Source of the DNA: Gracilaria domingensis
Taxonomy: Eukaryota; Rhodophyta; Florideophyceae; Gracilariales; Gracilariaceae
DNA: 64,000 nucleotides
Assembly (NCBI GenBank): GCA_022539475.1
Contig: VCMS01000262.1
Location: 69,619 to 133,618 of the forward strand
Direction of reading: 5' to 3'
Both the position numbers and the translations under genes were made by a program. Each line of letters begins with the position of its first letter. Position 1 is the first letter of the stretch. Shown here piece by piece: positions 1 to 64,000 of the stretch. The notes beneath the pieces are model-generated. The model was not told the origin of the DNA and did not search any database. It saw nothing but the letters and a program-made list of their open reading frames with translations.

Positions 1-1587
1 CGGGCGCAATTCCAACTCCATCCTTTTAACTCAATATGGCAATATCCAAGTGAAGCTATAGAACCCGTTCACGTCATTTATGAAGCCAAAATGGCTCCTT
101 TCATCTGTATTCAAGCTCCCCGTAACTCGTACTTTACAACTACTTTACAACTCAGGTTCGAAATCAGTTTCATTCATTGCACACTTTCTACTCTTCCACC
201 TACCTTTCATAAAACATCATCACACTTTGTGGCTTATCGTCTCATACAAGCCCTATCATTCATTCAGTACAATCACATATCATACATTTCGCTCACTTTC
301 ACAAAGTGAACCATGTTCCCGTTCTGCGCTTCCCAACCGTTTTTACTTAAGTATCACTCTTTACCCCAGCAGTTCTCCGCCCCATCTTCCATTTCTATCG
401 TCACACAAAAACATTCGAACACTTGCAATGAACTCCCAGTGCGACATGCCTCCCACTCCGCCTCCGAGTCCCAGATACTCTGACGTCCCTCAGGCCTCAT
501 CTCCCGCCCGAAGGACTCGGGCCGTTATTGTTGGAAGGGGGCGTATAGGTACCATGCTGGCGAACGAAGAAGATACGGTCATTTCCGCACACGAATTCTG
601 CAGCATGGCTGCTACCTCTCATCTTTCTGATGTACCGATACTAGTTTGTGGAAGAACGAACACCCTGGAGACCGTAATTCAGGCTTGCCCTTATTCGCTC
701 AGAGAGAATCTCGTTTTCTTCCAGAATGGAGACATCATACCATTGGTTTCGAAGCTCGGTGTGGACACATGTTCAAAAGTTGTCCTATACGTTGGTGTCC
801 CTCAAGAAACGCAGCTCCGCAGGATGGTGTCACTCCTCAAAGTCCGGATGGTCTCACTGTCGCAACAGGAAAGTGGGCCTCCAACGTTGTAGACAGGTTT
901 AGGTCTATGGGTCTCACTTGCGGGGTTGTCGACGAAGACACATTTCTCGTAAGCTATTATGAGAAGCTCGTGTGGCTATCAGCGTTCAACATCGTCGGGG
1001 CCTCAAGAGGTTTCATTCCTATGGACGTAGTCGCTACGGAGTGCAGTACGGTTGTGCTCACAATAATGAAAGAGCTGTTGAAGATAGTTTCGCTTAAGAC
1101 AGGTACTACTTTCAACCTGGAAGAGACCGTTGGGCGACTTCTTGCATATGGGAAAACTCTCGTTGGCTTCCCTACTTCTTTCTCCGACTTTCAGTTTAGG
1201 AACGCGTACTTCTACGACTTTTCCCGCCAAGAAAGAAACATTGTAGGCGGTGCCCCCGCTCCTCTTCATACAAACTACGTCAACGTTGTTAAGGAAAAGT
1301 TATCCCCCTCCCCATTCCCCCAGCTTTGAGGTTAGAACACATGACTTTTCGGTGTTGTAAACCTTTTAGAGATAGTTAAACATAAAAGTTACTTTATCGA
1401 AATGACCTGTTCCCTAACTTCACGTACAATGGACTGTCGAAGTGAAAACCGGAAGTTATCCACAATTTCGCAACTTTTATCGCCGGATAGATAACAAACG
1501 CATCCATCTTCTGCAACAGGTCTCCAATAGCAGAATCCACTTCTTCTCTCCACTGCCACAGTTTGTTGTACACGAAATTGGAATTGA
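1..1587. repeat. Segmental duplication, copy 1 (partner 58717-61016)
   Basis: The first base of the window is already inside a segment that recurs almost base for base from 58717. Bases 1-1458 match about 58717-60166, then bases 1459-1587 match about 60889-61016, so copy 1 lacks roughly 720 bp that copy 2 keeps. Bases 1-26 correspond to the upstream edge of the ribulose-phosphate epimerase fragment seen whole at 58420-58740. The segment carries the Rossmann oxidoreductase pseudogene and the 3' end of the KLWQW gene. Similarity ends where copy 1 runs on into its own hypothetical ORF. Confidence 0.93.
428..1329 (+). pseudogene. Ketopantoate-reductase-like Rossmann oxidoreductase, frameshifted copy 1
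   Basis: An NAD(P)-binding protein of the ApbA/PanE-like type found in plants and algae. The start ATG at 428 is chosen because the protein then runs from a short Pro/Ser-rich leader (MPPTPPPSPRYSD) into the Rossmann strand AVIVGRGRIGTMLA (GxGxxG). Family-like blocks follow: VCGRTNTLETVI, ENLVFFQNGDI, DGLTVATGKWA, and a C-terminal helical part with EKLVWLSAFNIVGA. The frame breaks at about 800: copy 1 has three C where copy 2 (59138-60040) has four, so the reading moves from the frame ending at 892 to the one ending at 1329. In copy 2 this site is intact, so the gene here is dead by a 1-nt deletion. Family assignment is from recognised blocks; the substrate is unknown. Confidence 0.8.
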
Positions 1588-2505
1588 GGTTCACCTTTGG
1601 TACCTTCTGACGAATTCGTCTGTACGTCTTGCTCCGAGTAGGTGTCCCTTGTGTTCCAGACCGCTCGCCAGAAACACTTGAACGTGCCATTCTTGCGGAC
1701 AGAAGCACAACGTCATCGTCCTGCTGCTCCGCAGTTTCTGGTGCAGTTTGGGGTACAGATGGACCAGCTCCTTGTGCGGATTGCGCATCCGCGTCTGGAA
1801 GGGGACCTTTTATGATCTCATCTTCCTCCTCTTGCACAGCCGTCCCCTGCTGAACCGTCTGTTTCGACGCAGAAGATCCCCTTGTGTCGACGGTTTGATT
1901 CATCGCAGGAGAAGCCCTTTTCGACGCAGTGGGCTTCGTAACGGAGGTAGACTTTGTTTGACCTGTCCGCTTCGTAGCTGGGGATGCTCTCGTCTTCATA
2001 GACCGCTTCGTAACAGACGACGGACCTGCCCGTGGAGGTGCTACTGATGCGCTACCTCTCGGTGTTGATGAACTTCGAATTGGCTCCGTGCGGCTTATCG
2101 GCGTCATCACCTCACTCATAGCGCTCACCGTTCCTCGCTTGGACGCCGGAATGCTGGCTGCCACCGGTTCCATCATTTTCCCATCCCAAGGAGCGGCCGT
2201 CCGGAGATCCTGGATATATTGTGGAAGATCCAGGCCCTCCGCCCGGTAAGGGTAGAACGTCTGACCGCTTCGAATGATGAGAATATTATGAACCATCACA
2301 AGACCTGGGTCCAATTGCTTCCCGAGCAACTCGCGGCGTAGAACACTTCCAATTCCATGCAAAAACGCTTACCCCACTATCACCTTTCCTTCATTCTCAA
2401 TATCCATCTGCAGAGAAACCCGCATTCCACCTTGCAATAATCGAGTGCTCCGCCGAGTGCGAGGAGTCACGCTTTGCGTACGCTTTCGAACACGAGTTGG
2501 CTTCA
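1394..2505 (-). CDS. Hypothetical Ser/Thr/Lys-rich protein with C-terminal KLWQW module
   Basis: Function not recognised. The main open frame is 1394-2362 (322 codons). A likely first exon at 2384-2505 starts with ATG, is very basic (RVRKRTQSVTPRTRRSTR) and runs into GTAAGC, a plausible splice donor, so the gene probably starts at 2505. The middle has degenerate repeats of the type TKR..TRASPATKR..TKPTASKRASP, with low complexity and acidic patches. The last ~45 residues, containing KLWQWREEVDSAIGDLLQKM, match the pseudogene read at 60611-61015. A following domain that survives at 60187-60558 has been deleted here together with ~720 bp. The gene lies between the oxidoreductase pseudogene and the Plavaka-like transposase of element I. 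Confidence 0.5.
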
Positions 2506-2877
2506 TGTTGAACAGCTATTGCAGTGAAAGGTGTATATCAACAATACGTTCGCTCTGGACGATACAAGAACGGATGCGAGCCTTTTAAATGGCGACTTAC
2601 GCTGGGCACCCCCGCTTTCGGCAGCTCCTCCAAGCGCACTGCCAGTCTCGTCCGTGTCCTGTCCGTGGCCGCTCGCACGCTGATTGTACGCTTTAGAGTC
2701 GTGGAGTTCGCGCAATGATGACTCACGCAAGCAATGGTCGCGCTCTCTAATCATGCTCTTCAAATGCTTTGCATAGTAGTCAAGAGAACACTCATTTACT
2801 TCCATGTACAGCCTACTCCCGCGAATACACGTGGACAGCGGCGCCAACGTACCGGCGGCCGGGTGTAGCGAAATCAC
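2503..2877 (-). other. Short open frame next to the satellite element, doubtful gene
   Basis: A 124-codon open frame with no recognisable domain (stretch MEVNECSLDYYAKHLKSMI looks helical). Its first codons lie in the inverted terminal repeat of the satellite element at 2867-3940, so this start cannot be ancestral. It may be the displaced 3' part of the neighbouring transposase region or a chance frame. Confidence 0.25.
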
Positions 2878-3940
2878 TGCGGGGCGGCGTGTTTTGGGAG
2901 GTCCCGGGAAGGCGCCGAAATGTGGCCAAAACGTGCCCGCGAGCGGGGAGGGGTCGGTCGTGTTAGGGTACCTACCCTAACACGACCGGACCCCCCCGCC
3001 CGCGGGCATAAAATCGCACATTTTTCAAAAATCGTCCAAAACGTGCCCGCGGGCGGGGGGTCCGGTCGTGTTAGGGTAGCTACCCTAACACGACCGACCC
3101 CCCGCGCCCGCGGGCATAAAATCGCACATTTTTCAAAAAATCGTCCAAAACGTGCCCGCGGGCATAAAATCGCACATTTTTCAAAAAATCGTCCAAAACG
3201 TGCCCGCGGGCATAAAATCGCACATTTTTCAAAAAATCGTCCAAAACGTGCCCGCGGGCGGGGAGGTCCGGTCGTGTTAGGGTAGCTACCGTAACACGAC
3301 CGACCCCCCGCGCCCGCGGGCATAAAATCGCACATTTTTCAAAAAATCGTCCAAAACGTGCCCGCGGGCATAAAATCGCACATATTTCAAAAAATCGTCC
3401 AAAACGTGCCCGCGGGCATAAAATCGCACATTTTTCAAAAAATCGTCCAAAACGTGCCAGCGGGCGGGGGGGTCCGGTCGTGTTAGGGTAGCTACCCTAA
3501 CACGACCGACCCCCCCCCGGCCGCGGGCATAAAATCGCACATTTTTCAAAAAATCATTCAAAACGTGCTCGCGGGCGGGGGGGTCCGGTCCTGTTAGGGT
3601 AGCTACCCTAACACGACTGACTCCCCCGCCCGCGGGCATAAAATCGCACATTTTTCAAAAAATCGTCCAAAACGTGCCCGCGGGGGGGGGGGGAGGGTCC
3701 GGTCGTGTTAGGGTAGCTACCCTAACACGACCGACCCCTCTCCGTCCGCGGGCATAATATCGCACATTTTTCAAAACATCGCCCAAAACGTGCCCGCGGG
3801 CGGGGGGGTCCGGTCGTGGTAGGGTAGCTACCCTAACACGACCGACCCCCTCCGCCCGCGGGCACGTTCTGGCCACATTTTGGCACCCTCCGGAGACCTT
3901 CGAAAGCACTCCTCCCGGCTCTTCTGGCAGTGATTTCGCT
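2867..3940. repeat. Satellite element with terminal inverted repeats and TTAGGG palindromes
   Basis: The block starts AGCGAAATCACTGC and ends with its exact reverse complement. The terminal inverted similarity continues imperfectly for about 95 bp (GTGTTTTGGGAGGTC, ATGTGGCCAAAACGTGCCC). Inside are about ten copies of a ~47-bp AT/GC unit (core CATAAAATCGCACATTTTTC followed by CGTCCAAAACGTGCCCGCGGGC). Interleaved are seven palindromes GTGTTAGGGTA-x-TACCCTAACAC flanked by GGTCG/CGACC. The block cuts into the C-terminal codons of the transposase on its right. A shorter relative is at 33950-34345. Confidence 0.9.
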
Positions 3941-6900
3941 GCACACGCCGTGCACACATATCAAACTAGAGAAAACTAGCGCTTCACACCCACTTGATCC
4001 GCGACTTTTAGCACAATACGCGACCTTTGCAATAGCTCCGAATCGCGACGTGGCCGACATCAGAGCGACTACCTGGGCAACCCAAGTCTCTGAATCTTCT
4101 CCGCTTACCAATACAGTGGAAAACTTTGGCTTTCTACTGGGACCAAATGCTGGAGAAGCGAAGACACGTTGGATGATGGGGTATTTGGGTCGTCCCAGCT
4201 TAAGTGCCTTAGAAGACGAATCGAAGTGTTCAAGAGTCGGAACGAAACCGCCTTTCACGAGGGCCGAATTCACCAGAGTTATCCTTGTCTTTTCTGGGAA
4301 GTATGTAATAGAGTGCTCATCCAGTGTTTCTTTCACGAGCCTGAGGAAGGGAGGAAGGGCCTGTTCACCAATCTGATCAAGAATCGACCTTGTGTCCGTA
4401 CTTGAGAACATCTCTCTAACAGCAGTCCATGTTTTTGAACTGGACATACTTGAAACACAATGTTGAAGAGCTTGTAAAGTGAAAGAACGCCCTCTCATTG
4501 CAAACCGAGGAAGCTGTGTGGAAGTTCCTGGTAAACCTGGATTGCGCTGGTAAGGAGTATTGCCATTCCATTGCTTTCTAACATGTCCGTGCTCAATGGA
4601 GCGAATAGTCTCCTCCACAGCCGTTGCTGTTCTTCTGGACGTCTTTTTGTAGTGTCTCTTAAATAGCAGGTGTGCATGTTCGTATATGCCTACGTCGTAG
4701 TACTTGATACTTCCCAGACGGCGAATATCGTCCACGAGATGATCGAGAAGATGAAACTTCAGAGTTCCCAGTCTGGAGGGATGAAAATCCGCCAGAGTCT
4801 TTGTTGCGGAACGCTTGAAGGCTTCAATCTCCGAACTAAGACACAGGAGACAGCTTTCAGTCCAATACGGGTCACGATTGTATCTGAATAAGGTCGAAAG
4901 CAAGTCCGAATACTGTGAGAAAACGGTTGTGATTGGGGCAACGTCCTGTTCTCCACAGCATATGTCAAAGAATGCTCCTATAAAGGGAAAGACCATGTCA
5001 AGTGCTTTGTAGTTTTTGGCCTCCAGCATTCCACGGAGACCGTCTTTCGTGAAGATACCATTCAAAGATCTGCCTTTCTCCTGCGTGGAGAAATCGATAT
5101 GTAAACCTTTGGCACGAGAATCGCGTTCTATGGCAGCTAGAATTGCGTTTGCATGGTTGAGGAGTTGGGTGCGTATCGTTCGAAATGAACGCGATGCAGA
5201 TGTTCCTATTGTGGTGCACAGGGTGTCTGACTGCAGTCTCTCGATTGTGGCCGTTTTTATCAACTTTGAGATGCCGAGATGCAAGTTGTGTAATGGTTCG
5301 AATGAGAACAGACTGTATGGAGACAATCCCGGGATCATTCCAAGGCTTACGGAAGTTTCGAGGAACGAAGGAATGAGAGATATGGAATTTGAACGCATCA
5401 GAGTATCCGCTTGAGATCTCCTCTCCCTCGCACGACGTGGACGTCTTTCCGCCTCGTCTTTTTGTGCATGTTGCAAGATAGCTGTGTATGTCTTTCGGAT
5501 GCTTTTCGTGTGCTTTTGAGAACGTCCGTTGAATGAGGTGGGAATAGGACTGCATAAAGATGAGCGAGGGGCTTTGCATCTATGACACGGGCTTTCCGTT
5601 TTGGTCCCATGAAGAATGGACAGAATGTCCTTAGCCTCAGGAATATCCGCACAATAACTTGCAAGCAGAGGATGGCACACTCGACTTAGTTTGTCTTCCC
5701 CGATGAACTGAAAACCTTTCTGCGTGAGATTTAGAATGGGCTCCAGGACTTGACGAAGAGATTCTTGAAGCATTTGCATCCTGGACTCGCCTAGAGACTT
5801 GCTAGAAACAAATGGCATTGCGTCTGCTTCAGATGCGGAAACCTCGATCAGTGTGGTAGGGAAGTATGCCACTACTGTGAGGTCATCACGGATACACTTA
5901 CGGCGAAGCTCGTCGGAGAAGTTGAGAAATATGAGGTGAAGAGGATAGGCGGTAACCGATGTTTGCTTTACAGTTTTTGAAGACTTATCGGTGTATACCT
6001 GCAGAAGACCTACGAAAGATTCACTGTAACTTATTTCTTGGGAGTACCACACTATTCTACTATCCAAAGAGCCCATGACCATTTCCTTAAGTTTTGAGGT
6101 GGCGTCTCTTGCGAGAGAGCCGGACATGGGGTGAGATATTTTCGTGGAGTGGGTCTGAGGTATAGGGTGGAAGAATGTGTTTTCGTTGTTAGCCAACTGG
6201 AGCTGTTTCACAAGTGTCTGAACGGGGTCTCTCGTGTAGAGGGTGGCGCTGAACTTACATCCTTCTGGCGAGACAGTTCTTAGATTGAAACCGTCTTTTG
6301 AGGCGTATCGTTCGAAAATGGCGTTCTTCAGTTCTGTACAGCGCTTGGAACTTGTTATGGTCTCGTTGAATCGCTTTTGTGAGAATCGCGGGTCCCAAAG
6401 TAGCCCAATTAGCTCGTCCGCCTCACGATGACCAAGGTTGGAAGCTACTGAAGCCAGACAAACCGTGAGATAATCCATATGCAAATCACCAAGGGCCTCC
6501 TCAGAAGGCACTGGGCGGGAACTGCTTCCGTGTTCTCGCTCTAATGACGCGGGACCCGGGGAAGGAGAAACACAATGCGAAGTGTCCGGAATGGGAGGGG
6601 CGCACGGAGTGGGGTCGACGATGTCCTCGGACACTGGAGGCTCGGGAAGGCGACAAGGGGCAGTGACCGTTTCGGAAGATGCAGGCGCGGGCGCGGAAAG
6701 CTTGAGACGCTTGCTTCTCCGAATGGCCCGGCTATTGTCGTCTTCCGGCGCTGCTTTCAGACGAAACGGGCAATGGTTGACATGCTGTTGAAGAGATAAG
6801 ACTCCTCGGCGAGTAACGAAGGGGCACCCACGCTTCTTATGTGTACAGTAGTAGACCATGGGAAGAAGAAACGAACGAGAAACGACGACAAAGACTGCAA

Positions 6901-6943
6901 GGGAAGGGCGTCCGAAGGGAGAAGGAGGTCGAGCGACAGTCAA
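3833..6943 (-). CDS. Plavaka-like (CMC/CACTA-type) DDE transposase, element I
   Basis: The probable start is the ATG at 6857-6859, residue 29 of the 1036-codon frame, because it opens a Cys/His cluster (YYCTHKKRGC...VNHCPF) typical of the N-terminus of Plavaka-type transposases. A Pro/Ser/Glu-rich linker follows (to ~150). The transposase core has a VYTDKSSKTVKQT strand (~317), YPLHLIFLNFSDELRRK (~333-349), a CHRCKAP knuckle (~453) and EPLHNLHLGISKLI (~548). I could not assign the three catalytic acids with certainty. The frame is uninterrupted for about 970 residues; the last ~40 codons are read from the satellite block, so the native C-terminus has been replaced. A related copy lies at 35350-37695. 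Alternative: another CMC/KDZ branch. Confidence 0.75.
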   Translation of the reverse strand: MTVARPPSPFGRPSLAVFVVVSRSFLLPMVYYCTHKKRGCPFVTRRGVLSLQQHVNHCPFRLKAAPEDDNSRAIRRSKRLKLSAPAPASSETVTAPCRLPEPPVSEDIVDPTPCAPPIPDTSHCVSPSPGPASLEREHGSSSRPVPSEEALGDLHMDYLTVCLASVASNLGHREADELIGLLWDPRFSQKRFNETITSSKRCTELKNAIFERYASKDGFNLRTVSPEGCKFSATLYTRDPVQTLVKQLQLANNENTFFHPIPQTHSTKISHPMSGSLARDATSKLKEMVMGSLDSRIVWYSQEISYSESFVGLLQVYTDKSSKTVKQTSVTAYPLHLIFLNFSDELRRKCIRDDLTVVAYFPTTLIEVSASEADAMPFVSSKSLGESRMQMLQESLRQVLEPILNLTQKGFQFIGEDKLSRVCHPLLASYCADIPEAKDILSILHGTKTESPCHRCKAPRSSLCSPIPTSFNGRSQKHTKSIRKTYTAILQHAQKDEAERRPRRARERRSQADTLMRSNSISLIPSFLETSVSLGMIPGLSPYSLFSFEPLHNLHLGISKLIKTATIERLQSDTLCTTIGTSASRSFRTIRTQLLNHANAILAAIERDSRAKGLHIDFSTQEKGRSLNGIFTKDGLRGMLEAKNYKALDMVFPFIGAFFDICCGEQDVAPITTVFSQYSDLLSTLFRYNRDPYWTESCLLCLSSEIEAFKRSATKTLADFHPSRLGTLKFHLLDHLVDDIRRLGSIKYYDVGIYEHAHLLFKRHYKKTSRRTATAVEETIRSIEHGHVRKQWNGNTPYQRNPGLPGTSTQLPRFAMRGRSFTLQALQHCVSSMSSSKTWTAVREMFSSTDTRSILDQIGEQALPPFLRLVKETLDEHSITYFPEKTRITLVNSALVKGGFVPTLEHFDSSSKALKLGRPKYPIIQRVFASPAFGPSRKPKFSTVLVSGEDSETWVAQVVALMSATSRFGAIAKVAYCAKSRGSSGCEALVFSSLICVHGVCSEITARRAGRSAFEGLRRVPKCGQNVPAGGGGRSC

Positions 6944-7224
6944 TATCGACGTGTTGCTCAGAACGGAGAATATATTTTGAGTTTAAATCACGTGCTTTCG
7001 TTCAAAAAGGAACGTAGGTACACGTCGACCTCAACACAAGGGTGTACTTCTCGTATTATCTACCACTGGTTATAAACCTCTGGTTTCCCAACGTTGTACG
7101 CTGTACACTTGTCCAATCTCGCACAGAAAATTAAATCTCTTCCCTCCGCCGCCGCCCCCGCCCGTCCGACGTCCGATCTTTTGTTACCGTCGTGATCCGT
7201 GCCATCCTCGCGTTCTACTCCGCT

Positions 7225-7288
7225 CCGTCGTACGTTTTTCCGACCTCGCACTCGCTACGAAGTGCGAGGGCGGAAAAAAGTACGACGG
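7225..7288. repeat. 28-bp-arm hairpin in the right module
   Basis: The arms CCGTCGTACGTTTTTCC...CGCACT and AGTGCGAG...AAAGTACGACGG pair around the loop CGCTACGA. The copy in element II (37929-37992) pairs slightly better, since a mismatch here (GACC) is GCCC there. Confidence 0.9.
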
Positions 7289-7549
7289 ATTACGAAGTAG
7301 CGTGCTGAGAATGGATTCCATTAAGCGGACATGAAGCGTACCTTATTCTCTTTCTCCGCCCTCGTCGGACGCCTCCATAAAGCGGACAGCATCCGTATCT
7401 CACGGATGTATTCCGTGCAGTCTTTCCGTGCAGTCTTTTCGTACGTGCTTCCATTTCCTTCTACGTATCTTTGTTCTAAACTAACCAATCCTCACCACGT
7501 CTCTTCGCGCTCTGCGACATGTAAACGGCAGGGAAAAGGCTTTGGGTTA

Positions 7550-8070
7550 CTTTTGCGAGTTACTAGGTCCCTCGACTTTTCTAGCGCAACGTTTCTGTTT
7601 TGCTGTTATCAATGGTACGTTCTATCGCATTTCAACTGTATCCAACGGAGCATTGACTAACTTATGGATACTTTCTGTTTGCGTATACAGGAAAACGACC
7701 AATTTCATTTCGTCTCTCAAGATCGATCTCTGGCTGTTCGGGATAGGCGATTCTGGTACTTGGTTGGGACATAGGCTGCTCTTTCGTTTATCGCATCTTG
7801 AGGTATGTTTGCTGCATGGGCATTCTTGGTGTCCTTGGTTGTGAGTTCTCGCTTCGACACCTTTCGCGCTTTACGATGATGGTGGGCTGGTAATCTAACC
7901 GATCCCTTTCCTTCTTCTTTTTCATTTTGCGAGTTACTAGGTCCCTCGACTTTTCTAGCGCAACGTTTCTGTTTTGCTTTATCAATGGTACGTTCCATCG
8001 CATTTCAAATGTATCCAACGAATCATTGACTAACTTATGGATACTTTCCGCTTGCGTATACAGGTAAATG
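7550..8070. repeat. Duplicated ~145-bp unit with intron-like signals
   Basis: 7550-7700 and 7926-8070 are near-identical. On the plus strand each reads CAATG|GTACGTT ... TGACTAAC ... GCGTATACAG, that is a donor, a branch-point-like CTAAC and an acceptor spaced like an intron of about 80 nt. Both units recur in element II (about 38240-38385 and 38620-38755). The strand is opposite to the transposase gene. Confidence 0.8.
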
Positions 8071-8118
8071 ACTTTTGATGCGTACGTAGCTCACGAGTTG
8101 CAGGTGCAGGTTCCTCAA

Positions 8119-8261
8119 GTAGGGAACCATGCATCTGGGCATGGTTCCCTACATGACGAACGGAGAGGATGAGGCGCTTCGCGCCTCATCCTCTCGGAGT
8201 GCGTATGTGTTCTACCGTTACCGCAATTTGGTGCAGGTGCCCTCTGCGGCATCTGCCGCAG
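8119..8261. repeat. Cluster of three hairpins near the right end of element I
   Basis: 8119-8152 has GTAGGGAACCATGC arms, 8163-8195 has GAGAGGATGAGGCGC arms around TTC, and 8244-8261 is the perfect palindrome CTGCGGCATCTGCCGCAG truncated around its centre. The first two are conserved in element II (38811-38844 and about 38855-38887); the third has decayed there. Confidence 0.88.
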
Positions 8262-8693
8262 ATTGCGCCTACACCCGATCCATCATGGGGAAATGGTACA
8301 TATAATATAGCGAAGTAGTGGTTAGCAAAAGCGGTCGATAGAAGAATAGATACGAATAAAACGGTATGATTTCATAATGGGCATCATCTGCACTAGCACT
8401 AGTATTCCATGCGTTGCAGGGTATCATTCCGCAGAAGGTATCGTGTAATGTGCACCTTAATGGAAACTGAACCTAGACTTCGCGAAATACAGTTCAGGTA
8501 GCCCTCGACTAAAGAACTAGCACGAGTGGAAAACCCACCAGTATTTACTGCACAGCGATTCTGGACGACCCAAGCAATTATCTGCAGATTTTGAAATAAT
8601 TGATCTCGATATTTTTTCAAAAAATTTACTGGACGACCCTTGCCAATTTCTGGACGACCCTCGCCAAAAACTAGCATCTGCAAGAGAAAGACG

Positions 8694-9179
8694 ATAAACG
8701 CACTATAGTTGCTAACTAAACGCAGTAGTACTCCTACATATATCGAAGTAGGCACCACGGGAGTGCAGAGAGAGCCCATTGGCTGATTTATTACACGTGT
8801 GGTTGCTTCAAAACAATCCACATGCGCCAAGTGATGGCCTCCTAGCGGAGTGACTGGCTGCTAGCTCGCAGAGAGGTACGGCTCGTGGAAGTGGGGTGAG
8901 TATGTCAGGTATGTCAGGAATGCTGGAACCAGAGCCCGTTTACTGTGGGGGCGCTAGTTGCCTGTTGAGTAGGAAGCGGAAGCTGAATGCTTCAGGGGAG
9001 GTGCCGAAATCCGATATGCATCGGCGTACAATCCGTCTAATGTGTCAGTCGGATTGCCAGCTGTAGAGTTATAGAGCTGATTACCGTCACTGGCTCTTCT
9101 TCCTTTGTGTCTGGCGTGTACCACCTCACTCCTTCTTGTTTTTGGGCTTCGAGTTGAAGACTGTGCCGCTCTCTCGTAT
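8694..9179. other. Spacer between element I and the copia element
   Basis: No supported gene. The sequence follows the right end of element I and precedes the 3' end of copia pol. I looked for a copia LTR here matching sequence beyond 14040 and saw none. Confidence 0.6.
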
Positions 9180-10560
9180 CAACCATTGTCGAATTGGGTG
9201 AGTCACTTTATTGGTGCGGAGCAGTTCGTTTAGCGCGCGCCATGGCTTCGGTGTTGTAGAGCCATCGGATGGGTTGTCGTCACGATCGATGTGGCCTATA
9301 TCGGATATTTCTTCGCGGTTTTATGCTTCTCGCGCGGCGCTGATGTCGATCATCAGTCTCTTTTCCCTCCTGTATGTGGCCTTCGTTACAGTTTCAAAGA
9401 TGCTTTGACTGTCCGTCAGTAAACACAAACGGATTTCTCTTCCCAAACAGTGTTCTAAATCCTTTTTGATGATGTATGCTGCATCGAAAGCATCCGCAAA
9501 GGCCTAGATTTCTGCCCCAAGAACTGAACGAACTATTCTTTTGCTCTTGTAAGAGCGATAGCTGAGAATGTTTCAATTGCCCAGGTGATCGCAGAGTGTC
9601 ACTATGTAGCCAAGTTGAGAAGAAATGTCTGCGTAATTGGCAAATGAGTCATCAAAGTACACTCTAAGGTACCATGTGTTCGGATCTATGTCAACCTGTT
9701 TGACACTTAGTTTTGGGGTGTTCTTGAGATGTGCGATGACCTTGTTAAGCCGCGTAATGTGCTCATTGTTGAAAACCATCTCCGTGATTTGCGCCATCTG
9801 CGATGTGTTGCAGGCGATGTCAGGCCGGGAGTGTATCAGCCAGTTCACCTTCATCAGGGTTGATTTGAATGTGGTGAAGTTCGTGTTGCTCGGCATGGGC
9901 GTCGGTGCATCTCAATGTGCTTGGGCTTGCTCTCAACGTGTATTCCAGCATAAAGAAAGGAGTCGTATTCCTTCGGTTTCGAGTCAAACTTCTGAGCTGT
10001 CATGTCGGTTAGTTCTTCAAGCTTTTTGTTTCCGGCTTGTAAGCAATCGTCCACGTATGTCCCCATTACCCCGTCTAGCCTTCCACGTTTGTTCTTCTTA
10101 GTGTAGAGTGATTGGTCACTTTTTGCTCGGTTCATCTTAAGGTCATTGAGCGTGTGGACAGTGAAAGTGTGGTTCCAGTAATCACCGGCTTCTGTTAGGC
10201 CGTACAGTGTGCGGTTGAGCTTTAGCAGGCTATCATGCAAGAGATTCATTTCGGGCGGTCGACCGAGATAGAGCAGCCGGTTGATGGGTGTTGTGGATTG
10301 GATATATGCAATTGTGATGTCTCGTGACCAGATTCGGAACTTGAACATGCGCGAAATGCACGTTTTAAACCGTATAGATTGTATCATGAGCGAGCGTTGC
10401 TCATGGACAATGACAGCCTTCATCCTGTCCGTGTAGCCCTGCGCTATCAAGCGTGCCTTATAGATAAGGGAGGAGGTTTCAGCGTTTTTGATCACATACA
10501 CCCATCTCGATCCGAGAATGTTCGGAGCTTCACTTGTCCTGATGGATTCTGCCTCTGCCG
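9180..10560 (-). pseudogene. Copia reverse transcriptase and RNase H
   Basis: The reverse transcriptase (9854-10501, extending to ~10560) has KARLIAQGYTDR, SRDITIAYIQS, LYGLTEAGDYWN and the catalytic GTYVDDC. A separate frame 9573-9896 has the connection block NWLIHSRPDIACNTSQMAQI and the RNase H start YFDDSFANYADISSQLGYI. RNase H residues continue in further frames to about 9180 (NPSDGSTTPKPW-like remnants). Confidence 0.78.
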
Positions 10561-10579
10561 TAGTGCGCGTAGTAACAGT

Positions 10580-11578
10580 CTACCTTCCTCTGGCTGTTAA
10601 TCCTTCAATCTCCTTCCGCCTTGCAGGTTTGAGCTGCTGCATGTTGCATCCCGCGTCGTTGGGTTGAAGTTGCTCAGTAACCAGAATGGTTGGTGTAGAA
10701 CGGGGAGCTGGCTCATCTTCGCTCTTGAATTGGTCTAACTGAGCCTTAAATTGCTCAAGTAGCTCCTTGTCCGAATAGTTAGCTGTAGGGATACTCGGGG
10801 AGATATTGAACTTCGATGAGTTGCCATTGACTTCTGCGTGGATATATATGCCATCTACATGTATCACTTTGTGCGCGCCAGTAAACTTCTTTTCTTTCTC
10901 GCGACAGACGCGAATGAAGTCACCTGTCTTGATATCAAAGTTTACAGCCGGTGGAACTCGTGCCCGTAGTGCTTCAAGGATTCTAAGTCGGGCAACAACA
11001 CCGGTATACTCCTTACGTGCTAGTTCCAGAGCATTCAGTCGCTGACGCTGGTTCCGGAGTGATGATGTACTACCATGTAATCTCGGTAGCGTGCCAAATA
11101 CCAGTAGGAACGGAACAAGTCCGTTAGGTCCCATTGTTTCGTTAATCGCCTTTATGGAGAGACTGAGCCGTACCTCCCTTTCCATAGATGGGTATTCTAG
11201 GGAGATTTTCTAAAATGTGCGACGGAGCGGTGCATGGTACCTCTCACTGATTCCCAAACTGTTATGGCTCTCTGTGCTAGACAGTACGAGTTCAATACCC
11301 AAGTTGTTGGATAATCGTTTCCAATCATCTGAGGTGAATATGCTTCCTTGATCGGCTCGCTGTTTGTTCGGGGCGCCAATATAAAGCGTTAGCCAACAAG
11401 ATAAGAATGCTTTCCACACGACTGCAGCTGACTCGCCGTCCAAGAACTTAGCATTGGAGAATCCTGTCTCCTTATCGACAACATGTAGTACTCGAAGCTT
11501 CTTTCCTTTGTCCTGTAAATACATCAGATCGAGCGAGATCTGGTTGTTGAACACAATCGATTCTGGAGGGATGCTCAC
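10580..11578 (-). pseudogene. Copia integrase
   Basis: The core is in 11210-11578: ISLDLMYL (first Asp), RADQGSIFTSDDW (second Asp) and HNSLGISERYH (Glu). The C-terminal part with NETMGPNGLVPFLLVFG is in 10580-11185, in another frame. The break is near 11190-11215. The order before reverse transcriptase fits copia. Confidence 0.75.
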
Positions 11579-12117
11579 CCTAAACCTGAGTGGCTTAGTC
11601 CGGTATGTTTGTCATATTCTACAGTTGTCGGCGATTGTCTGGAGTAGTGCGCGTTCTTCTTTGTGAGTTGTATACTCCAATCCTTGTTTCCACTAAGTAG
11701 CTGGTGAAGCCTCATGCCGAGAATGAAATGTTCTCGTTCTCCGATGTCCAATCCTACGAGCAAAGGTACTGGAGCTTCGACGACATCGACGCCGAATGAT
11801 AGAAAGGATCCATCTGGTAGTGGGAGGTCAATCCTTATTGTTCCTAATGACCTTTTCACATGGCCGCCAAATTTAAAAAGCTGGCTGGAATCATTGAGCT
11901 CAATTTGTTGCCGTAATGACTGGCATTATGAGTGTGCTTCTTGGTTTTCTATGACCAATTTGCTCGCGCCCGAGTCGATGCATGCGCCTAAGAATCGTTT
12001 GTGCTCAGAAGAGCTCGTCTTTGCTGCATAATGGGTCTCCCAAAGTTGCTGCTGTAGGAGGAGTATTTCTTCATCTCGGGGGGTGATGTCAATGGTATCT
12101 ATGTCTATGGGAGACAT
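11575..12117 (-). pseudogene. Copia protease
   Basis: The active-site motif ACIDSGASKLVIE (DSGA type) lies in 11926-12117 and the second half with VPLLVGLDIGE in 11575-11859. The two halves are in separate frames, so the protease is broken between about 11860 and 11925. Confidence 0.7.
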
Positions 12118-12323
12118 ATTATCACCGTGTTTGGTCGTTTTTGACGTGATGTCGCGCGGTTCACACTCCTTGTGATTCAGTGATCGAAACGGTGTGTGTT
12201 GTTTGGAACAGTCATCGGGCGGTTAGGGCCGCTCGTGATTAGGTGAGTGCTCGCGCGTTGAATTCGGTGCTGTGCTCACATAACGCCTGGTGCTGGAGAC
12301 TAGTCGGCGATTCAAGTCTCCGC

Positions 12324-14040
12324 TTAAAAATGGGGGACGTCGCTGTTGTTTACGACATCATTAGCGTAGTCACCCGCGAAGTCATCCAGAAAGCCGGTAT
12401 GATGAATATGTCCTTCATTCGTGACATCATTATCTTCCTCATCATAGCCTTCGTGGCTCGCGAAATTATCCTGAGCGTCATCATTCTCGCAAACGAGTGT
12501 CGATGCTAACGTGTTGTCGAGTTCGAAGGAGTCGTCGTTCTCGGTGTTGTCTTCGTCTGCGATGGCTGCCTGTAGGATCGACATGATGGATTCGTGGTTT
12601 GTCCCGTCACACTCCCCAGTGGGATTACTTTCGTTAGCTGCTGCAAATAGCGTGTCGTAGATACGCTTTCCTCTTTTCCGGAACAGACAATTACGCTTAG
12701 TGTGGCCAGGTTTCTGGCAGTAGAAGCATTTTTTCTGGGCCAATCGGACGACGGGAGTTAGAGCGTGTGGATGTGTTTCTGTACGGTGGTCCACGGCGGA
12801 AGTTAGAGCCTTCATTCGGTCTTCCATAGTGTGCATTCTCGTAGTTGATAGAAGCAGTAGGCTTCTGCACTCCACCATACGGACCTTGCTCGCTACCCAA
12901 TTTCATTTCTTTCTGGAAATGGCGCTGAGCGCAATCCGCAGGAGCAATGTAGAGATCGTGATACGTCGGGTAAACAGAGTTAGGTCGATACAGTTCAATG
13001 GCGCACCATTCCATATTCTCCATCGCAGCGATGAGTAAGTCACGTTTGTACTCGTCCATTTGCAACCCTTGGGAGATGCTGTAGAACTTCGACTCTATCT
13101 CGTCCGTCCATGCGCAGTATGCTTCATTAATCGTTCGTTTGCCGTCAAGATAATCCTTCAAATGATGGGTTTTCAAGAAGGACAATATGCGTTGCTGCTG
13201 GGCGGTGTTGTGAAAGTTCGAAGCCATCATGTGTTTGGCAATTGTGTATCTGGTAGGGACTGCCTTCACATTTTGCTCGAAGAAAATTAGTGCGTTTTCC
13301 TTGAGCTTGTGCGGGACCAAATAAAGGGCTTCGTTCTCGCTCAGCATGAACGTGCTCAGCACGATTTGCTCATAACTATTCACTGCGTTTCGCCATGACT
13401 CCTTCACTGTTCCCCCGTACTTTTTGTCATCCTTGAAGGTGTACTTTACCTGCGAAGATGCCTTTTGGATAAGTTCCATCAGTTTGATGGAATGATGATC
13501 GTATTCTTCATAGGCGAGGTTGGCAAAGTTTCTCATATCCTGGGAAACTTCTGTAAAGCTCTTCGTGGGCGCAGTGTCGATGAAAAGACGCGGTTCACGT
13601 GCGGGCGTGTCATCAAAGCGGATTCGCTGAGGTCCTTGAAAATGGTCTGGGGACCCATCTCGTCGGTTGGTTCGATTATTCGCGGCATCGCTCTGGCCTG
13701 AGGTCGTCGGTTGTGTCGTGCGATTCTTTGTGTCCTTGCTTGCACGCAGAAACTCCTTGAAGCTTATCATAAGCTTCTCCATGTCCTCTTCATCGTCATC
13801 ATTTTCGGCGTTGGCGTTCGATAAAACACCTGTCTCCTTTGCATTCTCTTTGTCTAGTTCTTCTTCTTCTTTGTCGGCATACGGATGCGGCTGTCGGTGA
13901 ACAAAATGGGTTACGACAGTGTCGAAATTCTTATTATCGTCATCCGCACCGTCCCATATGAGATAAACAACACGAGCAATTGGGTGACGGTATTTGTGTG
14001 CCGGAATGACGAAGTTGAGGTATTTGAACTTATTCATCAA
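12324..14040 (-). pseudogene. Copia gag with zinc knuckle
   Basis: A 447-codon frame (12697-14040) encodes the capsid-like part: an acidic N-terminal linker (EEEELDKENAKE), then a helical region around SFTEVSQDMRNFANLAYEEY and a stretch rich in N/R. The nucleocapsid zinc knuckle CFYCQKPGHTKRNC (CX2CX4HX4C) is in a different frame (12324-12878), so a 1-nt indel near 12730 separates capsid from knuckle. An Asp/Glu/Asn-rich tail leads towards the protease. Confidence 0.75.
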
Positions 14041-14059
14041 TTAATTAATGCATGTGCGA

Positions 14060-14362
14060 TTTACCATTACGGTCGGTGCGCAGACGAACAGCATCATTGG
14101 CACGGAGCCGCGTGCCGCAGCGCGGCGAGGGCAAGCAGCATCTTGCTCCGCGCGTCGCCGCGCGGCGAGGCCTAGAACGAACAGCATCATTGGCACGGCG
14201 CCGCGCGCCGCAGCGCGGCGAGGGCAAGCAGCATCGTGCGCCGCGCACCGCCGCGCGGCGAGGCCGAACGTCATCACGTGCCCGGCGCCGCGCGCGGCAG
14301 CGCGGCGAGAGAAGACATCATGTGCGCCGCGCGCCGCGGCGCGGCGAGAACGAACAGCATCA
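14060..14362. repeat. GC-rich tandem repeats with CGCCGCGCGGCG palindromes
   Basis: At least two long tandem units of about 84-90 bp, then shorter variants. Each has GAACAGCATCATTGGCACGG, a GCCGCGYGCCGCAGCGCGGCGAG block and a GCAAGCAGCATC block. Every frame is open but encodes only Ala/Arg runs, so I do not call a gene. It lies between copia gag and the next hypothetical ORF and could be copia leader DNA. Confidence 0.8.
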
Positions 14363-14546
14363 TGTGCTGCGAAGAAACTGTTTCGCGCGCTTCTTGTGGC
14401 CTTTCGCCTGAGCGCGAAACCCGACGCTACTAAGAACTGTGATGCTAGGCATGAGCAGAACACGTTTATTCGCAAGGCAAAAGCAGGCGCATGAAGAAGG
14501 AAAGCTGCGAAGCAGAGTGATAGGCTCAATTCTCAGCGGAGGTAAT

Positions 14547-15029
14547 TCAAGTGTCTGTGGATTGACGGGAGGCCCGCCCTTCGTTCCTGCTCGATGAGTC
14601 TTCACTCGTCTTCTGCTTCTTGATGGCAGGAGGGCCAGCGCTACCGATTGTGTCGCGCGCCACCAGGTGCACCCTGTTCACCACGGCAGCGCGACGCCAG
14701 AAACGCCGAGCTAACGCGGCGAGCGTTAGACCGAAACCCGGGCCACGCACGAACAAAGCCGGCAGAGACTGTACAACGTCGTAAAGGTCTACAGACTCTC
14801 TTGCTTCACCAGTCAACAGGCGATACAGGACAAGCTCAAAGTCCGCGATTTCGGCTTCAACCCGTTCTTCAATATCGGCAGCGAAATCTACTTCGGCTTC
14901 CTCGTTAGCAACGGCATCGCTATCGACCTCTTCCGCTCCATGCTCTATCAATGTGGACCGTGCACGCGGAACGGTAGGATTGTCCGTATCATCATCGGTA
15001 ACCGTATCCAGAACTTTCTTAGCAGACAT
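14547..15029 (-). CDS. Hypothetical 160-aa acidic protein
   Basis: Not recognised. It starts MSAKKVLDTVTDDD, has an acidic N-terminal half (EEVDSDAVANEEAEVDFAADIEERVEAE), a hydrophobic stretch LPALFVRGPGFGLTLAALARRFWRR and a polar basic C-terminus. The start codon lies just 26 bp from the poly-G tract that marks the start of the gypsy A LTR, so the insertion removed or separated its upstream region. Confidence 0.4.
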   Translation of the reverse strand: MSAKKVLDTVTDDDTDNPTVPRARSTLIEHGAEEVDSDAVANEEAEVDFAADIEERVEAEIADFELVLYRLLTGEARESVDLYDVVQSLPALFVRGPGFGLTLAALARRFWRRAAVVNRVHLVARDTIGSAGPPAIKKQKTSEDSSSRNEGRASRQSTDT

Positions 15030-15055
15030 TTTTCAATCACCCAGGGGGGGGGGGC

Positions 15056-15934
15056 TGAACCTTAGAGATGAAGAAAGAAGCAACGTGACTCGCGGCGAGA
15101 GACGGGATCATGAGATAGTTATACCAGAAAGCAACAGGGTACCAGACGATTCTGAAAAGATGTATCCAAATAACCATCACGCCAAGAAAACTTTGACCAA
15201 CCCCTGTGCACCATAACGAAGCAGCTAGAACTGACATTAAAGTATGTCATGGTACTGAGATATCCCTGGACAAGACAACTTGTTTTATGCCCAAGTAAGG
15301 AAACGTCAAAGAAATTCATGCCGCGCCTTCAGGGGGTGGAATATAGAAAACAAGCAACATCAGAAGACATGACAAAATCTTAGGTTCTACATAAACCCCC
15401 GAGTTGTAGCGCTGGGCTCGATCTCGACTAGGGCAGACCACTTCCTCCCTCACGACGACCCCCCGACCCTCTCTCATCTCTCTCCATCTCCATCGTCGAC
15501 CCTCTCCTTTGGCATCCCCACTTTCTCTTAGCACGGCCTGTGCTTACTTGCTATCAACCTTCCTTCCTTTTTCATCTCTACAGGCGGCTCGGTCTGCCGC
15601 CTTCTTTCCCGGAGTTGCAGTGTAGCGCCCTACATTGGGCTCGTTTATACACTGCGGCCCCCGTTACTATTCCAACGCCTTCGTTCTGTTCACGAACTCG
15701 GGCTGTCTCGTGCATTTTCTTGGTACTCACCCGTTTTTTGCTCCGCTTCTCTGGGTAGCTTCAAACAAGGTTGGTTAAAGGCTGTTCTGCTTTGTTTCTG
15801 TCGCTCGGCTGCTTTGTCTGTCGCTGAGCTACACTGCTATCTTTTGCCTTTTAGGCTGGTACTCTCGAGCAGTTCTTGTGCTCCAGCTAGGTTTGTCACG
15901 ACCACCGTCATTCTGGTCAAAAATGGCGTTCACA
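15056..15934 (+). repeat. Gypsy A 5' LTR
   Basis: Matches 19625-20424 from GCAACAGGGT (~15138) to ACA at 15934. The start at TG (15056) is inferred, as the matching piece of the 3' LTR is deleted. The LTR ends after the fourth gag codon. Confidence 0.75.
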
Positions 15935-18900
15935 TGGTCCTCGTCGAGGACGGTTGGTTCTCCTGACTCTGGTGTGATTTCTTTCGATGGTTCGGCCGTC
16001 GACGTGAGAAAGTTCCTATTCTACTTTGAAAATGTCGCTACCCCCAACGAAGAGGATAGTGTTCGGGCATTGAAGTTGCTCGGCTTTCTCGAGGGGGAGG
16101 CATTTGATTTTTATTATGATACATACGCTGTTAATGGAACTATCTCCGACGAAGGACAGGATTATACGAAAGTGAAGTCCGCTTTGATCGAGAGATTTGG
16201 CACAGTCGGAGAGCCTGCTGAACGAATTCGAAAGGCAATTTCGGCCCGCCTACACTATTCTGACCTTCTGGGATCCATGAAGACGATGGACTCGTTCTTT
16301 GATCATGCTGGGTTCAACTCGAAGGCCAAGTTTGGGCTGCTACGCAACGCAGTAATGGAGTTCGCCGATCTTGCTCGATTCGTCATCTTTCGTGGTGCAG
16401 AAGACTACGAAACATTGAAGGGCCTTGTCAAATCCTTCGTTGCAGGAAAGAGAGCCTTAGGTTCTTACGGCGCGCTGAGCGCCCTTCCACCCGCAAAGAA
16501 GGTATTGCAGAGGCAGAGAGGTGCCACGACAGGCGTCTCAGCCCCGTTGGAGGACAAGGTGGAGAAGCTGGCTGAGCAAATGGCCCAGCCTCACCTCCTT
16601 GTGAAGAAGTCTAAGATCGAAACATCTCGCCAAGAAGAGGATATCTCCTTTTCCTATTGTAACTAACCTGGACACCACTCAAATCGCTGTGAGTTAAACC
16701 CTCAGCGCAACACTAGGTGTGGTGGATGTGGAAAGTTTGGTCATTCCATTACGACTTGCTGGAAGAAACGTACATATGAGCAAGACCGCAACGTCTCCTT
16801 TGAGGGTGTGAAATCTGAATCAGCCGCCGAGAGACAACTACAGGAAAAGCGAGCTACTCGGAAGGCAGACGAGAATCAAGTCTCTGTTGTCATCGCCGAC
16901 TCTTCTGATGATGAGGAACCTTTTGCCACTGCGAAGAGAGACGCGGACGGGAGACCTCTTTCCAAACAGCCGCGAACTGGCCCTCTCTCTGGAATCTCCC
17001 CTGTGATGTTCCCCGAATCCCATACCACCAATACTCCTTCTCAACAAGCAAAGAGCCCTTCCAAGAAGCCACAGAAGACTCGGAAGGGCACCGCAAAGGA
17101 GTCGAAAGAGAAGTCACGAAGGGTGAAAATTCAGGAACATGTTGGGAAGTATAAGTTTTACGAAGAATTGGCGAGAGCCCCGTCTGGAATCAATATCGGT
17201 CAATTGACCCGCGGCGACGCGGACGAGGCCAAGAAGGATATTCGCCCAGTCCTTTCTGGAAATCTGGCGTCCAGACGTGTTAGCTACGCTCACACTCATT
17301 CCCTTCCACAGACCCTCAAGGTTGTAAATGTCGCTGTCTATGGCACTAGGTCCCAGGCGTTACTGGATTCTGGTGCTATATTCAACCTTATGTCAATTGC
17401 TTTATGCCACCAGTTATCGTTGGAAATGAAGCCATTGAGTAGGAGGATTGTCGACGCAGACGGGACCAAGTCTTTAGTTCGCGGAAGTTTGCACGATGTT
17501 CCTCTCGAGTTTGGCTCCCTCAGAGTTCTACTGGATTTCTTGGTTGTTGAGAATCCTCCCTTTCATGTGATTATTGGTTGCCCTACTCTTGAGTCCCTTC
17601 AAGCATGCCTGGACTTAGAAACTCAGCAAGTTTCGATGCGATTTGACGATGCGTCTACTGTGTTACCTCTTGATTATCATCGCCCCGGAATGGAGTTCAC
17701 CAATGAGCTGGGAAAGACCGATAGTGAGAATTTCACATCAGCCTCGGATTAGCTCTTCTCTGACAGCAACGAGGACGACGACGAAGACCAAAAGTTCATC
17801 ATTACCCATTCCAAGGGTAAGGCAGACACTTCGGCATATGCTTTGACGATAATGGACGAAAACCAAACGCCATCGCAGCCACCCGAAGAACATCCAACTG
17901 GGAATCTGCAGGGTGACCAAGTGGTGCCGCCTTCTCCGGCTCTAGAAGAACAAGTCCAGGAGTTGCAGGTTACCGAAGAGGAAGTTCCAGATACCATTCC
18001 CCATTCTCAGGCCCCGGACGAAGAACGACGAAGGTTTGAAGACGCTGAAGAAGAGGATGACAATAGTCCAAGCAAGGATAACTCTGGCGGATCTTCCCCT
18101 CCCGGGCAAGATCTTTCACTACCGATCAGGAGTGATGTTGTTCTTCTCAGGGCAGAAGACCAGCGCCACCAACCAGACTACGTCATCTTTAGGGTCTACC
18201 GTCGCTATCCTCAGCTCGACCCTACGCAGCCAATCCATCCACACACTTCGCAGCTACCATTTGAGGAGATGGGTGTGCTGGAGCAGGACCACCAAGCGGA
18301 GCCAGTGGTCCGCTTTGGCGAAGGGTGGCCCATCCCTGAGCCGGATAATGCTTCACCTGTGCCGGGTCAACCCCAGGCCAGCGATTGTTGAGAATTGGTT
18401 GCATTTGTTGGACTCAAAAACCTTCATGAAGACGTCAATGGTCGAGTATTCAATTCCGAAAGGCAAGGCGACTCGTCCCCATCCACTTATCGAGTTCCAA
18501 ATCCATCCTCTTTCCAGAGTCCATCGACCGACACCAGTATCCAACAAGATGATAATGCGCTGGTTCTAGACGACCAGAATGAGAATGATTTTAGGAAGGA
18601 AGTTGGTAAGGATTTTTGAGATGATGAAGTTTGCCATGTAGAAGAGGAATTACCTAGATCAGAATTGGATGAGGATGAAGATGAAGCAGATGTTGATGAC
18701 CATGACGTAGAAGCGACGGATAATCATGACAGCGATGATGAAGACGATTCCTCTCCTGAAGAAGTTGAACCTGCTGACACTTCTTTGTACCGTGATCCTG
18801 TCCTTACGATCCCAATCATGGACAAAGTCATGTTACTACCATTAGAGGAAGGGGAGCTTGTAAGTGACTTCCTATTCGTGCGGGTCCAGATCCGTTACCC

Positions 18901-19624
18901 TGTCCCTACCCCTGCACACCCACCTCATTTGGGATTGCATAATATGCCCTTCAACCATACAGGGGTATTGGAGGAGGATGATGATGACCGATATGTGATT
19001 GCCTTTGAAGAAGAACTCCCGCATAAAGAGTTCTCGTCACAAGTTCCCCCACCACCTGTTGATGATTCGGAAAATCAGCCGGGTCCCTCTCGGACAGGGC
19101 ATCGACCAACTGGCTCTGGTGAGGGACACTCTAGTTCGTGTGATAATGTTCCGACAGTCGCATGTCCCGCTCCTGAGATTGAGTACTCACTGTTAGACCC
19201 TGTCGCAATTGATAACGAAGGCCGTACACTGGATCGAAGAGATTACTCTCCTGGCACGAGTCATGAAGAGGTCATCCTCGAAAGGCTTTCCCATCTGCCC
19301 GAAGAAGCGCAGCAGGAGCTGCTGCACGCTTTGCTTGACCTTGACGTTGTCGCCTGGTCTTTGTATGACCTTCGACCGGGGGATGTACCAGTCATGCACG
19401 AATTCTCACTGACGACCGAAACGCCGATGCACTCGAGGGTTCGTAGGCTCCCGCCACGGCATGACGACGCTGTCAAGAAAGAGCTAGACAAGATGCTTGA
19501 TGCCGGGATCATCAAACCGTGCACTTCGCCCTGGTCATTCCGTATCGTCATCGCGACCAAGAAAGATGGCAAGCCAAGACTCTGCGTTGATTACCGAGCT
19601 CTGAATCGAGTTATGAAAGCGGCA
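15923..19624 (+). pseudogene. Gypsy A gag-protease-RT polyprotein with four nonsense codons
   Basis: The ATG at 15923-15925 lies inside the LTR and begins MAFTW, like MAFSW in gypsy B. One frame stays open to RT except for TAA at 16664, TAG at 17750, TGA at 18389 and TGA at 18617. Domains: capsid (to ~16500); zinc knuckles just after the first stop (PGHHSNRC and CGGCGKFGHSITTC; the first Cys pair is before the stop); protease (QALLDSGAIFNLMS, HVIIGCPTLES, about 17360-17600); a long acidic linker; and the start of RT (DGKPRLCVDYRALN). Pol stops at 19624, where the 3' LTR begins. It cannot be autonomous. Confidence 0.88.
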
Positions 19625-20424
19625 ACAGGGTCCCAGACGATTCTGAAAAGATGTATCCAAATAACCATCACGCCAAGAAAACTTTGACCAACCCCTGTGC
19701 ACCATAACGAAGCAGCTAGAACTGACATTAAAGTATGTCATGGTACTGAGATATCCCTGGACAAGACAACTTGTTTTATGTCCAAGTAAGGAAACATCAA
19801 AGAAATTCATGCCGCGCCTTCAGGGGGTGGAATATAGAAAACAAGCAACATCAGAAGACATGACAAAATCTTAGGTTCTACATAAACCCCCGAGTTGTAG
19901 CGCTAGGCTCGAACTCGACTAGGGCAGACCACTTCCTCCCTCACGACGACCCCCCGACCCTCTCTCATCTCTCTCCATCTCCATCGTCGACCCTCTCCTT
20001 TGGCATCCCCACTTTCTCTTAGCACGGCCTGTGCTTACTTGCTATCAACCTTCCTTCCTTTTTCATCTCTACAGGCGGCTCGGTCTGCCGCCTTCTTTCC
20101 TGGAGTTGCAGTGTAGCGCCCTACATTGGGCTCGTTTATACACTGCGGCCCCCGGTACTATTCTAACGCCTTCGTTCTGTTCACGAACTCGGGCTGTCTC
20201 GTGCATTTTCTTGGTACTCACCCGTTTTTTGCTCCGCTTCTCTGGGTAGCTTCAAACAAGGTTGGTTAAAGGCTTTTCTGCTTTGTTTCTGTCGCTCGGC
20301 TGCTTTGTCTGTCGCTGAGCTACACTGCTATCTTTTGCCTTTTAGGCTGGTACTCTCGAGCAGTTCTTGTGCTCCAGCTAGGTTTGTCACGACCACCGTC
20401 ATTCTGGTCAAAAATGTCGTCCAC
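19625..20424 (+). repeat. Gypsy A 3' LTR, 5'-truncated
   Basis: Near-identical to 15138-15934, with roughly ten substitutions by eye. It is joined directly to RT codons, which implies a deletion from mid-RT into the LTR. It ends ACA at 20424. Confidence 0.85.
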
Positions 20425-21053
20425 ACATATATTGCGGTAGATGTCAGGGAGTCTGAAAATGTCGATGATACTTCTTCACCAAAATTAGGACTTCTGTATT
20501 ATCGAATATTTGCGTTTTTAGGTCACTAAAGAAGAATATCTTGCTAGGCGATAGAACGCTTTAGTGAGGTACTTGGTTTTGTTTTTAAAGTATATATTAT
20601 AATAACAAAATAACGCCGTACTCAACACTACACCGCTATATAGTGACAGAATCGCTATATAACGCGGTTTACTACAACGTACTTTTGTCTGTTATGATAA
20701 TGTCTTTGAAGTCACATTAAAGAACTCCAATAGTACTACGACATATCTACAAATATATCTATGTGTTAGCTGAAAGAATTTTTTCTTCGTCGAAAACGAA
20801 GCTAACTGATAAGGGATCCTGCGAAAAATACACACTTTCTCGCTGATTTATGCTGATTTAGTTAGCCAGAATGGCAACGTTTGTTTGTGTCCTCAATAAG
20901 GCTTTGTGAAATGTCAGCAATATATACCCTACTACCCATACAACGGTGTTTGTGCTGTTTTTCTGTAATTATAGTAGGTCATAAATGTCTGACAGTGCAC
21001 TTCTGCCTGATTTGCTATTTTCCGCTCTTCCCAGCCCCCAGGTCTTTTGATAC
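20425..21053. repeat. Left arm of a long imperfect inverted repeat
   Basis: AT-rich. Its reverse complement matches 46742-48150 in ordered blocks: GATGTCAGGGAGTCTGAAAA, CGCTATATAACGC, TTTCTTCGTCGAAAACGAAG, CTGATAAGGGAT, AACGTTTGTTTG, TATACCCTACTACCCATACA, AAATGTCTGACAGTGCAC, CGCTCTTCCC. Identity is roughly 70-75% by eye. The outer edge is cut by the gypsy A 3' LTR. No coding signal. Confidence 0.85.
21049..21053. repeat. Target-site duplication of gypsy B (left copy)
   Basis: GATAC immediately left of the LTR; the same five bases follow the other LTR at 46742-46746. Five bp is the usual length for gypsy integrases. Confidence 0.9.
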
Positions 21054-22960
21054 TGAAAACGCCATTTCTGTAAGGCGTCGGCGATGACAAGCCAAGGGGA
21101 CAAAACACCAATAAAAACTTTGCTTTCGTAGAAAGTACCAGCCTAGTAGGCAAGAAGAGCACTAGCTTATGATAGTTCGTAGAACACACAGGGAGGAAGA
21201 CAACACCAAGAACAAAGAGGGAAGGTGAAGTATTAGAAAAGGAGATAGTGAACACGGATAGACAAACAAGAAAGATATATGTATTGATAGATGAATAGGG
21301 TTGTGTCACAACTCGAGAATGAAAAGAGAGACCTGTGCTCTAATAGATAGTATTGTTCTTCTTCCTAAGGGTCGCACGATGGCGACGGCTTCTGTAGTGC
21401 ACACGCAGATCGTGAGCTTCGGAGAACTTGATGTCACAAACCTTGCAGTGGATGTCCTGCTCGGTGTAGTTGGCGCGACGTACGGCTCTACGATGGCGTC
21501 GGCCTGCTTGGTGAACTTCAAGCTGGCGTTGACTCTGAACCTTAATGTCGCAGACGCGGCAGCACTTTAGGATTTGCTTACGTGGCGGAGGGTTACGACG
21601 GCGCTTCTCCTTCTGGTGGGCTACACGAAAGATGTGGCGCTCGCGTGGCCCGTCAAGAGGCTGAACAGCCGACTTCTTTATCTGAGGAACGGGATCGGGG
21701 ACTTCTTCTATACGCTCGTCCGGATCGACCACGGACGAATACTCGCTGGATGAAACGATAGACTTTGGCACTTGATGTGAAACAAACGAAACGTTAGTAG
21801 TCACACAAAATGCCAAAAGAGTAGCTGTAGACAACTTACTCTTGAACGATTGCCTCCGGGCCGTAGGTTAAGGACAACCTTACGCTGTATCACACAGTGC
21901 GTCTAGCAACAACAGGTGCAAAGCAACACTATGTGAGGAACAGAATCGCAACGCGAAAGAACCAGCAAAACCAGGGACCAAGGCCGAAACGGGAAGCAAT
22001 AGAACGGATGCAGGCAGCAGAAGGCCGCCAAACAGCAAGAAACGGGGAACAAACGAAGATGACAACAACAACGGTAGTTCGGGCAAGACAGAATGGCAGA
22101 TGGAACAACAACAGCGAAAGAAACCAACGAAGGGAACAAAAGAGACAAGAAAGGCCAAACAAAGCGGATAATGAAAGGCAGAGTCACGCCTGCACAAGGC
22201 TAACCCAATGGAAGGGTGGTGCAGACGCTTTGCCTACTCACACAGGACGCGCCCAGACAGAGGGTCAGTGTGAGTGGCAGTGAGCGAGGGAGGGCGGTGA
22301 GACCAGGCCGCCAAGGGGAGAAGTAGAGAGAGAAGTAGGGGATGAGGAAAGGTTGAGGACGACAAAGGGAAAAGGAGAGAGGTTGGAAGGTTGTGGGGGG
22401 GGGGGGTGGGGGGGAAGGTCGTCGAAGGGAAGTGGTCTGGCCGGAGTTGAGTCGGAGGCGACTGCTCCGGCCCTTTTATGCACAACCGCACCGTCGATTC
22501 CAGGCGAGAATCGACGGTACGGTTGGCTTGGACAATGGCTGCGTCGTATCTACCGTACTAGTCTATAAGAGGCGTAGGTGGTAGATACTTTAAGCGCATA
22601 TGCCGCCACAGGGGGCGCCTACGCAACGCAGTACACAGCGTGGAATGCACGTGTACTTGCGCAAGCGCAGGCGCCTCCTGTGGGTGACCACGAATTTGGC
22701 AATTGACAGCCGATGAGGTCGGGTGGTCAGCGTTGGAGCGCTCTCTGCCACTTAAGTAGACAATCTCATGTCGCCCTGCTTGTAGTGCGGCGCCTCCTGG
22801 CCACACGCAAGGTAGATTCTGCGTAGAAAACTAACTAAACCTAAGATAGGATTAACTATAATAAAGCATTTTTAAACTATATTCTGTATTCCCGCTGCGT
22901 TGGGCACAACGAAGGAGTGTAGACACGCACACCTGTCCGTGTACCGTTTGACGGGCCACA
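21054..22960 (-). repeat. Gypsy B 3' LTR (1.9 kb)
   Basis: TG...CA ends on the minus strand. It contains the zinc-finger ORF 21340-21834, a G-run near 22395 that differs in length from the other LTR, and a GC-rich stretch. The inner flank, read on the minus strand, is the purine-rich TTGGGTTTGGTGG, a likely polypurine tract. Confidence 0.93.
21340..21834 (-). CDS. LTR-encoded double C2H2 zinc-finger protein (3' LTR copy)
   Basis: The 164-codon frame has two U1/zf-met-like fingers: CRVCDIKVQSQRQLEVHQAG followed by RRH, and CKVCDIKFSEAHDLRVHYRS followed by RRH (CX2CX12HX5H). A basic stretch (HQKEKRRRNPPPRKQ) precedes them and an acidic segment (DPDERIEEVPDPVP) lies upstream. The N-terminal codons look intronic: on the minus strand AGAGTAAGT is followed by ACTACTAACG and TTTCACATCAAG, a donor, branch point and acceptor about 65 nt apart, so the true start may lie in an upstream exon. 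The frame lies wholly within the LTR. Likely role is nucleic-acid binding; function unknown. Confidence 0.6.
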   Translation of the reverse strand: MSTATLLAFCVTTNVSFVSHQVPKSIVSSSEYSSVVDPDERIEEVPDPVPQIKKSAVQPLDGPRERHIFRVAHQKEKRRRNPPPRKQILKCCRVCDIKVQSQRQLEVHQAGRRHRRAVRRANYTEQDIHCKVCDIKFSEAHDLRVHYRSRRHRATLRKKNNTIY

Positions 22961-23007
22961 CACCACCAAACCCAAACGACGCTACGCCGGGCGTCGTAAG
23001 TACTGGG

Positions 23008-23716
23008 CTAATTCTCGGTGGTATGGTGGAAGAGAAAGGGTACTGCTAGCTTCTCTGGGTCGGGGGTGTAGCTGAGTATCCGAGCGATTCCTGTGCGAGC
23101 ATAGTGCGAAATATGGTCCTGAGTCTCTTGTATGTAGAATTGCGATTCTGGGAGATGCCCATGCAAGGAGACTGCATGGTGGTAAAGATATACCGCGAAT
23201 TCTGGCTCGATATTGCTGCCGTAGTTCTGGTGCACACGTCGAAATAATGTTCTTAAGATAGATCCTCCTCTACGACTCAAGAACGGGCCCGAGATTGAGA
23301 ACAGGGCGAGTGAGGCATGCGTCAGCGTCCAGGTAACCCTTTCCACCTCTGGGATAGAGACGTTCAAAGGGCTAAGCCATGAATGTATGCTTTTCCCTCC
23401 AATGATAAAGTGACACGAGAGGTGGGGTGCAGTGAGGATATTGTAGTCAACGCGGAGTGGCATTACAGTGATCTGAGTGGGATATGGGACAGGGGTGTCT
23501 TCGCCTTCCGTAATAGTGGCTACCACCTCGTCCTGCAGATGAACTGGTCGGCGATGATACCGCTTGAGCCGGCGGGCGTGGACCCCTTCTCTAGTGTAGC
23601 GATTATGAGGGGACACTAGGACATATCGGGGGTGCCTGGCCTTAACCACCTTACAGGGTCCGTAGAATTTTGACTGAAAGGCAGGCCATTTCACGTTGGG
23701 ATTCAGAGCCTTCCCA
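23008..23716 (-). CDS. Gypsy B pol C-terminus (integrase tail), separated by element II
   Basis: Codons down to the stop at 23008 encode the C-terminal integrase domain (KWPAFQSKFYGPCKVVKARH, then YTREGVHARRLKRYHRR) and a ~150-residue extension of unknown role. The frame starts at the insertion boundary, not at a native start. Removing element II and one TG brings this frame into register with 39386-40918 without a stop. It lies just inside the 3' LTR and its polypurine tract. Confidence 0.88.
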
Positions 23717-23718
23717 TG
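23717..23718. repeat. Target-site duplication of element II (left copy, TG)
   Basis: TG here and TG at 39384-39385 flank the insertion. One copy is needed to restore the integrase reading frame. Two to three bp is the usual duplication for CMC/CACTA-type transposons. Confidence 0.8.
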
Positions 23719-25715
23719 CGTCTGTGTTCTGCAAAGTGGAATATAGTCTGTTCGCTTTGGAAACTAAGCTAGTTTTGGGGCTATTTGGGGCGCGCAAGGG
23801 GATAGCCGAGGCTGGCACTCAAAAAATTAAGAAATTTTGGAATATTAAATTCCATTTCGCGCAGTTTAGTTCTTGGGTCCCCTAGTTTTTGTAGAGGTTC
23901 TACTTCGCCGCACCACCCCATTCACTCTTTTCCGCGACCCTCTCTCAAAACTGCACTCGTGCTAGTTTGCGTTTCCATTTTCTCCCATGTTGCAATGCCA
24001 ATCGCAACTCATCCCACCTCAATCATCCCATCACTTCTTCCCAGTCCACACCACCCCCGCTATTTACCCATTTCTCGCCCATCACGCGTTCGCATCCTCT
24101 CTTTCCGTCTCCGCAAACGTCTTTTTGTAGAAGTCCGGTGGACAGCTCTGCCCCTTCTCGTATACCCGCCTCGCCCCAAAACGGCTTCAAATCCCTCCCA
24201 TCCTTCTCTCCTCCTGTCCCCTCAGAATCCCCTTCGCAGTCCGCGCTACCTCCGCCGCACTCCTAAACCCAGTCACCACCGGAGCTCCCACTCCCTCCCG
24301 CGGCACCTCCTCCACCACCTTCTTCATCTCCTTACGCCTCTTCTTCAGACGGCTCTTTCCATCCCCAACCCCACCACCCTTTGTCTTCGGTGTCACAGGA
24401 GACCCCTTCTGCACCGCCACCATTCCCACACTTCCCTTCTCCGTCTTTCCCTCCACACCTCCTTTCAGCGTCTCCTCTTCCACCAATCTTTGCCTCTTGC
24501 CCAGCTCCTTCACCTTCTTCTCCAGCACGTCCAACCTCTCGTTCAGAACCCTATTCTCCTCCCGCAACTCTCCAACCTCCCTTCCCGCACACTCCACTAT
24601 CCCATACACATGATTTCTCATCTCCACTCCCAATACCGACAACGAATTCCGTAGGCTCGTAATCGCCTCAACCGAAACACCACTACCACCCCCACGCAGC
24701 ACCACACCGCCCATTTCCGTTACAATCTCCACAATTCCATCGTCCAGTTGCTCCTTCATTACCAAACCCAACATCCCGACCCTTGCCTTCATCTCCACAA
24801 GAAACCGCATCTCCCTGTCACTCTCTCCGCCCCCACTCTCTATCTGGTCTCCAACCTCTAACTGACTCAGATGCACCGCACCTCTTCTCTCCATTGCGAC
24901 CCCCTCCACCTCCAATTCTACACCCTTCTCCACCTCATCACCATCCCCTCTCCTCGCCTCACACTTCTTTCCTTCATCGGCCACTTCCTTCTTCTGCGAC
25001 ATCCGACCAGCCGCCGTAATCACGTCCTCTTCCTGCTTTGGTGACGGCGTCGGCGGTACCTCCTTCCGCTCCAACAGTGCCAACAGCTCCTCATCCTTCA
25101 CGTATCCGTTCGACATCTTCAGAAGAAGAAGTAGTAGTTGGATCGAAGTTTCCGCTGCGATACAGTGCAATCGAGCTAAACTGTGCTGTCCACCCCCACT
25201 GTCCAACCACACGGGCTATATCCAGCACCATGATTGTCCCTGTTTCCCTCATCCCATTTCCCGCCAAAACATCTACTGTACACCCCCGCACCTTCCACTA
25301 TTTAAGCGCCACCTCTCTGTCTCCTCTTTCGCGCTCACATAATCCCCACCCACCTCGCCTCGACCGGCGATATTTTTCTCTTCCACCGTAACCCCACTCG
25401 ATGGTTATAGCAAAACAGGAAGATATTGCCTGTGGAGGCAAGCTAGGGACTAGTGATTGTACTTAGAGTTGCTCACCCTCTGTCTCGACTGGTGGCATGT
25501 CCTTCTTCCGTCACATCCTTTGTGGGTTGTGACAAAAAAAGAATATGTCACCACTCGACACCGGATGGGTAACAATGGTAGCACGTAGAGTAGTTCATCC
25601 TCCCTTTCAGCGTCCACTGGGGATATATTGATGTTCTCTCACATCCTTTCCCGGTTGTGATACAAGAGAAATACATCTCCAATGGAGACGGAGAATTTAG
25701 TTGTGATAACACGTA
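23719..25715. repeat. Left-terminal module of element II (copy of 56390-58378)
   Basis: About 2 kb shared with element III, from CGTCTGTGTTCTGC to AACACGTA, where the two copies enter different cargo (ECM29 here, ribulose-phosphate epimerase there). It holds the coiled-coil gene. Next to the cargo are two imperfect tandem units of ~110 bp at about 25470-25682 (core TCACATCCTTT..GGTTGTGA). GAATATAGTC-like decamers occur in direct orientation near both ends. Confidence 0.9.
24187..25116 (-). CDS. Coiled-coil protein of the left module (element II copy)
   Basis: Not recognised by family. The start at 25116 (MSNGYVKDEELL) is chosen because sequence upstream is Leu-rich and promoter-like. Features: an acidic/basic N-terminal half, a heptad-rich coiled coil (REVGELREENRVLNERLD then VLEKKVKELGKRQRLVEEE), a basic cluster KSRLKKRRKEMKK that could be a nuclear signal, and a conserved C-terminal block FRSAAEVARTAKGILRGQEE. 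It ends at TGA 24187, where the copy at 56752 has TTA and continues for 35 more residues, so this copy is truncated by a nonsense mutation. It may be an accessory DNA-binding protein of the transposon; that is inference. Confidence 0.6.
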   Translation of the reverse strand: MSNGYVKDEELLALLERKEVPPTPSPKQEEDVITAAGRMSQKKEVADEGKKCEARRGDGDEVEKGVELEVEGVAMERRGAVHLSQLEVGDQIESGGGESDREMRFLVEMKARVGMLGLVMKEQLDDGIVEIVTEMGGVVLRGGGSGVSVEAITSLRNSLSVLGVEMRNHVYGIVECAGREVGELREENRVLNERLDVLEKKVKELGKRQRLVEEETLKGGVEGKTEKGSVGMVAVQKGSPVTPKTKGGGVGDGKSRLKKRRKEMKKVVEEVPREGVGAPVVTGFRSAAEVARTAKGILRGQEERRMGGI

Positions 25716-26971
25716 CTACGAACAAAATTAGCAAGAAGACCACATCGGAGTATCCTCGGGATCGCGCGCTTGCCTCGTCTCTCGCTGCTGGGTTGTGTCG
25801 GATGGCGCCCGATACGACCCAGCAGCACGCAAGCTCTATACGGCCCTTCGCATACATGGGGCGCCGTGAAACAGACGACGACGCAGGAGATGACAGCAAG
25901 AACTGGAAAGACGCCTGGAATAAAGGTGCGCCAAGTACTCAGGCCGGGCTTCGTTTGTACGCAAAGGCGATTGGTGAAATATGTGAGCAACGGCTATCTA
26001 CTTCTGCTCAGTACCGCGTGAAAAGGAACGCCGCAGCCACGCTAGGGGACCTCGCGAACGCTTCAAATGACATTGTCGATGTACAGTACATGTCGCGAAG
26101 CGCAAAAACGTTGTTAGCGGTGCTTCCAGGTCATATTTGGAAAGAACAGTATGTTGCAATTGAGGCCATTGGGTCTTTGGCAGATTTCTGTTCAAGCGCA
26201 TCTTTGTGGGAGTCGTGCGGAGGGAGCGTAGCTGTTGTGCAGCCCCTGCTGTCCGAATCTGATCGAGGGAAGAAGGATTATCGAATTGCAGCAATTGATG
26301 CGGCGAGGAAGGTGCTGGTTAACACCCGAGAAACCGTTTGCATGTACGAGAAAGTCAGGGACCACTTGTCAGAGCTCGTGTCTCCAAATTCGTCGGATGT
26401 AAACGCTAGCGTACCAAATGTGTCACAGATGGTGTGGGAAACTGGGCCTGATGCAGATGCTGTTGATGCTTGGAACAAAGCGCGAAAGTCGCAAAAGCTA
26501 TTGTGCAAAGCAGCGATTCAGTGCCTGCAATCTTCAATCACAGGGGTGGCGGGCGTTGAGAAGCTAGAAGAACACGTACTTAATTTGCTGTGTGTGTTTG
26601 AAGAACTGATGCAGAACGATTGGGACATTCGACTAACTGTACTTCAAGCCATTGAGAAGTTGTCCGAACGTTTATCCAAACATGAACTGCAATTTAGAAA
26701 CTCCCTGGAGCGCACTGAGACATTGATTAAACGATTAGTAAACCTCAGCAAAAACGGCATTCACGAACCCAAGTATAAAGTGCTAAGAAATAGTGGGTTA
26801 ACAATTCTTGATCACTTGGTCAACGTTTCCAAGGATTCTACGGCAATGAAGGATGTGATTTTAGAAGACACGCTAATTGCGATCCAGAGGTCTCGGAACG
26901 AAGATTCCGAGCCTGGGGTACGATCCGTTGCAATTAAACTATGCACGGCGTTTGGCATTTCGTGTTCATAG
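25682..26971 (+). CDS. ECM29: ECM29 C-terminal fragment fused to the transposon terminus
   Basis: The 429-residue frame matches the C-terminal HEAT-repeat part of ECM29, the proteasome adaptor and scaffold. Landmarks are IRPFAYMGR (53-61), W..AW..GAPSTQAGLRLYAKAI (~75-97), a block of HEAT helices with LPGHIWKEQYVAIEAIGSLA (~148-167), and a later DWDIRLTVLQAIEKL repeat. ECM29 is normally around 1,800 residues, so more than three quarters is missing. The ATG and the first eleven codons lie in the left module of the transposon (shared with 58345-58378), so the captured fragment has been given a start codon by the element. The frame is open with no lesion. Whether it is expressed cannot be told. 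Confidence 0.8.
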   Translation: METENLVVITRTTNKISKKTTSEYPRDRALASSLAAGLCRMAPDTTQQHASSIRPFAYMGRRETDDDAGDDSKNWKDAWNKGAPSTQAGLRLYAKAIGEICEQRLSTSAQYRVKRNAAATLGDLANASNDIVDVQYMSRSAKTLLAVLPGHIWKEQYVAIEAIGSLADFCSSASLWESCGGSVAVVQPLLSESDRGKKDYRIAAIDAARKVLVNTRETVCMYEKVRDHLSELVSPNSSDVNASVPNVSQMVWETGPDADAVDAWNKARKSQKLLCKAAIQCLQSSITGVAGVEKLEEHVLNLLCVFEELMQNDWDIRLTVLQAIEKLSERLSKHELQFRNSLERTETLIKRLVNLSKNGIHEPKYKVLRNSGLTILDHLVNVSKDSTAMKDVILEDTLIAIQRSRNEDSEPGVRSVAIKLCTAFGISCS

Positions 26972-27493
26972 TTTAGGCTGGGGCTTTTGAGGTTGAAAAG
27001 TAGAGCTTAGGCAGTTAGGCAAAGAGGTTCAGCTAATCTGTGTGTTTACGTATCTACCTGGTGACCGTCCAACGACTATGAATAACTCAATCGCGCGCCA
27101 CTCACTTGGAAGCGCGGTCCCTTTTAGCTCATTCTAGGTAATCCAAGTAAGCTTTGAACGCAACTGAAGCTAGTTGTAATCGCCTTTACATGCGTGCGGT
27201 GTACGCGTCGGTAGTTACTCGTTGGGGGATGCTGTGCTTGAGACCTTGGGTGAGCACCAGACGCATGTGTTCCATCTGTTCATGCCGAATGAAAGCGCGT
27301 TAACTCTGCATCATCACCCGGGGGCATGTGTATAAAAGAAGAACAGAAAGCTAATGGTCTGAACTCGGAACCGGCGACCACATTCTGATGACGACGATAG
27401 AGTGCATCAGTGACGGCTTTTCAGGATAATCTTCTTTCCCTCGACGTGCCAATGATGTCGCCCAAAGGCTGGCAGTAAGATTTTCTCGTGGTG
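26972..27493. other. Spacer with no gene seen
   Basis: Between the ECM29 fragment and the lectin pseudogene (the two are convergent). I see no coding signal or strong repeat. Confidence 0.6.
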
Positions 27494-29200
27494 TTAGACC
27501 ATTCGATGCACTTTCCGCACGGCCAACGACATCTTATTGACATGGTATACGCCAACTCTCAAAAGCGCTTGAATGAGTACGAACATGATAAGGGTACCAC
27601 TTCCGCCAGGAGACTGCTCGGTGATGCTCTCGTGATGATCCACCAACTCCTCGTTCAGATCATCATGCGAATCAGAAATGTTATGCGTCTTCTACTTAAG
27701 CGCACGCCGCGAGTTATGAAGGCCTTGCAACTGGCTAGAAAACCTGCCCGAAGCATACGACAAGTCGCCTGCAGTAGCCTTAAGAGGTTTCAAAACGGCC
27801 ACCAACTGCCACATGTCGCCCTTTTGTTTCTCCATCTCGCGAATGAGTTGCGCAATGATTTGGCGCACACCCTCCAAGCTTTCTTTCTTGCGCATTCTCG
27901 TCGCCGAGGCCCTTGAAAATGGACGTCATAGAGTTGTACACCTCGTACACCTGCAGGTCCGAAGAGCCTGAGATCGACGAGGTGGCGTCCTCTCTGCGGT
28001 GCATGCGCGCGGCAGGGTTCAGATCGGTGCGATGCGGAGGCGGAGCAGGGGCGGTGCTGTAAGTGCTACACCACTGGAGCTACCATTGAAAGCCGGCGGC
28101 ACGTAGCCGCGCGAATTATCGCTCTGCTGCTGTTGTTGATGCTGTTTCCGCTGCTGTTGCTGTCACAGACCACGGTGGTCGGTCCGTAGTTCCGGAAGCA
28201 GAACCGGCGCCATACTGCTGCGAATAGTAGTCGAATCGATAAGTGTGGGCAACCTGAGCGGATTCATGAATGAAGACGGCGTCGTGGACCTCATGATTGG
28301 CAAAGAAAGGGCCGGTCTCAGCAGGGAGTGCGAGGTAGCCACCACCAGAGAATGGCAGCTGCACACCCCAAACCTTGAAGCACGTATGCCAGCGTTATGG
28401 GGCGCGTGGGTTCAAAGCGACGCCCACGTGAAGATTGCCACCGAGCAGCTGGACGTACAGGCGAATCGGGTGGTTCATCTCAAGCGAGCAGCCCTCGAAA
28501 AGCTCGGTATCCGCGCCATCGGTGTCAGGCTTCCATTGCTTTGTTCCGTCCGACACATAAACGTACATTTCGCGTTCGAGAGTTGGAAAAGGTGTCGATA
28601 ATGATGCCAAGCCCCACAAATGTATGCGCAATACCCATGGCATAGCCTAACCTCGGGCAGTCCCACAAAAAGAAGAAGTCCATACCATTGGCAGGGTCAT
28701 GCGAATCGCGCACGGTATCCAACTCCACGTCGAAGTAGCCGTTGAAGTTTTGCGTATCGGTGGCAATGTCGTTGTAGAACAGCGCTTAATTTGACTGGCT
28801 CGCTGACATGAGGAGGACCACGTCGCGGCCGGTGCGGCTGCGCGTGATCATGGTCGTGCCCAGCTGAAACCCGTCGGAGACGGGGTCACCGGCGGCGATG
28901 GGCCTCGTTCGGGTGCCGAAAGGAGAGGTCCGGGCCTCCCGCGCCCAGGTAGAGAAACTAGAATAGCTGCGGGTTTTGCTGCTGTCACTACAGCAGCGAC
29001 GGCAACGCGAGGGCTCTGGTAGCCAGCAGTAGCAGCACGCAAATCGGCGCGAGACGCGGCGTCGACGACGACTCACGGCGGATGGCGGCGACGGTGAACG
29101 AGTGGCGCGCGCTAAAGTTCGGGAGGCTGGAAGCGAGGTCCGTGAGCGAACGGAGGGCGTGGTCTACGGCGGTATGCAGGGTGCCAGTGATGACGGGCAA
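27494..29200 (-). pseudogene. L-type lectin (ERGIC-53/VIP36-like) pseudogene
   Basis: Minus-strand remnants in the order of an L-type lectin cargo receptor. They are: a hydrophobic leader (APICVLLLLATRALA, ~29050); DGFQLGTTMIT; a block ending with TAA at 28786-28788, then ALFYNDIATDTQNFNGYFDV; NGMDFFFLW; GLGIIIDTFSN; HPIRLYVQLLGG; LPFSGGGYLALPAETGPF; a helical stem (IIAQLIREMEKQKGDMW); and a C-terminal membrane segment TLIMFVLIQALLRVGVYHV before the stop at 27494. The blocks alternate between frames (28395-28643, 28525-28728, 28116-28364, 27692-27895), so the gene has an in-frame stop and several frameshifts, though some shifts could be small introns. The 5' part is markedly GC-rich. L-type lectins sort glycoproteins in the ER-Golgi pathway. 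Confidence 0.7.
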
Positions 29201-31270
29201 CGGCAGCGATCCCCACGCGTAAGTGCACGCGGGGGTGGAGCGCGAAGGAGCCTAGCGCAATTGTACTGCACGTACAGCGCGTATAAAATGACTGAAGCGC
29301 GCAACATGCGCACATTGGAAGGCGTCGCGCGCCACGTCACATCGACGACGCACAGCTCTGCGGCGCGAGACAGCCGCGCGCGGAGTGCGCCGAGCACGGG
29401 AATGCGCGCCCTCGCGCGCGTCAGCGAGGCGCTTCAGCTCGAACAGCATGCGCTACATTTTGGCTGGCGTTGCGTGCAGTGTGTTTTTTAGGAGGCAAAC
29501 GGCACTGACCGTCTTCGCACGCACCTTGCTCTCATGTCTTCGACGCCCCGCTGGCGCCATCCCGACCACCGCTCCGGCACGCGCCGCGCCTAGCCGCCGC
29601 CCCACCGGCTAAACTTTCCAGGTATTCCGGCGGGGGCATCCGCCCGTCGTCGATCTCTCTGCGCCTCACACGCCACCGCCACGCCGCCGATACGCCGAAA
29701 TCGCCTTCCAAGACCCTGGCGCACCCGCACCCAGCCCATCTGCGTCTACGCCTTTGTCAGGTCGCCCTGATTGATGTGCTGTTGCGCTTCGCTGTACTGT
29801 TTTCGTCAGCGCCTACGGCGGAGAGTCCTGCACATGTGTGGTTCGCGCAGCTTTTGGGCTTGCGTCCGCGCCATTCGATTCGGTCAGATCGATGTGTTTG
29901 GGGCGTTATGTGTGGATGCGTCTTGATGTGAAGCGTTTGCCAACGGACGCGCAGCAAGGCGTGGTCGTTGCTGGCCGTCTTCGATTCAACCTTTCTCATG
30001 TCTGTTTCTTTCACGTCGCGAAGAGAGTTTTCGTGGCGCTGGACTAGTCTTATCGGACCAATGTTGTCTTCTTCTACGCGTCAATCGTTATCACTTGCAT
30101 GCGAGACTGGTCCGCATTGGATGGAACCGTGAGGCACTTGAACGCATTTCTCGAGGAGATTGGCATCTCCGCACTCATGCCAGCACTTTGTTACCCAGCA
30201 AGACCGTTCAGCGCTTTCGGAGTTCACCCGGTTTTGTGAACGTTCAACGTCGATCAAATCTTCTGCGTGATCGTCCGCGGTTCCACTCGATACACGTCAA
30301 GGCACGAGGATCGATCTATTTTGTGTTACCAACGCGTTCGACTGTGTCGGTGCCGGAAGCATCTACTGGTTCTATGCGCGTCAGGGCCATTGATCTGGGT
30401 GGTATGCTTCACAAATTTCCACTGCGTGGCACTGCCGCTCGGTTCGAAGATGCTCTGAAATGTCATTGGCATCACCATCGCATGGGCAGCACCGTTTTTC
30501 ATCTTGATCGCGCTGTATTTGAGAAGAGTGGTGTGCGACACACGGTCTGGGCTAGGGGTTCGGCATAGAGTCGGTCGGGTGAGCATGCTATTCTATCGGC
30601 GTTTGTACGATGTTACCGGCACAAGCGCCGTCACGCTGGACCTTGCTGCGGCTGTTACGGCGGGCTCTTCCAGTACCACTGGGATTAGTAAGACGGGGGG
30701 TCGGCGCTTTGGGCTCCGCTGCCGGGATGGCGATGGGAGACAGCTGCTGACGATAGATAAACTTTTTCGGCGGCGAGGCTGCGAATCTTGCGGACAACGT
30801 ACGACTTGCGTATCCCGAAAAGTTTGGAGCAGAAGAGAGCGAAGAGTTGTATGCGGCGAAAAGAACATTTGAGTGTTTACGAGGGTAGGAGACGTCCACT
30901 AAGATATTCGCGAACAACGAGAGTCGAACGTTGGGGAAGAGCGCGCTCCGTCTTCTGATAAAGTTTATCACAACTGGTTTCTCAAGTTGTCGCCGAGTTG
31001 ATGAGCACGGCGAGAGTATTGAGCTCCAGCTGTACAAATTGAAGCCCTGTGCCCAACATGATTACGGGTGCTGGCGATGCCTCTCAGAGATCATCATTTG
31101 CGCCGGCGCCCGTGCCAACACATCCTACCAATCTAGATTGACGAACACGTTCTGATCATAGCGAGAGCAGCGTCGTTCTTTATTCATCAACATGAGTGCC
31201 AGGAAAGCGATCCCGTTTGCATTGAAGATCAAGGCTGCGTGAGGGAAGCTCTCTAGGAGAACCATGGATG
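29201..31270. other. Cargo region without a recognisable gene
   Basis: GC-rich at first (to ~29720), then average. Open frames exist on both strands (e.g. 30095-30568 plus, 157 codons; 30588-31037 minus, 149 codons) but none shows a family motif, and they overlap each other. I would not call any of them a gene. Confidence 0.5.
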
Positions 31271-31274
31271 AAAA

Positions 31275-32801
31275 CTAATGGCGCAGACACCTCGTACAAA
31301 ACTCTGGCACCTTTCCTGCGTATAGATCACTCACATGTTTGAATGCCGCCGCGCCGACTCCAGTCGTCAGCCGGCTTCCAGCTGGCACGGAAGGCTCGAA
31401 GTGCACCCCCGAAGTTAGTCTTGAGAATCCGCAGCTATCGCTCGCAGCTTTGAGACTCTCGAACGATAGAGTTATATTGCTCGTGATCGGGCTCAAGGCC
31501 ACCCCTTGCGGTAGATTCAGCTCGAACTTGGGAATAGATCCACCCTCATTGATGTCAGGAGAGCTCAACGCCATCTGAAGGTGTTCCAGCGAAGCCGTGC
31601 AAATTGCTGCTGACCCAGACGGATATTCCGAATGCGGTTGCGTTCTAAGAACCGGTTCCCACTCCTCAGCTGAGACAACACCAACGCCTTTTCCGACCCC
31701 TTTGAAAGCCGTCACTTTCCTTCCCTTCAGAAGTCTTCGAATCAAAGTCTGTTGGCGAACATAGTCATGGCGTCTTTTCTCTTTCCAAGCGAGGAGAACT
31801 GCGTCGTGCTGAGCCATCATCTCTCCAAGGAACAACCTGGAAAGCGCTACAGGCGTCAAATTCAATTGCCTTCCATAGAAAGGAATGAAGGAACCCAAGG
31901 AGAAGAACTTATTCTCCCACCAATAGGCCAGTGCAAGTTGTTCCTCTGTAACGGATCTCGACAAAGACAACAGATCCGCGATGAACTTGTTCACTTTTCG
32001 GAGATCCCTTTGGCCAATCTTCTTCTTCCGATTGGGGGTGTCGTAAACAGGTGGAACTCTGCGGGATTCGAACTCCCGTTCTCCAATCACAAGCGGTTTT
32101 CCGAGTGCTCCGAGGTGAGGCGCAACGTGCACCTGTGTGGCAAACCTGCCACGGAAGTCAGACTGCTGAGTCAGTGGTTGCCATCGAAGTGGTTTGAATA
32201 GCTTACTAGGAGACAAGTTTGCTGGATTTTGCGGCTCGTAACCAGTGGCATCTTCGAACGGTGCGAGGTAATCATTCCTCGACAGATCTCCCAAAGAGTT
32301 CCAACCATCTTCGGTAAAGTATTCTACCAGGTCCTTCGATACGACGTTTGCCCAGCCCACTTCAGTATCAGTGTCGGTCGAGTTGTCGAATGGGTTAATG
32401 TCAAAACGCTGGAGAAAGGCGGCGTATGGGGGAATCTCCTGAGAGAACTCTGGCTCGATCAAACGGAAAAAGATTTGACGTTCGATGATAGCCAGAGAAA
32501 GCGGTGATGAGCAGAAGCGAGAAGGTATGGAGTGGCGAATTCCTAGGAACGATAACGCGAAGGGATGAAAAGCCGATGTATATTCATGAATGGCGACAAC
32601 GAATAACAGTGCGTATCGAACAGCGATCGGTGTTTCCATGCGCAAGATTTCATTCGGGAATAGGACAGTGACAAGCTCATTGAAGATTGTCAAGGGAATG
32701 GTGAGCTCCTCAGCAATCTGTTCGGGTGGTAGATTGCTCTGCGATCTGGCCGCGGACAGAAGTACAAGGAATACGAAGAATGAGATGAAAAGTTGCTTCA
32801 T
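31275..32801 (-). CDS. Secreted vanadium-dependent haloperoxidase-like protein
   Basis: 508 residues starting with a clear signal peptide (MKQLFISFFVFLVLLSAARS). Family blocks in order: RWQPL (206-210) followed by APHLGALGKP; EEQLALAYWWENKFFSLGS (~286-304); HDAVLLAWKEKRRHDYVRQQTLIR (~332-355), where K and R of the vanadate site normally lie; EYPSGSAAIC (392-401); and SRLTSGVHFEP (460-470) with the Arg and His of the last motif. Two deviations stand out: PSGS where the canonical enzymes have PSGH, and VRQQ where RP is usual. Vanadate binding or halide oxidation may therefore be altered or lost. The frame is open throughout, the best preserved cargo gene in element II. It belongs to the PAP2/haloperoxidase superfamily, common in red algae. 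Confidence 0.75.
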   Translation of the reverse strand: MKQLFISFFVFLVLLSAARSQSNLPPEQIAEELTIPLTIFNELVTVLFPNEILRMETPIAVRYALLFVVAIHEYTSAFHPFALSFLGIRHSIPSRFCSSPLSLAIIERQIFFRLIEPEFSQEIPPYAAFLQRFDINPFDNSTDTDTEVGWANVVSKDLVEYFTEDGWNSLGDLSRNDYLAPFEDATGYEPQNPANLSPSKLFKPLRWQPLTQQSDFRGRFATQVHVAPHLGALGKPLVIGEREFESRRVPPVYDTPNRKKKIGQRDLRKVNKFIADLLSLSRSVTEEQLALAYWWENKFFSLGSFIPFYGRQLNLTPVALSRLFLGEMMAQHDAVLLAWKEKRRHDYVRQQTLIRRLLKGRKVTAFKGVGKGVGVVSAEEWEPVLRTQPHSEYPSGSAAICTASLEHLQMALSSPDINEGGSIPKFELNLPQGVALSPITSNITLSFESLKAASDSCGFSRLTSGVHFEPSVPAGSRLTTGVGAAAFKHVSDLYAGKVPEFCTRCLRH

Positions 32802-32989
32802 CTTTGCGTAGTTTGGCGGTGGCGAACGAGTCGACTTTGAGGTAGGGATTCGAATCAGTGCAGCCGAGATCTAAGTAGGCACGAGTCGTGATTTCCGGGA
32901 GCGCATCGGAGTAGATGAGATTATCATTGCTTACCAACTGAGTCCTGTGCAGGTTTGACTGAAGAGGATCAGCTGGGAACACATCCATG

Positions 32990-33949
32990 AGAGCGAATCA
33001 AAAGCGTTGGTTTCCTGTCAGATTCAGTATCTGCAGGGTTTATGACGGCTTGAGGTCTCTACAGGACACATCGATCCCGCCTCACGTAAGGAATATGGAA
33101 CACAGATTGGTCTAGCAGAACAAGGTGGCTTGATATGTTATATCAGAGCTGCTTCACCCCTATCGGAGCGAAGCAATCGACCAAACGCCATGGCACCCTA
33201 CCTCACCCAAGGGGTTCATGCAAGATGGAAACCACAAACAAGCGGCATGGCAGGGACAAGCTTGGAAGAACATAATGGCATTTTCGGAGGGCAAAACGCT
33301 TGTCACAAGCGTTTACCTCTGTGGCTGGCGATTGAAATCGCCGCCGTCTTGAGCAGCACAGCGGCCAACGCGGCGCTCGCATGCGTAGCCGATCGCTAAA
33401 GACACGGGAGTAAATCAATTCCTTCGTTCGTTCACCTGCGTAAATGGCACCCGAGGGAACCAATCCACTTCAGCGGCATGACATCCTCCCGTTGGTTGAA
33501 TCTCTCCGCAAGTCTCGTGACAAACGAGACCGCCATGCAGGAAGATCCTACACGGTTGCGTTCGGCCTGCCAGACGCAGTCGTCGCTGCCAAATGCCTTC
33601 ACAGTTGGAGGAGCTGCTGCTCGAGGAGAAAGCCATTTTTGTCGGCCTCGCACGCGGCACGAAGCCGTGGCTTGAGCATCACGCGCTGGCGACTGTCGTC
33701 CATCTTGTGCATGTTCTCGTGGCGAGCGCCTGCGACGCGTGCAGTGCGGGAAGCGGGAGCGGTGCGCGGGTGTAGGGCGTGGATTCGGTTTGCGGAAGGT
33801 ACCGACGGTACCAACGGTACCAACGGTGCCGACTATAGCTCAAGTGCCGGCGATGCCACAGGCTGATTGGGGCTGATGAGTCGCTGCGCGACAGCGTCGT
33901 CTCGAAGGAAGACTGCCGCATGAGTCTGTGGACGCTACCAGAATGAGGC
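32990..33949. other. Intergenic cargo DNA with a short GGTACCAACGGTACC repeat
   Basis: No gene supported. A small tandem/palindromic run of GGTACC-containing 9-mers lies at about 33798-33832. Several overlapping open frames on both strands lack motifs. Confidence 0.55.
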
Positions 33950-34345
33950 GAAAACGTGCCCGCGGGTGGGGGGGGTCGGTCGTGTTAGGGTAGGTACCCT
34001 AACACGACCGGACCCCCCCGCCCGCGGGCATAAAATCGTACATTTTTCAAAAAATCGGCCAAAACGTGCCCGCGGGCGGGGGGTCCGGTCGTGTTAGGGT
34101 ACCTACCCTAACACGACCGACCCCCCCGCCCGCAGGCATAAAAAAGCACATTTTTTAGAAAACCGGCCAAAACGTGCCCGCGGACGGGGGGGTCCGGTTG
34201 TGTTAGGGTAGCCACCCTAACACAACCGACCCCCCCCCACGCCCACGCGCACGTTCTGGCCACATTTTGGCACCATGCAGAGACCTCCCAAAACACCTTC
34301 CTCCACACTTCCCGCACTTATTACGGTGCACCTGCCCGCCAACAC
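33950..34345. repeat. Short relative of the palindromic satellite element
   Basis: Three GTGTTAGGGTA-x-TACCCTAACAC palindromes alternate with CATAAAATCGTACATTTTTC-type units. The right end has the same GTGCCAAAATGTGGCCAGAACGTG and GTGTTTTGGGAGGTC blocks (reverse complement) as 2867-3940. The left end lacks a clear counterpart, so this copy looks truncated. Confidence 0.85.
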
Positions 34346-35349
34346 GTGAACGCTGCTGGCCACGTGGATTGGCAGGAGGTAAAAGAGCTGTATATACAAC
34401 GCCGGCTGTACATCAATAAGAGTATATCTCAAGTTTTATAAGCTCTTAAAAAGCACAATTTGAGAGCGCAGTGATTACTCGCATAAGTCTAAATCCACTA
34501 CAACCACCTGTTCACAGACAAAATTTTAAACCGTTTTGCAGCGTTTCCAAACCTCCCAAAACACAGTTTGATGCATTACTCACAGTTTTTTTGTTGCAAG
34601 CACAATATACATTCATTGGACAAGACTCAACTAGTTTTCGTATCCAAATGATGCTCATCTAGTTACAAAACCCCACGACCATGTGTTTGCTACAAGTTGT
34701 GTACTTATTGACAAACTACACTATTTACACTGCTCAGAGCAGCACGGTGACGAACTACAAAAGCGCCTCAACACTCTCACGCACAAAAGTGGTAATGCGC
34801 CGGGATGAGCTGCAGATAAACAGAGTGATGACAGTAGGTAGCTACTTAAAATACTCGCCACCCTTGTTTTCGGTGAAGATACAAATTCACCGATGATGTA
34901 GATGAGGTAATATCGTCTAGCATGAGCCCATCGGCTCTGGCTTTTTACGCCAATATCGAAATTTAATTGGGTCGTTCTGACGGGCTGGTAAACAGCACAG
35001 AAGGCCTTCAACGATCATAGAATCCCTGAATTATAGTGGTAGTGGATTTCTCTGCGGAACACTAAAAAGAACCAAATGGAGTTTTGATCAGCTAACTACT
35101 ACATGATCCTCACAGGTTTAGAGAACGGGGGCTGTAGCAGCTCCTATATGCTAAATTCATTCAGTATAAAAATCTATGGAAGAAAAACGCAACAAGAGTG
35201 GTAGTTGAAAGCAAAACATATGGTAGTTATGAAAACCCTTCAGCCCGGCATGCTTGGGCTTGTAGCACATGACAATAGTTCCAATATTGAACTCCTATCG
35301 CTTCGCCTCTCGGTAACAAGGCCTGTCAGCAACAATACAAGAGAAGATA
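34346..35349. other. AT-rich spacer with no gene seen
   Basis: Between the satellite and the truncated transposase. I see no coding or repeat signal. It does not match the corresponding position of element I, so the 3' part of the transposon here has been replaced. Confidence 0.55.
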
Positions 35350-37695
35350 TAAATCGACGTGTTGTGGAGATACCGTAAAATGCTGCCAAAGGTGTTAGTT
35401 CTTCTTCTGTTAAGAGCCGTTATAAAACTTCAGAGTTCCACTTCCAGAGCTATGAATTGCTGCCGACTACGTTGTCGAGCAGCATTTGGAGGCTTCAATC
35501 TGCCACCGAAGAGACGAAATAGAGCTTTCATTACATCATGGCCCACTAATGCACCTATAATTATTCCAAGCAACGTCCGAGTACTGAGAGAAAATTTTTC
35601 TGATTGGGGCCGTGTCCTGCGCTCCCCATCAGATTTCAAAGAATTCCATCATGAAAGGAAAAATATGTCAATGTCTTTGTATGCTTTGGCCTCCATCATT
35701 CAAAGGAGATCTGCCTTGGTGAAGGTTCCATTCAGTAACCTGCCTTTCTTCGTCGTGGACAAATCTATAGGCAAACTTCTGACAAAAAAGTTGCATTGCA
35801 TGGAAGATAGATTTGCGTTTGTAAAGTTCTGGATTTGAGTACGTATCGTTCGAAATGAACGTGACGCGGATCATCCGCTCTAAGCACTGCAATAGAAACA
35901 TGATGATTCTATTGCAGTGCTTAGGGTCTCTGACTACAGTCTCTCGATTTCTGGAATATTAATCAGTTTCAATATGCCGAGATGCAAGTTGCGTAACTGT
36001 TCGAAGCGAGCTCTCCTTGTTTCGAACAGACTGCATAGAAATAACCCCTGGATGAATCTTACGGTCAAGGCGGTTTTGATGGACGAGAGAATGAGAGATA
36101 TGGAATTGGAACGCATGAAAATATCCGACTTGGATCTCGTCTCCCTTGTACGACGTAAGTTTCTTTCTCCTTCGCCTTTCTTTGCATATTCGAGAATAAC
36201 TGAGTATGTCTTTCTGACGCTTTTAGTGTGGTTTTGGGAGAGTCCAGTGAATGACGTAAGAACATTACCGCCTAAAGATGAGGAAGGGAGTTTGCATCTA
36301 TGACAAGGGCTTTCCGTTTGGCTCCTATGAAGAGTAGACAGAATGTCCTTAGCCTCAGAATATCCGCACAAAGACTTGCAGAGGATAGCACACTCGATAT
36401 ACTGCGTCTTCGCCGATGAACTGAAAACCTTTCTGCATTAGATGTATAATTTGCTACAGGACTTGACGAAGAGATTCTTGAAGGATGTCCATCCTGGAAT
36501 CGCGTAGAGACTTGCTAGAAACGAATGGCATTGCGTCTGCTTCAGATGCGAAAACCTGTACCAGTGTTGTAAGAAAGTATGCCACTACTGTGAGGTCATC
36601 ACGGATGCGTAGCTCGTCGGAGAAGTTGAGAAATATGAGGTGAAGAGTACAGGGGGTAACCGATGTTTGCTTTAGAGTTGTTGAAGACTTATCGGTGTAT
36701 ACATGCAGAATACCTACGAAAGATTCACTGTAACTTATTTCTTGGGAGTACCACACTATTCTACTATCCAAAGAGCCCATGACCATTTCCTTAAGTTTTG
36801 AGGTGGCGTTTCTTGCGAGAGAGCCGGACATGGGGTGAGATATTTTCGTGGAGTGGGTCTGAGGTATAGGGTGGAAGAATGTGTTTTCGTTGTTAGCCAA
36901 CTGGAGCTGTTTCACAAGTGTCTGAACGGGGTCTCTCGTGTAGAGGGTGGCGCTGAACTTACATCCTTCTGGCGAGACAGTTCTGCGATTGAAACCGTCC
37001 TTTGAGGCGTATCGTTCGAAAATGGCGTTCTTCAGTTCTGTACAGCGCTTGGAACTTGTTATGGTCTCGTTGAATCGCTTTTGCGAGAATCGCGGGTCCC
37101 GAAGTAGCCCAATTAGCTCGTCCGCCTCACGATGACCAAGGTTGGAAGCTACTGAAGCCAGACAAACCGTGAGATAATCCATATGCAAATCACCTAGGGC
37201 CTCCTCAGAAGGCACTGGGCGGGAACTGCTTCCGTGTTCTCGCTCTAATGACGCGGGACCCGGGGAAGGAGAAACACAATGCGAAGTGTCCGGAATGGGA
37301 GGGGCGCACGGAGTGGGGTCGACGATGTCCTCGGACACTGGAGGCTCGGGAAGGCGACAAGGGGCAGTGACCGTTTCGGAAGATGCCGGCGCGGGTGCGG
37401 AAAGCTTGAGACGCTTGCTTCTCCGAATGGGCCGGCTATTGTCGTCTTCCAGCGCTGCTTTCAGACGAAACGGGCAATGGTTGACATGCTGTTGAAGGGA
37501 TAAGACTCCTCGGCGAGTAACGAAGGGGCACCCATGCTTCTTATGTGTACAGTAGTAGACCATGGGAAGAAGAAATGAACGAGAAACGACGACAAAGACT
37601 GCAAGGGAAGGGCGTCCGAAGGGAGAAGGAGGTCGAGCGACAGTCAATATCGACGTCTTGCTCAGAACGGAGGATATATTTTGAGTTTTAATCAC
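35350..37695 (-). pseudogene. Truncated Plavaka-like transposase, element II
   Basis: The N-terminal 413 codons (36454-37695) are open and nearly identical to the element I transposase, including the Cys/His cluster CTHKKHGC...VNHC at the ATG 37561-37563. Beyond ESLRQVL the frame is lost. Diverged remnants (about 80-85% by eye) continue to ~35350, corresponding to about 4740 in element I, and everything downstream is missing. It cannot encode a complete transposase, so movement would need a source in trans. Confidence 0.88.
35880..35924. repeat. Perfect 18-bp hairpin inside the decayed transposase
   Basis: CTAAGCACTGCAATAGAA and its exact reverse complement flank the loop ACATGATGA. Element I has only one arm-like sequence at the matching position (~5200), so the left arm is an inverted duplication unique to this copy. 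Confidence 0.85.
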
Positions 37696-37760
37696 GTGCT
37701 TTCGTTCAAAAAGGAACGTAGGTACACGTCGACCTCAACACAAGGGTGTACTTCTCGTAT

Positions 37761-39383
37761 TATCTACCACTGGTTATAAACCTGTGGTTTCCCAACGTTG
37801 TACGCTGTACACTTGTCCAATCTCGCACAGAAAAATAAATCTCTTCCCTCCGCCGCCGCCCCCGCCCGTCCGACGTCCGACCTTTTGTTACCGTCGTGAT
37901 CCGTGCCATCCTCGCGTTCTACTCCGCTCCGTCGTACGTTTTTCCGCCCTCGCACTCGCTACGAAGTGCGAGGGCGGAAAAAAGTACGACGGATTACGAA
38001 GTAGCGTGCTGAGAATGGAATCCATTAAGCGGACATGAAGCGTACCTCATTCTCTTTCTCCGCCCTCGTCGGATGCCTCCATAAAGCGGACAGCATCCGT
38101 ATCTCACGGATGTATTCCGTGCAGTCTTTTCGTACGTGCTTCCATTTCCTTCTACGTATCTTTGTTCTAAACCAACCAATCCTCACCACGTCTCTTCGCG
38201 CTCTGCGACATGTACACGGCAAGAAAACGGCTTTGGGTTACTTTTGCGAGTTACTAGGTACCTCGACTTTTCTAGCGCAACGTTTCTGTTTTGCTCTTAT
38301 CAATGGTACGTTCTATCGCATTTCAACTGTATCCAACGGAGCATTGACTAACTTATGGATACTTTCGGCTTGCGTATACAAGTAAACGACCAATTTCATT
38401 TCGTCTCTCAAGATCGATCTCTGGCTGTTCGGAATAGGCGATTCTGGTACTTGGTTGGGACATAGGCTGCTCTTTCGTTTATCGCATCTTGAGGTATGTT
38501 TGCTGCATGGGCATTCTTGGTGTCCTTGGTTGTGAGTTCTCGCTTCGACACCTTTCGCGCTTTACGATGATGGTGGGCTGGTAATCTAACCGATCCCTTT
38601 CCTTCTTCTTTTTCATTTTGCGAGTTACTAGGTCCCTCGACTTTTCTAGCGCAACGTTTCTGTTTTGTTCTTATCAATGGTACGTTCCATCGCATTTCAA
38701 ATGCATTCAACGGAGAATTGACTAACTTATGGATACTTTCTGCTTGCGTATACAGGTAAATGACTTTTGATGCGGACGTAGCTCACGAGTTGCAGGTGCA
38801 GGTTCCTCAAGTAGGGAACCATGCATCTGGGCATGGTTCCCTACATGAGGAACGGAGAGGATGAGGCGCTTCGCGCCTCATCCTCTCGGAGTGCGTATTT
38901 GTTCTACCGATACAGCCGATGGTGGACGTGCAGTCTGCCGCATCTGCCGCAGATTGCGCCTACACCCGCTCCATCATGGGGATATGGTACATGTAATATA
39001 GCGAAGTAGTGGTTAGCAAAAGCGGTCGTTAGAAGAATAGATACGAATAAAACGGTATGATTTCATAATGGGCATCATCTGTACTAGCACTAGTATTCCA
39101 TGCGTTGCAGGGTATCATTCCGCAGAAGGTATCGTGTAATGTGCACCTTAATGGAAACTGAACCTAGACTTCGCGAAATACAGTTCAGGTAGCCCTCGAC
39201 TAAAGAACTAGCACGATTGGAACTCCACCAGTATTTACTGCACAGCGATTCTGGACGACCCAAGCAATTATCTGCAAATTTTGAAATAATTGATCTCGAT
39301 ATTTTTTCAAAAAATTTACTGGACGACCCTTGCCAATTTCTGGACGACCCTCGCCAAAAACTAGCATCTGCAAGAGACAGACG
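37761..39383. repeat. Right-terminal module of element II
   Basis: The counterpart of 7060-8693: same hairpins (37929-37992, 38811-38844, ~38855-38887), same duplicated ~145-bp unit and same CTGGACGACCC motifs. It ends CAGACG at 39383, immediately followed by the TG duplication and gypsy B integrase codons. Confidence 0.9.
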
Positions 39384-39385
39384 TG
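39384..39385. repeat. Target-site duplication of element II (right copy, TG)
   Basis: Pairs with 23717-23718. Confidence 0.8.
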
Positions 39386-40950
39386 TATCACCAAGACCTC
39401 ATCACCGACGTTGAACCGGTGCCCAGACTTGGGGTCGTCTTGTCGATTGGGTTGAGATAGAACTCTGGAAGCTCTGCCTGCGGAATTTGCAAGTAGTTCA
39501 TGATGACGATTAGTGGGGGTTGGATCTACGATGAGCGGGGGTAGGTCGTCTGAGCTCATCCGTGGGACTGTGCCATACATGAGCTCAAAAGGAGAAAACC
39601 CGCCACCCAGCCGGCGCCTCCTGTATCCGTAAAGTATTTGCTCGAGGGCTTCATCCCATTCTTGTCCCTTATTGAAGATTGTCTTGGCAATTGATTTCTT
39701 GATGGTTCCAACCATTCTTTCAGCACGGCCATTAGACATAGGGGCATAGGCCATGGTGGGCTTGAGGGATATCTTCTTACTTTCCATGTATGCTTCGACT
39801 GCCTTGGCTTTGAAGGAACTGAAGTTGTCGGACACGATCGTCAGCGGGGGACCAAACGGGGAAACGATCTGAGATCGAACAAAGTGAATGACGGTGGTAG
39901 AGGTCTGATTACCGTAGGCCGCGGCAATAGGCCATCCTGTTATGTGTTCTACACCAATCAGAGCAAAACGGTTGCCATTCCTGGTAGCCGGAAGAGGACC
40001 GGCGAAGTCCACAGAGAATGTATGAAATAGGCCAGTCAATGGGGCTCTTTGTCCTGGCCGGTACTTAAGCAGGGGTGTTGTGAACTGACACCCATCACAA
40101 CTGCGAACATATGAAACGATGTCGTGGTACATTCCAGGCCACCAGAATCGGAACTGGACCAGATCCTTAGTAGCCTCCAAGTCCCAATGTCCTATGTCAT
40201 CATGAAAGGATGAGAGGGTGCCACGGCGCTTGCTTACAGAGGGTACCACTCTTAATCCTTTCTTGGTACGGCGATAGAGGAGACCTTCCCAAAGGAAGAA
40301 CTTCTTCGCATTCCTCTTAATCAAAGCGCGAATCTTAGGGTCTCCTTCAGGAAAAGAAAAAGCGGCAAGGTACAACTTGATGTGCGCGCAGAAGGGCTCC
40401 AAGTCATAGACTTCGTCCGTCGCATTCAGTACAACAGACACGTCATCATCCGGCTCCGGTGGATCCCCAACGGCAAAGCGAGAGAGATAGTCGGCAGCCC
40501 GATTCTTGTCGCCAGATCTATAGACTATAACGAACTCGTATTCCGCTAGCAGGTCCATCCATCGGGCTAGGCGCCCGTGAATGTCCTTCTTTTGGAATGC
40601 ATACTTCAGAGCTTGGTGGTCCGTAACAAGCTCAAAGGGGAGACCTCCGAGTAGATACATGCGAAACTTCTTCAAGGCAAAGACGACGGCTAGAGCCTCC
40701 TTTTCGCAAGTAGAATACTTTCGCTCGGCGGCATTAAGCGTGCGACTGGCAAATTGAATTGGGTGATACATTCCGTCCTCTTTCTTTTGTGACAGAACGG
40801 CACCAAGCGCGACTGAAGAAGCATCGGTTTCAACTCTAAAAGGCTTCTCAAAGTCGGGAAATGCTAAGACCGGCGGGGATACTAACTTTCCCTTTAGATC
40901 ATTAAACGCTGTCTTCATCTCATTGGTGAAATTCAGTTTCCCTTCCTTGT
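39386..40950 (-). pseudogene. Gypsy B pol: RNase H and integrase, interrupted by element II
   Basis: RNase H: FRVETDASSVALGAVLSQ, YSTCEKEALAVVFALKKF, LVTDHQALKYAF, GDKNRAADYLSR. Integrase: the HHCC zinc domain (GHWDLEATKDLVQFRFWWPG, CDGCQ), then the catalytic core with VDFAG (Asp), IVSDNFSSF (Asp) and NGRAERMVGTIKKS (Glu). The frame reaches the element II boundary in the integrase C-terminal domain, after VGDEVLV; codons read below 39384 (to the stop at 39200) come from the transposon. The frame is out of register with RT because of an apparent 1-nt deletion near 40935. Confidence 0.92.
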
Positions 40951-43900
40951 AGTGGCAGCATGCAATACTGCTGACGTATCTGCGAAATCCTTTATGAACC
41001 TTCGATAATAACTGGCTAGACCGAGAAAACTTCGGAGCTCGGTTACCGTCGAGGGTTCGGGGGCCTTTTGGATGACGTCGATCTTGTCTTGATCAACCGA
41101 AGTGCCTTCCTTGTCGATGACGTGACCAAGCAGTTTGATAGGGGGCTGTGCAAAATCACATTTGGATATTTTTATCTTCAGACCATGACTTGCAAGGATC
41201 TCGAGCACCCTGGTTAGGTGGTACAAATGTTCTTCCAGGCTTCTCGAGAAGATGACAACGTCGTCTATATAGACGCGAGCAAACTCCACCCCATGAAGGA
41301 CCGCGTCCATCATTCTTTGAAACGTGGCTGGGGCATTCATGAGACCAAAAGGCATGACTTCAAACTGGAAGGTTCCCTGACGACAAACAAAAGTCGTCAT
41401 TTCTTTGCAGTCAGGGGCCATACGCACCTGCCAGTATCCGGAGAAAAGGTCTAGGGTCGTGAAGAACGAACAACCGCCCAAATCGTCAAAGATCTGTTCC
41501 ATGTTTGGTAGGGGCCACCTATCGGGCGTCATGACCTGGTTCAGACCCCGATAGTCGACACAGAACCGGGGCTTTCCATCCTTCTTATGTGCGATGACAA
41601 CTGGGAAGGACCAAGAAGAGGTGGACGGCTTGATGATCCCGGCGGACAACATTTTGTCAACCTCTTTCCGAACAACGTCGTCATGCTTTGGGGGTAGCCT
41701 TCGGACCTTCGAATGAATTGGGGTCCGGACACTGAGGTCAAACCTGTGCGTTACCGGCACGTCAGAGGGCCTAAGATCATACAAGGACCATGCTATGACA
41801 TTCAAGTTATCCAGAACAGCGAGGAGGTCCACCCGTCTATCCCTTGGGAGATGAGAGATCCGTTCTAGAATCACCTCCTCCTTGTTGGTGTCGGGGGGGT
41901 AATCGCGTCGGTCGAGCGTGCGACCGAGTGAATCTTGCGCAATTGGGTCTTGCAGAGAATACTCAATGTCTTGCGCTGGGCACGTAGGCTCGGCCACAAC
42001 TTCCTCGTCGCGGCTTGGGTCTTGTGAATGTTCATCATCTCCCGGGGTCTGGGCGTCGATTTCGTCCGGAGGTAGGTCTTCTTCAAATGCTATGACATAA
42101 CCGCCGGAGTCGTCGTCCTCTAGCATTCCTACGCGGTTGAGCGGTAGGTTCTGTGCTTCTAGATGAGGGGTATGCGCGGGTGACGGTACTGGATCTCGCA
42201 ATTGAACCCGCACGTCCAAGAAGTCAGTAACTGACTGGCCTTCGGCTAAAGGAAGCAGAACTACTTCGTCTCTGATCGGGATAGTAAGGACAGGGTCGCG
42301 GTAAAGTGGTGAGCCAATGAGGTCTACTTCCTTCGGTGAGAAGTCGTCCTCATCGTCACCACCGTCTGGGAACTCCGCCGGGCTTTCACCTACGGGCCCA
42401 TCGTCAGGAGGCCGGACTTTAGTGTCCTCGCTGGCGTTATTAGCTCTGGGTGCAATACTTGTAGGAATCACGATATTCACATCTTCTGGCTGTACGCTGG
42501 TATCCGTAGACTCGCTCTGGAAGGAGGAGGGATTGGGTCCGGACCTTTCTTCGACAGGGGGATCTGCCTGCACTTCTTCCTCCGCGTCTTCGAATCGTCG
42601 ATCCTCGTCATCATCATACTGGGAGATCAACTGGGATTGCTGACGCGGTGCTGGTCCGACTGCCACCCTTTCTCCCTCTGGAGGAATTTGTGGGCCATCG
42701 GGTCCGGCAATATGCACATTATTTGCATGGGGGTTCTCCCCACGCTCCGCGGTCAAACTATCCAGAGGGATCTGAGTCCCGATGGTACGCCAGGTGAGGT
42801 TAGGGCCGTTGGAATCTTCAGCCTGAGTCGGTCGACGGGCTTGGTCAGATACTTGAGGTCCTTCGTACGGCCCGGCTCGGGTGGGCTGCGCTGTCACATT
42901 GGCGGGTTCTTCCTCACCATCGTTCTCCTCTTCGCCATCCTGGGATCCTGCGTCCCCATCCCTTTCTATTACTGCCACTAAGGTCACTTCGGCGTCACCA
43001 GGGGTTCGCTGCTTTGGAAGGGGGAGGTTAGCAAAGTCCTCCGACTCATCTTCAGAGTCAGACGGGATAGCATCAGAGTCTGACGTGAAATCTTCGCTAT
43101 CTGTCTCAGACAACGGGACAAATGCTTCTAATCCGGAACGATCGGAGTCGAGTCCTATAACGACGTGCTTCTTGTTGTAACTCATGGTGACTTCTTGTGT
43201 ACCAAGATCGATACAGGCATGCAGCTTTTCTAGCGTGGGGTTCCCGATGATTACATCGAAGGGGGGCTTCTCGATAACAAGAAACTCGAGGGATACTCGG
43301 AGGTCATCGAACCTTACAGGAACGCCCTCTAGAGTACCACGAATGCGGGCAACATTGCCATCAGCTACTTTAATCGTCCTTTCAGTGGGGTTCGGTGTCA
43401 GTAGCAGATGGTCCGCTAGTTCTGCTGACATTAGATTCGGGACAGCGCCAGAGTCCAAAAGGGCTTGGGTCATGGTCCCATAGACTGTAATAGGCACAAC
43501 CTTAAGACGAGAGTTTTCACGCTCGACCTGGGTCGCATTGACCTTTCTGGTCGTTGAACGGCCAGAGATGATTCGACGCAGATCTTTCTTGGCCGCATCG
43601 GCGTCCCCGCGAATGAGTTGACCGAATGTGAGCCCGGTCGGGGCATTCGCGAGCTCCTCCATTACGTTATACTTTCCGGCGTGCTCCTGGAGCATTGACT
43701 TACCAGAGAGCTTCTTTGTGGAGGCCTTCTTAGGCTTCCCGGATCGATTACGCGTAGCTGAGCGAATCAAGCGAAATGGGGTGTCGCTTGCTGGGTTCAG
43801 AAGCTCCTTGACACCAACCCGATGTTCCAGGCGGGCCTGCTTTGGCAATGGGGCGCCATCAGCGGCTCGTTTGGCCATCGCTACAGTCTCGCGATCCTGA

Positions 43901-44850
43901 ACGTCATCCTCGGTGACTACAGAAACTTGGTTGGGTCTGGGAACTTCCGGGATTTCTTTCTGATTTTCGGCATCGAAACGGACCTTCTTTTCCGAATGGC
44001 GCTTCCAACACGTTGCGATGGAATGTCCCATCTTTCCACAGCCCCCACAACGCGTATCGCGATGCGGATTCTGTGGACAGCGAGTAGAAAAGTGACCAGG
44101 CTTCTGACAGTAGCCACAAACTTGCTCTCCATCAGCCTTCGGAGGTGGTCCTGACTTCTTCTTCATCAAGAGAGTGAGTTCTGCAAGCTGACTAGCTAGC
44201 TGATCCACCTTGTCTGCAAAGGGATCCCTATCAGAAGGGTCGACGGGCCTCCTTTGTAACACTTTCTTCGGAGGAGGCATAAACGCCAGTGAACCGCCTG
44301 CTCCGAGGGCCTTCTTGCCGGCCACAAAGGATTTGATGAGGTCTTTCAACGACTTATAGTCGCTTGCTCCGCGGAATATCACAAACTGAGCTAGGTCTGC
44401 GTACTCCATAACCGCTTTACGGAGAAGGCCGAACTTGGCCTTCGCGTTGAACTCGGCCTTGTCGAAGCAAGCGTCCATGCGCTGGAGGGAACCAAGGAGA
44501 TCACCGTAGTCCAAACGGGCAGTCACAGCTTCTCGGATATACTCCTCGGGTTCCTCAGCAGCGCCAAAGCGATCGAGCAGGGACTTCTTAACTGATATGT
44601 AGTTGGCCGCGTTCGGGGTGAGCACGCCATCTACAGAGAAATTATTATAATAATGATCGAAGGCGTCACCACTTAGGAAGCCCAAGATTTCGGAGGAACG
44701 CTCCTCATCAGGATTTCCACGGGTGGCAACGTTCTCGAAGAAAAAGAGAAATCGACGAACATCGGAATTGTATCCGTCGAAGAGAGGCGTCGAGGTGTCC
44801 ATAGTATCGGGGCCAAGGGCACCTCGGCGAGAGTACCATGAAAACGCCAT
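40933..44850 (-). CDS. Gypsy B gag-protease-RT polyprotein
   Basis: The start is the ATG at 44848-44850 (MAFSW), inside the LTR. The open frame begins 10 codons earlier but that ATG is further into the LTR and lacks a gypsy A counterpart. Domains: capsid; zinc knuckles CGYCQKPGHFSTRC and CGGCGKMGHSIATC (~250-290); protease (TQALLDSGAVPNLMS, DVIIGNPTLEK); a long Glu/Asp/Pro-rich linker; RT (FCVDYRGLNQ, LDLFSGYWQV, MPFGLMNAPATFQRMM, YIDDVVIFSRS near residue 1194 from this start). It is uninterrupted for about 1,305 codons, then shifts frame at 40933 just before RNase H. RT is otherwise intact. Confidence 0.93.
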   Translation of the reverse strand: MAFSWYSRRGALGPDTMDTSTPLFDGYNSDVRRFLFFFENVATRGNPDEERSSEILGFLSGDAFDHYYNNFSVDGVLTPNAANYISVKKSLLDRFGAAEEPEEYIREAVTARLDYGDLLGSLQRMDACFDKAEFNAKAKFGLLRKAVMEYADLAQFVIFRGASDYKSLKDLIKSFVAGKKALGAGGSLAFMPPPKKVLQRRPVDPSDRDPFADKVDQLASQLAELTLLMKKKSGPPPKADGEQVCGYCQKPGHFSTRCPQNPHRDTRCGGCGKMGHSIATCWKRHSEKKVRFDAENQKEIPEVPRPNQVSVVTEDDVQDRETVAMAKRAADGAPLPKQARLEHRVGVKELLNPASDTPFRLIRSATRNRSGKPKKASTKKLSGKSMLQEHAGKYNVMEELANAPTGLTFGQLIRGDADAAKKDLRRIISGRSTTRKVNATQVERENSRLKVVPITVYGTMTQALLDSGAVPNLMSAELADHLLLTPNPTERTIKVADGNVARIRGTLEGVPVRFDDLRVSLEFLVIEKPPFDVIIGNPTLEKLHACIDLGTQEVTMSYNKKHVVIGLDSDRSGLEAFVPLSETDSEDFTSDSDAIPSDSEDESEDFANLPLPKQRTPGDAEVTLVAVIERDGDAGSQDGEEENDGEEEPANVTAQPTRAGPYEGPQVSDQARRPTQAEDSNGPNLTWRTIGTQIPLDSLTAERGENPHANNVHIAGPDGPQIPPEGERVAVGPAPRQQSQLISQYDDDEDRRFEDAEEEVQADPPVEERSGPNPSSFQSESTDTSVQPEDVNIVIPTSIAPRANNASEDTKVRPPDDGPVGESPAEFPDGGDDEDDFSPKEVDLIGSPLYRDPVLTIPIRDEVVLLPLAEGQSVTDFLDVRVQLRDPVPSPAHTPHLEAQNLPLNRVGMLEDDDSGGYVIAFEEDLPPDEIDAQTPGDDEHSQDPSRDEEVVAEPTCPAQDIEYSLQDPIAQDSLGRTLDRRDYPPDTNKEEVILERISHLPRDRRVDLLAVLDNLNVIAWSLYDLRPSDVPVTHRFDLSVRTPIHSKVRRLPPKHDDVVRKEVDKMLSAGIIKPSTSSWSFPVVIAHKKDGKPRFCVDYRGLNQVMTPDRWPLPNMEQIFDDLGGCSFFTTLDLFSGYWQVRMAPDCKEMTTFVCRQGTFQFEVMPFGLMNAPATFQRMMDAVLHGVEFARVYIDDVVIFSRSLEEHLYHLTRVLEILASHGLKIKISKCDFAQPPIKLLGHVIDKEGTSVDQDKIDVIQKAPEPSTVTELRSFLGLASYYRRFIKDFADTSAVLHAATTRKGN
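44821..44838 (-). other. Probable primer-binding site overlapping gag codons 5-10
   Basis: Directly after the LTR the minus strand reads TGGTACTCTCGCCGAGG. The TGG start is complementary to a tRNA CCA end, and the position abutting the LTR is where the primer site lies. It is also coding (Trp-Tyr-Ser-Arg-Arg). Gypsy A has TGGTCCTCGTCGAGG at 15935. The tRNA was not identified. Confidence 0.65.
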
Positions 44851-46741
44851 TTCTGTAAGTCGTCGGCGATGACAAGCCAAGGGGACAAAACACCAATAAA
44901 AACTTTGCTTTCGTAGAAAGTACCAGCCTAGTAGGCAAAAAGAGCACTAGCTTATGATAGTTCGTAGAACACACAGGGAGGAAGACAACACCAAGAACAA
45001 AGAGGGAAGGTGAAGTATTAGAAAAGGAGATAGTGAACACGGATAGACAAACAAGAAAGATATATGTATTGATAGATGAATAGGGTTGTGTCACAACTCG
45101 AGAATGAAAAGAGAGACCTGTGCTCTAATAGATAGTATTGTTCTTCTTCCTAAGGGTCGCACGATGGCGACGGCTTCTGTAGTGCACACGCAGATCGTGA
45201 GCTTCGGAGAACTTGATGTCACAAACCTTGCAGTGGATGTCCTGCTCGGTGTAGTTGGCGCGACGTACGGCTCTACGATGGCGTCGGCCTGCTTGGTGAA
45301 CTTCAAGCTGGCGTTGACTCTGAACCTTAATGTCGCAGACGCGGCAGCACTTTAGGATTTGCTTACGTGGCGGAGGGTTACGACGGCGCTTCTCCTTCTG
45401 GTGGGCTACACGAAAGATGTGGCGCTCGCGTGGCCCGTCAAGAGGCTGAACAGCCGACTTCTTTATCTGAGGAACGGGATCGGGGACTTCTTCTATACGC
45501 TCGTCCGGATCGACCACGGACGAATACTCGCTGGATGAAACGATAGACCTTGGCACTTGATGTGAAACAAACGAAACGTTAGTAGTCACACAAAATGCCA
45601 AAAGAGTAGCTGTAGACAACTTACTCTTGAACGATTGCCTCCGGGCCGTAGGTTAAGGACAACCTTACGCTGTATCACACAGTGCGTCTAGCAACAACAG
45701 GTGCAAAGCAACACTATGTGAGGAACAGAATCGCAACGCGAAAGAACCAGCAAAACCAGGGACCAAGGCCGAAACGGGAAGCAATAGAACGGATGCAGGC
45801 AGCAGAAGGCCGCCAAACAGCAAGAAACGGGGAACAAACGAAGATGACAACAACAACGGTAGTTCGGGCAAGACAGAATGGCAGATGGAACAACAACAGC
45901 GAAAGAAACCAACGAAGGGAACAAAAGAGACAAGAAAGGCCAAACAAAGCGGATAATGAAAGGCAGAGTCACGCCTGCACAAGGCTAACCCAATGGAAGG
46001 GTGGTGCAGACGCTTTGCCTACTCACACAGGACGCGCCCAGACAGAGGGTCAGTGTGAGTGGCAGTGAGCGAGGGAGGGCGGTGAGACCAGGCCACCAAG
46101 GGGAGAAGTAGAGAGAGAAGTAGGGGATGAGGAAAGGTTGAGGACGACAAAGGGAAAAGGAGAGAGGTTGGAAGGTTGTGGGGGGGGTGGGGGGGAAGGT
46201 CGTCGAAGGGAAGTGGTCTGGCCGGAGTTGAGTCGGAGGCGACTGCTCCGGCCCTTTTATGCACAACCGCACCGTCGATTCCAGGCGAGAATCGACGGTA
46301 CGGTTGGCTTGGACAATGGCTGCGTCGTATCTACCGTACTAGTCTACAAGAGGCGTAGGTGGTAGATGCTTTAAGCGCATATGCCGCCACAGGGGGCGCC
46401 TACGCAACGCAGTACACAGCGTGGAATGCACGTGTACTTGGGCAAGCGCAGGCGCCTCCTGTGGGTGACCACGAATTTGGCAATTGACAGCCGATGAGGT
46501 CGGGTGGTCAGCGTTGGAGCGCTCTCTGCCACTTAAGTAGACAATCTCATGTCGCCCTGCTTGTAGTGCGGCGCCTCCTGGCCACACGCAAGGTAGATTC
46601 TGCGTAGAAAACTAACTAAACTTAAGATAGGATTAACTATAATAAAGCATTTTTAAACTATATTCTGTATTACCGCTGCGTTGGGCACAACGAAGGAGTG
46701 TAGACACGCACACCTGTCCGTGTATCGTTTGACGGGCCACA
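44839..46741 (-). repeat. Gypsy B 5' LTR (1.9 kb)
   Basis: Begins TGTGGCCCGTC at 46741 and ends TTTTCA at 44839 on the minus strand. It differs from 21054-22960 at about a dozen places plus the length of a G-run. It ends after gag codon 4. Confidence 0.94.
45125..45619 (-). CDS. LTR-encoded double C2H2 zinc-finger protein (5' LTR copy)
   Basis: The same 164-codon frame as at 21340-21834, with one residue change (HQVPR for HQVPK) and both fingers intact. Being in the 5' LTR, upstream of gag on the same strand, it could be the first cistron or a separate spliced product of the LTR promoter. The same intron-like donor, ACTAAC and acceptor are present near its 5' end. Confidence 0.6.
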   Translation of the reverse strand: MSTATLLAFCVTTNVSFVSHQVPRSIVSSSEYSSVVDPDERIEEVPDPVPQIKKSAVQPLDGPRERHIFRVAHQKEKRRRNPPPRKQILKCCRVCDIKVQSQRQLEVHQAGRRHRRAVRRANYTEQDIHCKVCDIKFSEAHDLRVHYRSRRHRATLRKKNNTIY

Positions 46742-48150
46742 GATACTTCTGAATTCATATATTCACTTACAGGGAAGAGCGGGAAATAGTAAATGAAGCA
46801 AATGTGCACTGTCAGACATTTATGATCGACTTTAATTACAGAACCATACCACACTTACAGTTGTATGCGTAGTAGGGTATAAAATCCTGGAGAGAGCGCC
46901 AAATAGCAGATATTCTATCGAAAGTTTCAGGTATACCATTGGTTTAAAACTTTGAAAATATTTACAATCTTCTTTTATTTGATTTGTTTACAGGTCACCT
47001 TGCCGGTGCGTTGGGTTCATTCAATAAATTAGTAATTCGATGTCAGTTGAACATGTTCAACATCCTTGTGTTTCGGTATTATGGCGTTATTTCAGGTATC
47101 GACGAAGTAGGAAGTAGAACGATGGTATAACGCAACAGTTGTCGGGCAGTCGTAGTAGGATTAGAGTACTTCAGTGCATGTGACATAAACGTAACGAATT
47201 ATGTTGAAATGAATAATATTCAAGTTCATACAGCAAAAAGTTTGCCGTTCCAAACAACGATATATACCGCTCATATCCCTATTTGGAACACATGGTAAGA
47301 AAGTATTAACATGTAGTACTAAACGGAAGCAAATTGAAGCTTGAATGCTTCAAAAGATCTTGCATTGATCTCTCAGAACGCCTACAATTAACACGGTTAG
47401 CTCAAAGTAAATGCGAGTAAAAGGAGTTCTCATTTCGAGGCAGCGGCAGTATCAACATATTTTCCGTAGATCTACGATCAGGTATCGGGGAAGAACGGCG
47501 ATCAGCTTACAAAACTCCTACATACATTACATTGCTTACAACGCAACATCAATGGTACTTGCTAGAATATATGTATGAACCCTTTGTATAAAAATAAAAA
47601 ATGTTCTACGTTTGTCATGAAAAAATTCCGAAACTTGCAATTTGTTGCTCTCTCTTGATAGTGCACAAGGTCTTATTGACGAAACAAACGAACGTTGCTC
47701 TTTAAGATAGCCAAATCGGCATAGATCAACAATAAAATGTGTATTTTCCGGAGAATCCATTATCAGTATGCTTTATTCTTGACGAAGAAAAGTATTTTTC
47801 ACCCAACATATGGATGGATTTATAGATGTGTGCTAGCACTAATGGAGTCTTCTAAATTGAATTCAAAGATCATATCTTATCAGCAAAAGTACGCCGTACT
47901 AACATGCGTTATATAGCGATTTTGTTGCTATATAGCAGTGTTGAGCACTGCGTACTTTTGCTAACCTGCTTTGTTCTTGGAATCATACCAAAATAGTCCA
48001 GTTACAAATCCTACTTCTCAGCAGAGTACGCCTCTTACATTATTTCTAAGCGCTAACGCTCGATGAAACAGAGGTTCTACTTTTGTTGAGGGAGTGATAT
48101 CGACATTTTGAGATTCCCCGACATGTACCGAGATGTACGCGCACATCTGG
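46742..48150. repeat. Right arm of the long inverted repeat
   Basis: Pairs with 20425-21053 (see there). It begins with the GATAC duplication of gypsy B. It holds ~600 bp between about 46890 and 47530 that the left arm lacks. The outer blocks include CGCTATATAACGC (inverted) near 47925 and the block matching the left arm start near 48120. No coding frame worth calling. Confidence 0.82.
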
Positions 48151-48924
48151 GCTGGACACACCGTATTACTGTAATGTCTGTGCGTAACTGCATGCAGGAA
48201 TGCGGCAGAGTACAAAACTTTTAATAAAATTTACAATTAATGATTGGCCCAAGACTATATTTTGCCCAATTATCTGAAACTTTTGCCATTTCCCGCTCTT
48301 TCCAGCAACACCACACAGAAGTTGGTTCAAGAAAACCAAAGGGGCAGCAACCGGGTCATCTGCAGGCCACTCATTATCGTACACGTTCGCACTGCGTTAT
48401 CGTTCACGCGTTGTTCACGCTTGTTAAGACAGGGCCTGAGACCAATCTCCTACGTGGATTGCTCACCTCGATCGCATTACGTGCCCACTTCTCATGTCGT
48501 GTCTCTTGTCACCAGCCTCCGTCATCGTCATCATAACGTCTTTCAGTTTCGTAAGCTTGCGGAATTGAAGCGTCCTCGCATCGCCACTACACTCTCGCTC
48601 GTTTCCATTTCCGGAAAGCTAAGTTTTTTCATCCAAATGCACAATACGCAAATATCAGCAGGTTCAAGGAGAGTTTGACATGCTGATGAAATCATCAGCA
48701 TGTCACTCTCCTTTACAATCTGTTGTTTACACGTACAACCAAAACGAACAACAGCTTTTCACTCGAACCTTTGAAGTCCATAATTGTCTTCTGCACACTC
48801 TCACGCTTCGCTACCCCTTTCATTACTGTCGTCGTTGTCCCTTTCTGCTGATTACCTACTCGTACATTCTCATGCAACTAAAAGGGCTTGTAGGCTATCC
48901 AAATCAACTTGAGAACAAACCACC
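48151..48924. other. Spacer upstream of the 535-aa gene
   Basis: No gene supported. It contains the hairpin at 48666-48713 and presumably the promoter of the next gene. Long plus-strand frames here lack motifs. Confidence 0.5.
48666..48713. repeat. Hairpin with ~22-bp arms
   Basis: AAGGAGAGTTTGACATGCTG continues to ATGA and pairs with TCATCAGCATGTCACTCTCC then TT around a 2-nt centre, with two unpaired T in the left arm. Almost a cruciform-capable palindrome. Confidence 0.85.
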
Positions 48925-50532
48925 ATGTCCCGAATGTACACCCCGTCCGCCGAGAGTCTAGCTGTCTTTGACCAAATCAAAGCTGAAGTCGATAACCACC
49001 GTTCGGCAGCCTTGGCGAGCCTAACAGCCGCTACAAGAGCGAGTGATGAGACCCGTGGAGAGATGGGGAATGGGGACAGACCGCAGAGCTCGAATGCTCA
49101 TGCGAACAGCTGGTTTAACTCACTTGTCATCGCGCCAGACAGCAATTCTGGAAGTGGCATGGATGTCTTGGAAGAGGTCAAGATTGTCTCTTTTGACTGG
49201 TTCGTAGCGGGTTCTTGGCCACAGCCGGCCTGCAGATCGTTGCCCATCAAGACACAGGTGGTTTCTCAATTTGTTCCGTCCGCAGAAAGCCTTGCCGTGT
49301 TTGACGAATTGAAAGATGAAGTTGATAAGTCGCGTTCGCCAGCACTACTCAGCATGAGAGCGATTGGGAAAAGCAATAGCTCTTGTTCTGAGCACGACTG
49401 TGATTCTCTGGGGACAATCTCCCCGAGAAGCTGGTGCAAAAATTCTTCTGGTTATCTCTCCGGTGCCATGGACAGCTGGAATGCAAAGCGAGAAGAGGAG
49501 GTGAACGGTGGTCAGAATCAAAGTGCCTTTCCAGAACCTGGTGTACACACTTCCAACGAACATTCTGCACCTTGTCGCTTTCAAATGTTGGAAGGTTTGG
49601 GAAACGTCGGGTGTCCTCGCGGCAGCATGAAGGCGAAAAGAACCAAGTCAGTCGTTTGGTGGGACCAGGTCACATTGCGAAAAGAATGCAAGGACATTCT
49701 GGACGTGTCTCGAGGCATTCTAAAGAGACAGACAACGTACGTGATGGAAAACATCGCTGTGCCGACGACGGGCGTGACCAGGAAAGATGATTGTGAATGT
49801 ATCGCCAACGGGAAGGACGCAGAGAAGAAAGTGTTGGGATTGGGCTTCACTTCATCACATAACAGCCTGGAGATCAAGTCACCCCTTAAGGAATCTGAGC
49901 AGAAGAAGATCTCAAAGGGTTGGGCTCGTCAGAATGACAGCACGGATGACGGTAACGTTGAAGTCTCATCAGCCCATACAGCTGCAAACGCTACACAGTC
50001 AAAACAGATGTCAGTCTCAAGGGTTGGATATAATGCAAGTGTTCTCCAAAGAGACACTTTGCGCAGAGACGATGAAAGAAGCGCGTACAGGAAATGGTAT
50101 GGTGCCAGACGCAAGACGCCGAGCCGTCGGAAACCGGTGTTTGGACCGATGACAAAGAAGCAAATGGAGGCAGCTAAATGGTGCAACAAAGTGAAGGAGT
50201 ACCACAGGAAGCTTGACGGAGAAGTGGCGGAGAACTGCCAGCTTTGGGACCGAGCGCATATCCCGTTCCAGCTTCGGGCTTCCAAACCCAGCGTGGCATC
50301 AGGCGCATCGTGTGGGTGGGAGCTGAATGAGGACCTTGTCCGAAGAATGCAGGCGCGAGTCAGAAAGAGAGCGGCTAGGCCAGGAGGAAAGCGGGGCGGG
50401 GGGGTGGCGAGGTGGTGGGCGCAGGTGCATGAGGGGATGTTGACGCTCGCGGGAGCGATGGCGAGCAAGCTCGAAAGGCTCTCGACGGCGGTGCACAGAG
50501 TGTTTCGCGCATTGCAATCAACCGTTCATTGA
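48925..50532 (+). CDS. Hypothetical 535-aa protein with internal SAESLAVFD repeat
   Basis: Not recognised. The N-terminus contains a duplicated motif: TPSAESLAVFDQIKAEVDN at residues 6-24 and VPSAESLAVFDELKDEVDK at 117-135, each followed by RSxALxS. The centre is Ser/Asn-rich and polar. The C-terminal third is basic, with helical stretches (KKQMEAAKWCNKVKEYHRKL, RRMQARVRKRAARPGGKRGG) and no membrane segment or signal peptide. The frame is open and the start ATG is followed at once by the motif, so the start is reasonable (MSRM versus internal M4). Codon use looks ordinary. It is probably a real host gene. It resembles none of the transposon genes here; basic tail suggests a nucleic-acid-associated protein, but that is speculation. 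Confidence 0.6.
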   Translation: MSRMYTPSAESLAVFDQIKAEVDNHRSAALASLTAATRASDETRGEMGNGDRPQSSNAHANSWFNSLVIAPDSNSGSGMDVLEEVKIVSFDWFVAGSWPQPACRSLPIKTQVVSQFVPSAESLAVFDELKDEVDKSRSPALLSMRAIGKSNSSCSEHDCDSLGTISPRSWCKNSSGYLSGAMDSWNAKREEEVNGGQNQSAFPEPGVHTSNEHSAPCRFQMLEGLGNVGCPRGSMKAKRTKSVVWWDQVTLRKECKDILDVSRGILKRQTTYVMENIAVPTTGVTRKDDCECIANGKDAEKKVLGLGFTSSHNSLEIKSPLKESEQKKISKGWARQNDSTDDGNVEVSSAHTAANATQSKQMSVSRVGYNASVLQRDTLRRDDERSAYRKWYGARRKTPSRRKPVFGPMTKKQMEAAKWCNKVKEYHRKLDGEVAENCQLWDRAHIPFQLRASKPSVASGASCGWELNEDLVRRMQARVRKRAARPGGKRGGGVARWWAQVHEGMLTLAGAMASKLERLSTAVHRVFRALQSTVH

Positions 50533-51440
50533 CGTCATGCTGACGGCAATGAGGCGGGAGATCAGCGGCGAGCCCGTCGGGCTCAAGCAGAACGATTTGT
50601 GTGGTGGAGCTCTCTCTTCTTACCTTCAATTAAAATGACGTGAATCGTCCCCACGTGTATTTCGTGGCGAGGTGTACAGTTCGTGCTCCGCGCTTACAAG
50701 TGGCGCAGCGCTCTGATATTGTTGGTCCGGGCCAATATCAGCACTACAGCCGTCTGATAATTTTGTTAAATTCGCGAATGATTGGCCAAATTGTCAGTTT
50801 CTCCGTTTCACTCCAAGTCGTACACGTTCCACTCATGTTTTTTTTTGCTGCAGGAGCTACGTGTACTCCCGATGTCATTCTGCCGTCAACACGATGTCCC
50901 AGGAGGTTGCCACAGGCAATGTCCCACTTCCGTTCCAAGTACTATCCTTACGATCTTCCATTCGTTGTAGTACGAAAGAAAAACAGAAGAGGAACCAAAC
51001 TGTAAACATTCAAATTCGTTTCTTGTCGTGGCCCACAATATTCGTCGATTAACGATTTGTTATCGATACCTTCACCATGAGACTAACTCGTAGAGTTAGT
51101 ACGCAGACGCCCCTTCCTCTTCTAATTTTTATGAGGCCGTAAACAAGTAAGTACCTACGGTAACCCGCAGTTCGGGATCAAGGCCCACATTCTTGGGGTT
51201 TTATATGCGCCAAAATTCTTAAAGGAAGGCCCAAAAACGTGTGCAGAATTTCGGAATAATCCGTTACATTCCTGTGTTGACATTTTAATTCGTTTAAAAG
51301 CAAAAATCGTTACATTCTTATCACAGTCTGAGCAGTTATACGTTGGTCTTGTTCTTCTTTCTGTATCTCTGACGTGCATGCTACGGAAGGACTGCTCGAA
51401 AAATTGACACCGCTGGATTTGACGTCTTGGTACCGCTACT
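50533..51440. other. Intergenic region with a dispersed ~55-bp repeat
   Basis: No gene seen. 50948-51000 (TACGATCTTCCATTCGTTG then GTAC.AAAGAAAAACAGAAG) recurs with few changes at 52993-53047. Confidence 0.6.
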
Positions 51441-52208
51441 ATGGCAATCAGACTTCTCGCTTTTACTGGGTTTCTCATAGCCCTAGTTCTACCGTTTTCA
51501 CGGGCTTCATCCACTCCAAGAGCTGGGAAAGCCGCAAAATGTTCGGCAAAGCTTCACCGATTTGTCGGAATCCGTCACAACTTATACATGAGTGTGTGTC
51601 AATGCGATGGGCTCAATGATGCTCCCAGGCCATTTGCACTAGCTCCATTCGAAGAGGATGACACAATGGGGCGCTTTCAAACCTTTATGCGTTGTTACAG
51701 AAAAGTGGACCGAAAATTGAAGCGTTGGTGCCGAGAAAACCGTCGTCTTCTTGCAAAACGCGGTCAGAAAATCTTGGAACGTTGTGTCGACGCAAGGCAA
51801 ACGAAAAAAGAGAAGGAAAACGTGCAACCATTCGCTTATAAACCAAAGAATTGCAACGCAATGTACAACGATGTTTTAGCGGATCCAAGTTATATTGCAT
51901 GGGTCTGCCAGTGCAATGCCTCAAAGTTGTATAATGTCGGACAGGGTGTTTCCCTCTTCAATTTGGACGTTAGTCATCTTGATGTGGTTGAGGAATTGAA
52001 GCAAATGAAGAAATGTAACTTGGAATCTGTTGAAAATCTTTCTAACGTGTGCAAGAACTCACCTGGAGACTTTGAAACGCTATCTAGACATGTGATGCAA
52101 GCTTGCTGCAAGAGAGTTCGCTCGGGCTCCAATAATTCCAAGTTTCAATGCGTAGAGGCCGTTTTGGAGCCTGTGAATGATCTTAAGGTTCCTCTTCCGA
52201 TCGCATAG
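51441..52208 (+). CDS. Secreted cysteine-rich hypothetical protein
   Basis: 255 residues. A clean signal peptide (MAIRLLAFTGFLIALVLPFSRA) is followed by a mature chain with about sixteen cysteines, among them the similar pairs VCQCDG (53-54 region) and WVCQCNASKLYN (middle), and a C-terminal ACCKRV. The two CQC blocks suggest a two-fold repeat of a cysteine-rich module of ~110 residues. No family recognised. The basic middle (RKVDRKLKRWCRENRRLL) is notable. The frame is intact and the start is the first ATG with a signal sequence. Probably exported to the cell wall or apoplast. Confidence 0.65.
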   Translation: MAIRLLAFTGFLIALVLPFSRASSTPRAGKAAKCSAKLHRFVGIRHNLYMSVCQCDGLNDAPRPFALAPFEEDDTMGRFQTFMRCYRKVDRKLKRWCRENRRLLAKRGQKILERCVDARQTKKEKENVQPFAYKPKNCNAMYNDVLADPSYIAWVCQCNASKLYNVGQGVSLFNLDVSHLDVVEELKQMKKCNLESVENLSNVCKNSPGDFETLSRHVMQACCKRVRSGSNNSKFQCVEAVLEPVNDLKVPLPIA

Positions 52209-53571
52209 ATAATGATAGAGCTCATCTGAGTTGGAATCCAGGGAATGATGGAGCGATATGTGCACAAGAATTTGGATACAGCAGAGAAAGTTTTTGAGTA
52301 TATTCGGACAGGTTAATCGGAACTTGTTTAAAAGGCTAGTTTTGAGGAAAAATACAACGACCTGGCGGTAACAGGCCAAAGTTTGCTCACGTAGCCTCTT
52401 CAGAAATTATTTCCCTGGTTAGTACGAATTTTTAAACATGTGAGACGAATAATATGATGTATTTGTTCCTTGTTTACTATAGAAGCCAAAGAAATTAAGA
52501 AAATATACGGGATAAGGTGATAAAAATACGAATTGGAAAACTAAGGTCAATGACTAAAATTTTAAAACATACATTATCCAACAAAAGAATATATGGAGAA
52601 TAAATCATGTAGAAAAAAGACCGTAAGGTCGAACACAGTAATCAGTGAAGAAATGAAATTTGATAGATGAAAGAAAGTACCTTCCCGGCAAGGGCATTGT
52701 CGAACAAAGGCTAATAATGAACTCTTAGAACATCAGGAGAGAACTGCTTTTGTAGCCTGCATTAGCCTCGCTTTAACCGAGGATAAATGGCCTCAGAAGC
52801 TATAGCTATGCTAATCTGACTGCAACGATTTTGCTTACTGTACTCAATATAGTTCACAATTTGCGAATATGCGTACCTTTTCCTATATTTTGAAGAGGTA
52901 ATATAAGCCTTATATACCTCTCTGCAATTTAAGTTCTTTCAGAACAGAGCTGTAAAATAATATTGTAAAGTAACCCGGGGTACTGTATGCAAACCCTACG
53001 ATCTTCCATTTGTTGTAGTACAAAAGAAAAACAGAAGAGGAACCAATGGTATTTCCGGGAACCTGGAAGCTGATTTATTTGGAGCAAAAGTTTTGGCGGG
53101 AAGAGTGATCTAAAAGTGCGATAATCAGCATTTGCCTTCTACGCGCCAGCTTTCCGACACTTCGAACCTTTCAAGCCCCAGCCTTCCGGTACTTTGTACC
53201 TTCCCCGAACACCTTCGCCGCATTCTTGCCTTGACGTTCATGGCGCCTTATAGCGGGTTTCAATCACCCACACCGCCGACCCTGGGAGCAGTGATGTTTT
53301 CATAAAACACACTGAACGCGTAAAGCGCTGCTTTGCGGAGAACCAGAGCATTCAGAGCACCTGCTCGCTCTGGGTCTCCCACACTTCCCAAAGGAGAAAG
53401 ATCGCTCTGAGAGCTTAACGATAGAGAAAAATAATGAGTCAAAGTGTGTTCTGGAAAAGAGCAATAGATTTGGAAGTGCTTAGTTCGATCCAGGTACTCG
53501 GTCAAAATCTGTTTTTAATGAGCCCATGCCGTTGGACACCTACCAAACAATTACAACTACCTACAAGACTA
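52209..53571. other. AT-rich intergenic region
   Basis: No gene seen. Contains the second copy of the ~55-bp dispersed repeat (about 52993-53047). Confidence 0.6.
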
Positions 53572-53682
53572 GAGGTTGAAGCCATTGTTGGAGCTTGCAG
53601 GAAATTGACGCCATTAGCAAATAAGCAACTAAGTTGCTAATGGCGTCACTTTCCTGCAACCTCCAATAACGGCTTCAACCTC
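53572..53682. repeat. Long hairpin with 49-nt arms
   Basis: The left arm (GAGGTTGAAGCCATTG...CGCCATTAGCAA) pairs with the right arm at 45 of 49 positions around a ~13-nt loop (ATAAGCAACTAAG). The size and near-perfect pairing resemble a small-RNA precursor or the remains of a fold-back element. No coding context. Confidence 0.85.
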
Positions 53683-53879
53683 AGTGAGAAACATTATCGC
53701 GAGAGCCCACAACCTCTCATGCTAAAAGAAAACAAGGATGCACTGTTGAAAGCATTTAAACGTTGTTCAACATCTCCGAGCATCCCGATACCTTTCCATA
53801 CATAAAGACGTTGCCGCCAGATTTGATGCCGATCTGCATCAGATGCTGACGGCACGAACACACAACCAGAACACCCAAG

Positions 53880-54085
53880 ATGGAGCTCCTTCAGCTTTCG
53901 AGGCTTTTCTTTTCGCTCGTACAACTAGTGCTTATCTTTTCTACTCTGCAGATATGCAGCTCTGCCCGATTGAGTTCGACACGGTTTCTTCCATACACTC
54001 CTCATGCGCGCGGAGCTCGAACTTTCTTCGGAGAGCAAGAGGACCATCTGCCGAAGACGCTGGGTCTACCTATCCCACCATACGG
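53880..54085 (+). CDS. Possible first exon of a secreted protein
   Basis: ATG followed by a signal-like sequence (MELLQLSRLFFSLVQLVLIF then STLQICSSA) and PHARGARTFFGEQEDHLPKT, ending at PYG|GTAAGTTC, a good splice donor; an acceptor TTACTCACAG lies at ~54138. The downstream exon could not be followed: all frames after the acceptor meet stops soon. Partial or decayed gene. Confidence 0.35.
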
Positions 54086-54138
54086 TAAGTTCTTCCTTCC
54101 TTGCTACACAAAAGCATAACGCCTCATTTTACTCACAG

Positions 54139-56389
54139 TTTCATTCTTCATGCCTTCCACCATGTGCGCTGCAGCGAATATAACCAATGAATCGGCGGAT
54201 CGAACATGTCCTGGCTCAAACCGTGGCTCGGGGGACTCAGAACTATAGGATGAGCACACGGAGTGCTTACATTATTCACGTGCTGTTGACGGCGAAGTGC
54301 TGAGCGAAGCGTTTCTCTGAAGATGCGAATGTTCCAATGGGGTATGTCTTTCTCTTCAGTTGGCAAACACGAAACCGCGTATACCAACTCATTTGTTATT
54401 CTTCAATTGTTAACAACAGTTTGTTTCAAAATGTTTCTCCTCGTCTACATCCTATAACGAGACTCACGAGGAGTACGAAAGCGGATGCATTTGTATGAGG
54501 GACACGCGCCAATTTCTTCGCCTGCTTTTATTGAAGAGGAACCTTTTCTTGTTCCAGATTGTGTGGAAATGACATGGCTAAAGAAGCACGGGCACAGCGA
54601 CGGCATCCTTCGCGAACGAGAAGCTTCCCGAGTTGTATGTATTCCAGGTCTGCCATGTGGCACTCCTGGACACCTGCTTCGCCATTGCCGGCGCGGATCG
54701 CCCCTCTCTTGTCAACTTCGCACCTATGGCGACATTTGTACTGGAAGGGGTGATTGCAAGTATAGATTTACGAACGTATCGCGTTTGCGAAATCAGTACG
54801 ACTGGAGTGCTGTGAAGAGAATTGAAGGCAACGGTGAATCTCTTCAGCTTACTAGCGTCAGCGTCTCTCCGGACAGCAGAAGATTTTCGACTTCTTACGC
54901 AATTGCGCACGTCGCTGACTGGCTTGGGGGCGTCGGGCTAGGGGTTGTTTGTGACTATGTTGTGGTGGTGGCACTGCCGGTGAATGATTGTGGACGAAGA
55001 TTTTGGCAATATGTGCATGCCGTGCTTGACAGTCAAAGCTTCAGTTAGATCTGAGTTTGAGTTGATAACACTAATTAAGAAGAAGAAAGAAAAAGAGTGT
55101 CATCAGCAAATCCTGTCTCAAACTCTGTTAGAACTGTTTGTAGATGGGAGGAAAAGAGTGCTTCACATTCCACTGGCAGCTTTGTTAAGGAAGGGTAGTT
55201 GTTGTGCGGAAGTTGGTTGTGAAAAGTGTGAGGAGTTCGATGACTCCGTGGTTTACTGTCTGAGGTGTAGAACGGTCGGTCTTATACCGTTCTGCTGTTT
55301 CCTAAAGGGGAAACAAACCTCGCTGTGCAACATGCAACCCGAAACATTGCCTGCTCTCTCTAGGTTCTACCACTTACGCCGCCACGAACCAATTTGTGGT
55401 GACATCGGTACAGCACGTACACGTATCACACCATCCATCGTGTAGGTCCTCAGCGCCGATTGGGACGTTTCCCAATTCCAGCCTCATATCTACAGCTTGA
55501 AAGACATTTCGAGGCACGCCAAAAAACAAGCGCCTTTCGGGAAGCACTGATATTGCGGCCACGGACACACTCCCATTGAGTCTTGTGTTTGCTTTCCTAC
55601 GAACACTGATCGCCAACTTTGTGCTTCTGTGGTCATCGCATACATACTCGACAACGATCTGCTGCTGGCCGTTCCGCCCAATTTCGACGCACAGCTCAGC
55701 CCGCTGCAGCCGGCGCGCACGACACACCACCCAAAAAAAAGGCAGGCTGGTTATGCTGTTCTCGCAGCTAATCGTCGCGGTACTGCTTAGCGCAGGGATC
55801 TGCAACCCAGTAATTGAGTCACAAGCAGAAAAACATTTAGATGCATCGACTACACCACCCAGTACGATTTGAACGCCGTTAGCAAGACCCGCCTTAAACA
55901 ACGCGCTTTGATGCAAACCGCACTATGCGTGGACGCCGTTCTATTGATGGGCAACATGACAACCTCTGCGCAGATCCCAAAGACAGACGCGTAAGCCTTG
56001 TGCTACAATCGGATGCTGTGGTAGTGATGCTGATTAGGGCCTTCAGCGGTGGACGGAATGCTGAGCAGCGCGAGAGCACCACCTTGCATCTTCTCAGAAC
56101 CGCCGCTTCACACAACACCCTTCGATTTCCTGGAAGGCTCTCAACGACACGCTTTAACAAAAGCAGTCTTTGATTTAGCGGCTGTTGTATAAAGTGTCAA
56201 AACTAATACGTCGTAGTTTGCTTGTGCTCCCGTTTCTCTCCTCGTACTTCGGAGATCCAATTCAAACCTTCGGCATCACCTTTGAAACTATCAACTCGGC
56301 CCATTTCTACTAACCAATCACGGCTTAGCGTTTTCATCACTACTCACCTTCAATTCTATCGCCGCTTTCGCGACGCCGTCTTCGATCAA
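54139..56389. other. Region with unassigned open frames
   Basis: Open frames such as 54485-55048 (plus, 187 codons, Cys-containing: CRRGSPLSCQLRTYGDICTG) and 55374-55916 (minus, 180 codons) have no recognisable family and overlap opposite-strand frames. They might be exons of intron-containing genes. I do not support a specific model. Confidence 0.4.
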
Positions 56390-58378
56390 CGTCTGTGTTC
56401 TGCAAAGTGGAATATAGTCTCCTCGCTTTAGAAACTAAGCTAGTTTTGGGGCTATTTAGCGTGCGCGAGAAGTAGCAGAGGCTAATACTCAAACATTTAA
56501 GAAATTTTGGAATATTAAATTTCATCTTGCGCAGTTTAGTTCTTGGGTCCCCTAGTTTTTTTAAAGGTTCTACTTCGCTGCACCACCGCATTTACTCGTG
56601 TTTGCAACCCTCTTTCAAAACTACACTCGTGCTAGTTTGCCTTTCCATTTTCTCCCATGTTTCAATGCCAATCGCACCTTATCCGACCTCAATCATCCCA
56701 TCACTTCTTTCCAGTCCACACCACCCCCGCTATTTACCCATTTTTCGCCCATCACGCGTTCGCATTCTCTTTCTTCGTCTCCGCAAACGTCATTTTGTAG
56801 TAGTCAGGTGGACTACCCTCCCCCTTCTCGTATACCTGCCTCGGCCCAAAACGGCTTAAAATCCCTCCCATTCTTCTCTCCTCTTGTCCTCTTAGAATCC
56901 CCTTCGCAGTCCGCGCTACCTCCGCCGCACTCCTAAACCCAGTCACAACCGGAGCTCCGACTCCCTCCCGCGGCACCTCCTTCACCATTTGCTTCATCTT
57001 CTTACGCCTCTTCTTCAGACGGCTCTTCCCATCCCCAACCCCACCACTCTTTGTCTTCGGTGTCACAGGGAACCCCTTCTGCACGGTCACCCTTCCCACA
57101 CTTCCCTTCTCCGTCTTTCCCTCCACACCTCCTTTCACCCTCTCTTCTTCCACCAATCTTTGCCTCTTGCCCAGCTCCTTCACTTCCTTCTCCAGCACGT
57201 CCAACCTCTCGTTCAAAACCCTATTCTCCTCCCGCAACTCTCCAACCTCCCTTCTCGCACACTCCACTATCCCATACACATGATTTCTCATCTCCACTCT
57301 AAATACTGACAACGAATTCCGCAGGCTCGAAATCGCCTCAACCGAAACACCACTACCACCCCCACTCAGCACCACACCGCCCATTTCCGTTACAATCTCC
57401 ACAATTCCATGGTCCAGTTGCTCCTTCATCACCAACCCCAACATCCCCACCCTCGCCTTCATCTCCCACACAAACCGCATCTCCCTATCACCCTCCCCGC
57501 CCCCACTCTCTGTCTCGTCTCCAACCTCTAACTGACTCAGATGCACCGCACCCCTTCTCTCCATTGCGACCCCCTCCACCTCCAATTCTACCCCCTTCTC
57601 CACCTCATCACCATCCCCTCTCCTCGCCTCACACTTCTTTCCTTCATCAGCCACTTCCTTCTTCTGCGACATCCGACCAGCCGCCGTAATCACGTTCTCT
57701 TCCCGCTTTGGTGACGGCGTCTGCGGTACCTCCTTCCCCTCCAACAGCGCCCACAGCTCCTCATCCTTCACGTATCCGTTCGACATCTTCAGAAGAAGAA
57801 GTAGTAGTTGGATCGAAGTTTCCGCTGCGATACAGTGCAATTGAGCTAAACTGTGCTGTCCACCCCCACTGTCCAACCACACGGGCTATATCCAGCACCA
57901 TGATTGTCCCTGTTTCCCTCATCCCATTTCCCGCCAAAACATCTACTGTACACCTCCGCACCTTCCACTATTTAAGCGCCATCTCTCTGTCCGCTCTTCA
58001 CATAGTCCCCACCCACCTCGCCTCGACCGGCGATATTTTTCTCTTCCACCATAACCTCACTCGATGGTTATAGCAAAACAGGAAGATATTGCCAGTGGAG
58101 GCAAGCTAGGGACTAGTGATTGTACTTAGAGTTGCTCACCCTCTGTCTCGACTGGGGGCATGTTTTTCTTCCGTCACATCCTGTGTGGGTTGTGACAAAA
58201 AAAGAATATGTCACCACTCGACACCGGATGGGTAACAATGGTAGCACGTAGAGTTTTTCATCCTCCCTCTCAGCGTCCACTGGAAATATATTGATGTTCT
58301 CTCACATCCTTTCCCGGTTGTGATACAAGAGAAATACATCTCCAATGGAGACGGAGAATATAGTCGTGATAACACGTA
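56390..58378. mobile_element. Left-terminal module of element III
   Basis: Starts CGTCTGTGTTCTGCAAAGTG at 56390 exactly as element II does at 23719, and stays similar up to AACACGTA at 58378. It then enters the ribulose-phosphate epimerase fragment and the duplicated segment also found at the left edge of the window. The right end of this element is beyond 64000 or lost. Confidence 0.85.
56752..57786 (-). CDS. Coiled-coil protein of the left module (element III copy, full length)
   Basis: 345 residues from MSNGYVKDEELWALLEG at 57786. Same architecture as 24187-25116: charged N-terminal half, coiled coil (REENRVLNERLDVLEKEVKE), basic cluster KSRLKKRRKKMKQ and the C-terminal FRSAAEVARTAKGILRGQEE. 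It reads through the site of the element II nonsense codon (TTA here) to add LSRFGPRQVYEKGEGSPPDY and a Lys/Glu end. Many differences from the other copy are in wobble or conservative positions by eye, which may mean past selection. Likely the reference form of the gene. Function unknown. Confidence 0.65.
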   Translation of the reverse strand: MSNGYVKDEELWALLEGKEVPQTPSPKREENVITAAGRMSQKKEVADEGKKCEARRGDGDEVEKGVELEVEGVAMERRGAVHLSQLEVGDETESGGGEGDREMRFVWEMKARVGMLGLVMKEQLDHGIVEIVTEMGGVVLSGGGSGVSVEAISSLRNSLSVFRVEMRNHVYGIVECARREVGELREENRVLNERLDVLEKEVKELGKRQRLVEEERVKGGVEGKTEKGSVGRVTVQKGFPVTPKTKSGGVGDGKSRLKKRRKKMKQMVKEVPREGVGAPVVTGFRSAAEVARTAKGILRGQEERRMGGILSRFGPRQVYEKGEGSPPDYYKMTFAETKKENANA

Positions 58379-58419
58379 AAGGTAACAATGTAATAAACAA
58401 TAAATTTATGCTACTATCT

Positions 58420-58740
58420 CTAACCAACCTTTCGAAAACCAGCTATGACATGAGCTGGGTTACTCGAGCCAAAGATGGCAGATCCTGCAACTGAAATGTT
58501 TGCACCGGCCTTCACTACTCCTTTCACAGTACTCAGTCTAATACCCCCATCCTCCTGTATCCCTATTCTTGGGTACAACTCCCTTGCATGTCGCACCTTA
58601 TCAAGAACACCCTCCATAAACGCCTGTCCTCCAAACCCTGGCTCCACCGTCATCAACAATAACATGTCTACAACTCCTTCCTTCATAAGTGCTTCTACGA
58701 CCTTTATAGACGTATTCGGGCGCAACCCAACTCCATCCTT
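58420..58740 (-). pseudogene. RPE: Ribulose-phosphate 3-epimerase, C-terminal fragment
   Basis: The frame encodes the second half of a TIM-barrel epimerase of the pentose-phosphate/Calvin pathways: VGLRPNTSIKVVEAL, DMLLLMTVEPGFGGQAFM (signature with the catalytic Asp of the family in VDM), IQEDGGIRLSTV and GANISVAGSAIFG, then a normal C-terminus. The N-terminal ~half is absent: a stop (TAA, 58741-58743) directly precedes KDGVG, at the edge of the segment that recurs at position 1. It is a gene fragment, placed directly beside the left module, convergent with the oxidoreductase pseudogene. Confidence 0.9.
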
Positions 58741-59137
58741 TTAATTATGGCAATCCAAGTGAAGCTATAGAACCCGTTCACGTCATTTATGAAGCCAAAA
58801 TGGCTCCTTTCATCCTGTATTCATGCTCCCCGTAACTCGTACTTTACAACTACTTTACAACTCAGGTTCGAAATCAGTTTCATTCATTGTACACTTTCTA
58901 CTCTTCCACCTACTTTTCATAAAACATCATCACACTTTGTGGCTTGTCGTCTCATACAAGCCCTATCATTCATTCAGTACAATCACATATCATACATTTC
59001 GCTCACTTTCACAAAGTGAACCATGTTCCCGTTCTGCGCTTCCCAACCGTTTTTACTTAAGTATCACTCTTTACCCCAGCAGTTCTCCGCCCCATCTTCC
59101 ATTTCTATCGTCACACAAAAACAATCGAACACTTGCA

Positions 59138-60040
59138 ATGAACTCCCAGTCCGACATGCCTCCGACTCCGCCTCCGAGTCCCAGATACTCTGACGTCCCT
59201 CAGGCCTCATCTCCCGCCCGAAGGACTCCGGCCGTTATTGTTGAAAGGGGGCGTATAGGTACCATGCTGGCGAACGAAGAAGATACGGTCATTTCCGCAC
59301 ACGAATTCTGCAGCATGGCTGCTACCTCTCATCTTTCTGATGTACCGTTACTAGTTTGTGTAAGAACGAACACCCTGGAGACCGTAATTCAGGCTTGCCC
59401 TTATTCGCTCAGAGAGAATCTCGTTTTCTTCCAGAATGGAGACATCATACCATTGCTTTCGAAGCTCGGTGTGGACAAATGTTCAAAAGTTGTCTTATAC
59501 GTTGGTGTCCCCTCAAGAAACGCAGCTCCGCAGGATGATGTCACTCCTCAAAGTCCGGATGGTCTCACTGTCGCAACAGGAAAGTGGGCCTCCAACGTTG
59601 CAGACAGGTTTAGGTCTATGGGTCTCACTTGCGGGGTTGTCGACGAAGACACATTTCTCGTAAGCTATTATGAGAAGCTCGTGTGGCTATCATCGTTCAA
59701 CATCGTCGCGGTCTGAAGAGGTTTCATTCCTATGGACGTAGTCGCTACGGAGTGCAGTACGGTTGTGCTCACAATAATGAAAGAGCTGTTGAAGATAGTT
59801 TCGCTTAAGACAGGTACTACTTTCAACCTGGAAGAGACCGTTGGGCGACTTCTTGCATATGGAAAAACTCTCGTTGGCTTCCCTACTTCTTTCTCCGACT
59901 TTCAGTTTAGGAACGCGTACTTCTACGACTTTTCCCGCCAAGAAAGAAACATCGTAGGCGGTGACCCCGCTCCTTTTCATACAAACTACGTCAACGTTGT
60001 TAAGGAAAAGTTATCCCCCTCCCCATTCCCCCAGCTTTGA
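59138..60040 (+). pseudogene. Ketopantoate-reductase-like Rossmann oxidoreductase, copy 2 with nonsense codon
   Basis: Same protein as 428-1329, with start ATG at 59138-59140 and nucleotide-binding motif VIVERGRIGTML. The first glycine of GRGRIG is replaced by Glu here, which should itself impair cofactor binding. The frame is intact across the site of the copy 1 frameshift. TGA at 59714-59716 replaces the Ser-containing GASRG of copy 1 (read AV-stop here), then the same frame continues to 60040. So the two copies are dead by different lesions, and neither lesion was present in their common ancestor. Confidence 0.82.
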
Positions 60041-60186
60041 GGTTAGAACACATGACTTTTCGGTGTTGTAAACCTTTTAGAGATATTTAAACATAAAAGT
60101 TACTTTATCGAAATGACCTGTTCCCTAACTTCACGTACAATGGACTGTCGAAGTGGAAAACAGAAGTTAACTCCGGTATTTCAAAA

Positions 60187-60558
60187 GTGTTGACATCCTT
60201 TCCGAACCTGGTTGCGTACCCTCAAGATGAAAACTGTGACATAGGGGACATTCGTTTCACGAAAATTAGTGGGGCGCTAGCCTTGGTTGAAGACGACCAC
60301 CAGTTCGACACACATTTAATCGTTGCTTTCGGGAATGCTTCCAATGATGGCCCTCTATATGAAATGGCAACCCTGGCAGTTCATGTGAAGGGAGACGACC
60401 ATCCAGCAGCGGTAACATATCTTGTTGATGGGGTGGAGGACGTGCATGAGACCATCAGAAGGGTGGCAGAACTGTACGGCTACAGAAAATGCAAGTGTCA
60501 ATGGTTTAGAAATGCTCTTGGAATTTGTTTCAAGTGCTACGATGCCTGTAATACTTAG
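60187..60558 (+). CDS. Small hypothetical protein, module copy in plus orientation
   Basis: 123 residues, not recognised. Conserved with the minus-strand pseudogene at 60611-61015: YPQDENCDIGDIRFTK, VAFGNASNDGPLYEM, AVHVKGDDHPAAVTYL, VEDVHETIRRVAELYGY. The Cys-containing C-terminus (CKCQWFRNALGICFKCYDAC) has no counterpart there. The native start is uncertain, as similarity begins right at the N-terminal codons. The other copy carries an upstream KLWQWREEVDS segment, so this may be a fragment. Confidence 0.5.
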   Translation: MLTSFPNLVAYPQDENCDIGDIRFTKISGALALVEDDHQFDTHLIVAFGNASNDGPLYEMATLAVHVKGDDHPAAVTYLVDGVEDVHETIRRVAELYGYRKCKCQWFRNALGICFKCYDACNT

Positions 60559-60610
60559 CTATGATATGAGATCTCAGTAATAAAAGTGTCGTATATATCT
60601 CAATACCCTT

Positions 60611-61015
60611 TTATGATTCATGGTGGTTTTTATCGTGCTGCTTTTCCTCGTAGCCGTAAAACAGAGCCACCAGCATAATTGTCGAATGTACATCCTCCAC
60701 GCTTTCGAACAGGTTGTGTACTCCACCCGGGATACAATCTTCTTTGACGTGAACGCCGTACACGCCTACCTCATGCAAAGGCCCTTCGCTCAAAGCACTT
60801 CCGAACGTCACGACGTCATCCGTATCAATAAATCTCGGTTCATTATCCACAAGATTTTCTCCTTCGCTTCCTTTTTTGTGTATCGCTTGTCCACAATTTC
60901 GCAACTTTTATCGCCGGGATAGATAACAAACGCATCCATCTTCTGCAACAGGTCGCCAATAGCAGAATCCACTTCTTCTCTCCACTGCCACAGTTTTTTG
61001 TACACGAAATTGGGA
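60611..61015 (-). pseudogene. KLWQW-type hypothetical protein, frameshifted minus-strand copy
   Basis: Begins FVYKKLWQWREEVDSAIGDL and LLQKMDAFVIYP, identical in kind to the C-terminus of the 1394-2505 gene. It continues as GDKSCEIVDKRYTKKEAKEK and then shifts frame into the 60611-60904 frame, DDVVTFGSALSEGPLHEV, YGVHVKEDCIPGGVHNL, VEDVHSTIMLVALFYGYEE. The shift lies at about 60840-60870. It is convergent to, and paralogous with, 60187-60558. Confidence 0.6.
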
Positions 61016-61029
61016 ATGCCACTATCACT

Positions 61030-61524
61030 TTAGGTCTCCACGAACCCCTTCTCATCATCATTCACAATACCATGCCTCCTATTCAAATCCCTTGCCAGGA
61101 ACAGTAGTCCGTCAACAGTGTGGTCAAGGGTGTGATCATTGAATGCAGCCTTAATTTCCCTCTCGTCAGAGAAACGGAGGAAAGCTCCATGATTCGCCGA
61201 GACACCAGACTTATAGTCTCCGAGTCCTTCTATTTTCCCCTCCACGTCGCCCACATCACCCCCTGTGACAAGTCCGAAACCAACACGTTCGTCAATGAAC
61301 TTTATACACTTCACAACTTCTTCTGGAATTGAATCTCCTTCTCTTCTCAACGTTCCATCAACGGAACGTAATATACCGTAACCATTGGCATATATGAACT
61401 TAGACAAGGTATTGGGTGAAATTTCCGCCAAGTCTCTCTGTTCCTCTGCCATTTTTCCTGATACAGTCACCATACTGCCACAAGTACCGAATAGACAGGA
61501 ACTGTATAGACTTCTCAGTTTCAT
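61030..61524 (-). CDS. Hypothetical 164-aa protein
   Basis: Not recognised. A Cys-containing N-terminus (MKLRSLYSSCLFGTCGSM) leads to a hydrophilic domain with ISPNTLSKFIYANGYGILRS, VVKCIKFIDERVGFGLVTGG and HGAFLRFSDEREIKAAFNDH. It may be an upstream exon or domain of the same gene as 60611-61015, since it is on the same strand and only 15 bp away; the short gap contains a stop (TAA/TGA region at 61028). Low evidence beyond an open frame. Confidence 0.45.
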   Translation of the reverse strand: MKLRSLYSSCLFGTCGSMVTVSGKMAEEQRDLAEISPNTLSKFIYANGYGILRSVDGTLRREGDSIPEEVVKCIKFIDERVGFGLVTGGDVGDVEGKIEGLGDYKSGVSANHGAFLRFSDEREIKAAFNDHTLDHTVDGLLFLARDLNRRHGIVNDDEKGFVET

Positions 61525-61788
61525 ACTTCTCTTAAAAGCAACCTTAAGTGCAGTTTCAGAAGTGTTAGGACGCTACATGTTCAATTGCAAATTGACTGGT
61601 GCCACCAATGATGTTAACGATACCGAGCATTTGGCATGTTGCAATTAGACGCAACTGGACCAAAGACGTATGACATTTGTTCAATTACCAGCCTGCCGCA
61701 CCTTTTCTATGTTCATATGTATAGCCTTGTAATAGTATACTACTCTTAATACTCGCAAGACACTCATAATTTACTAATCATCTCATTC
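61525..61788. other. Short spacer
   Basis: Between two minus-strand genes; no feature seen. Confidence 0.5.
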
Positions 61789-63969
61789 TCATCCACTTCG
61801 AGGCGCTCGCAGCCTCATTATTGGCAAATCGTCATCACTACTACTCTCGAGCACTTCGGTTCTACCGGCGTCCGCTTCCACACCAATCTCCACAACCACT
61901 TGGTCTTCGTCCATGTCAACCGCCCCACCCTCCTTATCGGACAACAGTTCATCCTCCGCCTCCTCCTCCTCGTCACCATTGACAAACGTGGGTCGGAAAT
62001 CCCGCACCCGATGAACAGCATCAGGTAGTGCGTAGCCCTCTGGTACCATGTACATGTGGTATCTAACCAGCAAATCCATAGACTCGGGCCTATCTAACTT
62101 GTCCTTCCCACTTGCTCCAGCATGTGTCACATCACCACGGCCCACGAATACAGAGTACGGTGGGATGATTATCTTCTTCGCTGGATACACCTCCGACATC
62201 ACTCGCAACTGTTGGTTGTTCATCCCCACCAGTTGATGGCTTCCAGCGCTCACTCAGAGAGGAAAGCCTTCTTTTCCAGAGGCCATTACAAAGTATCCGG
62301 GGTTACCAGTATTCATTGTTTCCTTCGTAACCAGACCACTGAAGTCGGTGTGCAGCCTCTGGCGTTTGCACTTTCTGGTCGTCCCCAGAAATCGACCACC
62401 AGTTTTCGGAGTGTACATCTTCACACCTTCCCTTTCATTGTCCCATAGTCCCAAAGCCGCAGCAATTGTACCCATTTGAACATCAAGTAAAGCACGCGAC
62501 CTTACAACCCACCTGAGCTCCTCATTATCCTCCGGCTTCTCCACCGTACCCCAACGTGTCGACATCACTCTCCCCTCAAATGGTCCATCGCTACCGTCCT
62601 TCCATCTTTCATCATCGTTGATTATTTGAACAAACGACTTCTGTTCCTCCCCTTTCCGTATATCCGGCATCGCTCCATACTCATTCTCGAAGAAGTCCAC
62701 CAACTTCCCCGACACATCTCCGAACTCCCGAACTTCTTCCAACTCCTCCCATTTAGGGACACCATTATCCGTCGCAAAGCCATCAAGCACGCAATATCCA
62801 TTCTGCCTTAGCTCAGCTTGCATTCGGGCGAAGAACATTTGCCCAAATTCGTCATGCTCCTTCGCAGCAACCCACAGCACCTCTTCATCATCCAGACCTG
62901 TCGGTCGAGTACGAGGATACTGCATACCAAATGTCTCCGCCCGTAGGCGATGTTCAGCCCTTGCAGCGTGCCAAAAGACAAGATGGTGTACATCTCTGAG
63001 ATTCGAGACACTTAGCAGCTCCGACCTATATCCCTTCGGCAAGTGAATGACTCTGAGCCAGGGGTCCTTGTGCTCAATTACGTTCTTCCCTTGCCATTCC
63101 TGCGGTCTCAGCCTGGCATACCCGCACCATGATGGGTTCGGTGGGCCATCATATGGGTCTCCTCCAACAAGTCCGTGCTCCTCAGATTCCGGAAGAGCTG
63201 TAGGTAACTCGTCATCAAATGACCCCCCACCTGTCTCTTGCTGATCGTCTGGCGCAGCATCTTTCTCGACGGTGACAACCCGTGGAACTGTCACAGAAAG
63301 AAGCTCATCGTCATCCACAAATGCAGAACTGCCTGCGTTCTCTGCATTCGCTCCCTCTCCCAATGCCACGAACTGAACCTTCATCGACCTTCCTCTCAGC
63401 ACATGTTCATTTAGTTGAGACATCAGGTCATCCGGTGTCATGCTGTTCAGAGTAGATCTCATCTGTTGTGTGAAAGTCTTTCTCCGTTTCTTCCTCGGCG
63501 GAGCCCGCTGTTCTTCTAAAGAGCTATCCAGAACTTCTATGGCACCTCGATTTCGGCCGTGCTCAATTTCCCTATAACTCACCTGCGCCCGTTCTCGTGC
63601 ATTTCTTCGCGGCTCCCCTTCTTCACTGGCAGATGTTGCAGCAGCAGTAGCGGGAGTCCTCCTCTTCGTCACGGACTGCTTCACTGGTGCGGGGGGCGGA
63701 ATTACCTTGAGCATCGTCCGCAATCGATTCTGAACGGAAGTCGTGGCAGTTCTAATTGAGTTAGTCCTGCTCCGAACACGCGGCAATGTGTTGAAGTTCA
63801 CAACGTGTCCCAAAAGGAACAGATACACAGCTGCGTTGTTGTCTGGGTCTTCAACGTCATCTTCATTGGATGGAGCAGAAAGACTGACTTCGCGTTTCAG
63901 GAACACTTCCATGGACTCTTCCTCGTTCAGTTCATTCCTCACTGCTCGAGCCGCGCGGAACAGAGACAC
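61789..63969 (-). pseudogene. 2-oxoglutarate/Fe(II) oxygenase-like protein with one in-frame TGA
   Basis: A 726-codon frame from ATG 63969 to the stop at 61789, broken only by TGA at 62254-62256 (codon 572). N-terminal half: basic and disordered (PPRKKRRKTFTQQ, Ala/Thr/Glu-rich). C-terminal half: a domain with the jelly-roll iron site, HTD at 540-542 (RQRLHTDFSG), then GYFVMASGKEGFPL, the TGA, SAGSHQL, GRGDVTHAG (second His, 616) and VRYHMYM (Arg 636, 2-oxoglutarate position). HxD...H...R is the family signature. The sequence context around the stop suggests a Trp codon (TGG) was lost, an inference. The acidic C-terminal tail ends SSDDDLPIMRLRAPRSG. The substrate is unknown; some relatives oxidise nucleic-acid bases, and fungal KDZ transposons carry TET/JBP genes, which makes its place in a transposon suggestive. 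Confidence 0.7.
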
Positions 63970-64000
63970 TGCTCTATCATAAAAGAAACCTCGAACCTCC

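Follow-up and report, generated by a model that had tools for sequence, protein, structure and literature searches.

A complete cargo-carrying transposon of Plavaka type in the red alga Gracilaria domingensis

The element and its insertion site

The window analysed here is a stretch of 64,000 nucleotides from the genome of the red alga Gracilaria domingensis. It contains a gypsy element (21054..46741, minus strand), flanked by a 5-bp duplication, GATAC, and bounded by 1.9-kb long terminal repeats (21054-22960 and 44839-46741) that differ by 10 substitutions in about 1,903 bp (0.53%). Reverse transcriptase, RNase H and the integrase zinc-binding domain of this element score above their Pfam cut-offs, and the integrase core (1.5e-6) lies just under its own. 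The integrase gene of this complete gypsy element is the insertion point of one complete transposon with short inverted ends and a 2-bp target duplication, which we call E1 (23719..39383, 15,665 bp, plus strand when the conserved left end is placed first) and which is delimited by its ends, by homology, by a second full copy and by empty sites. With E1 subtracted, the gypsy element is 10,021 bp long.

The termini of E1, CGTCTGTGTTCTGCAAAG at 23719 and, inverted, CGTCTGTCTCTTGCAGAT at 39383, have the form CGTCTGT...ACAGACG. The left terminal inverted repeat, CGTCTGTnTnnTGCA (23719..23736, plus strand), and the right one (39366..39383, minus strand) are identical at 13 of 18 positions when counted by eye, and CTGGACGACC is present three times in the last 300 bp. 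Larger conserved regions adjoin them: the conserved left end (23719..25715, plus strand) is 93.4% identical to 56390-58378 and the conserved right end of 3.36 kb (36024..39383, plus strand) is 93.9% identical to 5306-8693. The boundaries are fixed independently by these two other copies in the window, as position 23719 aligns with 56390 and position 39383 with 8693, and homology ends there. A 342-aa frame occupies the minus strand of the left end (24187-25215), and its counterpart in the related element E2 has 377 aa. A self-complementary repeat block (33938..34270, no strand assigned) is related to repeats within about 2883-3888.

Each side of E1 carries the dinucleotide TG (23717..23718 and 39384..39385, no strand assigned), recognized by reading of the junctions and by comparison with empty sites. 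A search with the right gypsy flank as query gave 40 scored matches of 134 candidates (39 without E1), and ten gypsy copies, E1 itself being one of them, were cut out for reading. In 9/9 of the other copies the left and right flanks meet directly at a single TG, with identity to the E1 flanks of 99.25% on the right and 99.5-100% on the left, and E1 is therefore younger than its gypsy copy. Gypsy copies lacking the single TG, named in the initial annotation as an observation that would speak against its reading, did not occur among these nine. Its statement that the integrase frames join in register once E1 and one TG are removed agrees, as a matter of arithmetic only, with the discounting of 15,667 bp, since the distances (39386-39200) and (23719-23008) are both divisible by 3.

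Another copy of the whole element is present on contig C449 (C449:13851-29528), which aligns with E1 end to end; over 15,657 columns the two differ by 78 substitutions (0.50%), and the alignment contains 16 gap events. This copy has a different insertion site and its own 2-bp duplication. It is inserted in a relic like the transposase relic of E1; its flanks map to positions 36277-36222 and 36223-35924 of the window and overlap by exactly 2 bp, which corresponds to the empty site. The second full copy and the empty sites bear out the earlier proposal that the block with ECM29, lectin and haloperoxidase sequences moved as one unit, and the inverted ends and the flanking TG described with it were found as reported.

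Plavaka transposases and the family of ends

The element whose right end lies at 8693, E0, codes for an uninterrupted 1049-aa transposase (3833..6982, minus strand) that matches PF18759 with E 4.8e-18 and 65.9 bits against a cut-off of 26.3. A frame of 1049 aa for transposase is also borne by E2, whose left 7.6 kb lie in the window (56390..64000, plus strand); the whole of this relative measures 14,863 bp, with the right end at C262:140870 (window coordinate 71252), and its flanks, when checked, showed no 2-bp duplication. A second large protein of E2, of 1153 aa, has a pattern of motifs resembling that of dioxygenases. This candidate dioxygenase matches no Pfam family, even with E raised to 10, and a PDB comparison gave nothing of use, so that this is a motif observation only.

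While a homolog search with the whole transposase returned none, a search with its conserved region returned 59 homologs, 58 of which contain PF18759. In an alignment of 46 proteins (45 of the 59 homologs and the window's own), D332, C466, C469, H744, H748 and E768 are invariant and D446 is nearly so. The CMCT clade, as characterized in the portion of the source used here, has a D-D-E triad with C(2)C and H(3-4)H between the second D and E, and 2- or 3-bp duplications (Kojima 2025, PMC12730594). By our own assignment, D332, D446, C(2)C, H(3)H and E768 would correspond to these motifs.

E1 itself contains only a truncated transposase relic (35568..37734, minus strand), whose detectable homology to the 1049-aa protein runs from residue 1 as far as about residue 694; both H(3)H and the catalytic E768 are missing from it. 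Its two relic frames have no match to Plavaka or any other Pfam family; E1 is tied to Plavaka through shared ends and DNA homology which, together with PF18759 in E0, uphold the Plavaka-like identity suggested for it earlier. Judged by sequence, E1 is very likely unable to supply its own transposase. As the relic lacks the catalytic glutamate and H(3)H, transposase would have to come in trans, and E1 is probably mobilised in this way.

The genome searched comprises 77.9 Mb in 680 contigs. At least 123 Plavaka matches were scored in it, of 672 candidates and with the window's own copies outside the 123, and 21 of the 123 have 1,100-aa frames without stops; 14 control genomes gave no Plavaka match (0/14). 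These comparisons support the view that the family is a high-copy Plavaka family of the CMCT clade, with its engine in intact relatives that retain uninterrupted frames.

The ends are repeated on a still larger scale. With at most three mismatches, the left-end 30-mer occurs at 576 places genome-wide and the right-end 30-mer at 565, each against 0 for the reversed-pattern control. The bare 8-mer of the end is unspecific (1,466+1,543 places versus 983+997 in the control). Of the 97 exact left ends on contigs C1-C66, 47 are accompanied by a right end on the same strand within 30 kb, versus 6 in the control with the strand flipped and 11 in that with the wrong order. These 47 use 44 distinct right ends, three of which each serve two left ends. 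Pairing of both termini at other loci, at most 30 kb apart, had been suggested as a check of the original reading, to be given up if they were never paired elsewhere; paired they are.

Both junctions were read for 28 spans, namely 24 of the 47, a pair on C91, E1, the C449 copy and E2. All were chosen by their CGTCTGT..ACAGACG ends and are no independent test of the termini. A perfect 2-bp duplication is present in 17/28 spans: in 16/19 of at most 16 kb (it is absent in those on C22 and C41 and in E2) and in 1/9 of 18 kb or more. For the first 23 spans, the 16 duplications observed stand against an average of 2.5 in 2,000 permutations of shuffled flanks, where the highest number reached was 8, and agreement over 3 bp was found in 1/23. 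Target dinucleotides are 77% A+T (57 flanks, two site pairs counted twice), while the window is half A+T. The short duplication expected of a CMC/CACTA-type transposon is thus present as one of 2 bp; the combination of CACTA-type termini and 3-bp duplication that marks CACTA/EnSpm elements in the strict sense is not found in the E1 family.

The lack of duplication in 3/19 shorter and 8/9 longer spans means that not every left-right pair is one clean insertion. Could E1, too, be a composite block, in which separate insertions and host segments came to lie between unrelated ends and no 15.7-kb unit ever moved? The area is dense in nested repeats and most spans of 18 kb or more have no duplications, both of which such a composite would explain. 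It would not explain why the whole of E1 is present twice, at the second site with a 2-bp duplication of its own, nor the empty gypsy sites with a single TG. In view of the end-to-end second copy and the empty sites, we reject composite origin for E1 as exceedingly improbable.

Cargo of the element

ECM29 is a proteasome adaptor. The first piece of cargo in E1 is a fragment of its C-terminal ARM repeats (25712..26971, plus strand; PF23731, 4.2e-7). The frame in E1 has 436 aa and starts 17 residues earlier, inside the left end of the transposon. Copies of other types than E1 begin to match only at residue 18, the point at which the left end of the transposon stops, and the E1 frame is thus a short chimera. 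A genome search gave 102 ECM29 matches from 96 of 544 candidates. One of them, on C113, lies with 90% identity inside a 1,884-aa frame, which from its sequence is probably the ECM29 gene of the host. For contigs C1-C66 the list of exact left ends is complete, and there 5/5 near-full-length copies of the ECM29 fragment (on C5, C29, C41, C43 and, by DNA, C57) are situated 1.9-4.5 kb inward of such an end, in the orientation seen in E1. The distance from the left end is either 1.94 kb or 4.25-4.46 kb, and at least two element types therefore carry the fragment.

At least 39 matches, among them E1 and the presumptive host gene, have an identity of 90% or higher over at least 380 of the 436 residues, and 34 of the 39 listed are free of stops. 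Such numbers, and the presence of the fragment in at least two element types, could mean that it is selected cargo, kept because it helps the element or the host. Contrary to this, the form found in E1 and the common form are about 98% identical in DNA and about 95% in protein (both rounded); the greater part of the nucleotide differences alters the protein, which is what a lack of constraint would give, so that this comparison of rounded identities gives no apparent sign of purifying selection. The open frames may simply reflect youth. We consider selection for the fragment quite unlikely, and the cargo most likely hitchhikes.

The second piece is a putative relic of an L-type (legume-like) lectin gene with broken frames (28116..28785, minus strand). 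Two collinear fragments match Lectin_leg-like (PF03388) with E 0.0012 and 0.007, both under the curated cut-off. The lectin named in the initial annotation therefore holds as far as collinearity of the two fragments goes, while the matches themselves are weak.

The third piece is an uninterrupted 531-aa frame for a vanadium haloperoxidase-like protein (31275..32870, minus strand; PF21167 2.8e-16, PF22778 1.5e-13), for which comparison with vanadium haloperoxidases in PDB gave 9ptr with 2.1e-37. Its closest named relative is from Agarophyton chilense (71% identity) and the named near relatives are gracilarialean; a protein named as that of Gracilaria domingensis is only 51% identical to it.

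ECM29 and haloperoxidase sequences recur together at nine loci (C262, C341, C153, C449, C179, C371, C43, C169 and C323). Order and strand are preserved, as is the spacing, which by subtraction amounts to 4,886 to about 4,950 bp; at C169 and C323 the haloperoxidase block is only 82-89% identical. Among the matches listed, this block is found without ECM29 on C46 and C427. That on C46 is 99% identical over 3.3 kb and could be a donor locus or another copy.

Not all of the nine loci need have arisen by transposition. C43 and C323 share a 3.4-kb stretch, flank included, at 99.94%, and C449 and C169 share a 56-base flank; hence at most seven of the nine loci are independent, and some E1-type copies are alleles or duplicated contigs. 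These two pairs with common left flanks are what would be seen if E1 had spread mainly by segmental or allelic duplication of contigs rather than by transposition. The flanks obtained, however, show four different left insertion sites (C262, C449/C169, C153 and C43/C323), and at C262 and C449 both junctions were read and have matching 2-bp duplications. Because of these different sites and duplications we reject duplication as the main route for E1 and regard it as highly improbable.

Mobilisation, origin and known systems

E1 is, with high probability, a non-autonomous, cargo-carrying cut-and-paste element, whose recently active, high-copy family is of Plavaka type (CMCT clade) and inhabits a gracilarialean red alga. 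We propose that transposase from related Plavaka elements recognises its terminal repeats and would move the whole 15.7 kb in trans. The order of parts in E1, an intact left end, host DNA and a right end with truncated transposase, suggests that it arose as a hybrid, similarly to plant Pack-CACTA elements. In the model for the latter, known to us from extracts of the sources, neighbours with complementary terminal deletions give one hybrid enclosing chromosomal DNA (PMC13317346, PMC8903248). On this model, one copy would have supplied the left outer end, and another, with its transposase truncated, the right outer end of a unit enclosing chromosomal DNA, to which host pieces from more than one locus may have been added over time; the finished unit would then have multiplied. 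Spans of at least 18 kb without duplications could be neighbouring elements before such fusion.

Pack-CACTA and Pack-TYPE elements of plants, in the same extracts, resemble E1 in being non-autonomous, in CACTA-type transposition and in carrying host coding DNA from several loci (PMC8903248, PMC13317346). E1 has what characterizes Pack-TYPE elements, a truncated transposase relic and captured host coding DNA (ECM29, with C113 as the host counterpart) between compatible ends. It differs from Pack-CACTA in its Plavaka-type ends and transposase, its length of 15.7 kb, its cargo block at nine loci and its relic of the transposase N-terminus. A review, as far as excerpted here, states that one survey found no Pack-MULEs above 7 kb (PMC6431247).

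Fungal Plavaka elements, in the portion of the source used, share with the E1 family a transposase that has PF18759 and the D-D-E, C(2)C and H(3-4)H motifs, as well as 2-bp duplications (PMC12730594). They differ in termini, in cargo, which in E1 is ECM29, lectin and haloperoxidase, and in host, which here is a red alga. PlavakaA termini are given there as TGT..ACA and PlavakaB termini as CATCA..TGATG. The ends of E1, CGTCTGT..ACAGACG, lie four bases outside TGT/ACA according to copy homology and empty sites, and they are not CATCA..TGATG either. Giant repeats associated with Plavaka transposase, up to 50 kb, are described for Amoebidium in the part of that report drawn on, as tandem clusters of intron-poor genes with many tyrosine recombinases (PMC11244446). 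Both they and E1 are large and Plavaka-associated; paired ends, target duplications and captured host genes, all present in E1, are not described in that part. Its frames, scanned against Pfam (short frames only in part), contain no recombinase domain. Starships of fungi are large cargo-carrying units with a tyrosine-recombinase captain. They are similar to E1 in size and cargo, whereas the E1 family has a DDE transposase and inverted ends flanked by a 2-bp duplication.

Plavaka in a red alga was not found in the literature searched on these elements, mostly judged by title and seen in part (including PMC12730594, PMC11244446 and PMC12633428), nor was any work on ECM29 with a transposon, judged by title. 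The main text of a paper on Gracilaria sex chromosomes mentions neither Plavaka nor CACTA (PMC12502185). The suggestion that an element such as E1 is undescribed thus holds, within these sources, for a cargo-carrying Plavaka in a red alga, but not for CACTA-type capture or for large Plavaka units, in view of the 50-kb repeats of Amoebidium. As far as these partly seen sources go, CACTA-like gene capture and giant Plavaka repeats are already known, and the red-algal host, the terminal type and the amplified multi-gene cargo are new.

For Plavaka, best described in fungi, the full structure of an element, together with its target duplications and empty sites, is hereby available from a red alga. 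A young multi-gene cargo block multiplied within one genome, amid hundreds of near-identical ends, makes it possible to test how DNA transposons come to take up host genes and spread them. It is also of practical concern, as annotation pipelines could mistake such cargo for families of host genes, for instance the roughly forty fragments of ECM29.

A more far-reaching view, which we consider rather unlikely, casts a Plavaka lineage of distinct terminal type as the chief vehicle by which genes are moved about this algal genome. Such a lineage would capture host genes repeatedly and recombine them between copies into multi-gene cargo blocks; the ECM29 fragment, raised by it to about forty copies, could be expressed and disturb the host's proteasome control or take over a part of it, and the coding relatives would bear a large second gene with motifs like those of a dioxygenase. 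Fungal Plavaka elements carry a TET/JBP dioxygenase, according to the part of the source used (PMC12730594), and the gene of the algal coding relatives, if truly of this kind, would be a parallel to it.

Organization of E0 and its left-hand neighbour

Immediately to the left of the window (C262:61619-69618), an inverted relative of E2, the 14,863-bp relative of the cargo-carrying transposon E1, adjoins E0 (in window 1-8693, with its right end at 8693), the Plavaka element with the intact transposase. The second gene of E2 is absent from E0. The right terminus of E0 reads AGAAAGACG, as against AGACAGACG, and its left end was not found. GC-rich, self-complementary repeat arrays, with cores such as TAGGGTAGCTACCCTA, are present in E0, E1 and E2 (for example at window 2883-3888 and 33938-34270). 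Judged by the part of the Plavaka profile that they cover (about 41-272 or 106-317), most matches in the genome form two groups, which suggests that the genome holds a second Plavaka lineage.

Paired contigs, haloperoxidase blocks and long spans

The contigs C43 and C323 share an insertion-site flank, as do C449 and C169. Within each pair the ECM29 block is nearly identical, with the ECM29 frame of C449 being split. In the haloperoxidase block, however, one contig of each pair matches E1 at 99-100% identity and the other at only 82-89%. This mismatch may stem from an error in the assembly, from divergence between alleles or from gene conversion. Two further 3.3-kb haloperoxidase blocks, at C46:161866-165168 and C427:27215-30512, are 99-100% identical to E1, and among the matches listed in the genome-wide ECM29 search none lies on either contig. 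Possible explanations are a donor locus, a contig break or a further cargo element.

Left-right end pairs include a recurring size class of 22.6-22.9 kb, with examples at C34:184904-207547, C29:294202-316973, C5:513073-535972 and C23:11734-34552. A 2-bp duplication common to both flanks was found in none of the five spans examined (these four and one on C91), which may be composite, recombined, or pairs of neighbouring elements.

Second large gene of E2

E2 contains a 1,153-aa frame on the minus strand (window 61789-64000, continuing into the adjoining stretch on the right; E2 coordinates 5868-9326). In a genome-wide search, 75 of 756 candidate copies were scored, and their frames reach 1,645 aa. 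The region carries an HxD...H...R pattern, split in E2 by a stop; such a pattern is typical of 2-oxoglutarate/iron dioxygenases. A Pfam search of this region up to E 10 gave no match. TET/JBP dioxygenases can be cargo of fungal Plavaka elements, according to PMC12730594.
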